Positions 1 through 64,000 of a stretch of 64,000 bases of DNA are shown here, in pieces. The translations under genes were made by a program, and so were the position numbers. The notes under the pieces are model-generated. The model had not been told where the DNA came from. It ran no database searches and saw nothing but the letters and a program-made list of their open reading frames with translations. The stretch covers positions 975,501 through 1,039,500 of the forward strand of contig NZ_AP021888.1 in NCBI RefSeq assembly GCF_011398155.1. Reading direction: 5' to 3'. This DNA comes from Thiosulfativibrio zosterae. GTDB lineage: Bacteria > Pseudomonadota > Gammaproteobacteria > Thiomicrospirales > Thiomicrospiraceae. Within the stretch, counting starts at the first letter, position 1, and the number at the start of each line of letters is the position of its first letter.

Positions 1-154
1 TGACCTAGAAAGTCAAATTTTTGAAGAATTCGGCTTGGACATAACCCTAGCCGACGAGCGAGCAATGAGTCAGAAAACATCTCCTTTTAGGAGCGTGAAA
101 ACCCTAGCTAGTTATGTCGAAATCCTGATCACAGAGTCAAAGGCTGGAAAATGA
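1..154 (+). CDS. acyl carrier protein-like, 3' end only (cut by window edge)
   Basis: The frame starting at base 2 is open to a TGA at 152-154 and gives the last 50 residues of a small acidic protein (DLESQIFEEFGLDI... ending ITESKAGK). The 'EEFGLDI' segment resembles helix II of acyl carrier proteins, and the following SDR and AMP-ligase genes are the usual company of dedicated ACPs in flagellin-glycosylation islands. The Ser that would carry phosphopantetheine lies outside the window, so the call rests on the C-terminal half and context. Its stop overlaps the ATG of the next gene (ATGA), implying one operon. Confidence 0.6.
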   Translation, partial: DLESQIFEEFGLDITLADERAMSQKTSPFRSVKTLASYVEILITESKAGK

Positions 155-855
155 GCCAAGCTGTTTATCTTATAACAGGAACTCGAAAGGGCTTGGGGAA
201 AAAGCTGGCTGAACACTATCTGACACAGGGGCACTGGGTAGCCGGCTGCAGTCGCGGAAAGTCAACCATTGAACATCAAAATTACCTGCATTTTGAGTTA
301 GATGTTGCCGATGAAAAAGCGGTTATTTCTATGGTGCGACAAGTGAAAAAAAAAGTGGGTTCTATTGATTTTCTGCTGAATAACGCGGGTATGGCCGCAA
401 TGAATCATATTTTTACAACGCCTTATCAGCATGCGCACAGTCTGTTTAAGACTAATTTTTTTGGCACGTTTTTGTTTGTACGCGAAGTGGGTAAACTTAT
501 GCTGAAGCAGCAGCGCGGTTCCATTGTTAATTTTACGAGTGTAGCGGCTCCGCTTAATCTTGAAGGCGAAGCAGTGTATGCGGCTAGTAAAGCAGCGATT
601 GAAAGCTTTACGCGTGTGGCAGCAAAAGAATTGGGAGCATATGGTGTAAGAGTGAATGCGATTGGTCCAACGCCAGTTAAAACAGACTTGATTAAAAATG
701 TGCCTGACCATAAGTTGCAAGATTTGTTAAATCAGCAAGCTATAAAACGTTTCGGTGAATTCGATGATGTTTTGAACGTAATTGATTTTTTTAATGCGGA
801 TAGGAGCCATTTTATTACGGGGCAGACGCTTTATTTAGGAGGCGTAGTTAGCTGA
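151..855 (+). CDS. SDR-family NAD(P)H-dependent oxidoreductase (FabG/PtmA-like)
   Basis: 234 residues, a normal length for a classical short-chain dehydrogenase/reductase. The cofactor glycine motif TGTRKGLG is at residues 9-16, NNAG at about 77-80, and the catalytic Ser and YxxxK are in 'TSVAAP...YAASK' at about 129-148. It probably reduces a ketone on an acyl-ACP or a sugar precursor, because it sits between an ACP-like gene and an AMP-forming ligase. It overlaps its neighbours by 4 bp and 1 bp, so all three are translated together. The substrate cannot be told from sequence; FabG-like and PtmA-like readings are equally open. Confidence 0.85.
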   Translation: MSQAVYLITGTRKGLGKKLAEHYLTQGHWVAGCSRGKSTIEHQNYLHFELDVADEKAVISMVRQVKKKVGSIDFLLNNAGMAAMNHIFTTPYQHAHSLFKTNFFGTFLFVREVGKLMLKQQRGSIVNFTSVAAPLNLEGEAVYAASKAAIESFTRVAAKELGAYGVRVNAIGPTPVKTDLIKNVPDHKLQDLLNQQAIKRFGEFDDVLNVIDFFNADRSHFITGQTLYLGGVVS

Positions 856-2201
856 TGTCTTGGCTTATTGAGCAGATCAAAACATTTTCAAGCAGGCCTG
901 CTATTGTTGATGGTCAGGGATGTTATAGCTATGCCGATTTAGTAAATCAAATTGTTAGTTATAAAACGCAGCTTGATGCACAGTTTGAGGACGGGCAAGT
1001 AGTGGCCATTTTGTCCGATTACAATTTTAATGCAGTCGCGTTATTTTTTGCCCTTTATCAAAAAAAAGCGATTATTGTACCTATTGTATTTTCAAGCCAT
1101 GATGAACTTGAAAAACGCATGAAAGTTGTAATGCCAGGGGTGGTGATCAAGTTAAATAAGACTGATTTAGTTTTTGATAAAAAAACAGCTATAAAAGATC
1201 GCCATCCGATGATCAAAGGATTGCAGGATGCTAAACAACCAGGACTGGTATTGTTTAGCAGCGGTAGCACTGGTGAGCCTAAGGCGATGATTCACAACCT
1301 TGCTGTACTGGTAAATAGTTATCAAGGCAAAAAAACAAAGAACCTTAATATATTAGTTTTCTTAATGTTTGATCATATAGGTGGTTTAAATACCCTGCTT
1401 AACAGCCTAGCTATGGGGGCGAAAATTGTGCTGCCTAGCTCGCGTAACCCTGATGTTATCGCCAGTTTAATAGCTACGCATCAAATTCATGTTCTGCCTG
1501 CATCGCCCACTTTCTTAAATTTGATGCTGATAGCGCGGGTTCAAGAGCGGTTTAATCTTAGTTCTTTGAAGATGATTACTTACGGCACCGAGTCGATGCC
1601 AGCAAGTTTGTTAAAAAAAATCAAGACACGCTTTCCAAGGATAAAGTTATTACAAACCTTTGGAACCAGTGAAACCGGCATTGCTCAAACAGCGAGTCGA
1701 TCATCTGAGAGTTTGGAGTTAAAACTGGATGATCCAAATATCAAATATCAAGTGGTGGATGGTGAGTTGTGGCTGAAAAGTAATACCCAAATAATCGGTT
1801 ATTTGAATGCGTCTATGGAAAGTTTTACTGAGGACGGTTGGTTTAAAACGGGTGACCTTGTTGAAGAGCTTGAAGATGGTTATATTTGTATTAAAGGACG
1901 CGCAAAAGAAGTGATTAATGTAGGGGGTGAAAAAGTTTTACCCGCCGAAGTAGAGTCGATTGTATTAGAACTAGACTTTATTAATGACTGTATGGCTTAT
2001 AGTGAAAAACATGCGATAACAGGGCAGATTGTCGCTCTGCAGGTAGTTTTAAAGTCAGATATTTTACCAAATCAAGCTAAAAAGCTAATAAGAAAGCATT
2101 GCCATTCAAGACTAGCCGGCTACAAGGTGCCAGTCAAAATTGATTTTGTTGCAACAACTAGCTTTAGTGAAAGGTTTAAAAAGCGAAGATTACAGTCATG
2201 A
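855..2201 (+). CDS. AMP-dependent acyl-CoA/acyl-ACP synthetase-like ligase
   Basis: 448-residue adenylate-forming enzyme. Visible family motifs in order: the nucleotide loop 'LFSSGSTGEPKA' near residue 135, 'YGTES' near 235, 'QTFGTSETG' near 270, 'GWFKTGDL' near 327, 'KGRAKEVINVGGEKVLP' near 345, and the C-terminal lysine region 'ERFKKRR'. It would activate a carboxylic acid as an acyl-adenylate and load it on the ACP encoded just upstream, giving an acyl group for sugar decoration. It is shorter than typical acyl-CoA synthetases (about 500-550 residues) because the N-terminal domain is compact. It overlaps pseI by 4 bp (ATGA). Confidence 0.85.
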   Translation: MSWLIEQIKTFSSRPAIVDGQGCYSYADLVNQIVSYKTQLDAQFEDGQVVAILSDYNFNAVALFFALYQKKAIIVPIVFSSHDELEKRMKVVMPGVVIKLNKTDLVFDKKTAIKDRHPMIKGLQDAKQPGLVLFSSGSTGEPKAMIHNLAVLVNSYQGKKTKNLNILVFLMFDHIGGLNTLLNSLAMGAKIVLPSSRNPDVIASLIATHQIHVLPASPTFLNLMLIARVQERFNLSSLKMITYGTESMPASLLKKIKTRFPRIKLLQTFGTSETGIAQTASRSSESLELKLDDPNIKYQVVDGELWLKSNTQIIGYLNASMESFTEDGWFKTGDLVEELEDGYICIKGRAKEVINVGGEKVLPAEVESIVLELDFINDCMAYSEKHAITGQIVALQVVLKSDILPNQAKKLIRKHCHSRLAGYKVPVKIDFVATTSFSERFKKRRLQS

Positions 2202-3235
2202 ATATTAATCACAGACTTATTGGCGCAGAACAACCGCCCTACATTATCGCTGAATTATCAGCTAATCATAATAAAGATATTGCACGCGCATACAAAATTA
2301 TTGAAGCAGCCAAAATGGCCGGTGCTCATGCGATTAAATTACAATCCTATCGCCCTGATACCATTACGATGGATATGCGTACACCAGAGTTTTTGATTGA
2401 AGACGGTCTGTGGCAAGGTAAAAGCTTGTATGAGTTATATGAGTGGGCGCATATGCCCTGGGATTGGCATCAACCTTTGTTTGATTATGCGCATAAACTT
2501 GGTATGACAATTTTTAGTTCACCGTTTGATAAAACAGCGGTCGACTTGTTAGAAGATCTTGACGCACCTGCTTATAAAATTGCGAGTTTTGAGGCGATTG
2601 ATTTACCATTAATTAAGTATGTCGCTCAGACCAACAAGCCAATGATTATCTCCACAGGCATGGCAAGCTTGGTTGAAATTGAAGAAGCCGTGGAGACGGC
2701 GCGTGAAGGGGGGTGCACTCAATTGGCCCTATTACATTGTGTCAGTGGTTACCCCGCGCCAGCCGATCAATATAATTTGCGCACATTGCTTGATATGCAA
2801 CAGCGCTTCAATCTGCCCGTTGGTTTGTCTGATCACACATTAGACAATACTACCGCGATTGCCAGTGTCGCGCTGGGCGCATCCATTATTGAAAAGCATG
2901 TTACGCTTGATCGTCAAGGCGGCGGTCCGGACGATAGTTTTTCACTGGAACCAGCTGATTTAAAAGCCCTGTGCTTAGCCAGTCGAACAGCATGGCAAGC
3001 ACTTGGGCAGGTTAATTATGACTTATTGCCCAGTGAGGTGATCAGTGTTCAACACCGCCGTTCACTCTATTTTACGCGTGATTTGCCTGCTGGCCATGTG
3101 CTAACGGAGCAAGACATCAAAAGTATTCGCCCAGGAAACGGCTTAGCCCCGAAGTACTTACCAGGCCTGCTAGGGCGAGTGTTGAGTCATGCTGTAACTT
3201 TGGGTTCGCCCGTTAAATGGAATCAGTTAGCATGA
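2198..3235 (+). CDS. pseI: pseudaminic acid synthase (NeuB family)
   Basis: 345 residues. A NeuB-type TIM barrel (about 1-270) is followed by an antifreeze/SAF-like domain (about 285-345). The N-terminal 'PYIIAELSANHN' and 'AIKLQSY', and especially 'GGPDDSFSLEP' near residue 247, are typical of PseI rather than sialic (NeuB) or legionaminic (LegI) synthases. The enzyme condenses phosphoenolpyruvate with a 2,4-diacetamido-trideoxyhexose to give the nonulosonic acid used on flagellins. The other pse genes are not in this window, so they must lie elsewhere, probably upstream. It overlaps the next gene by 4 bp (ATGA). Confidence 0.85.
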   Translation: MNINHRLIGAEQPPYIIAELSANHNKDIARAYKIIEAAKMAGAHAIKLQSYRPDTITMDMRTPEFLIEDGLWQGKSLYELYEWAHMPWDWHQPLFDYAHKLGMTIFSSPFDKTAVDLLEDLDAPAYKIASFEAIDLPLIKYVAQTNKPMIISTGMASLVEIEEAVETAREGGCTQLALLHCVSGYPAPADQYNLRTLLDMQQRFNLPVGLSDHTLDNTTAIASVALGASIIEKHVTLDRQGGGPDDSFSLEPADLKALCLASRTAWQALGQVNYDLLPSEVISVQHRRSLYFTRDLPAGHVLTEQDIKSIRPGNGLAPKYLPGLLGRVLSHAVTLGSPVKWNQLA

Positions 3236-3654
3236 AAACAGTTATAACTTATGGAACATTTGATATGTTTCACATTGGTCACCTTCGGCTTATACAACGT
3301 CTACAAAAGCTTGGGGATCGCTTAATTGTTGCTGTATCAACAGATGAGTTTAATGACCTCAAGGGAAAAAAAACCTTAATTCCCTTTGATCAGCGCTCTG
3401 AGATTGTCGCAAGTATTATGGGTGTTGATTTAGTGATTGCAGAAAATACCTGGGAGCAAAAAAAGCAAGATATTATTAAATACAGTGTTGATGTTTTTGC
3501 AATGGGCGATGATTGGCAAGGCAAGTTTGATTTTTTAAAATCTGATTGTGAAGTTGTGTATTTACCTCGAACACGGGATGTTTCAACGACTCAACTTAAA
3601 GCAGCATTGGATCAATTTCTTTCTTTGCAAGGTGCTAAAGGGTTGTTGCAGTGA
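3232..3654 (+). CDS. glycerol-3-phosphate cytidylyltransferase-like (TagD family)
   Basis: 140 residues from the ATG at 3232. An upstream in-frame ATG at 3217 exists, but 3232 gives the canonical '[17 protein letters not shown]' start and the same ATGA overlap as its neighbours. The HxGH motif (HIGH, residues 15-18) and the C-terminal '[11 protein letters not shown]' (RTxxISTT-type) mark the TagD nucleotidyltransferase family. It should make CDP-glycerol or a related CDP-alditol from CTP. The next gene encodes a transferase that would use such a donor, so the pair likely adds glycerol-phosphate-like groups to a surface glycan. Confidence 0.85.
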
Positions 3655-5129
3655 ACCTAAAAAACAAGCGCATTTTAATCGCACCCTATACTCCCACATC
3701 AAGAGCATTAGCGAGCGCGTTGTTGGATGATGATTTCGATATTCAAGTTATTGGCTATATAGACAACTATAAAACCGGCGAGAACCTTTACTCTAATCAA
3801 CAGATAGGTGCGTTAGATTATGATCTTGTTTTAATTCTATCGCCTAATCATTTCTCCAGCATCTACAAAAAATTGAAATCGGTTGTAGGGGGCGCAAAAT
3901 TAATAAAAGTTGAAATCACAAACTATCAATATGCGTTTTTAACTGAAGAACAAATAAAACTTCAGCTTCGTGAAGTTTGGTGTCAAAATATTAAACTGCG
4001 GATTTTACATGGATTAAATCGTTTTTTTGATTTAGTTGGGCGCGATCCGAACCGCTTTGTTTTTTTGGCAAAATCGTTTGTTGGCGGCAATCTAAAGGCG
4101 TTTTATCTTTACACGGCTGAACAAAATAAAGACGTTACACTGGTTACAGACAATCAAGAAGTCTACCACGCATTTAACGAAGCGGGTTACCAGGTTACTT
4201 GGTTAGGGCGTTGGCAAAGTCTTTTTAGGATTGCAAAAGCAAGCTGGATAATTCAAGATCAAGCAAACCATACAGAATATTTCGCTAGTTTTGGCAAACA
4301 GCAAAAAACATTGCAAATGTGGCATGGTATCCCATTGAAAAAATTAAGCCCACAGAAAAATATTACCTATGACTTGTTGTTATCAACATCTGATTATGTT
4401 TCCAAAACCAGCCTCGCCTCGCTATTTCTTCATCGAAAAATTATCAATACTGGTTATCCCCGAAATGATCTTTTGCAACCAGGCCTGGTGAAAGACGAAT
4501 ACCTGCTAACAGAAAAAACAATTTTTGATTGGGTGCAGGCTGGCCGTGCTGAGTTGCAAAGAATTCTCATCTATATGCCAACCCATCGTGAGTATGATGT
4601 GGGTATCGATAAGCCTGGGATGAAAACAATCCCGCTTGATTGGAAGAGTTTAGATCAAGATTTAGCTAAAATGGATTGCTTAATGGTTCTTAAAATGCAC
4701 CCATTTGTTGAGGCGCATTATCAAAAACTAGTGACCGACCTAAGTTTGAAGCGCGTGAAGGTTTACCCGGCGAAGAAAGATATCTATCCCATGCTGAAAT
4801 ATAGTGATCTACTGATCACGGATTACTCTTCTGTATATTTTGATTATTTACTCCTTGATAAGCCCATTGTGTTCTATTGTTATGATTTTGAGCAGTATGT
4901 CGATAATAAAGATGGTTGGACTTACCCTTTTGACGAATTTACACCGGGTGAAAAAGTTTATTCGGCTTGTTACAAAACCTTGATTGAGGCAATTGATAAC
5001 AACTTGAGATTGGATACATACGTGGAATCAAGACTAAAACTAGCTACAAAACTGTTTCAGGAGGGTGAAGTGTTCAGTGAGGCTTTGTTACGTCAGTTGG
5101 ATGGTTTGCAAACGGTAGGACTATTTTGA
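3651..5129 (+). CDS. CDP-glycerol glycerophosphotransferase family protein (TagB/TagF-like)
   Basis: 492 residues with a GTG start overlapping the previous stop. An N-terminal Rossmann-like part (about 1-110, '[19 protein letters not shown]') is followed by the phosphotransferase domain (about 120-485). The latter has '[12 protein letters not shown]', 'GYPRNDLL', 'YMPTHREY', 'LKMHPF' and '[21 protein letters not shown]', all typical of TagB/TagF enzymes. It would transfer glycerol phosphate or another CDP-activated alditol phosphate to a glycan. Teichoic-acid-type enzymes are less common in Gram-negatives, where they decorate capsule, LPS or flagellin glycans. Carries one copy of the ACCAGGCCTGGT palindrome. 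Confidence 0.85.
4478..4489. repeat. 12-bp palindrome ACCAGGCCTGGT, exact copy
   Basis: Exact copy of a palindrome found five times in the window. It lies inside the TagB/F-like gene and is read as PGLV. Confidence 0.8.
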
Positions 5130-5980
5130 AAAGTATTAATCTAGCCGGAGGAACTGGAACTAGGCTTTATCCCATAACAAAAGGGGTATCGAAGCAATTG
5201 TTGCCCATTTACGACAAACCGATGATTTATTATCCATTAGCTGTGCTGATGCTGGCGGGGATTCAAGACACCCTAATCATAACGACGCCTGAAGACCAAG
5301 CCGGTTTTAAACGTATGTTGGGTGACGGTTCAGAATTCGGGATCAACTTAAGCTATGCCATCCAACCTAGCCCAGATGGTCTGACACAAGCTTTTATCAT
5401 CGGCGAAGACTTTATCGGCAACGACAACGTCTGCCTAGTGCTCGGCGACAACATTTTCTGGGGACAAGGTTTTTGCCCGATTCTTAAACGCGCCGCCACC
5501 AGGCCTGGTGGCGCAACCGTATTCGGTTATCAAGTCAAAGACCCGGAACGTTTTGGCGTAGTTGCGTTTGACGAAAACAAAAAAGCCATTAGCATCGAAG
5601 AAAAACCAGAAAATCCAAAATCTAACTATGCCGTCACGGGTTTATACTTCTACGACAATTATGTGGTCGAAATCGCCAAACAAGTCAAACCCAGCCACCT
5701 AGGCGAACTCGAAATCACCACCATCAACCAAATATATATGGAGCGCGGTGACCTAAACGTTGAGCTCCTTGGACGTGGCTTCGCTTGGCTTGACACCGGC
5801 ACACACGAAAGCCTGCTCGAAGCCGCCATGTTCGTCGAAACCATCGAAAAACGCCAAGGCTACAAAATCGCCTGCCTAGAAGAAATAGCCTGGCGCAACG
5901 GCTGGCTAAGTGACAAACAAGTCATGCAGACCGCACAAGCTCTATCTAAAAATAGTTATAGGCAATATTTGGCAAATTAA
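5126..5980 (+). CDS. rmlA: glucose-1-phosphate thymidylyltransferase
   Basis: 284 residues; the family is about 290. The start is a TTG at 5126 placed 5 bp after GTAGGA, because only this start keeps the signature loop '[28 protein letters not shown]'. The '[12 protein letters not shown]' and '[10 protein letters not shown]' segments also match RmlA. It makes dTDP-glucose from dTTP and glucose-1-phosphate, the first step to dTDP-deoxyaminosugars made by the following fdt-like genes. From about 5.4 kb the codons become visibly richer in C and G than those of the operon upstream, which may mark a recombination junction. Contains a 20-bp perfect palindrome at 5494-5513. Confidence 0.95.
5498..5509. 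repeat. 12-bp palindrome ACCAGGCCTGGT, exact copy
   Basis: Inside rmlA, extended to a perfect 20-bp palindrome (CGCCACCAGGCCTGGTGGCG, 5494-5513); here it is read in a different frame as TRPGG. Confidence 0.8.
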
Positions 5981-5993
5981 TAGAGAATAAACT

Positions 5994-6395
5994 ATGAGTC
6001 TGATTAAAACTCTCTACTTTAAGCCTTTAGGTGATGATCGCGGTTCGCTCGTCGCCCTTGAGGGCAATAAAACTGTGCCGTTTGATATTAAACGTGTGTA
6101 TTACATTTTTGGTACAAAAGAGGGCGTCTCTCGTGGCTATCATGCACACCGTAATTTAAAGCAAGTAGCTGTTTGTGTTATTGGTTCATGTCGATTTGTT
6201 CTGGATAACGGAAAAGAGCGAGAAGAGGTTGTGCTTAACTCATCAACTAAGGGAATTATGATTGAGGACTTAACTTGGCGAGAAATGCATGATTTTACGC
6301 CCGATTGTGTATTGATGGTTTTGGCGAGTGAATATTACGATGATTCTGACTATATACGCGATTACCAAGAGTTTTTAAAGGTCGTCAATGATTAA
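5994..6395 (+). CDS. fdtA: dTDP-4-dehydro-6-deoxyglucose 3,4-ketoisomerase (FdtA/QdtA, WxcM-like cupin)
   Basis: 133-residue single-domain cupin. '[22 protein letters not shown]', '[19 protein letters not shown]' (catalytic His pair near residues 49-51) and '[17 protein letters not shown]' are the FdtA/QdtA pattern. It shifts the keto group of dTDP-4-keto-6-deoxyglucose from C4 to C3 so that the FdtB-type aminotransferase downstream can make a 3-amino sugar. FdtA (Fuc3N) and QdtA (Qui3N) differ only in product stereochemistry and cannot be separated by eye. Overlaps the next gene by 8 bp. Confidence 0.88.
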
Positions 6396-6966
6396 ATACA
6401 AAATCCACCCGCTCGCCGATGTGCAAACCAACAAAATAGGTGAAGGTACAACTATTTGGCAGTTCAGTGTGGTTCTTAAGCAGGCACAAATTGGTGCTAA
6501 CTGCAATATCAACGCACTAACACTTATCGAAAATGATGTGATTATTGGCGACAATGTTACCGTCAAATCTGGCGTGCAAATCTGGGATGGCTTGCGCATT
6601 GAAAATAATGTTTTTATTGGCCCTAATGTAACGTTTACCAACGACTTTACCCCGCGCTCTAAACAACGCCCAGCCGAGTTTTTAAAAACTATTATTAAAC
6701 ATCAAGCCTCAATTGGTGCTAGTGCCACGATCATTGGTGGCCTTACCATTGGCGCATACGCCATGATTGGTGCAGGCAGTGTGGTTACCAAAGACGTACC
6801 TAATTATGCGTTGGTTTACGGCAACCCCGCAAAACAGCATGGGTGGGTATGCGAATGTGGCACAAAATTAAATAAATTAACGTGTTTAAGTTGCAACAAG
6901 GTTTATACAATGATTAACAATGCTCTAACAGAACAGAACAGAACAGAACAGAACAGCCGTAAATGA
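6388..6966 (+). CDS. left-handed beta-helix acyltransferase (FdtC/WxcM N-domain type)
   Basis: 192 residues. Hexapeptide repeats fill residues about 5-150 ('[10 protein letters not shown]', 'IGANCNI', '[10 protein letters not shown]', '[14 protein letters not shown]', '[10 protein letters not shown]', '[12 protein letters not shown]'), and '[11 protein letters not shown]' closes the helix. A small Cys cluster follows (CECG...CLSC), probably a zinc ribbon. The family N-acetylates dTDP-3-amino sugars such as Fuc3N or Qui3N. The last 15 codons run through six AACAG units, so copy-number change would alter only the extreme C-terminus. The role fits its place between the isomerase and aminotransferase genes. 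Confidence 0.85.
6927..6956 (+). repeat. pentanucleotide tandem repeat, (AACAG) x 6
   Basis: Six uninterrupted AACAG units within the last codons of the acyltransferase gene, read as alternating TEQNR-type residues. The unit is not a multiple of three, so slipped-strand gain or loss of a unit would shift the frame. Confidence 0.95.
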
Positions 6967-7002
6967 CAATCTGTTTTATGCTAACACCCGGCAAGGTGTG
7001 GC

Positions 7003-7527
7003 ATGAAGCTCATTCAAGGCAAAAACATAAACCTACGCCCAGCAAGAGTAGAGGATGCGGAATTTATTTTAGGTTTGCGATTGCAACAACATAAAACACA
7101 ATATTTAAGCGAGGTAGAAAACAACCTCGCCAAGCAGCTGGCCTGGTTAAAAAGTTACCTACAAAAAGAACAGCAAGGCCTAGAGTATTATTTTGTGATT
7201 GAAAGTAAACAACACGAAAACCTAGGGCTGGTGAGAGTGTACGATTTACAACCCAATTCCTTCTGCTGGGGCAGTTGGCTGATAAAAGATGACGCGCCCA
7301 AAACCACAGCAATAGAATCGGCGTTATTGGTGAACGAATTTGGTTTTGGAGAACTAGGCTATAAACAAGCCCATTTCGATGTACGCAAAGGCAACGAGCG
7401 CGTGATCGCCTTCCACCAACGCTTTGGGGCAAGTATCACGCACGAAGATGAATTAAACTATTACTTCAACTACAAACATGAAGACTGTTTACAAATTAAA
7501 CAAAAATACCGCCGTTACCTGAATTAA
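7003..7527 (+). CDS. GNAT-family N-acetyltransferase
   Basis: 174 residues with the RimJ/RimL-like layout: 'INLRPARVEDAEFILGLR' at the N-terminus, the central strand 'YYFVIESKQHENLGLVRVYDL', and the acetyl-CoA region 'SALLVNEFGFGELGYKQAHFDVRKGNERVIAFHQRFGA'. It probably acetylates an amino sugar nucleotide or an exposed glycan amine, since it sits among dTDP-3-amino-sugar genes. A PseH-type role (UDP-linked amino sugar acetylation) is possible because pseI is present. The ATG at 7003 follows AAGGTG at a usable distance. Confidence 0.75.
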   Translation: MKLIQGKNINLRPARVEDAEFILGLRLQQHKTQYLSEVENNLAKQLAWLKSYLQKEQQGLEYYFVIESKQHENLGLVRVYDLQPNSFCWGSWLIKDDAPKTTAIESALLVNEFGFGELGYKQAHFDVRKGNERVIAFHQRFGASITHEDELNYYFNYKHEDCLQIKQKYRRYLN

Positions 7528-7543
7528 GCGGCTAGGAGGCAAG

Positions 7544-7798
7544 ATGAGCCAGTTAGTGTTAGAAATAAAAAATGAAATGGTAAAAGAGCGGTTGCTTTGG
7601 CTTTTACAACACTTTAAAAAAGACGAGCTGGAAATTGTTGGCACCTACACCGTTAAAGACAACCAGGTCTGGTCAGATGAATACATCGAACAAAATTGGC
7701 GAGAATTGATCATCACATCATCAATGCAGCCGGATTATGAAAAAAGCAGTCAGTTTCGTGAAGAATTTGGCGAGTATTTGGCAGAGAAGAATAAATGA
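7544..7798 (+). CDS. small antitoxin-like protein preceding a PIN domain
   Basis: 84-residue acidic protein starting 9 bp after a strong AGGAGG. Its N-terminus '[18 protein letters not shown]' is the kind seen in small partners of PIN-domain toxins, and its stop overlaps the PIN ATG (ATGA), exactly as in VapBC-type operons. No DNA-binding fold is obvious by eye. I infer it is, or was, the antitoxin of the PIN domain encoded next; the family assignment is weak and an antitoxin role is not shown by sequence alone. Confidence 0.5.
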
Positions 7799-9357
7799 AA
7801 AAATTTTTAATTGATTTGAATATCCTGTTTGATAACTATGACGCTAATCGACAAGCTTTATTCCCGAACTCGATTGAGTCGCTTCAGCTTTTAAAGTGTG
7901 CACCTGACTGCGAGTTGTTTGTATCATCCAGTTCGTTGCATAATTTACAGTATATAAAAGCGACCAGCATAAAAAGAGAGCACGCTGCAATTACGAGACA
8001 AAATGCGGATAAACTGGCTAATCATTTCATCAAGGATGTTTTGTCTTACTGCAAGCTTGCCAAAACCCCAAGCTACATCGACATTGACTACGACGACATA
8101 GAAGACTCGCAAATCATCGCCTCCGCGCGAGCCATTGACGCCAAAGTCCTCACCCGTGACGAAGGCATGTTGACGAAATACCCAGATGAGACCATCAGCC
8201 CGGCTGAATTTTTAAAAAAAAAAACCGAGCCACAAAAAGTCAGCTTCTTAGATCTCAAGGCGATTAACCAACAATACATCCATGAGTTTGAACAAGCCTT
8301 CGACCAAGTGCTAAATTCCGGCTGGTATATCCAAGGCAACCAAGTTAAAGCCTTTGAGCAAGAATTCGCCGACTACTGCGGCACCAAGCACTGTATTGGC
8401 GTAGCAAATGGTCTTGATGCGTTGATCCTCATCCTAAGAGCCTACAAAGAACTCGGAAAACTCAAAGAAGGTGATGAGGTTATTGTGCCCGCCAATACCT
8501 ATATTGCCAGTATTCTTGCTATAACCGAAAATCGCCTTAAGCCGATATTAGTAGAACCCGATGCACAAACCTACAACTTATCACCAGGCCTGGTTGAGAC
8601 AGCAATAACCCCAAACACCAAGGCCATTTTAGCAGTGCATTTATACGGACAGCTTGCCGATATGCCAGCAATTAATGCCATAGCCCAAAAGCACAATCTA
8701 TTGGTTATTGAAGATTCTGCACAATCGCATGGCGCAAGTATTGATGGACGAAAATCAGGCAACTGGGGCGATGCCTCTGGCTTTAGTTTTTACCCAGGTA
8801 AAAATCTAGGTGCGCTAGGCGATGCCGGCGCCATCACCACCAATGATGATGAGCTCGCGCAAACCATCCGCGCACTCGGAAACTACGGCAGCCATAAAAA
8901 ATACGAAAACCTTTACCAAGGCCTAAACAGTCGCCTAGACGAAATGCAAGCTGCTTTTTTAAGGGTTAAACTAAAAACATTAGATCAGCAAATTGAAAAG
9001 CGCCGTCAGATTGCAACTTGGTATTGTTCGTATATTGATAATAAAAACATTGCTCTACCTGATCGACTACCAAGATCCGACATTCGACATGATACACATC
9101 ATGTGTGGCATTTATTCGTCATTCGTACCAAGGAGCGTGCAAAACTGCAAGGTTATTTAGCTGAAGAAGGTGTTCATACTTTGATACATTATCCATTAGC
9201 CGTTCATAAGCAGCGCGCCTTTAATAATTGGCCAAAACATCATTATCCTGTTACTGAAGCTCTTTCAAGTGAAGTGTTGAGTTTACCAATTAGTCCTGTG
9301 ATGACCGATGAAGATACATTATCAATTTGTAAGTTGATCAATGATTTTTCGAACTAA
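7795..9357 (+). CDS. PIN-domain (VapC-like) fused to DegT/DnrJ/EryC1 aminotransferase (FdtB-like)
   Basis: 520 residues in one frame. Residues 1-140 are a PIN nuclease domain: '[10 protein letters not shown]' (Asp7), '[26 protein letters not shown]' (central and C-terminal acidic residues) and the closing 'ISPAEFL'. From about 149, '[21 protein letters not shown]' is the normal N-terminus of FdtB/QdtB-type PLP aminotransferases, followed by '[13 protein letters not shown]', 'EDSAQSHGA', '[20 protein letters not shown]' (PLP lysine) and '[12 protein letters not shown]'. Each half is full length, so this is a genuine fusion or two genes joined by loss of a stop and a start. The joint is an A11 run (8214-8224), where slippage would give a PIN-only product. 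FdtB aminates the C3 keto sugar made by FdtA. Confidence 0.9.
8214..8224 (+). repeat. A11 homopolymer at the PIN/aminotransferase joint
   Basis: Five T then eleven A at the domain boundary. Losing one A (or a +1 slip) leads to TAG at 8249-8251 and a PIN product of about 151 residues; gaining one A (or a -1 slip) leads to TAA at 8265-8267 and about 157 residues. Both are normal VapC lengths. Confidence 0.9.
8583..8594. repeat. 12-bp palindrome ACCAGGCCTGGT, exact copy
   Basis: Inside the aminotransferase half, read as PGLV. Confidence 0.8.
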
Positions 9358-9454
9358 GAACCAAAAAAAGCCAATAGTGGTTGACTGCACCCTTCGAGAT
9401 GGAGGATATTACAACGATGGGGATTTTGCACCAGGCTTGGTGGATGAGTATTTT
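9341..9454 (+). pseudogene. aldolase-like (HMGL/hydroxy-oxovalerate aldolase family) gene, 5' fragment
   Basis: An ATG at 9341 overlaps the aminotransferase end by 17 bp and opens a frame giving 38 recognisable residues, including 'VVDCTLRDGGYYNDGDF'. This Arg-Asp-containing strand motif is the start of HMGL-like pyruvate aldolases. After 'DEYF' the frame enters sequence beginning GTAAGCG, which does not match the family, and stops inside the IS66 element. The remaining 85-90 % of the gene is absent. Related genes occur in glycan loci, where their product may act on sugar-linked keto acids. Confidence 0.75.
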
Positions 9455-9497
9455 GTAAGCGTCCGGCGCTACCACATTGAACCACCGCTAAATCCAT
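9455..9497. other. 43-bp segment, possibly the tip of a second, older IS66-type element
   Basis: The segment between the broken aldolase and the intact IS66 end starts with GTAAGCG, the kind of tip common to IS66-family elements, and is foreign to the aldolase frame. No partner end was found, so this remains tentative. Confidence 0.3.
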
Positions 9498-9524
9498 GTA
9501 ACCGTACATTCTAAGGCGTATTGA

Positions 9525-9791
9525 CTAACTGACATCCTCAACTAACTTCACCAATCCCGGTGAGACTTTCCATTGACGTCTGTCTTCTGAGACGACAACA
9601 ACTGTTTTACGATTCACTTTTATCAAGGTCCCAAAGACCTTACCATCCGGTGTATTAAAATGAACCTTGGCACCCAACCTTAACTTCATAATGGCCTGCA
9701 TATCTTGTTTGGCACGCAGTTCATCTATGCGCTCACAGATAATTTGATTCATTTCCAAGAGTTGCTCGATGCTCATGTCTTCTAGTCGCAT
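9525..9791 (-). CDS. small accessory protein of the IS66 element
   Basis: 88 residues, lying between the element's left inverted repeat and tnpC, in the same orientation. The N-terminal half is helical ('SIEQLLEMNQIICERIDELRA') and the C-terminal half is a beta-rich, KOW-like stretch ('GAKVHFNTPDGKVFGTLIKV', 'RRQWKVSPGLVKLV'). Not one of the three standard IS66 proteins. I do not recognise its function; regulation of the element or RNA/DNA binding is a guess. The same sequence is partly present in the 86-bp remnant at 21631. Confidence 0.65.
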   Translation of the reverse strand: MRLEDMSIEQLLEMNQIICERIDELRAKQDMQAIMKLRLGAKVHFNTPDGKVFGTLIKVNRKTVVVVSEDRRQWKVSPGLVKLVEDVS

Positions 9792-9869
9792 AAGGTGGCT
9801 TTTATCGGTTTTGCTTTAAATGGTTGTGTTTGTTTAAAAAAAATGGCTAAGCGGTGTTATTAAGTGGCG

Positions 9870-11462
9870 TTAATATTGAGCCTGTTTGCTCAGTGCTGAG
9901 TTTGTTTTGGTAAACAATTCTGATTTTAACGGATTATGGGCAAAAGTTGCTTTCCAGACTCTGGGTGTGAGTTGAATAATATCTTTAGCGGGATGTTGAT
10001 TGATGCGCAGCAATACATCAGTCAGATAAGTATAGGGGTTGATGTCGTGTAGTTTACAGGTCGTGATTAAACTTTGAATAATCCCCACCTGTTCAGCCCC
10101 CATCTCTGTCCAGCAAAAGAGCCAGTTTTTGCGTCCCATAGGAATGGGTCTTAGGGCTATTTCTAAATGATTGGTATCCAGGGGAACCTCTGGGTCACTC
10201 AAAAATACCTGTAAAGCCGTTTGTTTGGTGAGCGCATAGTGGATGGCTTTTCTAAAGGGATCTTTAGGGGTAAGATCTGTGCGCTCACTTTGTTGAAGTG
10301 CCCATTCAAAAAACTGCTCTACTATGGGTTTTGAGTGTAATAGGCGGTAATTGCGTTTGAGTTCACCTTGTAGATGTTGTTGTTTGATTTGCTCTTCAAA
10401 ATGATAGAGTTTGCCAATGAGATCTAAAGCCGTATTCACCGCTTCTGTGGCGTGTGTTTGAGCATTGATAAATTGTCGACGGGTATGTACCCAGCATTGG
10501 GCATGGGTAACCCCTTCAGCCTGTTGGGCAAAACGCGCATAGGCACTGTAGCCATCACTGATGAGTGTGCCGCAAAAGCGCTCTTTGAGTTGTTTTTCAA
10601 TATGGAATCGCCCTCGACTGGTACTGAAGGTAAAGACCACTTCATCATCTTGTCCATAAATGGGCCAAAACCAAGCTTGTTTGAGTTTACCGGGGGATGA
10701 GAGTCCCGCTTTAATGGGGGTTTCATCCATGGCCAGGACTTTTGAGCGTAGAACATGGTCTAGTTGTGCCATCACGATCGGTCTGAGTAAATCAATGCTG
10801 CGTTGGCTAAGATTGGTCAAGGTGCTGCGAGATAGGGTAATACCGCCGTGATTGAGACGTTGGTGTTGACGATAGAATGGAATGTGGTATTGAAACTTGT
10901 CTATCAACAGTCCTACGATGAAGCTCACATCACTTAAGCTTTTATCTAACACATTGTCTGGTGCAGGACTGGGAGCGATCACTTGAGTGGTACGGTGTTT
11001 GATGATTGGGCGATCATAACGCAAGATGACATAGCTTGAGGGGCGTTGTGCGAGACGAAAGGTTTGTTTTAGGCCGATGATTTCATAATCATCGGCATCA
11101 GGGCCTTGCAGCTCAGCTGGCAGGATTTCAATCACTTCAACCGGTACCTGGTCATTAAAGCGTAAACCCGCTTCGTTTAAAGTGTCATCTGCTCGTAGTT
11201 TGCCTAAGCGACGTTGATAACTGACGGTGATGACTTCACCCTCAGGTGTTGAAGCCTTAACAGGCGGTGATAGTAAATCTAACAGACTGAGTTGTTCATC
11301 AGGAATTTCAACCAAACGCTTTTCAGTTTTTTGTCCAAACAATTGCTTTTTAAACCAATCGAGTTGGTTTTTGAGTAAACGAACTTCTTCTTTAAGTTCA
11401 AGATTTTCTTGGCTCAGTGCAATCACATTTTGGGACATATTAAGCGTCATGTAACAGGTCAT
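9870..11462 (-). CDS. tnpC: IS66-family transposase TnpC (DDE)
   Basis: Up to 530 residues; internal ATGs near 11445 and 11436 could be the real start. An N-terminal leucine-rich coiled coil ('LSQENLELKEEVRLLKNQL') is followed by 'FGQKTEKR', then the catalytic domain with 'LAMDETPIKAG' (first Asp), 'GTLISDGYSAYARF' (second Asp) and 'NHLEIALRPIPMGRKNWLF' (Glu). These are the standard IS66 signatures and the gene appears intact. It catalyses element transposition together with TnpA and TnpB; because tnpA is broken, this copy is probably no longer able to move by itself. Confidence 0.93.
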   Translation of the reverse strand: MTCYMTLNMSQNVIALSQENLELKEEVRLLKNQLDWFKKQLFGQKTEKRLVEIPDEQLSLLDLLSPPVKASTPEGEVITVSYQRRLGKLRADDTLNEAGLRFNDQVPVEVIEILPAELQGPDADDYEIIGLKQTFRLAQRPSSYVILRYDRPIIKHRTTQVIAPSPAPDNVLDKSLSDVSFIVGLLIDKFQYHIPFYRQHQRLNHGGITLSRSTLTNLSQRSIDLLRPIVMAQLDHVLRSKVLAMDETPIKAGLSSPGKLKQAWFWPIYGQDDEVVFTFSTSRGRFHIEKQLKERFCGTLISDGYSAYARFAQQAEGVTHAQCWVHTRRQFINAQTHATEAVNTALDLIGKLYHFEEQIKQQHLQGELKRNYRLLHSKPIVEQFFEWALQQSERTDLTPKDPFRKAIHYALTKQTALQVFLSDPEVPLDTNHLEIALRPIPMGRKNWLFCWTEMGAEQVGIIQSLITTCKLHDINPYTYLTDVLLRINQHPAKDIIQLTPRVWKATFAHNPLKSELFTKTNSALSKQAQY

Positions 11463-11600
11463 TTTAAGGGATAAAATTGATTAAAATCACGGGACATATT
11501 TTACCATTTCAAAGGCTTTCAGGCCAGGATTAGAGGGCGGTTTTGCAGGGTTTTTGTCATCATTTTAAGAACTGATTGTTTTGGTTTATTGCGAGTATTT

Positions 11601-11954
11601 TCAACTGAGTTTTTTGCCTTGATAACGCTTGTGTTGATAGAGCTTTTTGACCTTAAGACCTGAGAGCATTAATTGCAGTTGTGTGGCACTAATGGCACTC
11701 GTGTTGGCGTCAATTTGAGGCGCTTGCGCCCATTGTCCTTGCTCTAAACGCTTTTGCCATATGGCATAACCATCGGGTTCAAAATACAGAATTTTAAGTT
11801 GGGTACGACGCCGATTAATGAAAACAAAATAATCACCGCTTAAGGGCTGGTAGTTCATCTTTTTAACTAAGCCAATTAAGCCGTGAAAAGAACAGCGCAT
11901 ATCGGCAGTGTCTGGATAGAGCCATATATTGGCAAATGGGGCTGGTGCAAACAT
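11601..11954 (-). CDS. tnpB: IS66 accessory protein TnpB
   Basis: 117 residues with the whole TnpB signature: 'IWLYPDTADMRCSFHGLIGLV' at the N-terminus, 'GDYFVFINRRRTQLKILYFEPDGYAIWQKRLEQG' in the middle, and a C-terminal 'LQLMLSGL' segment. This is the usual length and position, between tnpA and tnpC. TnpB is needed for IS66 transposition but its biochemical activity is poorly defined. Confidence 0.93.
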   Translation of the reverse strand: MFAPAPFANIWLYPDTADMRCSFHGLIGLVKKMNYQPLSGDYFVFINRRRTQLKILYFEPDGYAIWQKRLEQGQWAQAPQIDANTSAISATQLQLMLSGLKVKKLYQHKRYQGKKLS

Positions 11955-12156
11955 AATGTGACTAAACCTGAGCTAATTGCAGCTCTATGCCATTAGGGAG
12001 TTTTAAGGTGATTTTCCAAGATTGATGGGCGCTTGGGTTTTCACAAGATGAAGTTGTCATCGAACTTAGGGGTGCTGTATTGATTAATTGAGCAAGAGTG
12101 TTTAGTTGAATAAGGTTGTGAGTGTCACGGGACTTTTTGACGGTAGGGATTGATGC

Positions 12157-13499
12157 GAGCCTGTAAATCAAACTGTGTAAACGCTCATAGATTAAAATCC
12201 TCAAAAAAGGAAAAAGCTATGAGCAACTTAGACCACAAAAAACTCCAAGAATTGGCCAAAGAACTTGCCAAGTCTGTTAAAACACAAGAAGACCTATCCA
12301 ACCTTTCATCCATGCTGGTTAAGATGACTGTTGAAGCAGCCCTTGGCGCTGAGAAGGAAGAACATTTAGGCTACTCAAAAAACCAAGTTACCGACTCAAC
12401 TAACAGCCGTAACGGCTACACCAGCAAAACCCTCAAAGGTGATCATGGTGAAGTTGAACTGTGCGTCCCTAGAGACCGTAACAGTACCTTTGAACCCGTC
12501 ATCGTTAAAAAAGGCGCTACACGACTCACCCACATGGATGACCAGATTCTTAGCCTTTACGCTAAAGGTATGAGTACCCGAGACATCGTTGACGCCTTTA
12601 AAGAAATGTACGGTGCTGATGTTTCACCCACCCTCATTTCTAAAGTCACCGAATCTGTACTCGAGAAAGTTACCCAGTGGCAAGAACGACCCCTCGATGA
12701 AATCTACCCCATTATCTACCTTGACGGCATAGTGCTCAAAATCCGCCAAGACAAACAAGTGTTGCGCAAAACCATGTATGTAGCGCTGGGCATTAACCTA
12801 GAAGGTAGAAAAGAATGTTTGGGGCTTTGGTTATCAGAAAATGAATCTTCCAAGTTTTGGTTAAATGTTTTAAATGACCTTCACGCCCGTGGCGTGAAAG
12901 ACATTCTCATCGCATCGGTTGATGGCCTAACAGGATTTCCTGAAGCGATTAATGCTGTCTACCCTAAAACAGATATACAGCTTTGTATTGTCCATATGGT
13001 GCGTAACTCACTCAAGTATGTCGGCTATAAAGAACGCAAACTGGTTGCCACTGATTTAAAAGACATTTACCAATCCGTCACTGAAGCAGGTGCTTTAATG
13101 GCGCTGGAGCGCTTTGAACAAAAATGGGATGCAAAATTTCCCGGTATCAGCAAATCCTGGCGAACTCACTGGGATAATGTCTCAACCTTGTTTTTATATC
13201 CAGAATCAATACGTAAAGCGATCTACACCACTAATGCCATAGAATCACTCAACTCTGTGATTCGCAAAGCGGTGAATAATCGCAAGATTTTTGGGCATGA
13301 TAATTCGGCATTTAAAATTGTATTTTTGGCGATTGAATCGGCATCAAAAAAATGGACAATGCCGATTCGGGACTGGAATGCTGCGATGAATCAGTTTATA
13401 CCCCTCAAGGGGGTACTATAAAGAGTGATTTTGCATGAAGACCGCCTTATAGGGCGGGTGTAACCAAATGGGCGTTTACACAGAATTATTTACAGGCTC
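12157..13499 (+). mobile_element. IS256-family insertion sequence with perfect 8-bp target duplication
   Basis: Imperfect inverted repeats start GAGCCTGTAAAT and extend to GTGTAAACG at both ends (from 12157 and inverted to 13499). The flanks carry an identical 8-bp duplication ATTGATGC (12149-12156 and 13500-13507), the size made by IS256-type elements. The perfect duplication and the clean restoration of tnpA indicate a recent, simple insertion. A stem-loop CCGCC/GGCGG follows the transposase gene near 13442-13456. Confidence 0.95.
12219..13421 (+). CDS. IS256-family (mutator-like) transposase
   Basis: 400 residues from the ATG at 12219, chosen because AAGG lies 8 bp upstream and because a longer in-frame start at 12150 is outside the element. 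Family motifs are present: 'RNGYTSKTLKGDHGEVELCVPRDRN', 'IIYLDGIVLKIR' (first Asp), 'IASVDGLTGFPEAI' (second Asp), 'CIVHMVRNSLKYV', and 'IESLNSVIRKAVNNRKIF' (Glu). No internal stops, so it is probably functional. It is the only clearly intact single-gene transposon in the window. Confidence 0.95.
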   Translation: MSNLDHKKLQELAKELAKSVKTQEDLSNLSSMLVKMTVEAALGAEKEEHLGYSKNQVTDSTNSRNGYTSKTLKGDHGEVELCVPRDRNSTFEPVIVKKGATRLTHMDDQILSLYAKGMSTRDIVDAFKEMYGADVSPTLISKVTESVLEKVTQWQERPLDEIYPIIYLDGIVLKIRQDKQVLRKTMYVALGINLEGRKECLGLWLSENESSKFWLNVLNDLHARGVKDILIASVDGLTGFPEAINAVYPKTDIQLCIVHMVRNSLKYVGYKERKLVATDLKDIYQSVTEAGALMALERFEQKWDAKFPGISKSWRTHWDNVSTLFLYPESIRKAIYTTNAIESLNSVIRKAVNNRKIFGHDNSAFKIVFLAIESASKKWTMPIRDWNAAMNQFIPLKGVL

Positions 13500-13751
13500 A
13501 TTGATGCAGATATTGCAGGATCTTTGGCTGATTCGGTGATGATTTTTCGCCATTTATAGAAACTTGACAGGGTTAAGCGGTGTTGTTTGCAGAATTGGGT
13601 AATGCTTAAACCCGATTGTTGGTGAGTTTCAATGATATTTTGCCATTGAGAAAAGTTGCGTTGTTGTGCCATATCGCCTCCTTGTGATTGAAGGCTGTAG
13701 CTTAGCGGGATTTTGGGAAATTGTTTAGTACGCCTTAGAATGTACGGTTAC

Positions 13752-14112
13752 AATAGTAATCGTAATGTCGATTACGATTTTCTTGCTCAAAGATTTTATT
13801 ATTTGGCTACTGTTTACCGAAGACTTTGCCCCCATGCGCGAACTGTTTTTGTGGCAGTTGGTTGGGGATGTGTTGATGTTGTCAGGGTTTTTGCTTTGTT
13901 ATATTTCAGTGGCTAAAGCTATGACAAAAATATTTATTTTTAAACAAGTCTTTTTGGCGATGGTTTTTGTTTTGGCATCTGTTTATTTAATCGATCAATA
14001 TGGCTTGGTAGGAGTGACATATGCTTATGTAGTGCTATACGTATTTGGAAATATTTTCGGCTATGTGGTCTATAAGCTTTATATGAAAAATTGGCGAGGC
14101 CTATTTGATTGA
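13752..14112 (+). pseudogene. wzx (polysaccharide flippase, WzxE-like), 3' fragment
   Basis: The frame entering from the IS66 right end (codons from 13753) gives the last 119 residues of a multi-pass membrane protein: 'LLKDFIIWLLFTEDFAPMRELFLWQLVGDVLMLSGFLLCYISVAKAM' plus two further hydrophobic segments. This is the C-terminal pattern of WzxE-type flippases (about 415 residues). The first two thirds are missing at the IS border, so the gene is dead unless a second copy exists. In related loci wzx follows the fdtB gene, so the IS event removed sequence between 9454 and 13752. Confidence 0.85.
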
Positions 14113-14126
14113 AGGATTGAGTGCAC

Positions 14127-15452
14127 ATGAAAAAGATAATATATAAATTTTTGAAGACCGTGGCTTATTTTTTACCACAACCGGTACAGGTAGTGCTGAA
14201 GAAAAAATTCATTTCTTTAACTCGTTTATACAGCTTAAGTATTCTCCCTAGAATTTTGGATGCCAAAAAAAAGAAGCTCGTCCAGAGTGTTTCTGGAAAA
14301 AAAACGGTTAGAGTTGTCTTTTTGGCAATTCATAAAAGTGTTTGGAAGGTTGATCCAGTCTTTCAAAAAATGCAGAAGGATTCGTATTTTGAACCTATCA
14401 TTTTAGTATGCCCCTATGTTCAATATGGTCATCAAAGAATGTTAGACGACTTAAATGCGACTTATGAATATTTTGCTAGTAAGGGCTATCCTGTTTATTC
14501 TTCTTTCAATCCAGCGGATGATACTTGGTTGAACTTAGATGAACTGAAGCCAGATATTTTGTTTTTTACCAATCCCCACAACTTAACCCGCAAAGAATAT
14601 TATTCTGATGTTTACAATGCATATCTGAGTGTTTATGTACCCTATTACTTTATGGCTACAAAACATGCGGGTGATGATTATGCAATGTATGGCAGCCCTT
14701 TCCTATCATCCATGTTTAAGGTTTTTTGGCCAAGTGAATATCACTTACAACAACAGAAAAAGGTTACCAGGGGGCAGGTAAAAAATGGTCTGGTAACAGG
14801 CTATCCTGCGATGGAACCTATTGTCGAAACAACTAAGGTTATAAAGGTATGGAAGTTGCAAGAAAACCAAAAGAAGAAAATCATCTTTGCGCCGCATCAT
14901 ACGATTGTTCAAGGTGAAAAGTCTCTTTCGTCTTTTTTAAAATTAGCAAGTTTTATACAATCATTGGCGATGCAATTTTCTGATCAAATACAATGGAGTT
15001 TTAAACCACATCCCATTTTAAAAGCAAAGCTGATAAAACACCCTGAATGGGGTAAAGAAAAAACGGAAGCTTATTACCAATTTTGGCTAACTAATACATT
15101 TACCCAGTTGGATGAAGGCGAGTATATTGATCTCTTCAAAGAATCTGATGCGATTATTCATGACAGTAGTTCGTTTATTGCCGAGTATGCTTTTTTAGAA
15201 AAGCCAGCTCTATTTCTTATGGATGAAGAAAAAGCAAACTATATTGTTAACTCTTTTGGCAAGATGTTTTTGCAACAATATCTAGTGACAGATAATAAAG
15301 AAGAGATAGTGGAATTTATAAAGGAAGTGTTGCAAGGCAGTATTACAGCAAGTAACAGCCCAAGCCTTAAAAATTACATTACAGAATTCTACATTGAAAA
15401 CCAACCCTCTGAATTAGTGATAAACCATTTAAAAAAAGCATTATTAAGTTGA
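14127..15452 (+). CDS. CDP-glycerol/glycan phosphotransferase-like protein (TagB/F superfamily)
   Basis: 441 residues from the ATG at 14127, preferred over GTG 14121 because AAGGA at 14112-14116 is better spaced. N-terminal basic segment, then a nucleotide-sugar-transferase-like fold with 'VVFLAIHKSVWKVDPVF', 'IFAPHHTIVQGE', 'WSFKPHPILKAKL' and 'DLFKESDAIIHDSSSFIAEYAFLEKPALFL'. The 'DS/SSxxxExxxxxKP' signature is that of CDP-glycerol glycerophosphotransferases. It directly precedes the phosphoramidate-type genes with a 1-bp gap, so it might be the transferase that adds a CDP-activated group; that is inference only. Confidence 0.7.
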   Translation: MKKIIYKFLKTVAYFLPQPVQVVLKKKFISLTRLYSLSILPRILDAKKKKLVQSVSGKKTVRVVFLAIHKSVWKVDPVFQKMQKDSYFEPIILVCPYVQYGHQRMLDDLNATYEYFASKGYPVYSSFNPADDTWLNLDELKPDILFFTNPHNLTRKEYYSDVYNAYLSVYVPYYFMATKHAGDDYAMYGSPFLSSMFKVFWPSEYHLQQQKKVTRGQVKNGLVTGYPAMEPIVETTKVIKVWKLQENQKKKIIFAPHHTIVQGEKSLSSFLKLASFIQSLAMQFSDQIQWSFKPHPILKAKLIKHPEWGKEKTEAYYQFWLTNTFTQLDEGEYIDLFKESDAIIHDSSSFIAEYAFLEKPALFLMDEEKANYIVNSFGKMFLQQYLVTDNKEEIVEFIKEVLQGSITASNSPSLKNYITEFYIENQPSELVINHLKKALLS

Positions 15453-15453
15453 T

Positions 15454-18400
15454 ATGAAAAGCAAAATAGCAATTTTAGCTGCAGGTATGCCGCACTTTGG
15501 TGAACTACCATCTCTCAGTAGTAAAGTAGGTGGCTTGTCTATTCTCGATTGGCAATTAAATAGCTTAAAGGCGCTATCGGCTATAACAGATGTGGTTGTT
15601 GGTTTTCGTGCCTCTGAATTGGACCTTGCACAATATGCGAGTATTAATTTGATTGAGAATCCCCACTGGCAATCAACCGGCAGCGTAGGCTCTTTGTTAT
15701 TGGTTGATATTGAAGATTGTGATGAATTATGGGTCAGTTATGGTGATGTTGTTTATCACCAGAAACCTATAGAGAGGATGTCTGAGATAGATTCGGATGT
15801 TGTCATCGCTTATGACAGTGAGTGGACTACACGATACTTGGGGCGTGATCTGTCAGATATTAAGAATGCGGAAAAAGTCATTTTGACAGGTCAAAATATT
15901 AGTCGATTAGGCCAAGATATCAATTTGGATTGGGCAACAGGTGAGTTTATCGGCCTCGTTAGAATAACTGGTGAAGCACTAGCAATACTTAAGAAGCTGA
16001 AAATAAAGCCTTTAAAAAATTTAGCAAATTTATCTTTACCTGATTTGCTTGAATTGCTTAGGTTGAAAGGTGCCCAATTAATAGGTTTCGATATTAAAGG
16101 TCAGTGGGCAGAGCTCAATGAATCTAGAGATTTAGCGCACTTTGTAATGGGGACAAAATCAGAAACACTTTTAAGATTGCATGGAATGTTGAAGTCTGCG
16201 GTGATTCAAGAGCAAGCATCTTTTTCAGTTGCTGATTGGAAAACACAATCGCAAGACTTGATTAGACAGATTCAGGCCAATTTACCTCATGAAAAACTTG
16301 TGGTGCGTTCAAGTGCGCTAAGTGAGGATGCTTTTACTCATTCTAATGCAGGCGCATATACCAGCGTTTTAAATGTACAGAACAATATAAAAGATCTAAC
16401 AGATGCAATTATAAAAGTCATCAACTCTTATGATAACCTGCAACTTGATGATCAGGTTTTAGTACAGCCTATGCTGACAGATGTTGTGATGAGCGGGGTA
16501 GTCTTTACCAGAACATTGGAGCAGGGTGCGCCTTACTATGTTATTAACTATGAGGAGTCTGGTTCGACAGAGGGCATTACTTCAGGTCATGCGGCACAAA
16601 ACTCCGTATTTTACTTTTATAAAAAAGCAAACCCAGATAAGGTTAGCTGTAAAAAGCTCAGAAACCTTATAATTTCTCTTCAAGAAATTGAGTTACTTCT
16701 TAATTATGATGCCTTAGATATTGAATTTGCCGTCGATAAAGCAGGTAGAATTCATATTTTTCAAGTTAGACCGATCAGTTTGCATCAAAACATTTCTTAT
16801 CAAACCGATCAAGAGATTGCTCTGTCAATTGAGCAGGCAAAGCGTTTTTATCAACAATGTTGTCTTATGAATGACGGCTTGGTTGGCAATCGAACGATTT
16901 TAGGCAATATGCCTGATTGGAATCCAGCAGAGATTATTGGTACCAACCCTGGGAATTTATCTTATTCTTTATATAAATATCTTATTCTTGATGAAGTTTG
17001 GGCTCAGCAACGTGCAGAGTTTGGCTATCGTGATGTAAGGCCATATGGTTTGTTAAAGCGTTTTTTAGGCCAACCCTATGTTGATGTTAGAGCGAGCTTT
17101 AACTCTTTTATACCCAAGAACTTATCTAATGAACTAGCAGAGAAGCTTGTGAATTTTTACAGTGTTTGGCTAGTCTTAAATCCACACTTACATGACAAAA
17201 TTGAATTTGAAGTGGTTCCAACTTGTTTGAGCTTAAACTTTGATCGTTGGAAGCAGCGTTTAATAAGAGAGGGTGGCTTTGATGCCAGTGAAGTAACTCA
17301 ACTGAAAGAAGGTTTGAAAGAAGTCACTAATAATGCCATAACGCGTGTTGAATCAGATCTTAAGATAGTGGAGAAGCTAAAAGTTTTATTAGATACTCCA
17401 ACCTATAATTCAGATAACTTCGTTAGTATATCTAGTATTAAGACGCTGTTAGATGATTGTAAGCGTTTAGGTACGCTTCCTTTTGCGCACCTCGCACGCG
17501 CTGGTTTTATAGCGATTACTTTTTTAAAGGACGCCGTGAAAGTTGGTGTTATTTCTAAACAAGCTCAAGAAGGCTTTTTGGAATCATTAAAAACGGTTTC
17601 GCATTCTTTCTCAGAAGATGCTTATTGTGTCAAAACTTCTTCAATGGCTTGGTTAGAGTTTGTTCAAAAGTATGGTCATTTAAGACCCGGAACTTATGAC
17701 ATAAATTCATCGGCATATCACGAGGATTCAGAACATTACTTAAAGCCGGCGGTTGAGCGATCTCAAAAACTAGTTAGTGATTTGGAAAAGCGAAATTGCT
17801 GGGAAAAAGAAAAAAACCGGCTATTCGATGGATTAAGAAAAATCGGAATCCTATCAGATGATGAACAGCTTGAGTCTTTTATGCGACAAGCGATAGAGGG
17901 AAGGGAAAAAGCAAAGTTTATTTTTAGTCGAAGTTTATCAAAAGCATTAGATCAATTAATTATTTGGGGGGATAGGAATCAGCTTTCGCGCGAATTCATA
18001 GCAGAGCTTTCAATAACACAAATTTTCGAACATATAGAGCAAATTTCTTTGAGTGAAACCGAGTGTAAGAAGTTAAAAGAGTTAGCCAATAACAGTTTGC
18101 AAATGCGTAAGACGAATTTAGCGTGTGAATTGCCACCACTGATTGTTTCAGAACAAGATTTTCACTATTTTACCTTAAATGAAAATCACCCAAATTATAT
18201 TGGTTCAACCAAAGTATCTTCTGTAGTTATTGACTTATCAAAAACTGCACAAAATGACCAGGTGAGTGGGAAAATTGTTCTGATTCCGCAGGCTGACCCT
18301 GGTTATGATTGGTTATTTGGACAAGGTATTGTTGGACTGATTACGATGTATGGCGGAGCTAATTCGCACATGGCGATTCGTTCTGCAGAATTTGGTTTGC

Positions 18401-18501
18401 CTGCGGCTATCGGGGTGGGTGAAGCTTTATACAAGAAACTATCACAAGCAAACCAGCTTGAGTTGGACCCATCAAACTCTTTGATACGGTTGGTTCATTG
18501 A
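15454..18501 (+). CDS. glutamine kinase-like PEP-synthase-family protein with N-terminal nucleotidyltransferase-like domain
   Basis: 1015 residues. Residues about 1-235 resemble a sugar nucleotidyltransferase ('IAILAAG', 'ELWVSYGDVVYHQKP', 'TGEFIGLVRIT') but lack the GxGTRL loop, and visibly resemble the separate cytidylyltransferase at 20380. From about 283 comes a pyruvate-phosphate-dikinase-type ATP-grasp domain ('VVRSSALSEDAFTHSNAGAYTSVLNV' region, 'DIEFAVDKAGRIHIFQVRPI'). The C-terminal swivelling domain has 'GGANSHMAIRSAEFGLPAAIGVG' with the phospho-carrier His972. Campylobacter Cj1418, an L-glutamine kinase of phosphoramidate (MeOPN) synthesis, has this kinase architecture, and here the two partner enzymes lie next door. 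A PEP synthase role is less likely given the context. Confidence 0.75.
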   Translation: MKSKIAILAAGMPHFGELPSLSSKVGGLSILDWQLNSLKALSAITDVVVGFRASELDLAQYASINLIENPHWQSTGSVGSLLLVDIEDCDELWVSYGDVVYHQKPIERMSEIDSDVVIAYDSEWTTRYLGRDLSDIKNAEKVILTGQNISRLGQDINLDWATGEFIGLVRITGEALAILKKLKIKPLKNLANLSLPDLLELLRLKGAQLIGFDIKGQWAELNESRDLAHFVMGTKSETLLRLHGMLKSAVIQEQASFSVADWKTQSQDLIRQIQANLPHEKLVVRSSALSEDAFTHSNAGAYTSVLNVQNNIKDLTDAIIKVINSYDNLQLDDQVLVQPMLTDVVMSGVVFTRTLEQGAPYYVINYEESGSTEGITSGHAAQNSVFYFYKKANPDKVSCKKLRNLIISLQEIELLLNYDALDIEFAVDKAGRIHIFQVRPISLHQNISYQTDQEIALSIEQAKRFYQQCCLMNDGLVGNRTILGNMPDWNPAEIIGTNPGNLSYSLYKYLILDEVWAQQRAEFGYRDVRPYGLLKRFLGQPYVDVRASFNSFIPKNLSNELAEKLVNFYSVWLVLNPHLHDKIEFEVVPTCLSLNFDRWKQRLIREGGFDASEVTQLKEGLKEVTNNAITRVESDLKIVEKLKVLLDTPTYNSDNFVSISSIKTLLDDCKRLGTLPFAHLARAGFIAITFLKDAVKVGVISKQAQEGFLESLKTVSHSFSEDAYCVKTSSMAWLEFVQKYGHLRPGTYDINSSAYHEDSEHYLKPAVERSQKLVSDLEKRNCWEKEKNRLFDGLRKIGILSDDEQLESFMRQAIEGREKAKFIFSRSLSKALDQLIIWGDRNQLSREFIAELSITQIFEHIEQISLSETECKKLKELANNSLQMRKTNLACELPPLIVSEQDFHYFTLNENHPNYIGSTKVSSVVIDLSKTAQNDQVSGKIVLIPQADPGYDWLFGQGIVGLITMYGGANSHMAIRSAEFGLPAAIGVGEALYKKLSQANQLELDPSNSLIRLVH

Positions 18502-18502
18502 T

Positions 18503-19108
18503 ATGAAGAGAATAGGCATTTCCCAGCGCAGAGACGACGTTCCCAATAGAAACGAAACAAGAGATTCACTTGATGTCATATGGTCAAGTCTTCTGTGGCG
18601 GCTAAATATTATTCCAATTCCTCTGTGCAGTGAAATCCAAGATCATCTAAGTTATTTGGCGGCCCTTAATTTGGATGGTTTTATTTTATCGGGCGGAAAT
18701 GATATAGGTGAAAGCCCTAAAAGAGATCATTTAGAAAATAGCATTCTTGATTATTCAAAAGCAAAAAATTTACCCGTCTTAGGTGTCTGTAGAGGTATGC
18801 AATACATAAATTTCTATCAAGGTGGGAGTTTGATCAATATCGGTGGCCATGTCGCAACTCAACATTCCAAGCTGGTGGGTGGATGGGTTTCGCAAAACAG
18901 TATTAATTATGTTAACAGCTTCCACAATTATGCAGTCACTGATCAAACAATAGGCGAGCAATTAGAGCCGCTTGCTCATACTGAAGATGGAGTTGTCGAA
19001 GCTTTACAGCATAAACACCATCCTTGGTTAGGCATTATGTGGCACCCAGAACGTGAACCCTATCAAACTTCAAACGATAGATTAATTCAACAACACTTTA
19101 AGGTTTAA
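18503..19108 (+). CDS. class I glutamine amidotransferase-like hydrolase (Cj1417/PuuD-like)
   Basis: 201 residues. The nucleophile elbow 'GVCRGMQ' holds the catalytic Cys near residue 95; 'MWHPERE' near 180 supplies His and Glu of the triad, and 'FILSGGNDIG' forms the oxyanion region. It belongs to the gamma-glutamyl-GABA-hydrolase-like branch. In Campylobacter, Cj1417 splits cytidine diphospho-L-glutamine into glutamate and cytidine diphosphoramidate. It starts 1 bp after the glutamine-kinase-like stop, which supports that reaction here. Without the context it would be called a generic peptidase C26. Confidence 0.78.
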   Translation: MKRIGISQRRDDVPNRNETRDSLDVIWSSLLWRLNIIPIPLCSEIQDHLSYLAALNLDGFILSGGNDIGESPKRDHLENSILDYSKAKNLPVLGVCRGMQYINFYQGGSLINIGGHVATQHSKLVGGWVSQNSINYVNSFHNYAVTDQTIGEQLEPLAHTEDGVVEALQHKHHPWLGIMWHPEREPYQTSNDRLIQQHFKV

Positions 19109-19111
19109 AAG

Positions 19112-20383
19112 ATGGTTTCGCTGATTGAAGAGATAAAAAAAGATTTAGATTATAAAAATCAATTTTTGATTGATCGCCTTTGCTTTTTAATTGATGTAAA
19201 AAAGATAATTCATAAAGCATATTCGGATAATGATTTGAAGCAGGGCGATCAAACGCTGACCGCGCCGGATTTAATGCAAATATGTGATTACTTAAAAAGC
19301 GCTTCCGAGCAAAAGGAAAATCTAGATTACAAAATTGTCAATAGTTTGCTAAAAATTCAATCGGGTGAAATAGTATGGCCTGAAAAATTTGTTTTCTCAG
19401 AAGATGTAGCGAGTTTTTTATATAAGGCTCTGAATGATTTGCAATTACCTAAAATAAAAAATAAGTCCGCTTTATGCAATATTGGTAGCTGGGTAAATGC
19501 AGTAAGTGTATCCCCAGGGCAGGCTATAAAAAAAATGGATTTTACATTTGTGAAATGGAATGAAACCCTTGGGAAAGCATATTCATTTGCATTAATGTCA
19601 CAAAATATTTTGCCGACAAGTGTTATCAAGGTGCGACCCACACAAAGCTGGAAAAGAAGAGTTTTAGGCTTACTTCCAATAATGTTTCAAAAGTTTGTGT
19701 TTATCAAATTAAAACCTGGTCTTTTAAATACCGTATCTGTCAAAGGCAGTTTAAATATTTTTAATGAAGATCATTGTTTGCATAAAGTCTATGGCGATAG
19801 GCTTGTAATAAAAAATAGTATGGTTGTCAATGCATCAAACATTAATGAGCATAAAATTGTTGATGCGATGAAGAAAGGCAATGGGAGTGCTCTATTGTTT
19901 TCGGGTGGTGGTTTGGTTAGACAAAATACATTTGAGCAAGTAAATAAAAAATTTATTCATATGCATCCTGGAAAATTACCAGAAGTGAGGGGCGCGGATG
20001 GATTTTTCTGGTCAGTGTTGTTAAATGGTTATCCATCTTGTTCTGCCTTTTACCAAAATGTAGGTATAGATACAGGGGGTGTCATTCATGAAGAGAGTTT
20101 TGAGTTGCCAATGTTCAATACGTTATTGATAAGTGAATTAGAAAGTCACGCCAAATCTAATTTTTATGATGTAGTTTATCGTTCGATACTAGATTATTAT
20201 GACCCAATGATGCGAGCGATTACATTGTCTGACGTTCTTGAGAAGGTGAATGCTGGTAGTTCAATAGATGATTTAGAGTTGCGCTCTCAAAAAGAGATTG
20301 AAGGACGCAATTATCATTTTATGCACCCTTCGCTAAGAAATAAGTTAATAGAATTAATTTTAAATAATAGAGAGAAAGTATGA
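19112..20383 (+). CDS. formyltransferase-like protein of unknown substrate
   Basis: 423 residues. The N-terminal ~150 residues are Lys-rich and helical with no recognised fold. The C-terminal half holds a formyltransferase-like core: 'KGNGSALLFSGGGLV', 'FIHMHPGKLPEVRGADGFFWSVLLNG' and 'AFYQNVGIDTGGVIHEESFELP'. The usual N-x-H-P-(S/G)-x-LP motif reads H-M-H-P-G-K-LP, so the catalytic Asn position is His, while the later Asp of 'GIDTG' is kept. It sits inside the phosphoramidate-like operon, overlapping the cytidylyltransferase gene by 4 bp, yet has no counterpart in the Campylobacter pathway. It may formylate or otherwise acylate the product, or may be non-catalytic. Confidence 0.6.
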   Translation: MVSLIEEIKKDLDYKNQFLIDRLCFLIDVKKIIHKAYSDNDLKQGDQTLTAPDLMQICDYLKSASEQKENLDYKIVNSLLKIQSGEIVWPEKFVFSEDVASFLYKALNDLQLPKIKNKSALCNIGSWVNAVSVSPGQAIKKMDFTFVKWNETLGKAYSFALMSQNILPTSVIKVRPTQSWKRRVLGLLPIMFQKFVFIKLKPGLLNTVSVKGSLNIFNEDHCLHKVYGDRLVIKNSMVVNASNINEHKIVDAMKKGNGSALLFSGGGLVRQNTFEQVNKKFIHMHPGKLPEVRGADGFFWSVLLNGYPSCSAFYQNVGIDTGGVIHEESFELPMFNTLLISELESHAKSNFYDVVYRSILDYYDPMMRAITLSDVLEKVNAGSSIDDLELRSQKEIEGRNYHFMHPSLRNKLIELILNNREKV

Positions 20384-21153
20384 GAATAATTATCCTTGCA
20401 GCGGGACAGGGGACACGCTTAAGACCTTACACAAATGATCGCCCAAAATGTATGGTAAGTTTAAATGGTAAACCACTGTTGCATTATCAACTCGATGTGA
20501 TGAACGAATTGGGCATTGATAAGTCAGATATTGCTTTAGTTGGCGGATATTTACAAGAAGCCTTGGTTGCGCCGGGTATAAAACAGTATAGAAACGAAAA
20601 ATTTGCTGAAACCAACATGTTGGAAACCCTCTTCTGTGCGGAAGAGTTTATGACGGATGATGATTTAATCATTGCCTATGGGGATATTGTCTATAAACCC
20701 GAGGTGCTACAGGCTTTGATTGATACTGAAGGCGATGTAGTGATTACTGCCGATTTGGAATGGGAGCAACTTTGGTCATTAAGAATGGAGAATCCATTGG
20801 ATGACGCTGAAACCTTCAAAATGAATGATCAAGGTTTTGTTATAGAGTTAGGGAAGAAACCACAATCTAATGAAGAAGTTCAGGCTCAATATATGGGGTT
20901 GATTAAGGTTAGTCGTGAAAAAGTAAGAGCTTTTAAAAGTTTTTATCAGAGCTTGGATCGAAAAGCGATTTATGATGGCAAAGACTTTGACAATATGTAT
21001 ATGACCAGTTTTATTCAAAATCTAATTGATGGCGGTTGGAAAGTTAAACCCGCATTAATCAAAAATGGATGGGTAGAAGTGGATACAGTCGAAGAACTAA
21101 AGCTTTATGAAAAAATGAAGATCTTTTTACACACTAAGTTAAATAAATCATGA
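20380..21153 (+). CDS. CTP:phosphoglutamine cytidylyltransferase-like nucleotidyltransferase (Cj1416-like)
   Basis: 257 residues with an intact nucleotidyltransferase signature 'IILAAGQGTRLRPYTNDRPKCMVSLNGKPLL', the metal-binding 'IIAYGDIVY', 'GLIKVS', and a closing 'NGWVEVDTVEELKLYEKM'. It is of the LicC/Cj1416 type. In Campylobacter, Cj1416 couples CTP to phospho-L-glutamine. With the kinase-like and hydrolase-like genes just upstream, the reaction order kinase, cytidylyltransferase, hydrolase is complete. A phosphocholine or sugar-phosphate cytidylyltransferase is the alternative reading, but no choline kinase gene is near. Confidence 0.78.
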   Translation: MRIIILAAGQGTRLRPYTNDRPKCMVSLNGKPLLHYQLDVMNELGIDKSDIALVGGYLQEALVAPGIKQYRNEKFAETNMLETLFCAEEFMTDDDLIIAYGDIVYKPEVLQALIDTEGDVVITADLEWEQLWSLRMENPLDDAETFKMNDQGFVIELGKKPQSNEEVQAQYMGLIKVSREKVRAFKSFYQSLDRKAIYDGKDFDNMYMTSFIQNLIDGGWKVKPALIKNGWVEVDTVEELKLYEKMKIFLHTKLNKS

Positions 21154-21647
21154 TCGAATCCCTGATTGCCCCAGTATCTGAATGGTTGATTAAAAAAGGC
21201 CAGGATAAAATTAAGGAGTCGGCGGAGTTTCAAAACACACGCTTGGCGATACGGCAGGCGGTGGTTCGCGAATTACGCTTGAACAGGGCTTTTATTGACG
21301 AGGTAATAAAGCTTAAAGAAGACGTTACAGGTTTGACCCTTGCGATGGCTGAAGAATTAGAAGTCAGTGCATTTAATAAGCTAGAAGACTCGTTTATGCC
21401 GATTGAGCTTTTTTTCGATTGTGAACGCCCTGCGTTGGATGAAGAAAGTTCGGATGGCCAATTTTTAAACTGGGCCAGTCAGCTAGAAAATGAAGCCTTG
21501 TGGGTCGAGCGTATTTATATGCGGTTACGCATTTTAAGAGCACGCTGGCGTTGCAGCAAAGTCCCAAAAAACAAAAGCGTGCAATATGTACGGTGGTTAA
21601 TCGATACTTGGTTAAAACAGCAGACAAACCGTAACCGTACATTCTAA
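21150..21647 (+). pseudogene. hypothetical protein gene, 3' end replaced by an IS66 remnant
   Basis: The first 160 codons are a helical, charged protein ('LIKKGQDKIKESAEFQNTRLAIRQAVVRELRLNRAFIDEVI', Trp-rich C-terminal half) that I do not recognise. The frame then enters the IS66 tip at 21631 and stops at TAA 21645, so the last five residues (RNRTF) are transposon-derived. Its start overlaps the cytidylyltransferase stop (ATGA), so it belonged to the phosphoramidate-like operon. Whether the shortened protein still works is unknown. Confidence 0.6.
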
Positions 21648-21716
21648 GGCGTATTGACTAACTGACATCCTCAACTAACTTCACCAATCCTGGTGAGACT
21701 TTCCATTGACGTCTGT
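21631..21716. mobile_element. 86-bp IS66 left-end remnant
   Basis: Matches 9498-9583 of the intact IS66 element with one substitution that I can see (C to T at 21691), then diverges abruptly into IS30-like sequence. Same orientation as the 9498 end. It marks a second IS66 insertion that was later deleted. Confidence 0.92.
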
Positions 21717-22548
21717 TGTGGCTACATTATTTCGTAACAAACAAGCGCAGCTTTTAGCGATGCAAAGACGACAAACAGCTTACAAAGCCATAAAGTTAAC
21801 CTAAACTACGACAGACTGGCTTTCACAGCTCATTGAACAAGATTTAAGCCCACAGCAAGCTGTTGATTATCTGATGCGTGAAAAAGGCATTAGCCTTCAT
21901 CACGAAACGGTGTACCAGTTTATTTATCGAGATAAAGCCAATGGCGGTCAATTGCATGAACACTTGAGAATTGCCAATAAGCCCTATCGCAAACGCTATG
22001 GAAAAAATGACCGCCGCGGGCAAATCAAAAACCGCATCTCAATTGAACAACGGCCTGAGATTGTTGAGCAAAAAACAAGGATTGGTGATTGGGAAGGTGA
22101 CACAGTTATTGGCAAGGGACATAAAGGAGTATTACTAACGCTTGTAGAGCGTAAGACACTGTATACCCTCATAGTGCCATTACCAGACAAGCAATCTGAG
22201 AAGTTAGCCCAAGCAGTGATTAATGCCATGAAAGGCCTTAAATCTCAAGTACTGACGATTACCTATGACAATGGTAAAGAATTTGCTGACCATGAACGGA
22301 TGGCAAAGGCGTTGGAAGCAGATATTTACTTTGCACACCCTTATGCTTCTTGGGAGCGTGGAATTAATGAAAATACCAATGGTCTGATACGCCAGTATTT
22401 TCCCAAAGGTATGGATTTAAGAGGTGTAACAATAGAGCAAACTCAGTATGTTATGGACAGATTAAACAATCGTCCAAGAAGTAGTCGAGGAGGTAAAACA
22501 CCTAATGAATTATTTAAGGGGCTGCGAGTAGATTTACTGGCAGCGTGA
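21717..22548 (+). pseudogene. IS30-family transposase, 5'-truncated with an internal stop
   Basis: Frame 1 from 21721 gives 'RNKQAQLLAMQRRQTAYKAIKLT', then TAA at 21802-21804, then resumes '...DWLSQLIEQDLSPQQAVDYLMREKGISLHHETVYQ'. From the ATG at 21874, 224 residues cover the catalytic half: 'IGDWEGDTVIGKGHKG' (Asp), 'TITYDNGKEFADH' (Asp), 'FAHPYASWERGINENTNGLIRQYFPKG' (Glu). The N-terminal DNA-binding part is missing at the IS66 junction. The catalytic domain is well preserved, so decay is fairly recent. Confidence 0.88.
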
Positions 22549-22841
22549 TTAAATTGCAGTTATTACTTAAAACCGCGTTTCATAATGATGTTAAGGTGAA
22601 TCAATTTAATAATCAGCTGGAAATATGCTTTAGGCACTTTAATAAAGAAGATCAAGTTGAACCGTTAATGAAAAATCCGTCTAAACTGAAACCATTTACT
22701 ATGCTTGAGTTAATGCAAACTACGGTTGATACTTTAATGGGACATGAGTTAAATCGACAGTTTGCGGAGCTAAAAGATTGTGAGATTAAAAATGGTTCAT
22801 CATACTCATTAATTGATGTTTATGAAAGATGTCAGCTTTAG
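22545..22841 (+). CDS. hypothetical small protein, perhaps a gene remnant behind IS30
   Basis: A 98-residue frame begins with a GTG that overlaps the IS30 transposase stop, so its first ten or so residues may be IS30 end sequence rather than gene. The rest ('VNQFNNQLEICFRHFNKEDQVEPLMKNPSKLKPFTMLELMQTTVDTLMGHELNRQF') looks protein-like. I recognise no family and see no Shine-Dalgarno. It could be the 3' end of a gene cut by IS30, possibly one that started at 21150, but nothing links them directly. Confidence 0.35.
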   Translation: MIKLQLLLKTAFHNDVKVNQFNNQLEICFRHFNKEDQVEPLMKNPSKLKPFTMLELMQTTVDTLMGHELNRQFAELKDCEIKNGSSYSLIDVYERCQL

Positions 22842-22929
22842 TGGTTTTTTTAAAAGAACATTTAAAGACCTTTGCACGAGAATCCTTTGAAAACTTCAAA
22901 ATATTCTGATATTGTGAGTCAACTCCGTT

Positions 22930-23028
22930 GAGAAATATATAACCTTTTACAACTATAAACGAATCAATTCAGCGATTGATTATTTAACCCCAGTTCAAAA
23001 ACGGCTGGAATTACAAAATGCGGCTTAG
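22930..23028 (+). pseudogene. IS3-family OrfB C-terminal remnant
   Basis: A short frame reads 'EKYITFYNYKRINSAIDYLTPVQKRLELQNAA' then TAG, the typical end of IS3-group transposases (YN..R.HSA.GYLTP). No upstream domain remains. Confidence 0.75.
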
Positions 23029-23059
23029 AAACACTACAGAAATACTTGACCATTACAAA

Positions 23060-23209
23060 CGAACCATTGGGGTGGCAAAAAAATACTACGGTTTAGCCCA
23101 TGCTAGATATATGGGGATTGAGCGTAACTAAGCAAGGCTGACCCTGATAAGCATTGTGCATAAGTTAAAAAGAGCGGCGAATGTTCAAAGGTCTTGTGCC
23201 TAAGACCTA
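23060..23209 (+). pseudogene. IS5/IS4-like transposase C-terminal remnant
   Basis: One frame reads 'RTIGVAKKYYGLAHARYMGIERN', a TAA, then 'ARLTLISIVHKLKRAANVQRSCA' and TAA. The 'YGLxxARYxGxxRN...L..I..NLKR' pattern ends many IS5-type DDE transposases. The internal stop marks it as dead. Confidence 0.7.
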
Positions 23210-23211
23210 GG

Positions 23212-23306
23212 GTTGGTATTTTCAAAATCTGGAAAATACCAACGAAAACCAACTAAAAGCTGAAATTTTCAGTTAGACTCAAAAAAATGCCGATTTTCGA
23301 AATCGG
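23212..23306. other. three consecutive perfect stem-loops
   Basis: A 12-bp perfect stem (GTTGGTATTTTC 23212-23223 with GAAAATACCAAC 23232-23243, 8-nt loop), then CTGAAATTTTCAG (23260-23272), then CCGATTTTCGAAATCGG (23290-23306). They lie between the IS5-like remnant and the glycosyltransferase gene and probably include the IS end; they may also block read-through into the glycosyltransferase. Confidence 0.75.
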
Positions 23307-23356
23307 TCAAGTTTTGGGATAGTCTTACAAGAGTCTCATTTAGGAAAAATAAACTC

Positions 23357-24625
23357 ATGTTAGCATCGATTAAATATCCGAAGGTTTCTTTTTTCTTAAT
23401 GACCTATCAGCAAGAATCTTTTATTGAAGAGGCTGTTTTTTCAGTTTTGAATCAAGACTACCCTAATCTACAAATTGTAATTTCTGATGATGCATCTGAA
23501 GATGCAACCTACTCTAGAGTGCTAAGTGTGCTGAGCCATTATTCAGGGCCTCATCAAATTGTGACCAATCAGAATAAAAAAAATTTAGGTATCGGTCAGC
23601 ACTTCGCCTATGTTATGGAAAGCTTTGTTGAGGGCGACCTAGTGGTAATGGGAGCGGGTGATGATGTGTCACTGTCTAATAGGGTTTCCAGAATTGTCGA
23701 GGAGTGGTTGGCGAACAATAAACCCAGTTTTGTTGCGCATGATTTGTTTGAAATTGACAAACAGGGCGTGACTATAATGGATAAGCGGACTCGTCAGTAT
23801 GCTTTGCAACCCAGATTTGATCAAATGCCCATGGAATTAGCCTTGTTAGAATATACACAAAATCCATATCCCGTGCCCTACTTAGGGGCAGCATTGGCTT
23901 ATGATAGAATGGTTTATACTCGATTTTCAACTCCAGAGCTTCTGCCGAGTTATGAAGATCATATGATGTACTTTAGAGCATTAATACTTGGAGGTGGAGT
24001 ATATTTTTCAGAGAAACTTGTAAGATATCGCATTCATGATGATAACTTTACCAGAAAGAAATTAGTTCACGCTAAAGTTGAAGTCCCCAGTCTCTTATCT
24101 CCGTGGTTGGGATCCTATATTGAACTTAATCATGAAGGACTGTCGAATTATAGACTTTTTTTACTAGAATTCCAGGAGTGGCTTGATTATAAAAAGGGAG
24201 TATATTTAAAATTAATTTCTATAAACTACAACTTAGTTTACTTATTGTGGGAAAAAATTAACTATCGACGAGAGTTAATCGTGAAATTAATTGGAAATAA
24301 AAATAGCGTGTTACTATTTTCATCTGCTAACTTTATGCCTTTAAGAACAGTGTTATTTGGCACGGGTAACGTTGCAGTTAAAGTGATGAAAGATATTTCT
24401 GATGTTTTTAATGTAGTTGCTGTTTGTGATAACGATTCTAAAAAGCATGGTCAATTTTTTTTGGGCAAACCAGTAATGAGTCCCGATTTATTGAAAAAAC
24501 AAGAGGAAGAGATTGATTGCATCTTAGTAGCCAGTTCATTTTTTTTCGAAATACAATATGATTTGATACACATCTATAATGTTTCACCTGCCAAGATTTG
24601 TCGCGCACCCATTGTATATTTGTAA
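23357..24625 (+). CDS. family 2 glycosyltransferase with C-terminal Rossmann-like domain
   Basis: 422 residues. The GT-A domain (about 1-240) shows 'VSFFLMTYQQESFIEEAVFSVLNQDYPNLQIVISDDASEDAT' and the acidic metal site 'VVMGAGDDVSL'. A linker rich in Tyr/Trp follows, then from about 335 a nucleotide-binding-like fold ('TVLFGTGNVAVKVMKDISDVFNVVAVCDNDSKKHG ... DCILVASSFFFEI'). This extra domain resembles the N-terminus of the TagB/F protein at 3651. It probably adds a sugar to the flagellin or surface glycan. The gene is intact although surrounded on both sides by IS debris. Confidence 0.85.
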   Translation: MLASIKYPKVSFFLMTYQQESFIEEAVFSVLNQDYPNLQIVISDDASEDATYSRVLSVLSHYSGPHQIVTNQNKKNLGIGQHFAYVMESFVEGDLVVMGAGDDVSLSNRVSRIVEEWLANNKPSFVAHDLFEIDKQGVTIMDKRTRQYALQPRFDQMPMELALLEYTQNPYPVPYLGAALAYDRMVYTRFSTPELLPSYEDHMMYFRALILGGGVYFSEKLVRYRIHDDNFTRKKLVHAKVEVPSLLSPWLGSYIELNHEGLSNYRLFLLEFQEWLDYKKGVYLKLISINYNLVYLLWEKINYRRELIVKLIGNKNSVLLFSSANFMPLRTVLFGTGNVAVKVMKDISDVFNVVAVCDNDSKKHGQFFLGKPVMSPDLLKKQEEEIDCILVASSFFFEIQYDLIHIYNVSPAKICRAPIVYL

Positions 24626-24626
24626 T

Positions 24627-25300
24627 CCCCCCGGAAAATAATCGAAGTCAAAAGTAGAATTTTCTCATAAACTAAACAAAGGAGATTCTGCATGATTAGG
24701 TGCCCCTTGAGGGTAAACATCAAACTTTACAGACAGCCAAATCATGGCGATTTTGAAACAAAATGAAGCAGGCATCAAGGTCCCAGACCTTTGCCGCGAA
24801 CACAGTATTATTAGCGCTACGTTTTATAAGTGGCGCGCAAAATATGGTCGCATGGACACCTCGATGATAAAGCGTTTAAAAGAGCTTGAAGATGAAAACC
24901 GTCGGCTTAAAAAGATGTATGTTTGAGAGTGTCTAAAATCTCAGATTCGTCAGAAAGCACTTTGGGGAAAGTGGTAAAGCCATCTTTACGCAAAACAGAA
25001 TGTCGTTGCACACAGAGGAATCAGCATTCGACTTGCATGCAATATTTTCGGTATTAGCCAAACTTGCTATCGCCATCAACCCAAGTTAGCGACTGAAAAC
25101 GACATCATAGCCGACTGGTTATTGCGCTTAACGACCGCTCAAAAGAGCTGGGATTTGGGTTGTGTTTTGACCACCTGTCCAACGTCAAAAAGTTTGGCTG
25201 GAACCATAAGCGGGTCTATCGTATTTACCGTGAGTTGGAACTTAATTTACGGATTAAACCTAAACATCGAATTAAGCGCGATAAACCCGATGCCTTGAGT
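24627..25300 (+). pseudogene. IS3-family element remnant (orfA/orfB decayed)
   Basis: The left part (from about 24627, CCCCCCGGAAAATAAT) looks like an IS3-group end with its leader. OrfA survives as 24744-24926 in the 'AILKQNEAGIKVPDLCREHSI...ATFYKWRAKYGRMDTSMIKRLKELEDENRRLKKMYV' frame, whose first codons are damaged. Shreds of orfB follow in other frames ('GISIRLACNIFGISQTCYRHQPKL', 'SKVWNHKRVYRIYRELELNLRIKPKHR'-type sequence). Frameshifts and loss of the catalytic half make it inactive. Confidence 0.85.
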
Positions 25301-25305
25301 GTTCC

Positions 25306-25368
25306 AATCGGCATCCCCACGATAGCGGGGATTTCAAGCCGATTAAAAGATTCCCGCTTTCGTGGTAA
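25306..25368. repeat. compound hairpin repeat, dRS3-like
   Basis: Nested stems: AATCGGC/GCCGATT (25306-25312, 25338-25344) enclosing ATCCCC/GGGGAT (25313-25318, 25327-25332), followed by ATTCCC(N8)GG-AAT (25350-25368, one base off). When translated it reads '...SRLKDSRFRGND', a peptide commonly mis-annotated in proteobacterial genomes from such repeats. The ATTCCCN8GGGAAT form recalls neisserial dRS3 repeats. Probably a small dispersed repeat lying at the broken end of the IS3 remnant. Confidence 0.65.
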
Positions 25369-25486
25369 TGACGATTTTTGGCTTAACTTAACGGCATTGG
25401 GTCAGAGTAAAACTAAATAACGTTACTCTTACTCCAATTATTTTTTAATTTCTATTCAACACAAAATTTTTAATGAGGTGTATTCG

Positions 25487-26188
25487 ATGAGTCAAGATAA
25501 TGGTGAAATTTTTGAATCAGCTGTAAGAAACTACTATAGCCACATAGATTCAGACCCTCATCACCGGTTTATTTCTTGGGAGCATTGCTATCTAAGATTT
25601 TCATCATCAGATTTCTGTAAGAACGATTTTGAGAAGGATATAAGCGCATTACATTTGGCTTTTTATTTAGCAAGTTGGGGAATGTATAGAGGGTCAACAG
25701 ATCTTTTAAATAAAGACTATAAAATACTTTTACCAATTATTGATGTCATTAAAAATCATAACGAGCTTAGGCAATATAATTATTTAGATAGTGACCAGTG
25801 GATATCTGATCATTATGTAAGTAAAGTCTTAGATGTAAATTCGGAACTCAGTGAAGTATTAAAGAAGGTCTTTAATGATGGCGCGACACCAACAGACACC
25901 CTTGTTTCTAAGATTTTACTTGGTACTTTGGGCTGTATACCGGCTTACGATAGATATGTTAAGCAGGGTATGAGTGCTGAAGAAGTAACTCAAGCCATCT
26001 CAGAGAAAGGTTTAAAATCTTTAATAAATTTTTGTAAAAATAAGAAAGATAAAATACACGCTTTATCTAATATCATGCGTTTAAAAGATGATAACAATCT
26101 TCATTATCCACCAATGAAAATTATTGATATGTACTTTTGGATAACAGGTTTATCTAAAGAAAAAGAAGTTTTGAATTGTGAAAAATGA
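25487..26188 (+). CDS. conserved-looking hypothetical protein, coupled to maf
   Basis: 233 residues from the ATG at 25487, chosen because GAGGTG sits 7 bp upstream; an earlier GTG at 25478 is part of that site. Distinct segments are 'DISALHLAFYLASWGMYRGSTDLLNKDYKILLPIIDVI' and 'SKILLGTLGCIPAYDRYVKQGM'; no membrane spans or signal peptide, and rather aromatic. I do not recognise a characterised family. It overlaps the following flagellin glycosyltransferase gene by 11 bp, implying joint translation, but its position right after a transposon remnant means it could equally be an unrelated arrival. Confidence 0.75.
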   Translation: MSQDNGEIFESAVRNYYSHIDSDPHHRFISWEHCYLRFSSSDFCKNDFEKDISALHLAFYLASWGMYRGSTDLLNKDYKILLPIIDVIKNHNELRQYNYLDSDQWISDHYVSKVLDVNSELSEVLKKVFNDGATPTDTLVSKILLGTLGCIPAYDRYVKQGMSAEEVTQAISEKGLKSLINFCKNKKDKIHALSNIMRLKDDNNLHYPPMKIIDMYFWITGLSKEKEVLNCEK

Positions 26189-28685
26189 TGCCAATATGAA
26201 AACAGATCTAGATTTAAATGAAATTAAAAAAAACAAATTTGGTGATCAGTACTTTTCTGAAATAAACCATCTTACGTTTGACAAGCTGCCTGCAGAAACA
26301 CTTTATTCGCGTGACTATAATGCGCTTTTTGATCAAGATTCATATTTGTACATTGTAGTAGGATCAGATTCTGGACTGTTTTATGAATTTGTTAAGAAAA
26401 AAAACCAAAATTTAGATGTTGCATTTTTGTTTATTGATTACAAAGAAGTTATTGAGTCTTCGATATACCTTAAGCAAGCAGGTTGGAACTCCACGCCGAA
26501 ATTGGTGGATGAAAAATTTAACTTTACGGATCTACTCCTAACGTTTAAGCATTTTATTTTGAATAGAAAAATTATGCTTATCAAGTCTTATGCAGTTTTA
26601 GATGCGACGAAAGGTAGTGCTTATGAGCAGCTTTGGCACGATGTTGAGTTACGGTTCAGTCAGTTTATTAAGGGTGAATTTGATGCTCAAAGTGCTAAGG
26701 TTTTTGAAGTTGAGCGTATTTATAATGCGCCAGATAATTTAATCCCAGTTAAAGTGCTTGTGAAGTCTTTAGAAGGGTGTGATGCGGTTGTTCTTGGTGG
26801 GGGCCCAACGTTAGATGAGTCGATGGAATGGATTAAGAAAAACCAATCCAAGCTTATAATTTTTGCGGCGGCACGTATTGCTAATCGTATGGCTTATGAG
26901 GGAATTATTCCTGACTTTTTTGTCAGTGTGGATCCATTTCCTTGGAGCTTTGATAATGCAAAAGGCGTATTAGCTTTTTCAGAACAATCTGTTCTTATAA
27001 CCAGTTTCCACGCACAGCATCGCCTAGTAAGTCAATGGCGGGGCGCGCATGTTTTTGCTGGTGAGCGTTTTGCTTGGCAACATGATGGTTATATTAATAA
27101 TATCAGCGCACCCGGCCCAACGGTAACGAATGCTGCTTTACACATGGCGGTTTCTCTTGGCGCACGTAGGGTGTTTTTGGCAGGCGTTGATTTTTGTTTT
27201 GCCGGTGGAAAGACTCATGAATCCTTAAGTGAAGAAGCCAAAGCCAATGATTTATATGGCTACAAAAGTAAGATGAAACTAGAAGATAACTCTGGAAATC
27301 AAGTCGAAACAGAACCTGCTTTTTATTCTGCAAAACATGCGATGGAAGAGGCCATACGTTTTTATAAAAGCATGGCAGGTGTTGAAGTTTTTAGTTTGGG
27401 CGCATTATCTGCCAAAATCGCCGCAGTTTCTTACATGGCTACTCAAGACATTCTATTAAGTATGGAAGATAAAGCAACCGTTATGTCACCGGTGTTTGAA
27501 AAATGCCAAATTACTAAAGAGGCTCGCTTACAAACGCTTAAAAACATTGAAACTGAATTTAATAACCAGTTGAAGCGCTTTAACAAACTCAATAAGTTAG
27601 CCACGGACATTTTAAATACAATACCAAAGGTTTATGATCAAAAAACTCAACAATTAAAGGCAAAACCGGCGGCACAAGTTTCAAAAACAAAAAATAAGGT
27701 TATGCATTTAATTGGTAACGATGGCGACATGCTTGTGAATTATCAAGCCGCATTTTTTGCGGACAGTTTTAAGGCTGTAACGGACGAAAATAACATGTCC
27801 AATAATGAAGTTTCTGAACAATTAACCGCTTTTTTTCAAGGCGTTAAATTTTCTTCAAGCCACTTTTCAGAGGCTATTGAGCAAGGTTTAAAGCGCGTCA
27901 AAAATAGAATCCTAGAATCTAAGTCAACCGATCCTTGTGAATTGTTACCTATTTGGCGTGAGTCACATGAAATGGGCAGAGCTTACATTTGGCAGAGTAG
28001 CAATTTGAACTGTTCACTTAACGAAGTTCAGCAAGCTTGTTTACAGACTTCATTAGATGAATACGAGGCGGAGTTTTCAAAAAAAGATCATCATTATAGT
28101 AAAATGTTGGTTAAAAAAGTTTCTAACGTCGCCACCTTATTTCAGCGTGCAGAAGAAGCATACCGAAATCGAAATGTAATTGAGTTAAGGGGTTTATTTG
28201 ATCATGCAAACAGTATGGAGTCTAAGGAAGCTTCACATAAAACGTCATTTGTTTACTTTGTTCAAGCAATGATTGAAGAATTAGAAGGTGATATAGAAGA
28301 TGCGATTGATATTTACTTAAAAGTTGAAATGCCGTTTTTCAGACGGATATCACTTAACAGGATTCTAAATATAAAAATTAACCAAGAAAAATATGAAGAA
28401 GCGTTGTTTGTTTTAGAAGCTCTTTGTGAGTATTCATTTGATTTTATGCTTCCTTATGCGGATATGTTAAATCTATTGGGCAATCGTCTAGCGGCAATGG
28501 AAGTGTTAGGTATGTATATCAGCCAGAAACCAGAAGCGATTGATGCGCGCTTAAAGCTTGTCCAATTGCAAATCGAAATGGATCAAAAAAAAGAGGCAAA
28601 AAAAATCCTAAATCAGGTTTTAGATATTAGTGCCGAAAATAAAGCAGCAATTCATTTACTGTCACAAATCGATAACAGTGATTGA
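26178..28685 (+). CDS. maf: motility-associated factor (Maf) glycosyltransferase, DUF115 family
   Basis: 835 residues from the GTG at 26178 (ATG 26196 is the alternative). The MptE-like/DUF115 core has 'AVVLGGGPTLDESMEWI' (about 203-219), 'FVSVDPFPWSFDNAKG', 'SAPGPTVTNAALHMAVSLGARRVFLAGVDFCFAGGKTHE' and 'YMATQDILLSMEDKA'. The C-terminal third is helical with TPR-like repeats ('YEEALFVLEALCEYSFDFMLPYADML', 'RLKLVQLQIEMDQKKEAKKILNQVL'). Maf proteins transfer nonulosonic acids (pseudaminic/legionaminic) to Ser/Thr of flagellin in the cytoplasm. That fits pseI upstream and flagellin genes immediately downstream. Confidence 0.92.
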   Translation: MKNDANMKTDLDLNEIKKNKFGDQYFSEINHLTFDKLPAETLYSRDYNALFDQDSYLYIVVGSDSGLFYEFVKKKNQNLDVAFLFIDYKEVIESSIYLKQAGWNSTPKLVDEKFNFTDLLLTFKHFILNRKIMLIKSYAVLDATKGSAYEQLWHDVELRFSQFIKGEFDAQSAKVFEVERIYNAPDNLIPVKVLVKSLEGCDAVVLGGGPTLDESMEWIKKNQSKLIIFAAARIANRMAYEGIIPDFFVSVDPFPWSFDNAKGVLAFSEQSVLITSFHAQHRLVSQWRGAHVFAGERFAWQHDGYINNISAPGPTVTNAALHMAVSLGARRVFLAGVDFCFAGGKTHESLSEEAKANDLYGYKSKMKLEDNSGNQVETEPAFYSAKHAMEEAIRFYKSMAGVEVFSLGALSAKIAAVSYMATQDILLSMEDKATVMSPVFEKCQITKEARLQTLKNIETEFNNQLKRFNKLNKLATDILNTIPKVYDQKTQQLKAKPAAQVSKTKNKVMHLIGNDGDMLVNYQAAFFADSFKAVTDENNMSNNEVSEQLTAFFQGVKFSSSHFSEAIEQGLKRVKNRILESKSTDPCELLPIWRESHEMGRAYIWQSSNLNCSLNEVQQACLQTSLDEYEAEFSKKDHHYSKMLVKKVSNVATLFQRAEEAYRNRNVIELRGLFDHANSMESKEASHKTSFVYFVQAMIEELEGDIEDAIDIYLKVEMPFFRRISLNRILNIKINQEKYEEALFVLEALCEYSFDFMLPYADMLNLLGNRLAAMEVLGMYISQKPEAIDARLKLVQLQIEMDQKKEAKKILNQVLDISAENKAAIHLLSQIDNSD

Positions 28686-28745
28686 TAGTCTGATTTTCCT
28701 CTACAATGCGTAAGTTCTAATATTTAAATAATTTCCCTTGTGTTT

Positions 28746-28768
28746 AGCGGCTCTTTAGCCGCTTTTTT
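28746..28768 (+). terminator. rho-independent terminator after maf
   Basis: Perfect stem AGCGGCT/AGCCGCT with a CTTT loop and a T-run. It is preceded by TTTCCCTTGTGT, a phrase repeated before the terminators at 31153 and 33914. Confidence 0.9.
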
Positions 28769-28800
28769 ATGTCCTGAATAAAATAAATTAAAAAATCCAC

Positions 28801-28827
28801 TCAAGAAAGCGCCCGCAGTTCCGATAA
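28801..28827 (+). promoter_or_regulatory. sigma-28 (FliA) promoter of flaA copy 1
   Basis: TCAAGAAA, 11-bp spacer, TCCGATAA; compare the consensus TAAAGTTT-N11-GCCGATAA. The -10 differs at one base; the -35 is weaker than that of the copy-2 promoter. It is about 95 bp before the start codon, leaving a leader with two stem-loops. Confidence 0.8.
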
Positions 28828-28920
28828 CTTAATTGAAGGCAGGAAACACTGCCAATGATCTCAAAGATCAACGAATTCAAAAGTTAAAAACACAAAACAC
28901 AGATACAAGGGAGCACAATC

Positions 28921-29847
28921 ATGGCAATGGTAATCAACACGAACATGGCATCACTGAACGCAGTTAGAATGCTAGACAGTACCTCAAAAGAACAATCCAC
29001 ATCAATGGAGCGCCTAACCTCAGGGCTCAGAATCAACCGAGCAGCAGATGATGCAGCAGGCTTAGCGGTTGCTATTGGGATGACCACTCAAATTCGAGGG
29101 ACAGACATGGCTATTCGTAATGCCAATGACGGTATTGGAATGCTACAAACGCTAGATGGTGCAACCGAAGAAGTCATGAATATGCTTCAAAGAATGCGAG
29201 AACTGAGTATACAATCGATGAACGGTACCTACAACATGGACAACCGTCAACAAATGGATGCAGAAGTCACGCAACTACAAAAAGAAATTCAACGAGTGGC
29301 AGACACCACTAAATTCAACGGCATGAACATCATGAACGCCAGCTCATTTGGATCTGCCGCGGTTGCCGCATCCTTTGCCACCACAAGTGCTGGTGCTTTA
29401 TCGGTTGCTGTATCAAACGCATCGGCGATGAAAATACACGCAGGTTGGGAAGGTTCAAGTGCCAACAAAATTGGTATACCACTACTGAACTTCAGCACGT
29501 TATCAGCATTAACCACAGCAGGTAACTTATACGCAACTGGTATGTCAAGTTTTGCCTCAGCTACTACAAAAGCCACAGAAGCCCTTAAAGTATTTGATAC
29601 TGGGTTATCTGTTCTTAAAAACATGCGAGCTAACTGGGGTGCGCTACAAAACCGCTTAGAATCAACGGTTTCTAATTTACAAAATGTGAACGAAAACATT
29701 CAAGCATCACGTTCAAGAATATTAGACACAGACTTTGCTAAAGAAAGTGCCAACCTAGCAAGAACCCAAGTATTACAGCAAGCAGGCATGAGTATGCTTA
29801 GCCAAGCCAATCAACAATCGCAACAAGTTATGTCGCTACTGCAATAA
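28921..29847 (+). CDS. flaA: flagellin FlaA, copy 1
   Basis: 308 residues. The conserved N-terminal D0/D1 domain ('AMVINTNMASLNAVRML...LTSGLRINRAADDAAGLAVAIGMTTQIRG') and C-terminal D1/D0 domain ('NIQASRSRILDTDFAKESANLARTQVLQQAGMSML') flank a short variable region (about 140-225), rich in Ser/Ala/Thr and a possible Maf glycosylation target. It polymerises into the filament after export. The protein is identical to copy 2 at 31306. The strong GGGAG Shine-Dalgarno and sigma-28 promoter imply high, late expression. Confidence 0.97.
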   Translation: MAMVINTNMASLNAVRMLDSTSKEQSTSMERLTSGLRINRAADDAAGLAVAIGMTTQIRGTDMAIRNANDGIGMLQTLDGATEEVMNMLQRMRELSIQSMNGTYNMDNRQQMDAEVTQLQKEIQRVADTTKFNGMNIMNASSFGSAAVAASFATTSAGALSVAVSNASAMKIHAGWEGSSANKIGIPLLNFSTLSALTTAGNLYATGMSSFASATTKATEALKVFDTGLSVLKNMRANWGALQNRLESTVSNLQNVNENIQASRSRILDTDFAKESANLARTQVLQQAGMSMLSQANQQSQQVMSLLQ

Positions 29848-29897
29848 GGCAATAAACATAAGCGTGCTGATGGAGTTAAACAAAAGCAAAAAAAAGC

Positions 29898-29924
29898 TAA
29901 AGTTTTCTTAAAAGCTGTCGTTAC
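29898..29924 (+). promoter_or_regulatory. possible sigma-28 promoter of flaB copy 1
   Basis: Consensus -35 TAAAGTTT followed after exactly 11 bp by GTCGTTAC, a partial -10 match (5 of 8). It lies in the 141-bp flaA-flaB gap; no clear terminator precedes it, so flaB may also be read from the flaA promoter. Confidence 0.55.
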
Positions 29925-29988
29925 AGTCTTTGGAAAAATAGAAAAACTCACATACAGGGTTTTCATATAAACAAAAAGGAGATTTATC

Positions 29989-30912
29989 ATGGCAATGGTA
30001 ATCAATACAAATATGGGGGCTCTCAATGCCCAACGTATCCTAGATAGTTCATCAAAAGAGCAATCTACTTCAATGGAACGCCTAACCTCCGGGTTAAGAA
30101 TTAATCGAGCAGCAGATGACGCAGCTGGACTAGCTGTTTCCACAGGTATGACCACGCAAATTCGTGGTACTGACCAAGCTATACGCAACGCCAATGATGG
30201 TATCGGTATGGTACAAACCCTAGATGGAGCAACAGAAGAAGTTGTCAACATGCTTCAACGCATGCGTGAGCTTACACTACAATCCATGAACGGTACCTAC
30301 AACATGGACAACCGCAAACAAATGGACTCAGAATTTGTGCAGCTTCAAAATGAAATACAACGTGTCGCTGACACCACAAAATTCAACGGCATGAACATCA
30401 TGAACAACAGCACATTTGGATCTGCCGCGGTTGCCGCCACCTTTGGCGCCACTAGCGCAGCTGCTATATCAGTTGCCGTAGCCAATGCATCGGCCATGAA
30501 AGTACATGTTGGCTGGGAAGGAGCTAGTGCTAATAAAATAGGTATTGCCTTACTCGACTTCTCAACTTTAAGTGCGATAGGCGCCACTATCACCCTTGCT
30601 AGCGGAGTAACCACATTCGGATCAGCGACGAAATTGGCCACAACGGCACTAACAGCGATTGATGGTAGTTTATCGGTCATCAAAAATATGCGAGCAAACT
30701 GGGGTGCGATTCAGAATCGACTAGACTCAACGGTATCGAACTTAAGTAATGTTACTGAAAATATTTCAGCCTCAAGATCGCGAATTCAAGATACAGATTT
30801 TGCGAAAGAAAGTGCTAACTTAGCAAGAACACAGGTTCTTCAGCAGGCAGGTATGAGTATGTTGTCTCAGTCAAATGCTAACTCTCAAAATGTATTGTCC
30901 TTGTTGAGATAA
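29989..30912 (+). CDS. flaB: flagellin FlaB, copy 1
   Basis: 307 residues, a paralogue of FlaA: near-identical D0/D1 ends but a different central region ('AATFGATSAAAISVAVANASAMKVHVGWEGASANKIGIALLDF ... IGATITLASGVTTFGSATKLA'). AGGAG lies 8 bp before the ATG. FlaA and FlaB probably co-assemble or occupy different filament zones. The protein is identical to the copy at 32374. Related enough to FlaA to have come from an older duplication, before the recent tandem one. Confidence 0.97.
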   Translation: MAMVINTNMGALNAQRILDSSSKEQSTSMERLTSGLRINRAADDAAGLAVSTGMTTQIRGTDQAIRNANDGIGMVQTLDGATEEVVNMLQRMRELTLQSMNGTYNMDNRKQMDSEFVQLQNEIQRVADTTKFNGMNIMNNSTFGSAAVAATFGATSAAAISVAVANASAMKVHVGWEGASANKIGIALLDFSTLSAIGATITLASGVTTFGSATKLATTALTAIDGSLSVIKNMRANWGAIQNRLDSTVSNLSNVTENISASRSRIQDTDFAKESANLARTQVLQQAGMSMLSQSNANSQNVLSLLR

Positions 30913-30920
30913 GTTTTGAC

Positions 30921-30943
30921 GCCAAGGCTTTTTGAGCCTTGGC
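30921..30943 (+). terminator. hairpin after flaB copy 1
   Basis: Perfect 9-bp stem GCCAAGGCT/AGCCTTGGC with a 5-nt loop, without a following T-run; may stabilise the flagellin mRNA 3' end as much as terminate. Confidence 0.7.
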
Positions 30944-31152
30944 ATAATCTATAGGTTGTCCACGGTCATATGACTTTTGAAATATTTTTATGTAATTTTT
31001 GACATGGTTTTATGCTTACAAAGATTTTGTAAAAATCATAATCTCTCTAAGCCCCCAAATTTTTTATTGGTTAATTATTGTATGAGTTTGCTAAAGTCTT
31101 TAAGCAAGCATAGTAATTAGTCCCAAGTTTTAAATGATTTCCCTTGTGTTTT
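30944..31152 (+). other. non-coding spacer between flagellin units
   Basis: AT-rich, no supportable gene. It holds a TACAAA/TTTGTA inverted repeat near 31017-31031 and ends with the recurring TTTCCCTTGTGT phrase just before the terminator. It is not part of the duplicated unit, so it is either ancestral sequence or the joint of the duplication. Confidence 0.6.
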
Positions 31153-31177
31153 AGCGGCTTTTTAGCCGCTTTTTTTA
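31153..31177 (+). terminator. rho-independent terminator before flaA copy 2
   Basis: Stem AGCGGCT/AGCCGCT with a TTTT loop and seven T, nearly the same as that at 28746 and immediately followed by the next sigma-28 promoter. Confidence 0.9.
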
Positions 31178-31186
31178 TATTTTCGC

Positions 31187-31212
31187 TAAAGCTTTTTATT
31201 TTGTGCCGATAA
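31187..31212 (+). promoter_or_regulatory. sigma-28 (FliA) promoter of flaA copy 2
   Basis: TAAAGCTT, 10-bp spacer, GCCGATAA. The -10 is a full consensus match and the -35 has one mismatch, so it looks stronger than the copy-1 promoter although its spacer is 1 bp short. Confidence 0.85.
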
Positions 31213-31305
31213 CTTAATTGAAGGCAGGAAACACTGCCCATGATCTAAAAGATCAACGAAGTCAAAAATTAAAAACACAAAACACAGATACAAGGGAGCA
31301 CAATC

Positions 31306-32232
31306 ATGGCAATGGTAATCAACACGAACATGGCATCACTGAACGCAGTTAGAATGCTAGACAGTACCTCAAAAGAACAATCCACATCAATGGAGCGCCT
31401 AACCTCAGGGCTCAGAATCAACCGAGCAGCAGATGATGCAGCAGGCTTAGCGGTTGCTATTGGGATGACCACTCAAATTCGAGGGACAGACATGGCTATT
31501 CGTAATGCCAATGACGGTATTGGAATGCTACAAACGCTAGATGGTGCAACCGAAGAAGTCATGAATATGCTTCAAAGAATGCGAGAACTGAGTATACAAT
31601 CGATGAACGGTACCTACAACATGGACAACCGTCAACAAATGGATGCAGAAGTCACGCAACTACAAAAAGAAATTCAACGAGTGGCAGACACCACTAAATT
31701 CAACGGCATGAACATCATGAACGCCAGCTCATTTGGATCTGCCGCGGTTGCCGCATCCTTTGCCACCACAAGTGCTGGTGCTTTATCGGTTGCTGTATCA
31801 AACGCATCGGCGATGAAAATACACGCAGGTTGGGAAGGTTCAAGTGCCAACAAAATTGGTATACCACTACTGAACTTCAGCACGTTATCAGCATTAACCA
31901 CAGCAGGTAACTTATACGCAACTGGTATGTCAAGTTTTGCCTCAGCTACTACAAAAGCCACAGAAGCCCTTAAAGTATTTGATACTGGGTTATCTGTTCT
32001 TAAAAACATGCGAGCTAACTGGGGTGCGCTACAAAACCGCTTAGAATCAACGGTTTCTAATTTACAAAATGTGAACGAAAACATTCAAGCATCACGTTCA
32101 AGAATATTAGACACAGACTTTGCTAAAGAAAGTGCCAACCTAGCAAGAACCCAAGTATTACAGCAAGCAGGCATGAGTATGCTTAGCCAAGCCAATCAAC
32201 AATCGCAACAAGTTATGTCGCTACTGCAATAA
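31306..32232 (+). CDS. flaA: flagellin FlaA, copy 2
   Basis: 308 residues, identical in protein to the copy at 28921, with the same leader stem-loops and Shine-Dalgarno. Because the translated products cannot be told apart, the duplication affects dosage or provides recombination substrate rather than a new filament type. The better -35 of its promoter may make this the more active copy. Confidence 0.97.
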   Translation: MAMVINTNMASLNAVRMLDSTSKEQSTSMERLTSGLRINRAADDAAGLAVAIGMTTQIRGTDMAIRNANDGIGMLQTLDGATEEVMNMLQRMRELSIQSMNGTYNMDNRQQMDAEVTQLQKEIQRVADTTKFNGMNIMNASSFGSAAVAASFATTSAGALSVAVSNASAMKIHAGWEGSSANKIGIPLLNFSTLSALTTAGNLYATGMSSFASATTKATEALKVFDTGLSVLKNMRANWGALQNRLESTVSNLQNVNENIQASRSRILDTDFAKESANLARTQVLQQAGMSMLSQANQQSQQVMSLLQ

Positions 32233-32282
32233 GGCAATAAACATAAGCGTGCTGATGGAGTTAAACAAAAGCAAAAAAAAGC

Positions 32283-32309
32283 TAAAGTTTTCTTAAAAGC
32301 TGTCGTTAC
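32283..32309 (+). promoter_or_regulatory. possible sigma-28 promoter of flaB copy 2
   Basis: Same sequence as at 29898: TAAAGTTT-N11-GTCGTTAC. Confidence 0.55.
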
Positions 32310-32373
32310 AGTCTTTGGAAAAATAGAAAAACTCACATACAGGGTTTTCATATAAACAAAAAGGAGATTTATC

Positions 32374-33297
32374 ATGGCAATGGTAATCAATACAAATATG
32401 GGGGCTCTCAATGCCCAACGTATCCTAGATAGTTCATCAAAAGAGCAATCTACTTCAATGGAACGCCTAACCTCCGGGTTAAGAATTAATCGAGCAGCAG
32501 ATGACGCAGCTGGACTAGCTGTTTCCACAGGTATGACCACGCAAATTCGTGGTACTGACCAAGCTATACGCAACGCCAATGATGGTATCGGTATGGTACA
32601 AACCCTAGATGGAGCAACAGAAGAAGTTGTCAACATGCTTCAACGCATGCGTGAGCTTACACTACAATCCATGAACGGTACCTACAACATGGACAACCGC
32701 AAACAAATGGACTCAGAATTTGTGCAGCTTCAAAATGAAATACAACGTGTCGCTGACACCACAAAATTCAACGGCATGAACATCATGAACAACAGCACAT
32801 TTGGATCTGCCGCGGTTGCCGCCACCTTTGGCGCCACTAGCGCAGCTGCTATATCAGTTGCCGTAGCCAATGCATCGGCCATGAAAGTACATGTTGGCTG
32901 GGAAGGAGCTAGTGCTAATAAAATAGGTATTGCCTTACTCGACTTCTCAACTTTAAGTGCGATAGGCGCCACTATCACCCTTGCTAGCGGAGTAACCACA
33001 TTCGGATCAGCGACGAAATTGGCCACAACGGCACTAACAGCGATTGATGGTAGTTTATCGGTCATCAAAAATATGCGAGCAAACTGGGGTGCGATTCAGA
33101 ATCGACTAGACTCAACGGTATCGAACTTAAGTAATGTTACTGAAAATATTTCAGCCTCAAGATCGCGAATTCAAGATACAGATTTTGCGAAAGAAAGTGC
33201 TAACTTAGCAAGAACACAGGTTCTTCAGCAGGCAGGTATGAGTATGTTGTCTCAGTCAAATGCTAACTCTCAAAATGTCTTGTCCTTGTTGAGATAA
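32374..33297 (+). CDS. flaB: flagellin FlaB, copy 2
   Basis: 307 residues, identical in protein to the copy at 29989. A single silent change (GTC for GTA in the codon five before the last Leu pair) is the only coding difference I noticed. It is followed by a longer hairpin than copy 1 and then flaG, so this copy keeps the usual flagellin-flaG-fliD context. Confidence 0.97.
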   Translation: MAMVINTNMGALNAQRILDSSSKEQSTSMERLTSGLRINRAADDAAGLAVSTGMTTQIRGTDQAIRNANDGIGMVQTLDGATEEVVNMLQRMRELTLQSMNGTYNMDNRKQMDSEFVQLQNEIQRVADTTKFNGMNIMNNSTFGSAAVAATFGATSAAAISVAVANASAMKVHVGWEGASANKIGIALLDFSTLSAIGATITLASGVTTFGSATKLATTALTAIDGSLSVIKNMRANWGAIQNRLDSTVSNLSNVTENISASRSRIQDTDFAKESANLARTQVLQQAGMSMLSQSNANSQNVLSLLR

Positions 33298-33305
33298 GTT
33301 TTGAC

Positions 33306-33331
33306 GCCAAGGTAGGTCAATCTACCTTGGC
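33306..33331 (+). terminator. hairpin after flaB copy 2
   Basis: Perfect 10-bp stem GCCAAGGTAG/CTACCTTGGC with loop GTCAAT. The outer seven pairs are shared with the copy-1 hairpin and the inner part is different, yet pairing is kept in both. Confidence 0.7.
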
Positions 33332-33441
33332 AACATTATTAAATGTAGATTTGAAATTTTTTAATGATTGACATGTTTTAATATAAATGGAATCATAAGA
33401 AATTATAAAGTTCTGATTTAATTCCATTCAAGGAGGTTGTT

Positions 33442-33888
33442 ATGGATATCAATAGCTTGCAGGGTTCACTTGCGCTGAACTCATCAACAACTCCATCTTT
33501 TTTAGATAAACAAAAAAGTACAGAAACTGCTCGAGTAACAGAACAAACCAATTCACAAAACGCCCTAGACAGAGTAAGTACCGCTAATAATTTACCCCAA
33601 GGGGCTGAGGTACAGTCTAAAGAAAAAGTGGATAGTTTATTAACTGGTTTGAATAGTCAGTTGCAAACCTTGCAAAGTTTCTTAAAATTCGAAAAAGATG
33701 AAGATAATCAAAAAATGGTTTTCTTCATTAAAAATAGTGAAACTGGTGAGACGATTCGACAAATTCCCTCTCAGGATTTACTAGATATTTCTAAAAATAT
33801 TTCCAAATATTTAGAAATGGCGCAACAGACGGACGTAGGAGGCAGAACACCTCCCCCTGTTGGCTTGATTACTAACCAAATAGCTTAA
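33442..33888 (+). CDS. flaG: flagellar protein FlaG
   Basis: 148 residues. The N-terminal half is a low-complexity Ser/Thr/Gln linker; the C-terminal half is the FlaG domain ('LLTGLNSQLQTLQSFLKFEKDEDNQKMVFFIKNSETGETIRQIPSQDLLDISKNI'). FlaG affects filament length in polar flagellates and typically precedes fliD, as here. It has a perfect AAGGAGG 7 bp before the ATG. No clear promoter of its own is visible in the 144-bp gap, although TTGACA occurs at about 33369. Confidence 0.9.
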   Translation: MDINSLQGSLALNSSTTPSFLDKQKSTETARVTEQTNSQNALDRVSTANNLPQGAEVQSKEKVDSLLTGLNSQLQTLQSFLKFEKDEDNQKMVFFIKNSETGETIRQIPSQDLLDISKNISKYLEMAQQTDVGGRTPPPVGLITNQIA

Positions 33889-33913
33889 TTTATTTTGATT
33901 TCCCTTGTGTGTT

Positions 33914-33947
33914 AGCGGTGTTAACTTTGTTTTCACCGCTTTTTTTG
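33914..33947 (+). terminator. rho-independent terminator after flaG
   Basis: Stem AGCGGTG/CACCGCT with a 13-nt loop and seven T. It follows the third copy of the TTTCCCTTGTGT phrase and directly precedes the fliD sigma-28 promoter. Confidence 0.88.
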
Positions 33948-33950
33948 TTT

Positions 33951-33977
33951 TAAAGTTTTTAATTCGCTAGCCGATAA
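33951..33977 (+). promoter_or_regulatory. sigma-28 (FliA) promoter of fliD
   Basis: TAAAGTTT-N11-GCCGATAA, a perfect match to the consensus, 75 bp before the fliD start. It would drive fliD-fliS-fliT. Confidence 0.92.
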
Positions 33978-34051
33978 CTTAAGTATAAGGTTGGCATTTA
34001 GTGTGCTAAAAGCCATAATAATAAAAATAGACATGACCAGAGGGCTAAGCA

Positions 34052-36391
34052 ATGGCAAACGAAATAGGCTCCACACTTTTAAATAGTTTAACGAACAGTA
34101 CATTTGATATAGGTAATATGGCAAAAGTACTTGCTGAGGCAGATGTCGCTAGTCAGCGCTCAATTGTTGACAAGGGTAAAACCAAAGCAACCACTGAATT
34201 AGATGCTTTAAAGTATTTAGAAATCAATCTTCAAGCTTTTAATAGCTATGTCACAGATTTGTCCAATCCCAAGTTGTTTTCTGAAAGACAAGCCAGTTCA
34301 TCAAATGAATCTGTAATAAAGGTTACGGCTGATGAAACAGCTAGCCTTGGCTCTTTTTCAATTGAGTCCAAACAGTTGGCTCAAGCTCATAATATTGTAA
34401 TCAATACCAGTTATGCATCTCCTTACGATGCGATTTCTACAGGAAGTTTAAGTATTTCTGTGGGTGGACAAACATTTGAACCAATAGTAGTTGACAGTAG
34501 TAACAATAACTTAGATTCCTTGCAACGCACCATTAATAGTGGTGATTACGGGGTAACAGCTTCTATTATCAATAATGCTGGAAATTACCAGCTCATGTTT
34601 ACTTCGAAACAAACGGGTGCTGCTGGCGAAATTAGTATGTCCGGTATTACTGAATTTGACGATTTTACCACTACGGCTGAAGCACAAGATGCAGTTATGG
34701 TATTGAATGGTCTGACTATTTCTAACAGTACTAATACATTTGATGAGGTTGTTAAGGGTGTTTCTTTTACCCTAAATTCAGCTGCCGCAGGACAGAGTCA
34801 GGCAATTAATATTTCACAAGACCCAACTAAAGTGACAGATGCTGTCAAAAATTTTGTGGATGTTTACAACCAAATGAATACTATTTTGGATGAATTGGCT
34901 AAATATGATACTTCTAATTTAACCCCAGAACAGTTGGAGTCTGATGAGTATAAGTTTTATGGCGATCTTGCTGGCAACAGTACATTAAGAGAAGTGCGTA
35001 GCAATATAAAATCTTCTTTGTCGGGCGCTATTGACGAAATTTCAGGTAACTTCAATGCACTTAGTATCGTTGGTATGAAGTTTAACTTGGACGGTGAATT
35101 AGAGCTTGATGAAGATACCTTTAATACGGTAGCGACAAGTAATATGGAAGCATTGGGGCAGCTGTTTGCAAAGGGTGGAAGTAGCTCAGACAACTTAATT
35201 AATTTTTTGTCGAGTTCAAGTAGTACTCAAGCCGGGCTTTATGACCTGAATATAACTCGGCTGGCCACGAGAGCAACTTCCGATCCAGTGGCAGTTACCT
35301 TAGGTTCGGATCAACAAGCTTCTGGATCTCGGGTAACTGATAATGTTGCAGCACTAACAGTGGGGTCTGGTGCATCTTTTGATTTGACTATTGGAGGTGT
35401 TGTTAATTCTATTGCTTTGGCGGAAGCAACCTATAGTTCAAAGCAAGATTTGGCTGATGCCATGCAATTGGAAATTAACAACCAATTTGGCTCAGGGTTT
35501 GCTACTGTTAAATTTGATACATCACAGTCTAGATTTGAAATTCAAGCTGATCCAGGAAAAACGACGCTCAGTATCTCAAATGCCACAGGATTGGACGCAC
35601 AGGGCTTTGTGACCGGCGATACTTACGATGGTCAGGGTATGATGGATTTAACCAGCGATGAGTCGTTTAGTATTAAAGTAGATGATTCAACCACTGCAGA
35701 AATAGATTTAGCTGCAGGGCGGTATACCTTAGAAGATTTGGCGTTTCAGTTAACGAACAATATTAATAATAATACAGATATCAAAGCGTCCGGAAACGCA
35801 GTTAACATAACTGCAATTGGTTCTGACTCGGATGGTTATAGCTTGATTATGACATCAAACCGTTATGGGGGGTATTCTAGTTTAGATATTACCGCCACAA
35901 CCAGTAACTCTGGAATTTCTTTTGGTATTGCAGATACCTCTAAAACAGGTCTAAGTGTAGATGGTACTATTACGACCGATTTGGGTACGCTCAATCTCGG
36001 TGCCTATGCAGACCAAAAAGATGGAAGAAAAATAAATATTAGTGATTTTGCCTTTATAGGCTCAGAACCAGCCGAGGTTAGAGGCTTGTCTTTTGAAGTC
36101 TTGGGCGGTAGTTTAAATACAACGCGTCAAGTTTCTTTCGCTCAAGGTTTTGCCAGTCGTTTAGAAACAACTATTAATGACTTTTTCGAACAGGATACGG
36201 GGGTTGTTGCTCGTAGAACTGACACGCTTAGTTCAAAACTGAGTGATTATGACGAGAGAAATACTGCTTTAGATGAAAGATATGACAAATTAGAAATGAA
36301 ATATCGACTTCAGTTTTCCTTGTTGCAGTCGATACTATCACAGTCACAGTCAACAAGAGATTCCTTGACTGCACAGTTTAGTAATAATTAA
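34052..36391 (+). CDS. fliD: flagellar filament cap protein FliD, enlarged
   Basis: 779 residues, against about 450-480 in most gammaproteobacteria. The N-terminal domain ('DIGNMAKVLAEADVASQRSIVDKGKTKATTELDALKYLEINLQAFNSYV') and C-terminal coiled coil ('SSKLSDYDERNTALDERYDKLEMKYRLQFSLLQSILSQSQSTRDSLTAQF') are standard. The extra length is in the middle, where a second 'AGLYDLNITRLATRAT' segment (about 405) echoes the N-terminal 'GSFSIESKQLAQAH' and starts an additional beta-rich domain set. FliD caps the filament and folds flagellin as it emerges. A larger cap surface could face adhesion or a modified flagellin. Confidence 0.93.
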   Translation: MANEIGSTLLNSLTNSTFDIGNMAKVLAEADVASQRSIVDKGKTKATTELDALKYLEINLQAFNSYVTDLSNPKLFSERQASSSNESVIKVTADETASLGSFSIESKQLAQAHNIVINTSYASPYDAISTGSLSISVGGQTFEPIVVDSSNNNLDSLQRTINSGDYGVTASIINNAGNYQLMFTSKQTGAAGEISMSGITEFDDFTTTAEAQDAVMVLNGLTISNSTNTFDEVVKGVSFTLNSAAAGQSQAINISQDPTKVTDAVKNFVDVYNQMNTILDELAKYDTSNLTPEQLESDEYKFYGDLAGNSTLREVRSNIKSSLSGAIDEISGNFNALSIVGMKFNLDGELELDEDTFNTVATSNMEALGQLFAKGGSSSDNLINFLSSSSSTQAGLYDLNITRLATRATSDPVAVTLGSDQQASGSRVTDNVAALTVGSGASFDLTIGGVVNSIALAEATYSSKQDLADAMQLEINNQFGSGFATVKFDTSQSRFEIQADPGKTTLSISNATGLDAQGFVTGDTYDGQGMMDLTSDESFSIKVDDSTTAEIDLAAGRYTLEDLAFQLTNNINNNTDIKASGNAVNITAIGSDSDGYSLIMTSNRYGGYSSLDITATTSNSGISFGIADTSKTGLSVDGTITTDLGTLNLGAYADQKDGRKINISDFAFIGSEPAEVRGLSFEVLGGSLNTTRQVSFAQGFASRLETTINDFFEQDTGVVARRTDTLSSKLSDYDERNTALDERYDKLEMKYRLQFSLLQSILSQSQSTRDSLTAQFSNN

Positions 36392-36446
36392 CGATATTGT
36401 TTTTAAGAATATTAAAAAACCAAAAAAACAAGTTAAGGGGAAGAAG

Positions 36447-36881
36447 ATGAGCTTAGCTGCCAGAAAAAATTTCGCACAACAATACGCTAATACTTATTTA
36501 GAAACATCTATATCTGAAGCATCGCCACATAGACTGATTGAGCTTTTGTATGAAGGTGCAATGAAAAACCTAAAATTGAGTAAAATTTTTATAGAACAAA
36601 AAAATTACGAAAAAAAATCTGAGCACTTAAACAAAACATTGTCTATTGTTATTAGTTTAAGAGAAGGGGTAAGTTTAGATAAAGGTGGCGATGTTGCGCA
36701 GAATTTATATGCATTGTACGACTACTGCTACCGCCGTTTAGTGAAAGCAAGTATTAAAAATGATATTGAAATTTTGGATGAAGTTTTGGGGTACATTGCA
36801 GAACTGAGTGAGGCTTGGAAGCAAATACCTGACAACTATAAAAAACTATCAAAAGATAGTTTAGATAAATTGGCAAGTTAA
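36447..36881 (+). CDS. fliS: flagellin export chaperone FliS
   Basis: 144 residues, all-helical, with the family's 'QQYANTYLETSISEASPHRLIELLYEGAMKNLKLSK' start and 'LYDYCYRRLVKASIKNDIEILDEVLGYIAELSEAWKQI' end. FliS binds the C-terminal disordered tail of flagellin in the cytoplasm and prevents premature polymerisation. Well-placed AGGGG before the ATG; overlaps the next gene by 1 bp (TAATG). Confidence 0.95.
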   Translation: MSLAARKNFAQQYANTYLETSISEASPHRLIELLYEGAMKNLKLSKIFIEQKNYEKKSEHLNKTLSIVISLREGVSLDKGGDVAQNLYALYDYCYRRLVKASIKNDIEILDEVLGYIAELSEAWKQIPDNYKKLSKDSLDKLAS

Positions 36882-37195
36882 TGGCAATCTTGAATAAAGA
36901 TAAAACCTTAGATTTTAAAAAGTTGCATTTGCTTGGTCTTTCCAAGCAGATGCTTAATGCAGCCGAAAATGAAGACTGGGATGAGTTTTCAAGATTAAAT
37001 GTTCAGTTTGATCGTTCTCGACAGCAATTGTTTGAACAATCACCTGATGCTCTAAAAGAGATATTGCCTTCTTTGCTTGACGACAATCAAAGGTATTTAA
37101 GTGCAATAAAAGTATCTATGAGCTCACTTTCGAAGCAGAGACTAAAAGACCTTTCAAACCTAAAAAAACTTAAGGCTTATATAAAAGAAACCTAA
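36881..37195 (+). CDS. fliT: FliT-like flagellar chaperone
   Basis: 104 residues, predicted as three or four helices ('LHLLGLSKQMLNAAENEDWDEFSRLNVQFDRSRQQLF', 'ILPSLLDDNQRYLSAIKVSMSSLSKQRLKDLSNLKKLKAYIKE'). The sequence is too variable for a firm assignment, but size, helical content and the position right after fliS are those of FliT, which chaperones FliD and can regulate flagellar transcription. It overlaps fliS by 1 bp. Confidence 0.75.
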   Translation: MAILNKDKTLDFKKLHLLGLSKQMLNAAENEDWDEFSRLNVQFDRSRQQLFEQSPDALKEILPSLLDDNQRYLSAIKVSMSSLSKQRLKDLSNLKKLKAYIKET

Positions 37196-37251
37196 AGAAT
37201 CGTGCTTTTAATTAAGAATTTAGCAAAAAAAATGTTATTTGTGCCAAAATT

Positions 37252-37280
37252 TTGACATTCGTCAAAAAACCCTATATAAA
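37252..37280 (+). promoter_or_regulatory. sigma-70 promoter of fleQ with overlapping palindrome
   Basis: TTGACA (37252-37257), 17 bp, TATAAA (37275-37280). A perfect palindrome TTTTGAC-ATTC-GTCAAAA (37250-37267) covers the -35, and GCCAAAATTTTGAC (37243-37256) resembles a FleQ-type GTCA...TGAC box. The promoter places the transcript start near 37287 and supports the ATG at 37315. Confidence 0.8.
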
Positions 37281-37314
37281 GACATCCTAAGTGTCATTAA
37301 TATACGGCGGCAAA

Positions 37315-38430
37315 ATGTCTCAAGAACGCTTATCTTCTTTGGTTGGTAGTGGACCGGCCATGCAAAAAGTCAAAAAACTGATTCAGCAAGTGGCGCAAAC
37401 CGATGCCACTGTTTTGATTTTAGGTGAATCAGGCACGGGTAAAGAAGTTGTCGCCCAAGCTTTACATTCTGTTTCTACTCGTAATGAACGCGCTTTTATT
37501 CCCATCAATTGCGGTGCTATCCCCGCAGAACTTTTAGAATCTGAGTTGTTTGGTCACGAAAAAGGGGCGTTTACCGGAGCGATTACTGCTCGTAAAGGTC
37601 GTTTTGAAATGGCTGAGAAGGGCAGTATTTTTCTAGATGAAATTGGTGACATGCCTCTGCCTATGCAAGTGAAACTGTTGCGTGTCTTACAAGAGCGCAT
37701 GTATGAACGGGTGGGTGGTAATAAAAGTTTTGAATGTGATGTGCGTGTGATTGCTGCAACTCATCGTAATCTAGAAGACAATATTGCCGATGGCAAGTTC
37801 CGCGAAGATTTATTTTACCGCCTAAATGTTTTTCCAATCGAAATGCCTGCTTTGCGTGAGCGGGTTGAAGATATTCCTGAGCTCATTGAGTTTATGTTGT
37901 CTAAGATTTCTGGCTCGGGTCGTCAATTGCCAAAGTTGACAGACAAAGCCATGATTGCCTTGCAAAATTATCCTTGGCCAGGCAATGTCCGTGAATTAGG
38001 CAATTTGGTTGAGCGCCTATCTATTTTATTCCCCAACCTTGAAGTCGATTACGACGATTTGCCAGAGCGTTATCAAGTGGAATTGCCCGAAGGCGCTAAG
38101 CTGATTTTGACTTCTGGAGAAGTCGATCAAGCCGAACAAACCATGCCAGAGCAAGAAGAGTCAGCAAATGATAATGGCGACGAAACTTCTGATGATGTTA
38201 TTGCCAAAGAATCTTCAGTCAGTTCTATGGCGTTTGAGCGCCCTGATTTAAGTCAGGCGTTATCGCTTAATGATGGGATTGATTTAAAGTCTTATTTGGT
38301 TGAGATGGAAATTCAACTAATTCAAAAAGCGCTAGAACAAACCGAAGGCAATGTTTCCAAAGCGGCTAAGTTATTGCAGACCAATCGCACGACTCTAGTT
38401 GAAAAAATTCGTAAATTTAACCTCAGTTAA
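37315..38430 (+). CDS. fleQ: sigma-54-dependent master flagellar activator FleQ/FlrA, lacking N-terminal domain
   Basis: 371 residues from the ATG at 37315; the GTG at 37291 is too close to the predicted transcript start. The AAA+ domain begins almost at once ('[11 protein letters not shown]'), with Walker A 'GESGTGKE', the sigma-54 contact loop 'KGAFTGA', Walker B 'IFLDEIGD', and '[18 protein letters not shown]'. An acidic linker and a Fis-type HTH ('[23 protein letters not shown]') end the protein. The roughly 120-residue N-terminal FleQ/receiver-like domain of Pseudomonas FleQ and Vibrio FlrA is absent. It should activate fleSR and the sigma-54 flagellar promoters. Confidence 0.9.
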
Positions 38431-38445
38431 CGGGTTCAAATTAAG

Positions 38446-39627
38446 ATGCCGAATACTTTATCTGCCATTGAACAAAGTCGTTTAAAAGAGCTTGAGCAAG
38501 CGTTTGAGTTATTTAATCAAACCTCAACGCAACTCACCTATGCTTATGAATCTTTGCAACGCCAGGTTGTTGAGTTGCAAAGAAGATTAAACGCTTCTGA
38601 CCAAGAGAAACGACGAGTTGCTGAACGCTTGGAGCAGTTGCTCAATCTTTTGCCCGCCGGCGTGATTGTTTTAGATGAAACCGACAAGATTGTTGAGATG
38701 AACCCCAGCGCTGAGGCAATTTTGGGTGCAGATGCTAAAGACAGATTTTGGGATGTTGTGGTGCGTAATGTCTTTTTAAGTCAGAACGATGCGGGCGAGT
38801 TGGTCACTCATGAACAGTTAACCTATCAGTTATCTGTTTCCCCCTTGTCGATGGCTCAGCCAGAACATGCCTCGCCGATGATGGGTAAAATATTATTGAT
38901 TCAAGATGTAACACCGGCCAAAGAATTGCAGCGCCATATCGCTCGTCATCAGCGTTTAGATTCTATGGGGGATATGGCAGCTTCATTGGCGCATCAAATT
39001 CGCACACCTTTGGCGTCTGCATTGTTGTATGTGTCGCAAATGAACAGTGAAACTTTGGATGAAGCACAGCGTGAAAAGTTCACCACTAAGGCGCTGAAAA
39101 GTTTGCAGCACTTAGAAGCCTTGGTTAAAGATATGTTGCAATACGCCAAAGGTGGACGCGTTCATGACCAAAAGGTTGAAGTGGCTTCGTTGTTGGAGCT
39201 TTTAAAAGTAGCCGTTGAACCGAGTATTCAAAACACTCAAAGCAACATTATTTTTCACCCAATTCAACCAGGCTTGGTTGTTTTAGGCGACCAAGATGCC
39301 CTTTTAACCGCTTTGCAGAACCTAGTCAACAATGCTATGGATATTGTTTCAAGCTGCGCGCACATTGAAGTTTCTGCGAATGTGATTTCCAAAAATCGCA
39401 TTGATTTGCTGGTGGTCGACCGTGGCCCAGGCTTAGATGAAAGTTTATTAGAAAAAGTGTTCGAACCTTTTTATACTAGTCGTGCTAAAGGCACTGGTTT
39501 AGGTTTGGCAGTGGTAAGAGCCATTGCAGAAGCGCACCAAGGTGAAGCCTGGGTGCGTTCCATCGTTGGGCGAGGCGCAACTTTTGGTTTAAGATTGCCG
39601 CTTTATGAGCAAAAGGATAAGGCATGA
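38446..39627 (+). CDS. fleS: flagellar two-component sensor kinase FleS/FlrB
   Basis: 393 residues, soluble (no membrane spans). An N-terminal coiled coil (about 5-65) leads to a PAS domain ('LLNLLPAGVIVLDETDKIVEMNPSAEAILG'), then HisKA 'MGDMAASLAHQIRTPLASAL' with the phosphorylated His near 184, and the ATPase domain ('LVNNAMDIV', 'VDRGPGL', 'GTGLGLAVVRAIAEAHQG'). It phosphorylates FleR to turn on class III genes. It lies 15 bp after fleQ and overlaps fleR by 4 bp. Carries a one-mismatch copy of the palindrome (39267). Confidence 0.93.
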   Translation: MPNTLSAIEQSRLKELEQAFELFNQTSTQLTYAYESLQRQVVELQRRLNASDQEKRRVAERLEQLLNLLPAGVIVLDETDKIVEMNPSAEAILGADAKDRFWDVVVRNVFLSQNDAGELVTHEQLTYQLSVSPLSMAQPEHASPMMGKILLIQDVTPAKELQRHIARHQRLDSMGDMAASLAHQIRTPLASALLYVSQMNSETLDEAQREKFTTKALKSLQHLEALVKDMLQYAKGGRVHDQKVEVASLLELLKVAVEPSIQNTQSNIIFHPIQPGLVVLGDQDALLTALQNLVNNAMDIVSSCAHIEVSANVISKNRIDLLVVDRGPGLDESLLEKVFEPFYTSRAKGTGLGLAVVRAIAEAHQGEAWVRSIVGRGATFGLRLPLYEQKDKA

Positions 39628-41000
39628 GTATTGCAAAAATTTTAGTCGTTGAAGATGATGCAGAATTGCAAGAAGCCTTGGTGGACACCCTAACCTTGAA
39701 TCAATTTGAGGTGTTAAGTGTCAGCAGTGCTGAAGATGCTTTAGTGGCCTTAGATGATGAAATCGCCATGGTGTTTTCTGACATTCGTATGGATGGCATG
39801 GACGGTTACGAGTTGATGAAACGCATCCGTGCCATTAAACCTTATTTGCCAATTGTGTTGATGACGGCCTATGGCACCATTGAACAAGCCGTCGATGCCA
39901 TGAAGTCTGGTGCGGTTGACTACATTGTAAAACCCTTTGAAGCGGATGTTTTGGTTGAAAAAGCCAAATCTTATTTTTACCGTGACGCATCCAGCGATGA
40001 AGATTTTGTGGTTGCAGATCCCGTGACTATACAGTTGAAATCCATGGCGAAGAAGGTTGCTGAAAGTGATGCAACCGTTCTGATTTTGGGTGCAAGTGGA
40101 ACGGGTAAAGAGGTTTTGGCCAGATTTATTCATAATCACTCTAAGCGTGCCAAACAACCCTTTATCGCGATTAACTGTGCCGCTATTCCAGAAAATATGT
40201 TGGAAGCCACTTTGTTTGGCTACGAAAAAGGTTCCTTTACCGGTGCGATGAAAGCCATGCCTGGTAAGTTTGAACAGGCGCAAGGCGGAACCATTTTTTT
40301 AGATGAAATTGGTGAAATGAAGCCTGATCTCCAAGCCAAATTATTGCGTGTATTGCAAGAGCAAGAAGTTGAGCGTATTGGTAGCACTAAAATGATTCAA
40401 TTGGATGTGCGGGTGTTAAGTGCATCCAATATCGATATGAAAAAGGCCATTGCTAGAGGTGATTTTAGAGAGGATTTGTTTTATCGTCTCAATGTGTTCC
40501 CCATGCGCTTACCGGCTTTAAAAGACCGCCCAAAAGATATTGCTGCCATCACCGAAAAATTGCTTCACCGCCACTGTGTTGGCTCAAGGGTAGAACCCAT
40601 GATGTCGGCGCCAGCGTTAAAAAAGCTGCTGCAATACCCTTGGCCAGGCAATATCCGTGAATTAGATAATGTGATACAACGAGCTTTGGTGATGATTTCG
40701 GGGGATACCATTCATGCAGAAGATATTATTTTAGATGATGATTATGAATCTGCATTTACGGATGAAAATGTGACTCAAGATTCAGAAGCGATTGCAGCGC
40801 AGCCTGAAACCCTGCATGAAGCCATAGACTCAGAGCCGCTTAGTCTTGATTTGAAAGCAAGAGAAGTGCAGTTGATTTTGCAAACCTTGAAAGGTTTTGA
40901 TGGCCATCGCCAAAAAACCGCCGAAACTTTAAATATCAGCCCCAGAACCTTGCGCTATAAGTTAGCCAAGCTAAAGGAAGAGGGGTATGATGTTCCTTAG
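39624..41000 (+). CDS. fleR: sigma-54-dependent flagellar response regulator FleR/FlrC
   Basis: 458 residues. A receiver domain (1-120) with 'VVEDDAELQ', the phospho-accepting Asp in 'MVFSDIRMDGMDG', and 'IVKPFEA'; an AAA+ domain with 'GASGTGKEV', 'YEKGSFTGA' (GSFTGA in place of the common GAFTGA) and 'FLDEIGEM'; and a Fis-type HTH at the end ('GHRQKTAETLNISPRTLRYKLAKL'). It is the partner of FleS and should act at the sigma-54 promoters seen before fliE, fliK and cheA. Confidence 0.95.
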   Translation: MSIAKILVVEDDAELQEALVDTLTLNQFEVLSVSSAEDALVALDDEIAMVFSDIRMDGMDGYELMKRIRAIKPYLPIVLMTAYGTIEQAVDAMKSGAVDYIVKPFEADVLVEKAKSYFYRDASSDEDFVVADPVTIQLKSMAKKVAESDATVLILGASGTGKEVLARFIHNHSKRAKQPFIAINCAAIPENMLEATLFGYEKGSFTGAMKAMPGKFEQAQGGTIFLDEIGEMKPDLQAKLLRVLQEQEVERIGSTKMIQLDVRVLSASNIDMKKAIARGDFREDLFYRLNVFPMRLPALKDRPKDIAAITEKLLHRHCVGSRVEPMMSAPALKKLLQYPWPGNIRELDNVIQRALVMISGDTIHAEDIILDDDYESAFTDENVTQDSEAIAAQPETLHEAIDSEPLSLDLKAREVQLILQTLKGFDGHRQKTAETLNISPRTLRYKLAKLKEEGYDVP

Positions 41001-41029
41001 GCTTTTTTAAACAGGCAGATGGCACAGCA

Positions 41030-41045
41030 ATTGCTCAAACTTGCT
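41030..41045 (+). promoter_or_regulatory. sigma-54 promoter of fliE
   Basis: TGGCAC-N5-TTGCT, a perfect -24/-12 match with GG and GC exactly 10 bp apart, 126 bp before fliE. Confidence 0.92.
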
Positions 41046-41170
41046 GTGATTGTTGGATTTATGACATAATAAAACCATAAAAAACTTAAGTTACTGACCA
41101 AAGAAGTTCAGAATATCAAATAGTAGTTTTGGTTTTTCTGGCTTTAAAACGACTTATAAGAGCGAATTAG

Positions 41171-41503
41171 ATGAACAATAGCATTGATACACAAAGTTTA
41201 ATGTTGCAAATGCGCAGCTTAGCAGCAGAGGCAGCATCCCAATCAGCGCCGGTTGCCAAAATGGGCACAGGGGCAGAGGGTGCGGAAAATTTTGCCGATT
41301 TATTGTCAAAATCTGTCAATGCGGTCGCCACAGAACAAAATAAATCCTCAGAAATGAAAGATGCCTTTGAGCGTGGCGAGGATGTCGATTTGTCTGAGGT
41401 GATGTTACAAGTTCAAAAGGCCAGTTTGTCATTTCAAGCCATGACGCAAGTGCGTAATAAGCTGGTAGAAGCGTATCAAGATGTCACGCGTATGCCGATT
41501 TAA
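41171..41503 (+). CDS. fliE: flagellar hook-basal body protein FliE
   Basis: 110 residues. The C-terminal half is the family signature ('[70 protein letters not shown]'-type arrangement). FliE links the MS ring to the rod and is the first export substrate. It is first of the fliEFGHIJ operon under the sigma-54 promoter. A 12-bp stem-loop separates it from fliF, so stoichiometry between the two may be set there. Confidence 0.95.
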
Positions 41504-41558
41504 GTTTAATTAAATTCTGGTTTTGCAGCCGATTTGCAAAATCTTTTGTTAGTATCGT

Positions 41559-41594
41559 GAAACCTTTGCATGATCAACATTGTGCGAAGGTTTC
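41559..41594 (+). other. stem-loop between fliE and fliF
   Basis: GAAACCTTTGCA (41559-41570) pairs with TGCGAAGGTTTC (41583-41594) with one wobble; loop of 12 nt and only a weak T-rich tail. More likely an RNA-stability or partial attenuation element than a full terminator. Confidence 0.7.
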
Positions 41595-41616
41595 TTGTTA
41601 AATAAAGAGCCTTTCA

Positions 41617-43302
41617 ATGTCAGATCAACCGACTCTTGATCCCAGTTTAAATCCGTTATCATCGGAAGGCTCTACGCTCCTCAAAAATCTAACTTCTCTT
41701 TCCGTCGCTAAACAAGTCAGTTTAGTCATTGCCTTAGCGGCAACCCTTGCTTTAGCGGTCGGAATCGTGCTTTGGTCGCAAAACACGCAATACACCTTGC
41801 TCTTTGGCAGTATGGATGCCAAAGACATGAGCGAAGTCATCCAGACTTTAGATCAAGAAAAAGTTCCTTATAAACTTGAAGCTGCTTCTGGCGCTATCCT
41901 AGTCCCAGAAGATGTGGTTCACACTTTAAGATTGAAGTTGGCAGCAGCCGGTTTTCCTAAGCAAGCTGCGACTGGTTATCAAATTTTAGACTTGGATCAG
42001 GGCTTTGGGATTTCTCAGTTCAAAGAAACCACTAACTATCACCGTGCTTTAGAGGGCGAGTTAGCCAAGTCTGTTTCAACCATTAATTCGGTTAAGTCAG
42101 CCAGAGTCATGTTGGGATTACCCAAGCGCTCGGTGTTTGTTCGTAAGGAGCAAGAGCCCACGGCATCGGTTGTGGTGGTGTTATATCCGGGTCGTGGACT
42201 CGATGAGCAGCAAGTCAACGCTATCGTTTATTTGGTGTCTTCGAGTGTGCCAAATATGAAACCGCAAGGCGTTACGGTGGTTGATCAAAATGGGAATTTG
42301 TTGACCAGCAATAACCAAATTGGCACGATGCAAATGAGCTTAAAACAGCTTGATTATACCCGCACCGTTGAAGAAACCCTGTCAGGTAGAATTATTAAAT
42401 TACTAGCGCCTATTGTTGGTGGACAAAACAAGGTGCGCGCTCAAGTCACCGCAGAACTCGACTTTACCCAACAAGAACAAACTCGCGAAAACTATGAGCC
42501 AGATCCAGCTGCCATTCGTTCTGAGCAAGAAGTCAAAGAAATTAACCGTAATGATGCGCCCGGCGGCATTCCTGGTGCTCTGACAAATCAACCGCCGAGA
42601 GCGGGTCTTGCGCCAGAAGAAAGTTACGATCCTGGCAAGGATCCAAATCTTAAAAACTCCAAAGAAAAGAAAACCAAAAACTATGAGCTTGACCGCACGG
42701 TTAGCCATATTAAAAACTCGGTTGGCAATATTCGCCGTTTATCAGTGGCGGTGGTCGTAGATGATAAGCTCACACTGGATGCCGAAGGCCAGGTGGTGCG
42801 CACGCCATTGACGGATGAAGAATTGCAGGGTTATCGTCGTTTGGTTACCGATACCGTTGGTTTGGATGAGGCGAGAGGCGATACCTTAAGTGTAGTCAAT
42901 GCATCCTTTGTTCAAGAAGTGGAAGAAGTGGTTGAAGGTCCTGCAATTTGGGAGCAACCTTGGTTCTGGAATTTGGTGAAACAAGTCTTAGCTGGCTTAG
43001 CGGTCTTAATCATTATTTTCGGCGTGATTCGCCCTATGCTTAAAGATCTATCAAAGCGCGAAGAAACTTTTATGGATTACCCAGAGGATGTTGCTGAGGA
43101 AGAAGAAGAGCTTGAAAATACCGATGAGATTTCTAAAGCCCTTGAACAGATGAATGCCGAAGTAGAGCAGGTTGCTGAAGAAGCACAAGAAAACTCTAAA
43201 GAAGAACATGACTTGATTGAGAAAGTTAAAACAATTGTGGCTGCAGATCCTAAGTTGGCATCCTTTATTATTCGTGAATGGTTAAAAGCGGGAGGTAAAT
43301 AA
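41617..43302 (+). CDS. fliF: flagellar MS-ring protein FliF
   Basis: 561 residues, family length. First membrane segment at about 33-52 ('QVSLVIALAATLALAVGIVLW'), periplasmic ring-building motifs ('AASGAILVPEDVVHTLRLKLAAAGFP', 'TNYHRALEGELAKSV'), second membrane segment about 448-468 ('LVKQVLAGLAVLIIIFGVI'), and an acidic cytoplasmic tail ending 'DPKLASFIIREWLKAG' that binds FliG. Stop and fliG start overlap by 1 bp (TAATG). Confidence 0.96.
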   Translation: MSDQPTLDPSLNPLSSEGSTLLKNLTSLSVAKQVSLVIALAATLALAVGIVLWSQNTQYTLLFGSMDAKDMSEVIQTLDQEKVPYKLEAASGAILVPEDVVHTLRLKLAAAGFPKQAATGYQILDLDQGFGISQFKETTNYHRALEGELAKSVSTINSVKSARVMLGLPKRSVFVRKEQEPTASVVVVLYPGRGLDEQQVNAIVYLVSSSVPNMKPQGVTVVDQNGNLLTSNNQIGTMQMSLKQLDYTRTVEETLSGRIIKLLAPIVGGQNKVRAQVTAELDFTQQEQTRENYEPDPAAIRSEQEVKEINRNDAPGGIPGALTNQPPRAGLAPEESYDPGKDPNLKNSKEKKTKNYELDRTVSHIKNSVGNIRRLSVAVVVDDKLTLDAEGQVVRTPLTDEELQGYRRLVTDTVGLDEARGDTLSVVNASFVQEVEEVVEGPAIWEQPWFWNLVKQVLAGLAVLIIIFGVIRPMLKDLSKREETFMDYPEDVAEEEEELENTDEISKALEQMNAEVEQVAEEAQENSKEEHDLIEKVKTIVAADPKLASFIIREWLKAGGK

Positions 43303-44324
43303 TGGCAGTCTCTGCAATTGAAGAAATTGGTGAAGAAAAGCAACTCACAGGCCTTCAAAAAACATCCATTTTATTGCTCGCCTTAGGTAAGGATACCGCT
43401 TCAAAGGTGTTAAAACATTTGAATCCTCGTGAAGTACAACAGATAGGTACAGCCATGACTACCGTGGCTGATGTCACTCACAATGACATTCATAATGTGA
43501 TGAAAAGCTTTTTAGATGAATTGGGTGAAGATGCCTTAGGGGTGAATCCTTCTGAATTTGCACAATCTCTGATGGTTGACGCCTTAGGTGAAGGTGGCGG
43601 CGGATTGATGGAAGCTGCTATGCTGGGTAACCAAGTCAAAGGGCTTGAAGCACTCAAGTGGATGCATCCTTCGACTATTTCAAATATGCTTAAAAATGAA
43701 CACCCTCAGGTGGTTGCCATCATCTTGTCTTACTTTGATCCTGACTTATCGGCTCAAATTTTGGCAGGTATTCCAGAGCGTTTTCAAGATGAGGTTATTT
43801 ATCGTATTGCAACCCTAACCACTATCCAGCCGCGTGCTTTATTTGATTTGAACGATGTGCTTGAAGCCGCTAATAGTGATGGTGAAGGTGGTAAATTAGC
43901 AACCATTGGTGGCGAGAAAAAAGCCGCTGAAATTTTGAACCTTGTCGGTGGTGGTATTGATTCGCGTATACTCGATGCCATAGCCGTTGAGCATGAAGAT
44001 GTCAGTAAAGCCATTCAAGATAAAATGTTTGTATTTGATGACATCTCTGGCATCGATGGTCGTGGTATTCAAACCATCTTAGGTGAAGTACCTACGGATG
44101 TGCTGAAAGTCGCTCTAAAAGGTGCAGATCAAGAGATGAAAGACTTGTTCCTTAATAACATGTCTAAGCGTCAAGCAGAAATGTTGCGTGAAGAGTTGGA
44201 AATGTCGGGTCCTGTTAAACTCAGTGATGTGGAAACAGCCCAAAAAACCATTATCCAAACCGTGCGTCGTTTGGCGGATGAAGAGCGCATTATGATGCCT
44301 GGTGGTGGCGAGGAGTTTGTGTAG
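43302..44324 (+). CDS. fliG: flagellar motor switch protein FliG
   Basis: 340 residues. The N-terminal domain binds FliF ('LTGLQKTSILLLALGKDTASKVLKHLNPREVQQIG'), the middle domain has the EHPQ motif ('LKNEHPQVVAIILSYF'), and the C-terminal torque helix carries the charged series 'DDISGIDGRGIQTILGEVPTDVLKVALKGADQEMKDLFLNNMSKRQAEML'. FliG is the rotor protein that meets MotA. Normal length, no anomalies. Confidence 0.97.
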   Translation: MAVSAIEEIGEEKQLTGLQKTSILLLALGKDTASKVLKHLNPREVQQIGTAMTTVADVTHNDIHNVMKSFLDELGEDALGVNPSEFAQSLMVDALGEGGGGLMEAAMLGNQVKGLEALKWMHPSTISNMLKNEHPQVVAIILSYFDPDLSAQILAGIPERFQDEVIYRIATLTTIQPRALFDLNDVLEAANSDGEGGKLATIGGEKKAAEILNLVGGGIDSRILDAIAVEHEDVSKAIQDKMFVFDDISGIDGRGIQTILGEVPTDVLKVALKGADQEMKDLFLNNMSKRQAEMLREELEMSGPVKLSDVETAQKTIIQTVRRLADEERIMMPGGGEEFV

Positions 44325-45137
44325 GTGGTGGATAAATCAACGCAAGGCTCTAAGCAAGCTGATGACATTGATGAGTTGCCAGAGGCAAAATTATTGCGCG
44401 CAGATCAATTGGGGCGTTTAGGTAATCCAGAAGTTAAAGCCTGGCGCTTTTCCGATTTGGCTCAGGATGAAGTTAAAGAGCAACAAGAATTAAGGGCCGA
44501 TGTTTTAGCCCGAGTTCGAAAAGAAATTGCGCCTGAAGTCAGTCGTCAAACCACCTTATTGAAAAAAGAGGCTTTTGAAAAAGCCCATAAAGAAGGTTAT
44601 GACGCGGGTTTTCAACAAGGTTTGGCACAGGGCAAGCAACAAGCCTACGACGAAGCGGTTTTAAAAGCAGATGCGGAGCTGAAACCCCAAGTAGAAAGAT
44701 TGCTGTCGTTATTGGATTTTTTAAAATCCCCCTATGGGGCAATAGAACAGCAGGTTTTTAAATCTTTTGCGGATCTAGCGGTTGCCCTGGCAGAAAAATT
44801 GGTTAAAGCTCAGATTGCAGAATCCACGGATTGGGTAATTAAGGCAGTGCAAGATTCGGTGGATTTATTGCCGGAAGATACGGCAACGCTCGAGATTGAA
44901 CTCAATCCACAAGACATTGATTTGGTCTCTAAATATCAAGCAGACTTTGACAAAACTTGGGTTTTAAAAAGAAACCCTGATATGCCTTTAGGCAGTTGCC
45001 GTGTAAAACAAAACTTTTCTGTCGTCGAAAATATCTGGCAAAAGCGTTTGGCAGAGTTATTGGACGAAACCCATCAAGTCATCAAGCATGCCGTTCAACC
45101 ATCCCCAGATTCTAACGCCAATAACCCTTTAGGATGA
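44325..45137 (+). CDS. fliH: flagellar assembly protein FliH
   Basis: 270 residues with a GTG start directly after the fliG stop. Glu/Lys/Gln-rich N-terminus, then the GxxxG-type repeat '[22 protein letters not shown]' typical of FliH, and a C-terminal domain ending near '[20 protein letters not shown]'. FliH regulates the FliI ATPase and docks it to the export gate. Confidence 0.92.
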
Positions 45138-45144
45138 ACAGCGT

Positions 45145-46503
45145 ATGACGCTCGATGCATCTCAACTGGCAGCTGCTTTAAATCAAGATGTTTTAAAAAA
45201 AGCTGCAAAATTATCCCAAACATTACCTTCTGTGCCCAAAATTCAAGTGGCGGGTCGCCTGGTTAGAATGGTCGGCATGACGCTCGAAGTGGTCGGAACC
45301 TATGCGCCTATGGGCGCACGTTGTCAAATCATCTCTAATAATCAAGAAACGGTTGAAGCCGAAGTGGTGGGTTTTAATCAAGACCGACTATTTTTAATGC
45401 CTATCGGACAAGTACATGGTCTTGAGCCGAATGCCAAAGTGATTCCGTTAGAGGGTGGTATTAAAGTTGGCGTGAGTCCCAGTATGTTAGGTCGTGTGAT
45501 TGATGGCGCGGGTCACCCTTTAGATGGCAAAGGTCCTATTCCTGTTGAGGGCGAAGTGTCGCTTAACGGACAGCGCATCAACCCCTTGCACCGACACCCC
45601 ATAGACACGCCTTTAGATGTGGGTATCAAAGCCATCAATGGTTTGTTAACTTTGGGTAAAGGGCAGCGGATAGGCTTAATGGCGGGTACAGGCGTGGGTA
45701 AAAGTGTGTTGCTAGGTATGATGACCAAGTTTACCAATGCGGATATAGTGGTGGTGGGGTTGATTGGTGAGCGTGGTCGAGAAGTGAATGAATTTGTGCG
45801 CCATAACCTCGGAGAAGAAGGTCTAAAACGCTCAGTGGTGGTTGCTACGCCGGCAGATGATCCGCCACTCATGCGCTTGCATGGTGCGATGTTGGCGACG
45901 GCGATTGCAGAATATTTTCGTGATCAGGGCAAGAGTGTTTTGTTACTGATGGATTCTTTAACCCGTTTTGCACAAGCCCAGCGTGAAATTGCTTTGGCGG
46001 TGGGTGAACCCCCAGCCAGTAAAGGTTATCCGCCGTCAGTGTTTGCAAAATTACCGCAGTTAGTTGAGCGAGCGGGTAATGGTGTCGAGGGCGGTGGCTC
46101 TATCACGGCTATTTATACCGTCTTGGCAGAGGGTGATGATCAGTCAGATCCCGTTGTGGATTCGGCGCGGGGTGTTTTGGATGGGCACATTGTTTTATCT
46201 CGCAGTATTGCAGACTCGGGGCGTTATCCTGCGATAGATGTTGAGGCATCTATCAGCCGTGTTATGGTTGAAATTGTATCTAAAGAACAGATTCAATTGG
46301 CGCGGCGTTTTAAACAGTTGTATTCCAGTTATCATCAAAATCATGATTTGATTTCTGTGGGTGCTTATCGCAAAGGTTCTGATCCAGAAGTGGATAAAGC
46401 CATTGAAAAATATCCGCAACTCAATCAGTTTTTATCTCAAGAAATTCAAGAACAATTTTCGTTAGAAGCCAGCTTATTGTCGCTGAAAAAAACAGTCTCT
46501 TAA
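45145..46503 (+). CDS. fliI: flagellum-specific ATPase FliI
   Basis: 452 residues, F1-beta-like. Walker A '[17 protein letters not shown]' near 178, Walker B region '[27 protein letters not shown]', and '[31 protein letters not shown]'. It energises loading of substrates onto the flagellar type III export gate with FliH and FliJ. Normal length; 7-bp gap from fliH. Confidence 0.97.
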
Positions 46504-46525
46504 ACAGTGAAAGGTTAATCTTGCC

Positions 46526-46978
46526 ATGTCTCAAGCACGCTTAAAAAAGATGGCAATTTTGTTGGACATTGCCCAAAAAGAACAAGATAAAGCATTGGAA
46601 ACGCTAGGATTGTTTAGAAGCCAATTAAGTGCGCATGAAGAACAATTGGCATCACTCAAAGCCTATTTGCAAGAATATATTGACCGAATTAACAATGAAG
46701 GTTTAAGGTTGATGCCCATTCAACTTCAAACAACACAAACCTTTATTGACAAGTTAAACACGGCGATTCAGGCTCAAACCACCAAGGTAGAAGAGCAGAA
46801 TCAGTTGGTTGCTCGCGCCCAGGAGGCCTGGGTAGAAAAGCGTGCGCGACTTAAAGGGTTTGAAACACTTTATAACAAAATTCAAAAAAATATCACCCTG
46901 ACTTTGGATAAACGAGAACAAAAAATGTTAGATGATTTAGCCTCTCAGCAGTTTACCCAAAAGCAACTCAACGCCTGA
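46526..46978 (+). CDS. fliJ: flagellar export protein FliJ
   Basis: 150 residues forming two long helices, expected for the coiled-coil stalk that enters the FliI hexamer ('LDIAQKEQDKALETLGLFRSQLSAHEEQLASLKAYLQEY', 'QTTQTFIDKLNTAIQAQTTKVEEQNQL'). Identification rests on size, coiled-coil character and position after fliI, since the sequence is poorly conserved. Confidence 0.9.
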   Translation: MSQARLKKMAILLDIAQKEQDKALETLGLFRSQLSAHEEQLASLKAYLQEYIDRINNEGLRLMPIQLQTTQTFIDKLNTAIQAQTTKVEEQNQLVARAQEAWVEKRARLKGFETLYNKIQKNITLTLDKREQKMLDDLASQQFTQKQLNA

Positions 46979-47022
46979 TAAAACGGACTTTATAACCTGC
47001 TCTTAATAATTGAATTTTTAAA

Positions 47023-47039
47023 TTGGCTTGCTAATTGCT
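47023..47039 (+). promoter_or_regulatory. sigma-54 promoter of fliK
   Basis: TTGGC-N7-TTGCT with GG and GC spaced 10 bp, 49 bp before fliK. The -24 reads TTGGCTT rather than TTGGCAC. Confidence 0.8.
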
Positions 47040-47087
47040 TTAACCCGTTTGAAATGAAATTACTTTGCTAATGCAGGTACCAATACC

Positions 47088-48680
47088 ATGTTAGAAACTC
47101 AAAAAACACCACAACCTCAAGTCGCTCCGTTTATGGTTGCGTCACCCAAAAGCACTGACCGGCAAGCATTGCCGACAGAAGCGGGCAGCAGTCCATTTTT
47201 TGCGGGGTTAATGGCTTCTATGGCGCGCGAAGATAGCCCAGCAGCTGGAACGACAAACTTATTAGCCCAAAATACGGCGGAAACTTCAATGCCAGGGTTT
47301 GCTAATTTAGCCAGTTCAAGTGACTTGGTTTTGGCGCAATTGGGCGTAAAACCGGTCAATGCAGAAGCAGGAACCTTAGCTGAAGCAGCGCTGAAATCCT
47401 TGGAAATGCCCAAAATTCAACCAGGCCTGGTTAATTTAGAGTCTGATTTAGCCAATAATTTGACTGCTGCAGTGCCAGCTATGCCTGTTGAAACCTTGAC
47501 CGCTGAGACTCAATCACTACCACAAGAACTTGTTTCCTTGAGCGATGTGCCATCTGATGACCTTTTGGTGGAGGTACCTGCTGCCGAGTTAGCTCAGGCT
47601 TCGGTGCTGCCCGTGGTTGCAGAGGCAGGTCAGGTGACTGAAGAAGTTTCAAAGCTTTCGGGTGAATCAACTTTAAAAGAAGTGGGTGACCCAGGTTTGG
47701 TTAACTCACTGTCGTCTAATAAAGCATCACCTGGTTTTGGTCAAGCAAACACTCAGACAGCTGCGGGTTCTAGTCCTTCTGTGCAATCGATGACCGCAAA
47801 AGCGGAACAAAAAGTTGAAGGTGTGAATCCTCAGGTCAGTGCTGCGGCACAAGCTTCAGTTGGCAATGAGAAATTAACTTCTGAAACTTCTGAAAAATTA
47901 CCCGCTGGTTTCGATAAAATAGCCGCTAAACCTGAAAAGTCTGAAGGCTCAACAACTTGGGGAACGCAAAGCCAACAAGCGGCAACAGTAACCGCTCAGG
48001 CGATGCAGACGAGTTCACAAGGTCAGTCAAATCAGCAGGGACAGAATCATCAGTCGCAACAGCAGCAGTTAGCGCAAATGCAATTTCAGGCTCAGCAAAG
48101 CGTTGAGCAATCGGTGAAGTCTAGGTTTACTGAAGAAATGAATGCCGCTAAGTCAGCAGAATCATCCGAAAAAGATCGTTCAGCAAATGTGTTGGGGGAT
48201 TTAGGCAATGCATTTGATAAGCGTGCTCAATTACCCTTAGGCTTGCAGTCTATCAATACACCGGTAAGACATCCGCAGTGGGGACAAGCTTTAGGTCAAA
48301 GAGTGGTGGTGATGGCGAATCAAAAAATTCAAGAAGCCAAAATTACCTTGAATCCTGAAAAGTTGGGTCCCGTACAAATTAAGTTGCATATGGATAAAGA
48401 TCAACAAGTCCATGTGTCTATGTTGGCACAACATGGCACCACGCGTGAAGCGATGGAAAATGCCATTCCCAAATTAAAAGAAATGTTGGAACAAGCTGGA
48501 ATTGCTTTTGGTTCTATGGATGTGGGTGATCAAAGAGATTTTGATCAGGCAAAAGAAGAATCGGCTTCTGAAAAAGGTGCTCAAAAGTCTTCAAGTCTGA
48601 GTTCTTTGGATGATGAAAAAGAAGATAAAACTGTCCTGTTACAAACAAAAAACAATAATTTAGTTGACTATTACGCTTAG
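47088..48680 (+). CDS. fliK: flagellar hook-length control protein FliK
   Basis: 530 residues. The N-terminal ~370 are low-complexity, rich in Ala/Gln/Ser/Glu, as expected of the ruler. The C-terminal domain has the Flg_hook signature '[75 protein letters not shown]', which flips FlhB specificity when the hook is complete. It contains an exact palindrome copy at 47420, read as 'QPGLVNLE'. Confidence 0.93.
47420..47431. repeat. 12-bp palindrome ACCAGGCCTGGT, exact copy
   Basis: Within fliK, extended to a 14-bp palindrome AACCAGGCCTGGTT; read as PGLV. Confidence 0.8.
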
Positions 48681-48691
48681 GAGTCATGAAT

Positions 48692-49690
48692 ATGAAATTA
48701 CAAAAAACATTATTCGCCAGTGCTTTGGCCATGGCTTCGAGTTCAGTGTTTGCTGACTCAGCCGTCGCTGGAATTCCAATGTTTGGATTTGTTGCCATAG
48801 CGGTGGTTGTGACGGCAGTCATTGTTGGCGCTTTGGTTTATTTAGTTTGGTGCAATCGTTCTGGCGTTTGTGAACAATCTGCTTTAGTTGCTCATTTAGA
48901 AAAATGCATTGACCAAAAAAGTTTTGATTCCAACATCAAGTCAGATGACTCAGACCCTAAATTACTAAGAGCGATTAATCAATTAATGTCGTTGGCTGAT
49001 GAGCAAATTAAACATGAACAAGCTCAAGCTAAAAAGGCTAAACAATCTTTAGCCAGTTTAGAAGCGCAAATTGAAGAACTCAATGAGAGTTTGGCTTCGG
49101 CTTATGCTCAGGTTTCGAGTGCTAACCAAGCGGCAAAACCTGTGCCTTGTGACTTCTCTGAAATTCGTAGCTTAACGCAAAAATTATCGGAAGTGGTTGT
49201 CAAAATCAATGAAGGCTCTAAAGAAGGTGTGCATTCTGCTGAGATGGTTATCAGTGAAGTCAGCGGGTTAACCGATGAAGTGAATGAAGCCAGTGATGTC
49301 ATTAAACGCCTTGAAAAAGACAGCAGCAACATCGGTACTGTTTTGGTCTTGATTCGCGATATTGCCGAGCAAACTAACTTGTTGGCATTGAATGCGGCCA
49401 TCGAAGCAGCGCGAGCGGGTGAACATGGCAGAGGTTTTGCTGTGGTAGCTGATGAAGTCAGAATTTTGGCAGGTAAAACGCAACAAGCGACCACTGAAAT
49501 TCAAAGTATTATCGAAGAACTGCAACAAAGAGCCAGAAATGCCGTTCAGGTTATGGAAAATGGCCAAGAAAAAGTTGAGTTAACGCAAGTACAAGCGGCT
49601 AAAGTCAGCACTTTCTTGCACGGTATTGTGAGTAATCTTGATCAATTAAAAGAAGCTCAGGCAGCCTTGTCTGCAGCCATTAAACGCTAA
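48692..49690 (+). CDS. short MCP-like signalling protein inside the flagellar operon
   Basis: 332 residues from the ATG at 48692, 8 bp after AGGAG; ATG 48686 is too close. An N-terminal signal-like stretch and one membrane span ('[23 protein letters not shown]', about 30-52) lead to a coiled coil and a methyl-accepting signalling hairpin whose tip is canonical ('[20 protein letters not shown]', '[16 protein letters not shown]'). No ligand domain, no HAMP, and no CheR-binding pentapeptide (it ends SAAIKR). It follows fliK by 11 bp and precedes motA. It may couple the motor or membrane state to CheA/CheW rather than sense a ligand. Confidence 0.85.
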
Positions 49691-49733
49691 ATTCGGTCAG
49701 AAACCCAATAAGAATCATTAAGGACCATTAGTT

Positions 49734-50585
49734 ATGAAAGCTATCATCGGAACCGTTGTTGTTATCGCATGTCTACTGGGGGGATATTTACCTCACGGTA
49801 GCTTTGGGATACTCATTCAGCCGCTTGAAGTGGTGATCATCTGTGGTAGCGCATTGGGTGCCTTCATCATTGCAAACCCAGGCCATGTGGTTAAAGGCGC
49901 TTTTGGTGGGGCTTTGGGCCTAGCCAAACCAGCACCTTACAACAAAGATGTTTATATGGAATTATTGGGTTTAATGTTTCGTATTTTTAACAAAGCCAGA
50001 CGCGAAGGTTTGATGGCGATTGAAGCCGATGTTGAAGATCCACACTCCAGTGAACTATTTAATGCCTCGCCTAAAGTGGCTCACGATCATCATGCGGTGG
50101 ACTTTATTTGCGACTACTTGCGCTTAATGATCAGTGGTGCGAGTAACCCTTATCAGTTAGAAGACTTAATGATTTTAGAATTAGATTTGCACCATCATGA
50201 AGCGGCTGCGCCCGGTGAAGCGGTGGGCAAAGTGGCTGAAGCCTTGCCAGGTTTTGGTATCGTTGCTGCGGTACTGGGGATTATCGTCACCATGAGTTAC
50301 TTGGATGCAGGTCCGTTAGAAATTGCTCACCATATGTCGGTGGCCTTGGTAGGAACCTTCTTGGGTATCTTGGTTGCCTACGGTATTGTTGGTCCAATTT
50401 CTTCAGATATGGCCAACCGCGCTCATGATGGTAGTGCTTTCTTTATGACGATTAAAACCTGTTTGATGGCTAACTTAAACGGGTATGCTCCTCAAATTGC
50501 AGTTGAGTTTGGGCGTAAATCTATTCCTGGGGTCAATCGTCCCAGTTTCCAAGAAGTCGATGAGTTTTTACAAACCCAAAAATAA
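49734..50585 (+). CDS. motA: flagellar stator protein MotA
   Basis: 283 residues with four membrane segments: about 1-22, 34-50, 167-190 ('PGFGIVAAVLGIIVTMSYL') and 200-222 ('MSVALVGTFLGILVAYGIV'). The large cytoplasmic loop (about 60-165), which contacts FliG, and the Pro residues near the third span are in place. E. coli-type MotA by length. It builds the stator with MotB; the genes are 62 bp apart with a palindrome in the gap. Confidence 0.95.
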   Translation: MKAIIGTVVVIACLLGGYLPHGSFGILIQPLEVVIICGSALGAFIIANPGHVVKGAFGGALGLAKPAPYNKDVYMELLGLMFRIFNKARREGLMAIEADVEDPHSSELFNASPKVAHDHHAVDFICDYLRLMISGASNPYQLEDLMILELDLHHHEAAAPGEAVGKVAEALPGFGIVAAVLGIIVTMSYLDAGPLEIAHHMSVALVGTFLGILVAYGIVGPISSDMANRAHDGSAFFMTIKTCLMANLNGYAPQIAVEFGRKSIPGVNRPSFQEVDEFLQTQK

Positions 50586-50595
50586 TTAAAATTTA

Positions 50596-50607
50596 ACCAG
50601 GCCTGGT
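50596..50607. repeat. 12-bp palindrome ACCAGGCCTGGT, exact copy (intergenic)
   Basis: The only exact copy outside a gene, between motA and motB. Its right arm overlaps a second stem, GGTCA-TTTT-TGACC (50605-50618). Confidence 0.8.
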
Positions 50608-50647
50608 CATTTTTGACCGGCTTTTGAATGTTAAAGGTCGTGTAATC

Positions 50648-51553
50648 ATGAGTGATGAACAATCCATCATCATAAAAAGAATCACCAAATGTCCACACTG
50701 TGCTCATGGTGGCGCGTGGAAGGTTGCATTCGCCGATTTCATGACCGCTGCGATGGCGTTCTTTTTGATGTTGTGGGTTTTGGGTGGTGTTAACGACGAA
50801 CAAATGAAAGCCATGGCAGAGTTCTTTAGAGATCCTACTGTCATTGAGGCTTCACCACAGGTGTTGATGGAGTCTCAGTCCGCTGGTCAAACAACCGACT
50901 CTATGATTGATATGGGCGGCTTTATGGATGCGCCTAAAGGCAAAGAGGGCGATGAAGATGGCTCTGGCAAAGCTAAAGAAATCGAACAGATGGAAATGAT
51001 GAAGCTGTTGATTGAACAAAAAATCGCCGAAAATCCGCTGACCAACGAACTCAAAAGCCAATTAAAAATTGATGTAACGCCAAATGGATTGCAAATACAA
51101 GTGTTAGATGACCGCAAAAGACCCATGTTTGGATCGGGGGTTGATTTGCCCAAAGACTATGCCGCTAAGCTGTTAGAAGAAGTCGGCAAAGTATTAAAAG
51201 TGACCCAAAATCGTATCAGTATTGCAGGGCACACGGATTCTTCAGGGTATACGGCCAATGCCGAATATACCAACTGGGAATTGTCTGCCGATCGTGCCAA
51301 TGCCGCTAGAAGATTGTTATTAAGTGGTGGCGTAGATTCCAAAAAGATTGCTCAGGTAGTGGGCTTATCGGATACCGTACCATTTGACAGCGAAAATCCG
51401 TATAATCCACGCAATAGACGCATCAGTATTATTGTGCTTAATAAAGAAGCGGATGAGCGTTTAAGAAGCTTAAGTGAGGCACCTGGCTTAGAGGATTTGA
51501 GCCAAAACATGGCTAGACCTAATTTGGCGAATGAACACACGGGTGCTCACTAA
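50648..51553 (+). CDS. motB: flagellar stator protein MotB
   Basis: 301 residues from the ATG at 50648 (an in-frame TTG at 50624 is less likely). A single membrane segment 'AWKVAFADFMTAAMAFFLMLWVLGG' contains the ion-binding Asp; the sequence is of the proton-type MotB class rather than PomB. The C-terminal OmpA-like peptidoglycan-binding domain shows 'ISIAGHTDSSGYTANAEYTNWELSADRANAARRLLLSGGV' and 'NPRNRRISIIV'. The cytoplasmic N-terminus has an unusual CPHCAH motif just before the membrane span. Confidence 0.94.
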   Translation: MSDEQSIIIKRITKCPHCAHGGAWKVAFADFMTAAMAFFLMLWVLGGVNDEQMKAMAEFFRDPTVIEASPQVLMESQSAGQTTDSMIDMGGFMDAPKGKEGDEDGSGKAKEIEQMEMMKLLIEQKIAENPLTNELKSQLKIDVTPNGLQIQVLDDRKRPMFGSGVDLPKDYAAKLLEEVGKVLKVTQNRISIAGHTDSSGYTANAEYTNWELSADRANAARRLLLSGGVDSKKIAQVVGLSDTVPFDSENPYNPRNRRISIIVLNKEADERLRSLSEAPGLEDLSQNMARPNLANEHTGAH

Positions 51554-51588
51554 TTCAAGATTAACCGATTTTTTTAAAGGGGATTCGT

Positions 51589-52242
51589 ATGGCAGCAAAA
51601 CAACCCGCCGTTGAAGAAGAAGTTCAAGAAGAAAAGAAAAAAGGGGGCGGTAAAGGCCTCATTATTGTCTTATTGGTAGTGATTATTCTTTTGTTAGCCG
51701 GTATGGGTGCTATGGCATATATCATGTTGAGCGGGGGTGATCATAAAGAAGGTGATGCTGCGACAGACGCTGTTCATGGTGAAGCGGCTCATGGTGATGA
51801 TGGTCATGGTGATGCTCACGCAGATGCAGGGCATGGTGAAGAAGGCCATGGCGAAGGGCATGCCAAACAATACTCTCCAAAATACAAACAATTTGAACCC
51901 CCATTACCAGATGCACACCCTGAATATTTTGTAATGGATAAATTTGTGGTGAATTTTTATGGCGATGGCCAAGCTAAGTTTTTAGCAGTTGATTTGCAGT
52001 TTATGTCTTATTATCCGCAAATTACTGGCGAAACTGGCGAGATGGAGCATTTGCGTCCCATTTTAAAAAATGACATCCAAAGATTATTGCGTAATCAGCA
52101 CTTTAATGAATTAAATACCGCCGATGGCCCAGATCATTTGCGCACTGAGATTTTAGAGATTGCTCGTAAAGTCTTGGAAAAACACAATGTCTATCCAGAC
52201 TTGTTGGAAGATGTTTACATGACTCGCTTTGTCATGCAGTAA
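51589..52242 (+). CDS. fliL: flagellar basal-body protein FliL with His-rich linker
   Basis: 217 residues. Short Glu/Lys-rich cytoplasmic tail, one membrane span (about 24-48), then an insert at residues 51-93 with eight His among Gly/Asp/Glu/Ala (HGEAAHGDDGHGDAH...), then the conserved periplasmic domain ('YFVMDKFVVNFYGDGQAKFLAVDLQFM', ending 'DVYMTRFVMQ'). FliL surrounds the stator and helps motor load. The His-rich linker faces the periplasm and is not normal for the family; it may bind metal or serve as a flexible spacer. Confidence 0.93.
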   Translation: MAAKQPAVEEEVQEEKKKGGGKGLIIVLLVVIILLLAGMGAMAYIMLSGGDHKEGDAATDAVHGEAAHGDDGHGDAHADAGHGEEGHGEGHAKQYSPKYKQFEPPLPDAHPEYFVMDKFVVNFYGDGQAKFLAVDLQFMSYYPQITGETGEMEHLRPILKNDIQRLLRNQHFNELNTADGPDHLRTEILEIARKVLEKHNVYPDLLEDVYMTRFVMQ

Positions 52243-52308
52243 AAACAGTTTTAATGAATGCAATCTGGTTTAGCAGGTTGGTTTTAGAGTCAATAATTAG
52301 GCATTTCC

Positions 52309-53328
52309 ATGGATGATATTTTAAGTCAAGATGAAGTTGATGCTCTCCTACGCGGTATGGGCGGTGGAGATGTGGAAACTGAAAATGATAATTCCAGTGA
52401 GGGAAAAGCCGCTAAAGTTTATGACTTTACCAATCAAGAGCGAATCGTTCGTGGTCGTTTACCCGCACTTGATATCATCAACGAACGATTTGCGCGTGGT
52501 TTTCAAAGACATTTTAATGAAATGATTATGTCCAGCGTCGAAGTGACGGCTGGAGAGGTCAAAATCATTAAAATGATTGATTATCTTCGCAACCTGTATC
52601 AACCGACCAGCTTAAACATTTACCGCATTAATCCATTAAATGGGGTTTCGTTGTTCACCCTAGACTCAAAATTGATTTTTACGGCGGTAGATATTTATTT
52701 TGGGGGAACTGGCCTGTTACCTTTCAAAATAGAAGGTAGAGAATATACGCCTGTTGAAATGTCGATGGTGCGCAGTATTTTGGATATGGCTTCAGAAAAT
52801 TTGCGAAAAGCCTGGGGGCCGGTCATGGATATCGAGATTGAATATCTCCATTCCGAAATGAACCCTAAATTTGCAAATATCGTTGATGCGACCGATATGA
52901 TTGTGGTAAGCCCCATTAATATTCGTTTTGAAGGGGTTGAAGGTCGCGTTGATATCGTGATGCCTTATGCGATGCTCGAACCCGTGCGCGACAAACTTGA
53001 AGAAGGGATGTCTAACCTTCAGGGCGAATCTGATAATCGTTGGGCGAGAACCCTCAAGGAAGAAGCCAAAAATATTGAGATTGAAATTGCTGTTAATTTA
53101 TTAGAACTCAAAATCAGTATTGAAGATTTAATGAACATGGAAAAAGGCGACATTATCCCAATAGAAATGCCTAAGCGTGTTTCTGTGAAAGCCGAGGGCA
53201 TTACTTTCGTTCGAGGAAAACTGGGCGAGAGTAATGATAAAAAAGCCGTCAAAATTGAAGAGATTGTTCATCATCCTGCTTATCAGGAAAGAATGATTGA
53301 AAATGTAAAGGAATGGTACGATGAGTGA
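52309..53328 (+). CDS. fliM: flagellar motor switch protein FliM
   Basis: 339 residues. The N-terminal CheY-binding peptide 'ILSQDEVDALLRGMGG' is followed by the CheC-like middle domain ('QERIVRGRLPALDIINERFARGFQRH', 'LFTLDSKLIFTAVDIYFGG') and a C-terminal SpoA domain ('LLELKISIEDLMNMEKGDIIPIEMP'). FliM binds CheY-P to reverse rotation. It overlaps fliN by 8 bp. Confidence 0.97.
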   Translation: MDDILSQDEVDALLRGMGGGDVETENDNSSEGKAAKVYDFTNQERIVRGRLPALDIINERFARGFQRHFNEMIMSSVEVTAGEVKIIKMIDYLRNLYQPTSLNIYRINPLNGVSLFTLDSKLIFTAVDIYFGGTGLLPFKIEGREYTPVEMSMVRSILDMASENLRKAWGPVMDIEIEYLHSEMNPKFANIVDATDMIVVSPINIRFEGVEGRVDIVMPYAMLEPVRDKLEEGMSNLQGESDNRWARTLKEEAKNIEIEIAVNLLELKISIEDLMNMEKGDIIPIEMPKRVSVKAEGITFVRGKLGESNDKKAVKIEEIVHHPAYQERMIENVKEWYDE

Positions 53329-53761
53329 TGAAGATGATTTAAGTGCATGGGGCGATGCTCTTGCTGAACAGGCAGAATCAGAGGGTGCTGATGATGATCC
53401 ATGGGGGGCTGCGCTGTCTGAACAGGCTGAAGCAACCAGTGGTGAAATTGATGCAGCTTCATTTGACACACTTCAATCAAGCCGTGGTTCTGGAAAAGGT
53501 AAGGTTGATTTAGATGTCCTTTTGGATGTGCCAGTCACTTTACAGTTAGAAATCGGTAGAGCAAAAGTGTCTATTAGAAACCTGTTGTCTTATACGCAAG
53601 GCTCGGTGATTGAGATGGATCGTTTGGCGGGTGAGCCTTTGGATTTGTTGGTGAATGGTACCTTGATTGCTCATGGTGAAGTTGTTGTCATCAATGACAA
53701 GTTTGGTGTGCGCTTAACCGATGTGGTTAGCCCACAAGAGCGTATTAAAAAGTTGAAATAA
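53321..53761 (+). CDS. fliN: flagellar motor switch protein FliN
   Basis: 146 residues. An acidic N-terminal extension (about 1-55) precedes the SpoA domain 'LDVLLDVPVTLQLEIGRAKVSIRNLLSYTQGSVIEMDRLAGEPLDLLVNGTLIAHGEVVVINDKFGVRLTDVVS', which is a complete match to the family. FliN forms the C-ring base and supports export. A strong terminator follows. Confidence 0.97.
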   Translation: MSDEDDLSAWGDALAEQAESEGADDDPWGAALSEQAEATSGEIDAASFDTLQSSRGSGKGKVDLDVLLDVPVTLQLEIGRAKVSIRNLLSYTQGSVIEMDRLAGEPLDLLVNGTLIAHGEVVVINDKFGVRLTDVVSPQERIKKLK

Positions 53762-53796
53762 ACTCAAAATCTGACAAATATTGCACTTTTCAACCC

Positions 53797-53820
53797 AAGC
53801 CCACTTTCGTGGGCTTTTTT
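53797..53820 (+). terminator. rho-independent terminator after fliN
   Basis: Perfect 8-bp stem AAGCCCAC/GTGGGCTT with a TTTC loop and T-run. It splits the fliLMN and fliOPQR-flhB blocks, so fliO needs its own promoter within 53821-53888 or some read-through. Confidence 0.93.
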
Positions 53821-53888
53821 ATTGGTGCAAAACTTGGGTCGATTCGATAGAATGAATCATTTTTACGGAATCCTAACGCGCCCTATTT

Positions 53889-54344
53889 ATGAAGTTACTC
53901 AATTACTTACTATTCGTTTGGCTTCTCAGTGTCAGCTCATTTATTTTGGCAGCGGTTCCTGAGTCGGCAGAACACGCCATTATGAAATCCACCCCAGAAC
54001 CCAGCCAATATTTAGGGCAGATTATTTTGTCTTTAGTGGCCGTTTTAACGCTCATTTTTTTAGCCGCTTGGTTACTCAAAAGTTTTAGCCGTTATCCAGG
54101 AGTGGCAAGTGGTCACTTAAGGATTTTAGGCGCATTGTCGGTTGGGCAAAAAGAAAAAATCATCTTACTTCAAGCGGGCAAAGAACAAATTGTTGTGGGG
54201 GTGACAACCACTGAAATTCGTTTGTTACATCAATTGAGTGAAACGGTTGAGGTGGAGGAGTTTAAAGCGCCCGTTTTCAATTCAGCTTTTTCAAAAAAAC
54301 TTCAAGAAGCCTTAAGTGCGAGAAAACCAGATGAAAAGCTTTAA
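53889..54344 (+). CDS. fliO: flagellar biosynthesis protein FliO
   Basis: 151 residues. A cleavable-looking signal ('LLNYLLFVWLLSVSSFILAAVP'), one membrane span (about 41-62) and a short cytoplasmic domain ('LRILGALSVGQKEKIILLQAGKEQIVVGVTTTEIRLLHQL') match FliO. It assists FliP-ring assembly. It overlaps the fliP start region by 14 bp. Confidence 0.93.
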   Translation: MKLLNYLLFVWLLSVSSFILAAVPESAEHAIMKSTPEPSQYLGQIILSLVAVLTLIFLAAWLLKSFSRYPGVASGHLRILGALSVGQKEKIILLQAGKEQIVVGVTTTEIRLLHQLSETVEVEEFKAPVFNSAFSKKLQEALSARKPDEKL

Positions 54345-55092
54345 GTTTTTATCGCAACTGCTTTTTTTAGCAGCAACTTTTTTCCCGGTGCTTGTTTGGG
54401 CAGAACCCGGTGTTCCAGCGTTTACCGTAACAACCGATGGCCAAGGGAATCAAGATTATACTCTGACCATGCAAATCCTCATGTTGATGACGGGTTTGAC
54501 TCTGCTGCCGTCAGCATTGATAGCCATGACGGCTTTTTTAAGAATTATTGTGGTGTTGGCGTTATTGCGTTTGGCTTTGGGAACTCAGCAAACACCTTCC
54601 AGTAAAGTCCTTATCGCTTTGGCGTTATTTTTAACTTTATTCATTATGTCGCCAATTTTAGATAAGGTTTACCAAACGGCTGTCAGCCCCTATTTAGAAG
54701 AACAAATTAAGTTTAAAGAGGCGATTGAGATTGGTTCTAAACCCATTCATGAGTTTATGATGCAACAAACTCGTGAAGACGATTTGGGTATGTTTGCAGA
54801 AATGGCAAATACCAAATTAGAAGACCCAGAGACAGTTCCTTTTACCGTGTTAATTCCTGCGTTTATGACCAGTGAGTTAAAAACGGCATTCCAAATAGGG
54901 TTTATGATTTTTATCCCTTTTTTAATCATTGACTTGGTCATAGCAACCTTGTTGATGTCCATGGGTATGATGATGTTGTCGCCGATGATTATTTCATTAC
55001 CCTTTAAAATTATGTTATTTGTGTTGATTGATGGTTGGGCTTTAATCATGGGGACGATGGCAAATAGCTTCGTCGTAGCAGGAGGCGTGTAA
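54331..55092 (+). CDS. fliP: flagellar export gate protein FliP
   Basis: 253 residues from the ATG at 54331, which begins a signal peptide ('MKSFKFLSQLLFLAATFFPVLVWA'); an upstream GTG at 54316 would extend it by five polar residues. Four membrane spans and the family signature 'MTAFLRIIVVLALLRLALGTQQTPSSKVLIALALFLT' and 'IPFLIIDLVIATLLMSMGMMML'. Core of the FliPQR gate. Overlaps fliQ by 1 bp. Confidence 0.96.
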   Translation: MKSFKFLSQLLFLAATFFPVLVWAEPGVPAFTVTTDGQGNQDYTLTMQILMLMTGLTLLPSALIAMTAFLRIIVVLALLRLALGTQQTPSSKVLIALALFLTLFIMSPILDKVYQTAVSPYLEEQIKFKEAIEIGSKPIHEFMMQQTREDDLGMFAEMANTKLEDPETVPFTVLIPAFMTSELKTAFQIGFMIFIPFLIIDLVIATLLMSMGMMMLSPMIISLPFKIMLFVLIDGWALIMGTMANSFVVAGGV

Positions 55093-55361
55093 TGACACCA
55101 GAATTTGTACTGACCTTAGGGCAAAAAATGTTGGAAGTGACGGTGCTTTTATCGGCACCTCTCTTAATTCCGCCACTCATCGTAGGTTTGTTAGTGGGTA
55201 TGTTTCAAGCAGCCACGCAAATCAATGAGATGACCTTGAGTTTTATTCCAAAAGTGGCCAGTGTCGGCATCGTCTTGGTGTTACTAGGGCCTTGGATGCT
55301 GAACACTTTGGTGTCTTTTACCCGAGAGTTGTTTGAAAATATCCCCGCTTTAATTGGTTAA
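55092..55361 (+). CDS. fliQ: flagellar export gate protein FliQ
   Basis: 89 residues, two membrane spans, with 'LLSAPLLIPPLIVGLLVGMFQAATQINEMTLSFIPKVASVGIVL', the typical FliQ pattern. Exact family length. Sits between fliP and fliR. Confidence 0.97.
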   Translation: MTPEFVLTLGQKMLEVTVLLSAPLLIPPLIVGLLVGMFQAATQINEMTLSFIPKVASVGIVLVLLGPWMLNTLVSFTRELFENIPALIG

Positions 55362-55370
55362 GAGGTTTAA

Positions 55371-56147
55371 ATGTCCTTTAGCTATGCTGAATACTTGCAA
55401 GTTTTAGGATTGTACTTCTGGCCGTTTGTCCGCATCTCGGCCATGTTGGCTTTAGTGCCTTTATACAGCGGTGTTTATATCACCGTTAAAGCCAGAATCA
55501 TGCTGGCGATGCTCATCACTTTGGCTGTTGCGCCTACTTTACAAATGCCCGAACCGATCAGTCCTTTTACTTGGCATGGTATTTTAGTCATGATGCAACA
55601 AGTGGGGATTGGCTTGGCGATTGGGTTAATTTTTGCAGTGGTGTTTGAGGCATTTGTTATTGCCGGTCACCTAGCGTCTATGGCAATGGGTTTGGCCATG
55701 GCCAGTATGGTTGATCCTTCAACTGGGGTGAATACACCTGTTATAGGTCGTTATTATACGATTCTGGTTTCTTTGCTCTTTTTATTGATGAATGGACATA
55801 TTTTTGTCTTTAAAGCCGTGTTGGATAGTTTTGAATACTTGCCCGTGGGATTGCATTTTTTAACACCAGATTCAGTAAAAAGTGTTTATGGCTTTGGCTC
55901 TGTGATGTTTGAAGCGGGTGTAATGATTGCTTTGCCCATAGTAGTTGCCTTATTAATTGTGAATATTTCTTTAGGGGTCATTTCAAGGGCAGCGCCATCG
56001 TTGAATGTTTTTGCGATTGGGTTTGCCATTACCATTTTAACGGGGTTTATAATGATCATTATCGTGACCCCTTTAATACTTCCGAATTTACAAACGCTCT
56101 TGACGGCTGCCTTTGAGGTCATCGAGCATTTTCAGCTTAACGATTAA
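55371..56147 (+). CDS. fliR: flagellar export gate protein FliR
   Basis: 258 residues with about six hydrophobic segments. 'FVRISAMLALVPLYSGVYITVKARIMLAMLITLAVAPTL' and 'GVISRAAPSLNVFAIGFAITILTGFIMIIIVTPLI' are family hallmarks. It completes the FliP5Q4R1 pore and contacts FlhB. Confidence 0.96.
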   Translation: MSFSYAEYLQVLGLYFWPFVRISAMLALVPLYSGVYITVKARIMLAMLITLAVAPTLQMPEPISPFTWHGILVMMQQVGIGLAIGLIFAVVFEAFVIAGHLASMAMGLAMASMVDPSTGVNTPVIGRYYTILVSLLFLLMNGHIFVFKAVLDSFEYLPVGLHFLTPDSVKSVYGFGSVMFEAGVMIALPIVVALLIVNISLGVISRAAPSLNVFAIGFAITILTGFIMIIIVTPLILPNLQTLLTAAFEVIEHFQLND

Positions 56148-56166
56148 GGTTTAAAAGAGACTGGTT

Positions 56167-57300
56167 ATGGCAGAGAACGCAGACGGTACTGAAAAATCCG
56201 AAGACGCCTCTGAAAAGAAACTTCGAGAGGCTCGAGAAAAAGGACAAATCCCACGCTCAAAAGAGTTGACGACTTTATTGATGACCTTGGGTGCGGCTGT
56301 TTTTTTGTTGTTTTATGGTTATGTGATGTGGCAACAATTTGAAGCCATTGCCATTAAAGGGTTCAGTTTTGATAGAGCGCATGCGTTTGATTTTCAAATG
56401 ATGACAAACTTGATTATTGGTATGACCATTGAAACCCTTTGGATGATTTTTCCTTTCTTGGCACTGATGGTCATTATAGCGATTATCTCGCCAACCCTGT
56501 TAGGCGGCTGGAACTTCAGTACTCAGGCGATGGCGCCTAAATTAAGTAAGCTTAACCCCATTTCTGGGATTGCTCGAATGTTTTCCGTGAATGCCTTAAT
56601 GGAGCTGATTAAAGCCTTAGCAAAGTTTTTGTTAGTGGGTGGGGTGGCCGTGTTATTTTTATGGCTATCTTATGGCGAAATTATCAGTATTGGCAAAGAA
56701 GCATTAAAACCTGCCATGGCGCATGCAGCGACTTTAATCGTTGAAGCGTTTATTTTTGTCAGTTTATCTTTGCTGATTGTTGCCTTGATTGATGTGCCTT
56801 ACCAAGTGATTCATCACATGAATCAATTAAAAATGACCAAACAAGAAGTTAAAGAAGAATACAAGCAACAAGAGGGTAACCCCGAGGTTAAAGGTCGTAT
56901 TAGAGCTTTGCAGCGCGAAATGTCGCAGCGCCGTATGATGCAAGCTGTACCGCAAGCGGATGTCGTCATTACAAACCCTACGCATTTTGCAGTGGCTTTG
57001 AAGTATAATCCCGATGAAATGCCAGAACCCATGGTTTTAGCCATTGGCAGTGATTTTATGGCTGCACAGATTAGAACGCTTGCTAAAGAACACAATATTA
57101 CCATTGTTGAAGCACCGCCTTTGGCAAGGGCTTTGTACTATAATGCCGAGGTTGATCGCCCAATACCTTATGATTTATTTAAAGCTGTGGCGGCTGTGTT
57201 AGCTTATGTTTATCAGTTGCGAGATGGTAAATCCGCTAAGCCCGTAGATTTTGCAAACCTTCCCATCCCAGAAGAGATGAAGACGGATGCGCCAACATAA
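56167..57300 (+). CDS. flhB: flagellar export switch protein FlhB
   Basis: 377 residues. The 'EKKLREAREKGQIPRSKEL' start, four membrane spans, the 'MTKQEVKEEYKQQEGNPEVKGRIRALQREMSQRRM' linker and the autocleavage motif 'VVITNPTHFAVALKY' (cleaves N/PTH, about residue 267) are intact. With FliK it switches export from rod/hook to filament substrates. Confidence 0.97.
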   Translation: MAENADGTEKSEDASEKKLREAREKGQIPRSKELTTLLMTLGAAVFLLFYGYVMWQQFEAIAIKGFSFDRAHAFDFQMMTNLIIGMTIETLWMIFPFLALMVIIAIISPTLLGGWNFSTQAMAPKLSKLNPISGIARMFSVNALMELIKALAKFLLVGGVAVLFLWLSYGEIISIGKEALKPAMAHAATLIVEAFIFVSLSLLIVALIDVPYQVIHHMNQLKMTKQEVKEEYKQQEGNPEVKGRIRALQREMSQRRMMQAVPQADVVITNPTHFAVALKYNPDEMPEPMVLAIGSDFMAAQIRTLAKEHNITIVEAPPLARALYYNAEVDRPIPYDLFKAVAAVLAYVYQLRDGKSAKPVDFANLPIPEEMKTDAPT

Positions 57301-57310
57301 AGACACTTGA

Positions 57311-59401
57311 ATGGATTTAAACTACCTACTTGGCAAACTCAAAAACTCCTTCTCTCAAGGATTAGGTATTCCTATTGCTATCTTAGCTTTGCTAGCAATG
57401 GTTGTTGTTCCTTTACCCCCGTTTTTACTAGATGTCTTTTTTACCTTTAATATCGCCTTATCTTTGGTGGTATTGATGGTTACCTTGTATGCCAAGCGCC
57501 CTTTAGATTTTGCTATTTTTCCAACCATTATCCTCTTAACAACCCTTTTTCGTTTGGCGCTGAATATTGCCTCTACGCGCGTTATTTTGTTAGAAGGGCA
57601 TAATGGTGGAGAAGCGGCGGGTAATGTTATCGCCTCCTTTGGTGAATTTGTTATTGGCGGTAACTTTGCGGTTGGTTTGGTTATCTTTGCTATTTTAGTC
57701 GTTATTAACTTTGTGGTTATCACCAAGGGTGCGGGCCGTGTGGCTGAAGTCAGTGCGCGTTTTACCTTGGATTCCATGCCTGGTAAACAAATGGCAATAG
57801 ATGCCGATTTAAATGCGGGCTTAATTACCCAAGAACAAGCTCAAGAACGCCGCAAAGATATTACCGCTGAGGCTGATTTTTATGGTTCCATGGATGGGGC
57901 GAGTAAGTTTGTCAGAGGGGATGCTGTCGCTGGTATCATCATCTTGTTCATCAATATGATTGGTGGATTTGCCATAGGTGTTGGGCAGCATGATATGGCT
58001 TTCGCAGATGCAACGGAAGTCTATATCGTATTGACTTTGGGTGATGGCTTGGTTGCGCAAATTCCATCATTGTTATTGTCTACGGCAACAGCCATTATTG
58101 TAACCCGCGTCACGGGTGATACCCGTGATATGAACGAGCAGTTGTCAGATCAAATGTTCGCCAATCCTAAAGCACTCGGAATGACTTCTGGTATTGTGGG
58201 TGTTTTTGGCATCATTCCAGGTATGCCGAATGTGGCTTTTTTAACCTTTGCAGCCATTACGGGTGCAGGTGCTTATTTTATTTATAAAAGGCAAGATAAA
58301 AAGCCTGCGCCAGAAGCCATGTTGGCGGAAAATATAGAGTCTACCGACACCAAATCTCCTGAGCTGAGTTGGGATGATGTTCAGACCGTGGATGTACTTG
58401 GTTTGGAAGTGGGTTATCGTCTGATTCCTATGGTCGATCAATCTCAAAATGGACAATTGCTGGAGCGAGTCAAGGGTGTAAGACGCAAAGTTTCCCAAGA
58501 GTTGGGGTTTTTGGTACCTCCCGTGCATATTCGTGATAATTTGGACTTAAAGCCAAATCAATATAAAATCATGTTGATGGGGGTTTCTTCAGGTGGTGGA
58601 GAGGTTTTTCCTGACAAAGAATTGGCAATTAACCCGGGGCAGGTTTATGGCAAGATTCCAGGAACGGCGACCAAAGATCCAACATTTGGCTTAGATGCAG
58701 TATGGATTAATCCCGCAGATAGAGATCAAGCACAAGCACTGGGTTATACCGTTGTGGATGCCAGTACGGTTGTTGCTACCCATATCAGTCAAATCATTCA
58801 AGACTATGCGTTTGATTTATTGGGCTTTGATGAAACCCAGAAGCTGCTGGATAAATTGAAAGCCAGCTCACCTAAATTGGTGGACGAACTCATACCTGAC
58901 CGCTTGTCGTTGGCGACTTTGGTTAAAGTTTTGCAAAACTTGTTGCAAGAGAAAGTGTCTATTCGTGACTTGCGTACCATTGTTGAGGCTTTGAGTGAAT
59001 ATGCGGGCAAAACACAAAGTCCCAACGATTTAACCATTCATGTCAGAACAGCTTTGGGTCGTTCAATCGTTCAAGATATTGTTGGCCCAGACGCCGAACT
59101 AAAGGTTATTACTTTGGAACCAAGATTGGAACAGTTATTGCTACAAGCAACACAAGGTGCGCCAGAAGGCCAGTTAGCCATAGAGCCTGGTCTGGCAGAA
59201 AGATTGCATGGCACATTAAAAGAAGAGTCCCAGAAGCTAGAAATGCAGGGAGATGCAGCCATTTTAATCGTTGCACCACAAATTCGAGCGCAATTGGCCA
59301 GACTATTTAGATATAGTTTGCCCAGTTTACATATTTTGGCGTATTCAGAAGTGCCAGAAAACCGACAGATCAGTGTGGTCGCTAATGTTGGGCAAGGGTG
59401 A
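57311..59401 (+). CDS. flhA: flagellar export gate protein FlhA
   Basis: 696 residues, eight N-terminal membrane spans with the FHIPEP-type loop ('FAIFPTIILLTTLFRLALNIASTRVILL', 'RFTLDSMPGKQMAIDADLNAG', 'EADFYGSMDGASKFVRGDAVAGIIILFINMIGG'), then a four-part cytoplasmic docking domain for chaperone-substrate complexes ('ALGRSIVQDIVGPDAELKVITLEPRLEQLL'). Normal length. 10-bp gap from flhB. Confidence 0.97.
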   Translation: MDLNYLLGKLKNSFSQGLGIPIAILALLAMVVVPLPPFLLDVFFTFNIALSLVVLMVTLYAKRPLDFAIFPTIILLTTLFRLALNIASTRVILLEGHNGGEAAGNVIASFGEFVIGGNFAVGLVIFAILVVINFVVITKGAGRVAEVSARFTLDSMPGKQMAIDADLNAGLITQEQAQERRKDITAEADFYGSMDGASKFVRGDAVAGIIILFINMIGGFAIGVGQHDMAFADATEVYIVLTLGDGLVAQIPSLLLSTATAIIVTRVTGDTRDMNEQLSDQMFANPKALGMTSGIVGVFGIIPGMPNVAFLTFAAITGAGAYFIYKRQDKKPAPEAMLAENIESTDTKSPELSWDDVQTVDVLGLEVGYRLIPMVDQSQNGQLLERVKGVRRKVSQELGFLVPPVHIRDNLDLKPNQYKIMLMGVSSGGGEVFPDKELAINPGQVYGKIPGTATKDPTFGLDAVWINPADRDQAQALGYTVVDASTVVATHISQIIQDYAFDLLGFDETQKLLDKLKASSPKLVDELIPDRLSLATLVKVLQNLLQEKVSIRDLRTIVEALSEYAGKTQSPNDLTIHVRTALGRSIVQDIVGPDAELKVITLEPRLEQLLLQATQGAPEGQLAIEPGLAERLHGTLKEESQKLEMQGDAAILIVAPQIRAQLARLFRYSLPSLHILAYSEVPENRQISVVANVGQG

Positions 59402-59404
59402 TAG

Positions 59405-60580
59405 ATGAAATTAAAGCGTTATCTAGCGTCAAATATGCGTCAAGCGATGGCTTTAGTCCGGGATGAGCTGGGGATAGATGCTGTCATTATGTCAACGCGC
59501 AATACCCCTGAAGGGGTTGAAGTGGTTGCCGCAATTGACCCTGAAGCGCAAGAACACAAAACTCAATCGAATAAAGGGCATTCAGAGGCTAGGTCTAGTT
59601 TTGTTTCTAATGAACTGCGTGGCCAAACTCAAATGACGCCTCAGCAATCCACTGAAATCGCTCGTATGTCAGAAGAGCTTAAAGCGGTGCGTTCTTTGTT
59701 GGAGGATCAGCTTTCAGGTTTGGCTTGGGGCCAAGCTGAACAAAATGATCCTAATCGCGTGGCGATTTTAAAGCGATTGGTTCAGTTAGGTATTGGATGG
59801 GATTTAGCTCAAAAGTTAACCAATAGAGTGCAAATACATCGCGATTCTGCTTGGTCAGATATTTTATTTGAAATTGAAAAAAGCATCCCAGTTGAAGAGC
59901 GAGATGTGGTGGATAAAGGCGGCATAGTTGCTTTAGTTGGGCCAACAGGCGTGGGTAAAACCACAACCATTGCAAAAATGGCCAGCCGATTTGTCATGAG
60001 AAACTCCGCCAGTCAGTTAGCTTTGATCACCACGGATTGTTATAAAATTGGCGCTCAAGCACAGTTAAAAACATTTGCAGATTTATTGGGCGTGCCTGTT
60101 CATGTTGTCAATTCCGAGGGCGAGTTGTATACCCTGTTAAGTGCATTGACTTCGAAAAAACTGATTTTGATAGATACCGCTGGCATGAGCCAAAGAGATT
60201 TAAAGTTGTCACAACAACTGACAAAAGATCAAGCGGGTATGAATACCGTGCGAAATTATTTGGTGATGTCTGCCGCAACGCAATTAAGTGTTATGAAGGA
60301 CATCGTCAAATCCTTTAAACAAGTAGGATTGACCGGCTGTATCTTAACCAAGGTAGATGAAGCCTTGCAGTTGGGCAACATTTTAACCGTACTGGTTGAA
60401 CAGAAGTTGCCCATCAGTTATTTGTCTGATGGACAAAGGGTTCCAGAAGATTTAGCACCAATTAGAGTTAGAGATTTAATTGATAAAGCAATTGTGCTCG
60501 GTCAACAGCAGTCTAAAACCGAGTCAGAAGACAGTGCGTTCCGATTAGGAATGGGTAAGGAGATATCAGATGCTCAATGA
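59405..60580 (+). CDS. flhF: SRP-type GTPase FlhF, polar flagellum placement
   Basis: 391 residues. An N-terminal B domain ('MKLKRYLASNMRQAMALVRDELGIDAVIMSTRNTPEGVEVVAA'), helical N domain, then the GTPase core: P-loop 'VGPTGVGKTTTIAKMA' near 180, 'LITTDCYKIGAQAQLKTFADLL', 'LIDTAGMSQRD' and 'TKVDEA'. FlhF targets the first flagellar parts to the pole. It overlaps flhG by 11 bp. Its presence argues for polar flagella. Confidence 0.96.
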   Translation: MKLKRYLASNMRQAMALVRDELGIDAVIMSTRNTPEGVEVVAAIDPEAQEHKTQSNKGHSEARSSFVSNELRGQTQMTPQQSTEIARMSEELKAVRSLLEDQLSGLAWGQAEQNDPNRVAILKRLVQLGIGWDLAQKLTNRVQIHRDSAWSDILFEIEKSIPVEERDVVDKGGIVALVGPTGVGKTTTIAKMASRFVMRNSASQLALITTDCYKIGAQAQLKTFADLLGVPVHVVNSEGELYTLLSALTSKKLILIDTAGMSQRDLKLSQQLTKDQAGMNTVRNYLVMSAATQLSVMKDIVKSFKQVGLTGCILTKVDEALQLGNILTVLVEQKLPISYLSDGQRVPEDLAPIRVRDLIDKAIVLGQQQSKTESEDSAFRLGMGKEISDAQ

Positions 60581-61469
60581 TCAAGCCTCAGGGTTAAGAG
60601 CAATGCAATCACATCAAGCAAAGACGCCACTTAAGTCTGGGGTAAAACCCATTCAAAAGAATAAACCTGTGCGCGTGATTGCGGTTGCCAGTGGTAAAGG
60701 TGGCGTGGGTAAAACCAATGTGTCAGTCAACCTGGGTATTTCTATGGCTAAGCTTGGTAATCGCGTTCTGCTGATGGATGCGGATATGGGGCTGGGCAAT
60801 ATAGATATTATGCTTGGCTTGCAAACCAAATATAATTTGTCGCATGTTTTGGACGGGCAAAAAACCCTGAAAGAAGTCATGGTTGATGCGCCAGGCGGTT
60901 TAAAAATTATTCCCGCGGCTTCAGGCGTGAGTCGTATGGCGCAACTCTCCCCCCTAGAAAACGCAGGAATCATTAACGCCTTTGCAGAATTGGATGGTAT
61001 TTTAGATGTACTGCTGATTGATACTGCTGCAGGGATTGCCGACAGTGTGGTCAGTTTTTGTCGAGCTTCGCAAGATGTCATCGTGGTTGTGACCGATGAA
61101 CCCGCATCCATGACTGATGCTTATGCTTTGATTAAAGTTCTTAGCCGTGAGCACAATGTTCGTCGTTTTCATTTGCTAGCAAACATGACCCGCTCGGTTG
61201 AGCATGGTAGAATACTTCACCAAAAAGTAGCCAAAGTGTGCGAACAGTTTTTAGATGTCACGATTGACTATCTCGGAACCGTGCCATTTGATTACGATTT
61301 GAGAGAAGCTGTGCAAAAGCAATCCCCTGTGGTGATTGCCAAACCTGATAGCTTGGCGGCTAAATCTTTTAAAGAAATTGCCCAAAAAGTTGAAAACTGG
61401 CCAATACCCACCAGTATCACAGGATATTTACAGTTTTTTGTAGAAAGTTTGATGCAACAGAACGCATAA
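60570..61469 (+). CDS. flhG: MinD-like ATPase FlhG/FleN, flagellar number control
   Basis: 299 residues. The basic N-terminal region holds a DQxxGLR motif ('DQASGLR', the FlhF-activating element), then the deviant Walker A 'ASGKGGVGKTNVSVNLG', 'MDADMGLGNIDIMLGL' and 'LLIDTAAGI'. FlhG restrains flagellar number and antagonises FleQ and FlhF. It precedes fliA in the same operon. Confidence 0.96.
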   Translation: MLNDQASGLRAMQSHQAKTPLKSGVKPIQKNKPVRVIAVASGKGGVGKTNVSVNLGISMAKLGNRVLLMDADMGLGNIDIMLGLQTKYNLSHVLDGQKTLKEVMVDAPGGLKIIPAASGVSRMAQLSPLENAGIINAFAELDGILDVLLIDTAAGIADSVVSFCRASQDVIVVVTDEPASMTDAYALIKVLSREHNVRRFHLLANMTRSVEHGRILHQKVAKVCEQFLDVTIDYLGTVPFDYDLREAVQKQSPVVIAKPDSLAAKSFKEIAQKVENWPIPTSITGYLQFFVESLMQQNA

Positions 61470-61478
61470 GGAAAAACT

Positions 61479-62204
61479 ATGAGCGGCATCCAGGCGTACG
61501 CAAATGTTCAAAAACAAACTTCAAATGAAGTGCTTGATATTGAAAGCTATCTTCCTTTAGTTAAAAGAATTGCGTATCACCTTAAAGGTCGTTTACCAGA
61601 CAGTGTGATGGTGGAAGATTTGATTCAATCAGGTGTGATTGGACTGATTGAAGCGATGCAAAAATTTAATGCCAATCAAGGCGCCAGTTTTGAAACCTAT
61701 GCGGGTATTCGAATTCGAGGTGCCATGTTAGACGAAATTCGCAAGGGCGATTGGACACCGCGTTCGGTGCATCGCAAGTCCCGAGAAGTGACTGCTGCTA
61801 TCTCTGCTGTTGAAGCGCGGGTTGGTCGCGAAGCAAAAGATTCTGAAATTGCAGAAGAAATGGGGTTGTCGATTGAAGATTATCATTTTATTTTGCAAGA
61901 CACTAACTCAGCGCAGCTACTGTCTATTGATGAGCCAGACCATGATGAGTTGGCGGAAGATCGCATCATCGGCACAGGAAAAACACCTTTAGCAGAGCTC
62001 AGTGACGAAGGCTTTCAACAAGCGCTGGTTGAGCAAATTGAAGATTTGCCTGAAAAAGAAAAATTGGTGATGGCTCTTTATTACGATGAAGAGTTAAACC
62101 TAAAAGAAATAGGCGAGATTTTAGAAGTGAGTGAATCTCGCGTGAGCCAAATTCATAGCCAAGCCATTAAACGCTTAAAGTCGCGTTTAAAAAACTGGAT
62201 ATAA
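61479..62204 (+). CDS. fliA: flagellar sigma factor FliA (sigma-28)
   Basis: 241 residues. Region 2 'YLPLVKRIAYHLKGRLPDSVMVEDLIQSGVIGLIEAMQKFN...FETYAGIRIRGAMLDEIRKGDW', region 3, and region 4 'LPEKEKLVMALYYDEELNLKEIGEILEVSESRVSQIHSQAIKRLKSRL'. It recognises the TAAAGTTT-N11-GCCGATAA promoters found at flaA and fliD in this window. Confidence 0.97.
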   Translation: MSGIQAYANVQKQTSNEVLDIESYLPLVKRIAYHLKGRLPDSVMVEDLIQSGVIGLIEAMQKFNANQGASFETYAGIRIRGAMLDEIRKGDWTPRSVHRKSREVTAAISAVEARVGREAKDSEIAEEMGLSIEDYHFILQDTNSAQLLSIDEPDHDELAEDRIIGTGKTPLAELSDEGFQQALVEQIEDLPEKEKLVMALYYDEELNLKEIGEILEVSESRVSQIHSQAIKRLKSRLKNWI

Positions 62205-62239
62205 CCCATTTATAAAATGCATGAAGAGAGAGAATAAAA

Positions 62240-62656
62240 ATGCAAATTGATAGAAATATGAACATCTTAGTGGTGGATGACTTTTCAACAATGCGCCGAA
62301 TTGTTAAGAATTTGTTGAAAGAGCTTGGGTTTAGCAAGTTTGATGAAGCGGATGATGGTGCCACGGCATGGCCAATGGTTCAAAGTGGTAAGTATGACTT
62401 TATTGTCAGTGACTGGAATATGCCGCAAATGACAGGGTTAGACTTATTAAAAAATGTGCGCAAGTCGCCAGAATTGAAAGACACACCCTTTTTATTGATT
62501 ACGGCAGAAGCCAAACGCAGCCAAATTTTAGAAGCGGCTGAGGCTGGGGTTGATGGCTATATTGTTAAGCCTTTTACCGCTGCAACTTTGAATGCCAAAA
62601 TCCAAAAAATATTTGAGCGTGTAGCGGAAAGAGAAGCGGCAAAAGTTAAAAAATAA
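62240..62656 (+). CDS. cheY: chemotaxis response regulator CheY
   Basis: 138 residues. Acidic pair 'VVDDFS', phospho-acceptor Asp in 'YDFIVSDWNMPQMTGLDLL', the Thr of 'LLITAEAKR', and 'YIVKPFTAATL'. A short basic tail ('REAAKVKK') follows the usual end. It binds FliM when phosphorylated by CheA. A terminator lies directly after. Confidence 0.97.
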   Translation: MQIDRNMNILVVDDFSTMRRIVKNLLKELGFSKFDEADDGATAWPMVQSGKYDFIVSDWNMPQMTGLDLLKNVRKSPELKDTPFLLITAEAKRSQILEAAEAGVDGYIVKPFTAATLNAKIQKIFERVAEREAAKVKK

Positions 62657-62684
62657 GTCGCCCAGTATCGATACCCCACCCCAA

Positions 62685-62721
62685 AAGCTCCATTATTGAT
62701 TCAATAAGGGGCTTTTTTTTT
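62685..62721 (+). terminator. rho-independent terminator between cheY and cheZ
   Basis: A long stem: AAGCTCC/GGGGCTT (one G-U pair) continued by TTATTGA/TCAATAA, then nine T. Confidence 0.93.
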
Positions 62722-62733
62722 GTTGATTGAATA

Positions 62734-63405
62734 GTGAGACCAGAAACTATGAAGAATATCCCAATTGAAGCTGTCGAAGAACTGCTCAGTGCTTTAAAGT
62801 CCGGTGATGAGCAAACTGCTCGTATTTTGTTTGATGAATTAACGCAGTTAAATCAATCAGATGTGGTTCATCAAGTTGAAGAGATTGCCATCAATCTTCA
62901 TAACACGCTCGATAGCTTTGACGAGGATGCTGAATTATTAATGGCAACCAAACATGATTTGCCGGATGTTTCAGAAAGACTCCACTATGTCATGCAAACC
63001 ACTGAAGAAGCCAGTAATAAAACCTTAGGTGCTGCTGAAAATACCCTTGCAATTTTGGATAATTTGGCCGAAAAGTTAGCCCATGATTCGCAAGCGCAAG
63101 CGTTATTAGAGCAAGCGCAAAATCAACTCACTGAAATTATGATGTCACAATCTTTTCAAGACCTGACAGGCCAAGTGCTCAATAGAGTGATGATGTTGGT
63201 GGGTTCTTTAGAGCAATCTTTGATGGATCTTATCGAAAAATCCGGTATCGATTACGCCAAAATTCCAGCACGCTCGCAAACAGATGCTGACAAAAAATCT
63301 GCAGAAATGCAGGGGATTGGACCGAATGTGACCCAAGCCTCGCAAAAGGATATTGCCAGTTCACAAGATGAAGTGGATGACTTACTCGGTGATTTAGGCA
63401 TTTAG
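62734..63405 (+). CDS. cheZ: CheY-P phosphatase CheZ
   Basis: 223 residues starting at the first in-frame ATG, 12 bp after the terminator; the ATG at 62749 is an equally good start. Four-helix-bundle segment with the active-site region 'MMSQSFQDLTGQVLNRVMMLVG' (the catalytic Gln lies in FQDLTGQ) and the C-terminal CheY-binding peptide 'SQDEVDDLLGDLGI'. It ends CheY signalling. The separating terminator means that either read-through or a promoter in the 62.65-62.73 kb gap is needed. Confidence 0.94.
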   Translation: MRPETMKNIPIEAVEELLSALKSGDEQTARILFDELTQLNQSDVVHQVEEIAINLHNTLDSFDEDAELLMATKHDLPDVSERLHYVMQTTEEASNKTLGAAENTLAILDNLAEKLAHDSQAQALLEQAQNQLTEIMMSQSFQDLTGQVLNRVMMLVGSLEQSLMDLIEKSGIDYAKIPARSQTDADKKSAEMQGIGPNVTQASQKDIASSQDEVDDLLGDLGI

Positions 63406-63476
63406 TTTTCAATAATGAAGCGGTAAAGGCATTTTTAATCCTAGCTTCGCTGTCAAAATGGTTTGATTCTTATGAG

Positions 63477-63492
63477 TGGCATATTCATTGCT
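63477..63492 (+). promoter_or_regulatory. sigma-54 promoter of cheA
   Basis: TGGCAT-N5-TTGCT with GG and GC exactly 10 bp apart, 77 bp before the cheA start. One base off the TGGCAC consensus. Confidence 0.82.
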
Positions 63493-63568
63493 TAAATCAG
63501 TTTAATTAAAAAACAACTGAAAATTGCCAGTAATTTGGCATCGCATGAATTTTAAGAGGGCGAAGACA

Positions 63569-64000
63569 GTGGATGAAGAAATATTACAGGACTTTTTAGT
63601 CGAAGCCACCGAACTGGTTGAAACCTTAGGCGAACAGCTGGTTGACCTAGAACAGTCACCCACCGATAAAGAGTTACTTAACGCAGTATTTCGTGGTTTT
63701 CACACCATTAAGGGTGGGGCAGGGTTTTTAGGTGTGACACCTTTAATTGAAGTGTGTCACCGTGCTGAAAATGTTTTCGACAAAATTCGTAATGGCGATG
63801 TGGATTATGATGCCGGTGCTGCCGACATTATCTTGCGTGCCTTTGATGTGATCAGTGATTTTATTGGTCAACTCAATGATGGCGCTCGTGAACTAGAAGA
63901 TGCCGATGCTGGGTTATTGGCAGAACTCGACGCTTTAACAAAAGGCCAAATCTTAGGTGCTGTGGTAGACGCAGAGATAGTGGAAGAAGATTTCTCTGAA
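63569..64000 (+). CDS. cheA: chemotaxis histidine kinase CheA, 5' part (cut by window edge)
   Basis: GTG start at 63569 after AGAGGG; 144 codons are visible. The HPt domain 'LLNAVFRGFHTIKGGAGFLG' holds the phosphorylated His (residue 47), followed by 'CHRAENVFDKIRNG'. An acidic linker ('VVDAEIVEEDFSE') begins before the edge. The dimerisation, kinase and CheW-like domains lie outside the window. Confidence 0.95.
   Translation, partial: MDEEILQDFLVEATELVETLGEQLVDLEQSPTDKELLNAVFRGFHTIKGGAGFLGVTPLIEVCHRAENVFDKIRNGDVDYDAGAADIILRAFDVISDFIGQLNDGARELEDADAGLLAELDALTKGQILGAVVDAEIVEEDFSE

Follow-up and report, generated by a model that had tools for sequence, protein, structure and literature searches.

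A putative acquired operon for unmethylated phosphoramidate decoration of surface glycans in Thiosulfativibrio zosterae

Introduction

The phosphoramidate group is a phage receptor in Campylobacter. In Campylobacter jejuni, the proteins Cj1415–Cj1418 make CDP-phosphoramidate 3'-phosphate (PMC11800397), and the transferases Cj1421 and Cj1422 have a C-terminal DUF2972 domain (PMC5808241). According to reviews, O-methyl phosphoramidate has been identified in Campylobacter alone (PMC6429109), and the glutamine kinase is specific to C. jejuni (PMC9561416). Unmethylated phosphoramidate has been reported in the lipopolysaccharide (LPS) of Xanthomonas campestris and Shewanella (PMC3907429), and it has been argued that such P–N groups are destroyed by acid work-up (PMC6429109).

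The DNA analysed here (the window) is a 64,000-nucleotide stretch of Thiosulfativibrio zosterae. It contains an acquired operon that would make, and probably use, a phosphoramidate activated by cytidine diphosphate, which a TagB/F-like enzyme would transfer, unmethylated, to a surface glycan. Based on sequence comparisons, the probability of this reading is put at roughly 0.7.

The operon and its genomic setting

Five intact, complete open reading frames (ORFs) form one tight run on the + strand at 14121–21153, with gaps of 1, 1, 3, and -4 bp between successive genes, and all the genes named in a preliminary description of this DNA were recovered as complete ORFs. The features of the island are as follows:

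9870..13421, strand unassigned: left-flanking transposase genes of the IS66 and IS256 types, identified by eye from the ORF translations
14121..15452 (GTG; ATG at 14127), +: TagB/TagF-like GT-B transferase, 443 aa (PF04464), candidate phosphoramidate transferase
15454..18501, +: 1015-aa protein, degenerate nucleotidyltransferase domain fused to an NF004508 kinase
15454..16137, +: N-terminal nucleotidyltransferase-like domain (aa 1–228 of the 1015-aa protein), lacking the Arg and Lys of the signature
16138..18501, +: L-glutamine kinase-type domain (PRK05849/NF004508), with ATP-grasp and phosphohistidine domain
18503..19108, +: class-I amidotransferase-type hydrolase, candidate gamma-glutamyl-CDP-amidate hydrolase
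19112..20383, +: formyltransferase-like two-domain protein, C12-like N-terminal domain and formyltransferase-fold domain
20380..21153, +: LicC/Cj1416-like nucleotidyltransferase, candidate phosphoglutamine cytidylyltransferase
21874..22548, +: right-flanking transposase of the IS30 type, likewise identified by eye from its ORF translation

The transposase genes on both sides, the low G+C content of the module (34–39%, versus 42.5% in the flagellar region), and a truncated flippase-like ORF at 13765–14112 would all be compatible with a silent relic caught between insertion sequences. Promoter and terminator scans returned matches no more numerous than in shuffled sequences. The lack of a significant promoter signal points the same way, as does the presence of the module in only one of the 63 genomes of the order. 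This reading is nonetheless quite improbable, given that the five ORFs are intact and tightly packed, and retain their catalytic residues. A tblastn search for a flippase remnant homologous to the long membrane-protein-like genes that adjoin the TagB/F-like genes of two related loci (L036 and L096) gave no match.

The donor module

The Pfam families of the operon are PPDK_N and PEP-utilizers, Peptidase_C26/GATase, NTP_transf_3, and Glyphos_transf (PF04464), names which, taken alone, would suggest an ordinary PEP synthase, a PuuD-like protein, and choline-activation genes, neighbours by accident. That view is almost certainly wrong in the light of the NCBIfam scores and a gene order conserved in nine phyla, and the PEP synthase, PuuD, and choline-pathway identities are ruled out by family scores and gene context.

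In the NCBIfam search, the kinase scored 895 bits against NF004508 (cut-off 501), which is taken here as the glutamine kinase-type family, with the membership of Cj1418 assumed, while the 1015-aa protein reached only 43 of the 740 bits that the PEP synthase model TIGR01418 demands of its members. A separate, true PEP synthase-type gene is found elsewhere in the genome. The catalytic His is retained in all 53 relatives of the kinase, in which the RS...ED and E...QxR motifs are also conserved. The preliminary description was right about the ATP-grasp and phosphohistidine part of this protein, but overlooked its first 228 residues, which are similar in BLAST to the stand-alone nucleotidyltransferase, and in which the clade with this fused domain has a LGAGRPxxGxxPSAL-type motif instead of LAAGxGxRLxPxTxxxPK. 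This degenerate domain probably serves for binding or as a scaffold.

The best NCBIfam match of the hydrolase is NF045546 (gamma-glutamyl-CDP-amidate hydrolase), the family of Cj1417, at 123 bits, followed by the next family at 50 bits. This score is below the curated equivalog cut-off of 250 bits, and five relatives scored 89–113 bits against the same model. The catalytic triad is well preserved among 45 relatives (GVCRG and MWHPE motifs), with the Cys in 45/45 and both the His and the Glu in 44/45. The stand-alone nucleotidyltransferase, the third gene of the conserved module, retains the nucleotide-binding signature LAAGQGTRLRPYTNDRPK, and its nearest solved structure is LicC (1jyk, 6e-15); sequence searches recovered no solved structure of a Cj1416–1418 type protein.

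Of 54 related loci, which come from nine phyla, 46 have the genes in the order kinase–hydrolase–nucleotidyltransferase. In a phylum sample chosen regardless of the kinase, a kinase gene adjoins 11 of the 13 next-best hydrolase matches, and all nine kinase matches in other genomes of the class are accompanied by the hydrolase, so that the grouping of these genes is more than chance. Searches of viral contigs for relatives of the module gave none; a kinase match occurs in one metagenomic phage record.

The donor pathway of the Cj1416–1418 type proposed in the preliminary description is thus supported by family assignment, catalytic residues, gene order, and the Cj1415-type genes that adjoin or are fused to the module in relatives, with the exception of the hydrolase score. 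The grouping with true PEP synthases or unrelated hydrolases that had been named in advance as counting against it did not occur. A homologous module may, however, act on another substrate, in which case the kinase would phosphorylate some other amide or acid, and a different CDP-activated group would be the product of the nucleotidyltransferase. Neither family nor fold settles which substrate is used, the window kinase belongs to a divergent clade (at most 50% identity to any relative), and the hydrolase falls under its cut-off. This alternative is considered unlikely, as the three genes are kept as a unit, as would suit a pathway in which a gamma-glutamyl group is taken off once activation has occurred, and NF045546 leads the next family by 73 bits.

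The missing Campylobacter steps and the candidate transferase

The absence of a Cj1415-like step, first noted in the window, extends to the complete genome, in which no APS kinase (PF01583), that is, no CDP-amidate 3'-kinase, was found, while control genomes gave matches. Nor does the module in the window have a methyltransferase gene next to it. The DUF2972 profile (Cj1421/Cj1422 type) had no match here, and was likewise silent in the control genomes.

Among the relatives, by contrast with the window, the 3'-kinase and a methyltransferase both adjoin the module in many cases, which would favour a Campylobacter-type O-methyl phosphoramidate with these two enzymes encoded elsewhere in the genome. 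The lack of an APS-kinase-family gene in the complete genome and of an adjacent methyltransferase makes this very improbable, and nothing supports O-methylation in this bacterium. In 23 loci, an APS-kinase-like (Cj1415 type) gene is present near the module or, in L095, as a fusion with the kinase, which is what would be predicted for a module that makes CDP-amidate. In some relatives with a putative Campylobacter-type route, sulfotransferase-family enzymes are found beside the module.

The kinase tree places the window in a clade of nine loci (support 100/99). An APS-kinase-like gene is present in 0/9 loci of this clade versus 23/44 others, and a TagB/F-like (PF04464) gene in 7/9 versus 4/44, although this contrast comes largely from one clade, so that Fisher values are descriptive, and phylogenetically independent pairs are too few for significance. 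One further member of the clade (L065) also has an upstream PF04464-like gene, which gives a count of 7–8, and another (L097) has none nearby; at least three loci (L061, L073, and L080) carry both types of gene. In the window's clade, and also in three further lineages of the kinase, PF04464-type genes lie no more than 5 bp from the module, and a Vibrio alfacsensis plasmid (L067) has a TagB/F-like homologue, 35% identical, directly 3' of the same module. This association with the clade agrees with the earlier proposal that other enzymes take over the missing step.

Known TagB/F-like relatives use CDP-glycerol or CDP-ribitol. The protein encoded at 14121 scores 30.2 bits against PF04464 (gathering cut-off 22.1) and shares with the CDP-glycerol glycerophosphotransferases TagB and TagF this family match, the conserved PHP and DxS motifs, and a GT-B-like model, but differs from them in its location in a phosphoramidate operon. 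The predicted structure (pLDDT 49) resembles GT-B enzymes, including TarL/TagF, and its fold can be called only GT-B-like. A second PF04464 protein, to which the 14121 protein is only 17% identical, is encoded in the window at 3651–5129, accompanied by a TagD-like gene; CDP-glycerol-type chemistry may thus also exist here, and the 14121 protein might use CDP-glycerol.

The formyltransferase-like protein

The phosphoramidate may instead be transferred or modified by the formyltransferase-like protein, whose gene lies between those of the hydrolase and the nucleotidyltransferase, and recurs in 15 loci within and beyond the window's clade. The C-terminal domain matches the fold of ArnA/Fmt/WbkC, and the N-terminal domain matches a separate gene family, C12 (hhalign 95%). 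This protein resembles the N-formyltransferases (ArnA, Fmt, WbkC, and PseJ) in its predicted fold and in its active-site His and Asp, but has an additional C12-like domain, and HxHxG...D replaces NxHxS...D. The catalytic Asn is His in 15/15 homologues, which thus lack the Asn-His-Asp set of N10-formyl-THF formyltransferases, and this invariant change suggests a chemistry other than plain formyl transfer. Against a role in place of the TagB/F-like protein stand the N-formyltransferase fold itself and two loci of the clade (L048 and L067) in which the TagB/F-like gene is present and no formyltransferase-like gene was found, and the alternative appears rather unlikely. In the preferred reading, the protein is a recurrent accessory.

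Proposed pathway and its significance

In the preferred reading, the kinase would use ATP to phosphorylate L-glutamine on its side-chain amide, the stand-alone nucleotidyltransferase (20380) would join the phosphoglutamine to CTP, and the hydrolase (18503) would take off the glutamate, leaving CDP-amidate. Because the genome lacks a 3'-kinase, the proposed donor is CDP-amidate itself, from which the TagB/F-like GT-B enzyme would pass an unmethylated phosphoramidate on to a glycan of the cell surface. Sequence comparison gives good support to the donor chemistry; the transferase, the glycan acceptor, and any flagellar link are inferred, and the acceptor may be flagellin or another surface glycan.

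More tentatively, at somewhat under even odds, direct use of CDP-amidate by a TagF-type GT-B transferase may represent a second, unmethylated route of phosphoramidate decoration, alongside a Campylobacter-type route that adds a 3'-phosphate to give a PAPS-like donor, with both sharing one donor module in at least nine phyla.

The core genes are found in at least nine bacterial phyla, though reviews call the tag Campylobacter-specific. If the reading is correct, P–N bonded surface sugars would be a widespread, overlooked chemistry, consistent with the acid work-up argument (PMC6429109). The module also provides candidate genes for the unmethylated phosphoramidates of Shewanella and Xanthomonas LPS, a testable split into two types of donor and transferase, and a marker for genome searches. 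Given the role of the group as a phage receptor in Campylobacter, the decoration may matter for phage–host contests elsewhere.

Comparison with known systems

In Cj1415–Cj1418 of C. jejuni, a glutamine kinase-type protein, a hydrolase, and a nucleotidyltransferase likewise form one gene unit, and the window hydrolase is closest to the Cj1417 family model, a likeness to Cj1416–1418 drawn from family models, residues, and gene order. The locus differs in the absence of a Cj1415-type kinase from the genome and of a methyltransferase beside the module, in the extra nucleotidyltransferase domain borne by the kinase, and in its TagB/F-like and formyltransferase-like neighbours. What is new relative to the Campylobacter pathway is thus the lack of the last donor-making kinase, and a different likely transferase. 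The CTP:phosphocholine cytidylyltransferase LicC (1jyk) has the same fold family and nucleotide-binding signature as the 20380 nucleotidyltransferase, which, unlike LicC, travels with a glutamine kinase-type protein and a hydrolase. The unmethylated LPS phosphoramidate of X. campestris and Shewanella MR-4 is the same product as that proposed here.

Operon structure

Window positions 14121-21153 are filled by five intact reading frames on the + strand, with gaps of 1, 1, 3 and -4 bp between them.

Features of the operon and its 3' flank
14121-15452, + strand, TagB/F-like gene, PF04464 (Pfam)
15454-18501, + strand, 1015-aa kinase, PPDK_N and PEP-utilizers (Pfam)
18503-19108, + strand, hydrolase, Peptidase_C26/GATase (Pfam)
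19112-20383, + strand, formyltransferase-like gene, no Pfam match
20380-21153, + strand, nucleotidyltransferase, NTP_transf_3 (Pfam)
21150-21647, small frame of 165 aa, sharing 4 bp with the nucleotidyltransferase gene

No family could be assigned to the 165-aa frame, which has no homologue among the related loci. Directly 5' of the TagB/F-like gene, a 115-aa frame (13765-14112) resembles the C-terminal end of a flippase, and is probably truncated. In two related loci, L036 and L096, the TagB/F-like gene is immediately preceded by a long membrane-protein-like gene, in which homology to this frame was not detected.

Conservation of the putative donor module

Gene order is the main evidence for reading the operon as a putative phosphoramidate-donor system. 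The loci compared were drawn from named genomes, plasmids, a phylum sample selected by the hydrolase, and a class sample selected by the kinase. The order kinase, hydrolase, nucleotidyltransferase on a single strand is found in 46 of 54 loci, with the genes mostly overlapping or a few bases apart, and most of the departures lie at contig ends or are rearranged. The kinase gene also adjoins the hydrolase in 11 of the 13 loci chosen by the latter. The kinase tree includes Pseudomonadota, Bacteroidota, Planctomycetota, Myxococcota, Thermodesulfobacteriota, Cyanobacteriota, Krumholzibacteriota, Bacillota, and Actinomycetota.

An APS-kinase-like gene is present near the module in 23 loci, directly adjoining it in most of them, and in L095 (8563-11499) the glutamine kinase-type protein carries this domain as an N-terminal fusion. 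These neighbors fit the known enzyme set Cj1415-Cj1418 of Campylobacter jejuni, which converts glutamine, ATP, and CTP to CDP-phosphoramidate 3'-phosphate (PMC11800397). Of the 53 loci in the tree, 16 have a methyltransferase gene of one family close to the module. Sulfotransferase-family proteins lie near some modules, with PF13469 above its cut-off in all five proteins scanned from one group (cluster-20), a count that leaves out a sixth sequence, the TPR-PF04464 protein of L053; the 3'-phosphorylated CDP-amidate may be likened to PAPS.

In L053 (Prochlorococcus), that protein (6417-8468), encoded near the module, combines TPR repeats with a PF04464 domain and is accompanied by several related TPR proteins. 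On an Azospirillum plasmid (L068, 6635-9962), a protein with a C-terminal APS-kinase domain and a methyltransferase directly precede the module, and sulfotransferase genes follow it. A near-identical block of the module, nonulosonate genes, and a MurJ-like flippase is carried by plasmids from two marine species of Rhodobacterales (L065 and L066), one of these plasmids being conjugative, which indicates recent transfer.

Domains of the encoded proteins

The preliminary description likened the 1015-aa PEP-synthase-type protein to the glutamine kinase Cj1418, and the profiles set it apart from true PEP synthases: it scores only 43 bits against the PEP synthase family (cut-off 740), versus 895 bits against NF004508 (cut-off 501) over residues 229-1015. 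A separate gene of the true PEP synthase type is present elsewhere in the genome. The ATP-grasp residues are conserved among the relatives of the kinase, and the His of the phosphohistidine motif GGxNSHMAIR is retained in 53/53. The remaining part, residues 1-228, is a domain missing from that earlier account; it is kin to the stand-alone nucleotidyltransferase (20380), and has lost the signature Arg and Lys. The stand-alone protein has the complete signature, and its nearest solved structure is LicC. The fused domain of the L057 kinase still reads GRGIRVSGSTTPKCL, and looks like an intermediate. Two Clostridia loci (L052 and L054) and L101 carry a different cytidylyltransferase-like domain, with an HYGH motif, at the kinase N-terminus.

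The proposed Cj1417-type hydrolase was upheld in part. The Cys is retained in 45/45 sequences and the His and Glu in 44/45, and the gamma-glutamyl-CDP-amidate hydrolase model NF045546 is the top NCBIfam match, at 123 bits, followed by a second family at 50; this score is below the curated cut-off of 250, so the protein is not filed as an equivalog. Hydrolases from five other loci of the module score 89-113 bits.

The formyltransferase-like protein belongs to the putative phosphoramidate system. It consists of a small N-terminal domain, which corresponds to the stand-alone C12 genes found in relatives (hhalign probability 95%), fused to a formyltransferase-fold domain, in which His replaces the canonical catalytic Asn in 15/15 members (HxHxG...D). 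C12 and this domain are encoded by neighboring genes or fused in L043, L045, L046, L047, L049, L056, L075, and L099, and C12 is fused to APS kinase in L046 and L075.

TagB/F-like genes and APS kinase

The kinase of the window falls within a clade of nine (support 100/99). Eight of these kinases carry the fused nucleotidyltransferase domain, and the ninth is truncated at the end of its contig. APS kinase is found in 0/9 loci inside this clade versus 23/44 outside (Fisher p 0.0034); for TagB/F-like genes the counts are 7/9 versus 4/44 (Fisher p 6.6e-5), p values to be read with the loci not being independent lineages and independent-pair tests being underpowered. An eighth locus of the clade, L065, has an upstream PF04464-like gene slightly below the Pfam cut-off. 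In three further lineages (L047, L060, and L080), TagB/F-like genes lie <=5 bp from the module, the adjoining gene in L047 and L080 being a module accessory gene. The split is not strict, since both gene types occur together in L061, L073, and L080. The earlier failure to see a Cj1415-like kinase was borne out, as no APS-kinase-family gene was found in the complete genome.

The genome has only two PF04464 genes, both inside the window. The stronger protein (171 bits) adjoins a TagD-like cytidylyltransferase, the two together spanning 3217-5129, a pair pointing to a separate system for CDP-glycerol or a similar compound.

Genomic island

The island has a G+C content of 34-39%, versus 42.5% in the flagellar region, and transposase genes on both sides, and the kinase occurs in 1/63 genomes of the order and 10/369 of the class sample, which together indicate horizontal acquisition. 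NeuB, FdtA-like, aminotransferase, TagD-like, and TagB/F-like genes lie to the left, and an MptE-like (Maf-type) protein and flagellins to the right, flanks that favor neither a flagellar nor another surface glycan. A pair of unlike flagellin genes is present twice in tandem (28921-33297), the proteins of 28921-29847 and 31306-32232 being seemingly identical, as are those of 29989-30912 and 32374-33297. A DegT-type aminotransferase (7795-9357) has an unusual extra N-terminal domain of ~150 aa, PIN-like by eye.

Comparison with known phosphoramidate systems

Reviews restrict O-methyl phosphoramidate to Campylobacter (PMC6429109), and the glutamine kinase has been described as specific to C. jejuni (PMC9561416). 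X. campestris and Shewanella are reported to carry unmethylated phosphoramidate in their LPS (PMC3907429). Gene content suggests that the shared part of the operon would work in a Campylobacter-like manner. The operon is best regarded as a novel variant of the donor pathway in Campylobacter, with which it shares the donor module, but from which it differs in the lack of the 3'-kinase, a different likely transferase, and an extra accessory protein.

Follow-up and report, generated by a model that had tools for sequence, protein, structure and literature searches.

Within the 64,000-nucleotide stretch of DNA that was analysed (the window), an open reading frame on the plus strand (15454-18501, ATG start, 1015 amino acids) was found that is, judged by its sequence, a glutamine kinase of the Cj1418 type carrying an extra N-terminal domain with the nucleotidyltransferase fold. 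It is nearly certain that this N-terminal part (N-domain) represents a catalytically dead cytidylyltransferase-fold domain. Since the catalytic loop was lost in 53 of 53 N-domains with letters there, the fused kinases and the N-domains each form one clade and the usable dN/dS values range from 0.04 to 0.21, the N-domain is an old, selected pseudoenzyme domain and not a recent copy of the cytidylyltransferase (CTase) gene located at 20380 in the same cluster.

The kinase part was identified by the NCBIfam model NF004508 (789 positions), which matched residues 224-1014 of the fusion protein with 895.2 bits, compared to a cut-off of 501. In NCBIfam this model bears the name 'hypothetical protein'; we take NF004508/PRK05849 to stand for Cj1418. 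Because the model spans residues 224-1014, the N-domain is additional to the NF004508 family. It extends over approximately residues 1-231, close to the boundary of about 235 given in an earlier sequence-only reading of this DNA. The conserved kinase start, GTK, lies at residue 233, and the junction between the two parts is short (residues ~224-243) and situated directly at the kinase start. The kinase part contains an invariant His972 within the motif GGANSHMAIR and is related to rifampin phosphotransferase as well as to PEP synthase. The structure predicted for the full chain reached a pLDDT of 86.8 and a pTM of 0.82, and its best Foldseek match was rifampin phosphotransferase 5hv1 (E = 3.6e-23), with a TM-score of only 0.33/0.39.

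The fusion gene belongs to a group of six open reading frames that are arranged head to tail between positions 14121 and 21647; neighbouring frames are either separated by 1-3 bases or overlap by 4 (Table 1). The product of the first gene is putatively a candidate phosphoramidate transferase; a homologue of it (at least 80 bits) was present in 5 of the 56 loci of the fused set described below. The hydrolase matched the gamma-glutamyl-CDP-amidate hydrolase model NF045546 with 123 bits, below the cut-off of 250. Since the kinase was detected (at E 1e-40) only in the window's own genome among 57 related genomes and transposase-like open reading frames, recognised by eye, flank the cassette on both sides, the cassette was probably acquired. 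A scan for promoters and terminators revealed no excess over shuffled sequences.

Table 1. Features of the fusion gene and its cluster (positions in the window)
Feature	Position	Strand	Basis
CDP-glycerol glycerophosphotransferase-like protein	14121..15452	+	PF04464 2.9e-7
Pseudo-nucleotidyltransferase N-domain (residues 1-231)	15454..16146	+	BLASTP/hhalign to CTase, predicted structure, catalytic loop lost
Replaced catalytic loop, residues 8-24, LAAGMPHFGELPSLSSK	15475..15525	+	alignment of 54 N-domains
Kept metal-site Asp98 (54/54 N-domains)	15745..15747	+	alignment of 54 N-domains
Kept Glu220 (54/54) and Asn222 where the CTase has Asp	16111..16119	+	alignment of 54 N-domains
Glutamine-kinase-like part (residues 233-1015)	16150..18498	+	NF004508, Foldseek, conserved blocks
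Class-I amidotransferase-like hydrolase	18503..19108	+	Peptidase_C26 1.2e-23
Formyltransferase-like protein	19112..20383	+	weak family matches
Intact CTase, phosphoglutamine-CTase-like, GxGTR...PK present, 257 aa	20380..21153	+	PF12804 5.8e-14, LicC 6e-15
165-aa open reading frame, 4-base overlap with the CTase gene, no Pfam match	21150..21647	+	open reading frame list, Pfam

In a single BLASTP comparison (E = 7e-12), the first 249 residues of the fusion protein and the CTase were 23% identical across 244 aligned columns, and a search of the whole own genome with the N-domain yielded only the domain itself and this CTase (E = 1.1e-8). Alignment of the N-domain profile with the CTase profile by hhalign gave a probability of 99.9% (E = 3.8e-35). 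The Pfam family PF12804 recognised the N-domain weakly (18.0 bits, under the gathering cut-off of 27) and matched 12 of the 56 members of the fused set at an E-value of 0.01. An AlphaFold2 model of residues 1-254, calculated with 54 sequences, had a pLDDT of 85.8 and a pTM of 0.84. Its best Foldseek match was the CTP:inositol-1-phosphate cytidylyltransferase (IMPCT) 4jd0 (E 2.7e-14). By VIA-align, the N-domain was superimposed on PntC 6pd2 with a Z-score of 23.1 (3.0 A, 231 residues); GlmU 1hm8 (Z 22.6) and 4jd0 (Z 22.4) were both tied with PntC, and values of 21.3 and 20.5 were obtained for LicC 1jyk and for the GMPPA/GMPPB complex 7d72, respectively. The N-domain is thus predicted to have a nucleotidyltransferase fold. 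This matches the sequence-only reading, in which a nucleotidyltransferase-like domain had been placed in front of the kinase and a structure prediction had been proposed as a check; the predicted fold was not an unrelated one, and the aligned strings quoted there ('LWVSYGDVVY...' and 'IIAYGDIVY...') were correct.

The N-domain of the window does not contain the GxGTRL signature (AAGMPHFGELPS). In the alignment of 54 N-domains, from which L036, L051 and L110 were left out, the motif GxGxR-x4-10-PK occurred in the loop of none of the 53 N-domains having letters there (L082 has none), compared to 48 of 48 neighbouring CTases, that of the window among them, so the earlier statement that the signature is replaced was confirmed. 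The N-domain of L073 harbors one GYGSR string, which lies outside the loop. To call the domain degenerate, as was done in that statement, undersells it, as the replacement loop has a conserved pattern of its own, family-wide roughly LGAG[RK]Px.G..P[SAT]A[LM]. Among the 54 N-domains, Gly was found in 51 at position 9, Ala in 53 at position 10, Pro in 37 at position 13 and Gly in 47 at position 16. Position 12 is basic (R/K) in 38 of them and Met in the window, whose loop fits the family pattern loosely.

Tde-PntC needs Arg15, Lys25 and Lys153 (PMC6697681), and for IMPCT the residues R16, K26 and D112 have been named critical (PMC12275187). In the N-domains, the equivalents of PntC Arg15 and Lys25 were lost, and that of Lys153 was mostly lost (at position 154, seven of the 54 have K and 13 have R). 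Arg131 was kept in 53 of the 54. Glu220 is the match of the metal-coordinating Glu216 of LicC, the two being paired through the motif. At position 222, Asn was present in 46 N-domains, Asp in six, Lys in one and Glu in one; due to this substitution of Asn for the Asp of the CTases, metal binding may be weakened. Many invariant or near-invariant N-domain positions aligned to conserved CTase positions (D98, W124, R131, E140, G167, W218 and E220). The CTase-conserved M208, T209 and TNM stretch is missing from the N-domains, and the stretch E[FLY]xG (E in 53 of 54) takes the place at which 47 of 48 CTases have Q. Taken by its residues, the N-domain has lost the PPi/triphosphate-binding loop and the catalytic Lys and retained the metal Asp and one Glu. 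Of the active site, the half for the triphosphate/pyrophosphate is lost, whereas the half that was kept comprises the metal side together with some of the acceptor side.

The nucleotidyltransferase tree comprised 66 rows, including 23 of the 54 N-domains and 22 of the 48 CTases of fused clusters. All 23 sampled N-domains formed one clade (90/88). A further branch (98/97) of this unrooted tree separated the N-domains, together with five PntC-like rows and the domain of L057, from all 37 pathway CTases in the tree. The PntC-like rows had been labelled by hand; one is a PEP mutase fusion (L050), one belongs to a cluster that looked phosphonate-related by eye (L042) and three are of unspecified context. 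In the kinase tree, which was calculated by a quick method with SH-aLRT values only, the 35 full-length fusions formed one clade (99) opposite 14 unfused kinases (99), and four long-branched or single rows fell outside. One old fusion event explains the data; as the tree is unrooted, a gain of the fusion is not distinguishable from its loss. A recent duplication of the gene at 20380 as the source of the N-domain was rejected by the clade separation in both trees. Hence, the assumption of the sequence-only reading that the domain is a degenerate paralogue of this CTase did not hold.

In the mosaic G375 (L012/L121), an unfused kinase occurs with a CTase that was placed among the fused type. Two additional members of the kinase family bear N-terminal nucleotidyltransferases of other kinds: L055 an HxGH-type PF01467 domain (E 5.3e-10) and L057 a truncated, divergent domain with a weak PF00483 match (E 0.005). 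For PEP mutase, fusions to PF12804 and PF01467 are described as common (PMC6697681). It seems that the bond-making enzyme picks up nucleotidyltransferase domains repeatedly, as in PEP mutase.

A contig scan yielded 54 N-domain loci, 52 of which showed one uninterrupted frame with the kinase. The two exceptions were L077, where the contig ends, and L110, whose N-domain has an internal gap and for which no kinase match was obtained by phmmer and tblastn; L110 was omitted from the trees as well. The scan was performed with two patterns and favours fusions, since one of the patterns reaches into the kinase start. Together with L036 and L125, the scan loci make up the fused set of 56 loci. According to the record titles, isolates with an N-domain belong to Pseudomonas, Marinobacter, Halomonas, Legionella, Aliidiomarina, Acidovorax and others, and one archaeon, the haloarchaeon Natronomonas gomsonensis, was among the loci. 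Bins and single cells were labelled Planctomycetota, Actinomycetota, Acidobacteria, Verrucomicrobia, Omnitrophota, Bacteroidetes and Anaerolineales. A plasmid collection contained 14 matching records, and in 7 of them the match covered 80% or more of the query. Five of these seven are fusions by coverage (Pseudohalocynthiibacter, Roseovarius with an identical protein, and three Vibrio alfacsensis records, one of which was examined); for two Azospirillum records the coverage was the sum of two genes, one of them an unfused kinase. The fusion proposed earlier to be sought elsewhere is therefore not restricted to the window, and the possibility that the N-domain is unique to this genome was rejected by the plasmid collection, the class sample and the contig scan. 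No match of the N-domain was found in phage records, nor any PHROG.

In a phylum sample of 398 genomes, 15 genomes possessed a kinase over the cut-off (16 genes), and the N-domain occurred only in that of the window. Of the other 15 kinases, 11 have frames of 779-809 amino acids and four of 854-903 amino acids. None of the 14 that were examined in the DNA had an N-domain match in frame; the fifteenth was judged by its frame of 787 amino acids. The idea that the N-domain is part of all Cj1418 homologues, named in the earlier reading as speaking against its interpretation, was thus rejected. In a class sample of 369 genomes, 45 matched the N-domain profile at E 1e-6. The three best genomes, including that of the window, contain fusions with frames of 1017, 1034 and 1048 (E < 1e-73), and the next match had an E-value of 4e-30. 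Among these fusions and the nine next-best rows (L042-L050) of the 45, no stand-alone N-domain gene was seen; eight of the nine rows carry GxGxR...PK and are CTase-like, and the differing one is the PEP mutase fusion L050.

Within the fused set, the kinase was present in 54, the hydrolase in 52 and an intact-type CTase in 49 loci. Where no CTase was present (seven loci), the contig is short or cut, and in L093 hydrolase and CTase are located upstream on the opposite strand. The 16 unfused clusters contain the CTase in 14 and the hydrolase in 13 cases; the unfused regions L117 and L120 have neither. An APS-kinase-like gene (neighbour profile) was found near 8 of the 16 unfused clusters, each time within ~1.5 kb of the kinase, and near none of the 43 fused loci that span 13 kb or more. 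Without the first-query locus the ratio is 0 of 43 versus 7 of 15 (Fisher p 2e-5, a value that ignores kinship, the fused kinases being one clade). The profile also matched weakly in L061 (E 4e-4), which was not counted, and the median total flank was 13.6 kb for the 43 fused loci and 16.4 kb for the unfused ones. A formyltransferase-like homologue was located near 24 of 43 fused loci compared to 2 of 16 unfused ones (p 0.003, ignoring kinship). In the window's genome, a single contig rated 100% complete, PF01583 gave no match; the control was positive in 11 of 14. We presume that Cj1415 belongs to the APS-kinase family. By a reference title in PMC11800397, Cj1415 is the 3'-kinase of the P-N bond pathway that is known biochemically from the Campylobacter capsule (PMC6429109, PMC11800397), in which Cj1415-Cj1418 convert glutamine, ATP and CTP to CDP-phosphoramidate 3'-phosphate (PMC11800397). 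Since no APS-kinase-like gene was found near the fused loci, fused clusters may stop at CDP-phosphoramidate. Outside Campylobacter, a phosphoramidate cluster has been proposed in Borg elements (PMC12660748).

The N-domain is under purifying selection. Its dN/dS was 0.042-0.206 in 13 usable pairs of 22, some of which have a dS > 2; nine pairs were set aside, eight with saturated dS and L088/L111, whose ratio of 1.01 is based on almost no differences. For the kinase part, values of 0.052-0.149 were obtained in 16 usable pairs. That the domain was kept, as assumed in the earlier reading, is in line with these values. On the other hand, the catalytic residues are gone, which would suit a useless relic from a recent fusion. 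This explanation has next to nothing in its favour otherwise, as it conflicts not only with the dN/dS values but also with the spread of the domain over phyla as one clade and with the uninterrupted frame it shares with the kinase in nearly all scan loci.

What the N-domain does may be considered along the presumed pathway. The kinase would make N-phosphoglutamine, the CTase would convert it to CDP-glutamine, and the hydrolase would free CDP-phosphoramidate. Of the roles considered, the likeliest, and a quite possible one, is that of a ligand-sensing domain controlling the kinase, by analogy with the action of GMPPA on GMPPB. GMPPA binds GDP-mannose and is itself a feedback inhibitor of GMPPB (PMC11228364). 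Similarly, the former active-site cleft of the dead domain might bind CDP-glutamine, CDP-phosphoramidate or phosphoglutamine, and the domain might adjust the kinase via the junction residues; the effect would most likely be a product feedback on the committed, ATP-consuming step. As the PPi/triphosphate side was lost and Asp98, Glu220 and Arg131 were kept, a nucleotide product could sit in the cleft and not be turned over. That the ligand comes from the pathway is a guess, however, since the CTase-conserved M208, T209 and TNM stretch was not kept. Alternatively, the N-domain could be an active enzyme with another chemistry, its replacement loop serving a different substrate. The conserved loop pattern and the invariance of Asp98 and Glu220 would agree with this, as would the fused CTases of PEP mutase enzymes, which follow a related logic (PMC6697681), but with the residues corresponding to PntC Arg15 and Lys25 gone, Lys153 mostly replaced and a basic loop residue that is not universal, such an activity is very improbable.

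The sequence-only reading had suggested a binding or scaffolding domain, perhaps with channelling; the dead domain would then associate with the active CTase, like dead and active pyrophosphorylases, and hand over N-phosphoglutamine from the kinase. An intact-type CTase does accompany the fusion wherever the contigs are not short or cut, and the same fold is known to form paralogue complexes (GMPPA/GMPPB, 7d72). Co-divergence, determined for 48 loci with distances that were not tree-corrected, was ambiguous in this respect: when the hydrolase was controlled for, a small correlation of N-domain and CTase distances remained (partial r 0.21, p 0.001), but none was left when the kinase was controlled for (partial r -0.03, p 0.67). 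Moreover, most unfused clusters run the same kinase-hydrolase-CTase set without an N-domain. Docking with channelling is rather doubtful. The distances of N-domain and kinase were strongly correlated (raw r 0.80; partial r 0.73 given the CTase, p 0.001), which does not indicate regulation because these are two parts of one gene; for N-domain and hydrolase, the partial r given the kinase was 0.17 (p 0.003). Co-divergence thus speaks only weakly for the N-domain acting on the kinase rather than docking to the CTase. An action on the kinase could also be purely structural, the N-domain shaping or stabilising it (oligomer formation, placement of the swivelling His domain) without any small ligand. 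The joint divergence with the kinase, the confident whole-chain model and the position of the junction fit this possibility, yet a purely structural role would not need CTase-like conserved positions, and many such positions were kept; we regard it as unlikely.

The ligand-sensing reading has a wider version, which is speculative and at present improbable. Outside Campylobacter there would exist a second, widespread type of phosphoramidate pathway that proceeds without the 3'-kinase step, often includes a formyltransferase-like enzyme and is throttled by a dead domain built into the kinase, which senses CDP-phosphoramidate or CDP-glutamine and would represent a new class of nucleotide-conjugate sensor. 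Related P-N gene sets with a built-in pseudoenzyme occur in numerous bacterial phyla as well as in one archaeon, and the N-domain is a simple marker for cryptic phosphoramidate gene clusters. If sensing of CDP-conjugates is true, it would show how a surface decoration that is costly in ATP and CTP is restrained. To our knowledge, few dead nucleotidyltransferases are known as regulators, and a fused, prokaryotic case would be added to them.

No report on a fusion of a dead CTase domain and a glutamine kinase was found in the open-licence literature. The kinase and the fold are already known; the new part is their union. With the Cj1418 L-glutamine kinase of the O-methyl phosphoramidate pathway, the fusion protein has in common the match to the kinase model and the adjoining hydrolase and CTase genes. 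What separates it from the Cj1418 model is the N-domain and, at the level of the cluster, the missing nearby APS-kinase-like gene. PntC, LicC and IMPCT (PF12804, COG1213 type) share with the N-domain the fold (Z 21-23), the YxD metal site and WxE, and the stretch E[FL]xG is common to Tde-PntC and the N-domains; the latter differ by the loss of GxG[T/S]R-PK, by mostly having Asn for Asp in WxExD and by their fusion to a kinase. GMPPA likewise combines a nucleotidyltransferase fold with the loss of catalysis and acts in the same pathway as an active relative (PMC11228364), a likeness at the fold level, but the N-domain is fused to the first enzyme of its pathway, a kinase. A parallel in architecture is offered by the PEP mutase-nucleotidyltransferase fusions of phosphonate synthesis, in which a bond-making enzyme is likewise joined to a PF12804 or PF01467 nucleotidyltransferase (PMC6697681); a fusion of PEP mutase with a phosphoglutamine-CTase-like domain has also been named in Borgs (PMC12660748). 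The fusions characterised in PMC6697681 are active CTases, in contrast to the N-domain, which is devoid of the catalytic residues and has a kinase as its fusion partner.

The operon region is probably an acquired island, since it is flanked on both sides by transposase-like ORFs and since the kinase, which was sought in 57 related genomes, was found only in the window's own genome. The same cassette is plasmid-borne in Pseudohalocynthiibacter and Roseovarius (loci L034 and L035). As the fusion protein has an identical accession on both plasmids, the cassette seems to be mobile across genera.

Genes of the window and kinase loci of other genomes
Feature	Location	Position (strand)	Remark
DegT/DnrJ aminotransferase	window	7795-9357	~150 additional N-terminal residues
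Transposase-like ORF	window	9870-11462 (-)	ORF list read by eye
Transposase-like ORF	window	12150-13421	ORF list read by eye
Glycerophosphotransferase-like gene	window	14121-15452	immediately upstream of fusion kinase
Formyltransferase-like gene	window	19112-20383	within operon
Transposase-like ORF	window	21874-22548	ORF list read by eye
MptE-like (PF01973) protein	window	26178-28685	835 aa, with TPR repeats
Kinase with HxGH-type domain	L055	910-3723 (+)	PF01467, E 5.3e-10
APS-kinase-like gene	L055	9105-9650
Kinase with nucleotidyltransferase domain	L057	5577-8567 (-)	domain truncated, divergent

Due to the formyltransferase-like gene in the operon, its product may be formylated. Homologues of this gene were detected near 24 of 43 fused loci, compared to two of 16 loci whose kinase lacks the N-domain. 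The glycerophosphotransferase-like gene, whose homologues occur at loci of Marinobacter, Pseudidiomarina, Halomonas (n=2) and Vibrio (n=1), encodes a candidate phosphoramidate transferase. When the fused loci among L058-L111, L036 and L125 that span 13 kb or more were considered, none of the 43 had an APS-kinase-like gene nearby, and a search of the window's whole genome for PF01583 gave no match.

Deviating arrangements were also encountered. L121 (genome G375) is a mosaic cluster in which a kinase of the unfused type stands with a cytidylyltransferase grouping among the fused type; both the formyltransferase-like and the APS-kinase-like gene are present. In L110, from an Acidimicrobiia bin, the N-domain contains an internal gap and no kinase is recognisable on the 5.9-kb contig, a state of decay or misassembly. 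In L055, a family member carries an unrelated cytidylyltransferase domain at the N-terminus of the kinase, and a separate MobA-like cytidylyltransferase is encoded downstream. In the nucleotidyltransferase domain joined to the L057 kinase, HTR and PK are still visible and YGD is absent.

For the extra N-terminal residues of the DegT/DnrJ aminotransferase, no Pfam family was matched. Proteins of the MptE-like type are associated with flagellin glycosylation, and the island may therefore serve surface or flagellar glycans.
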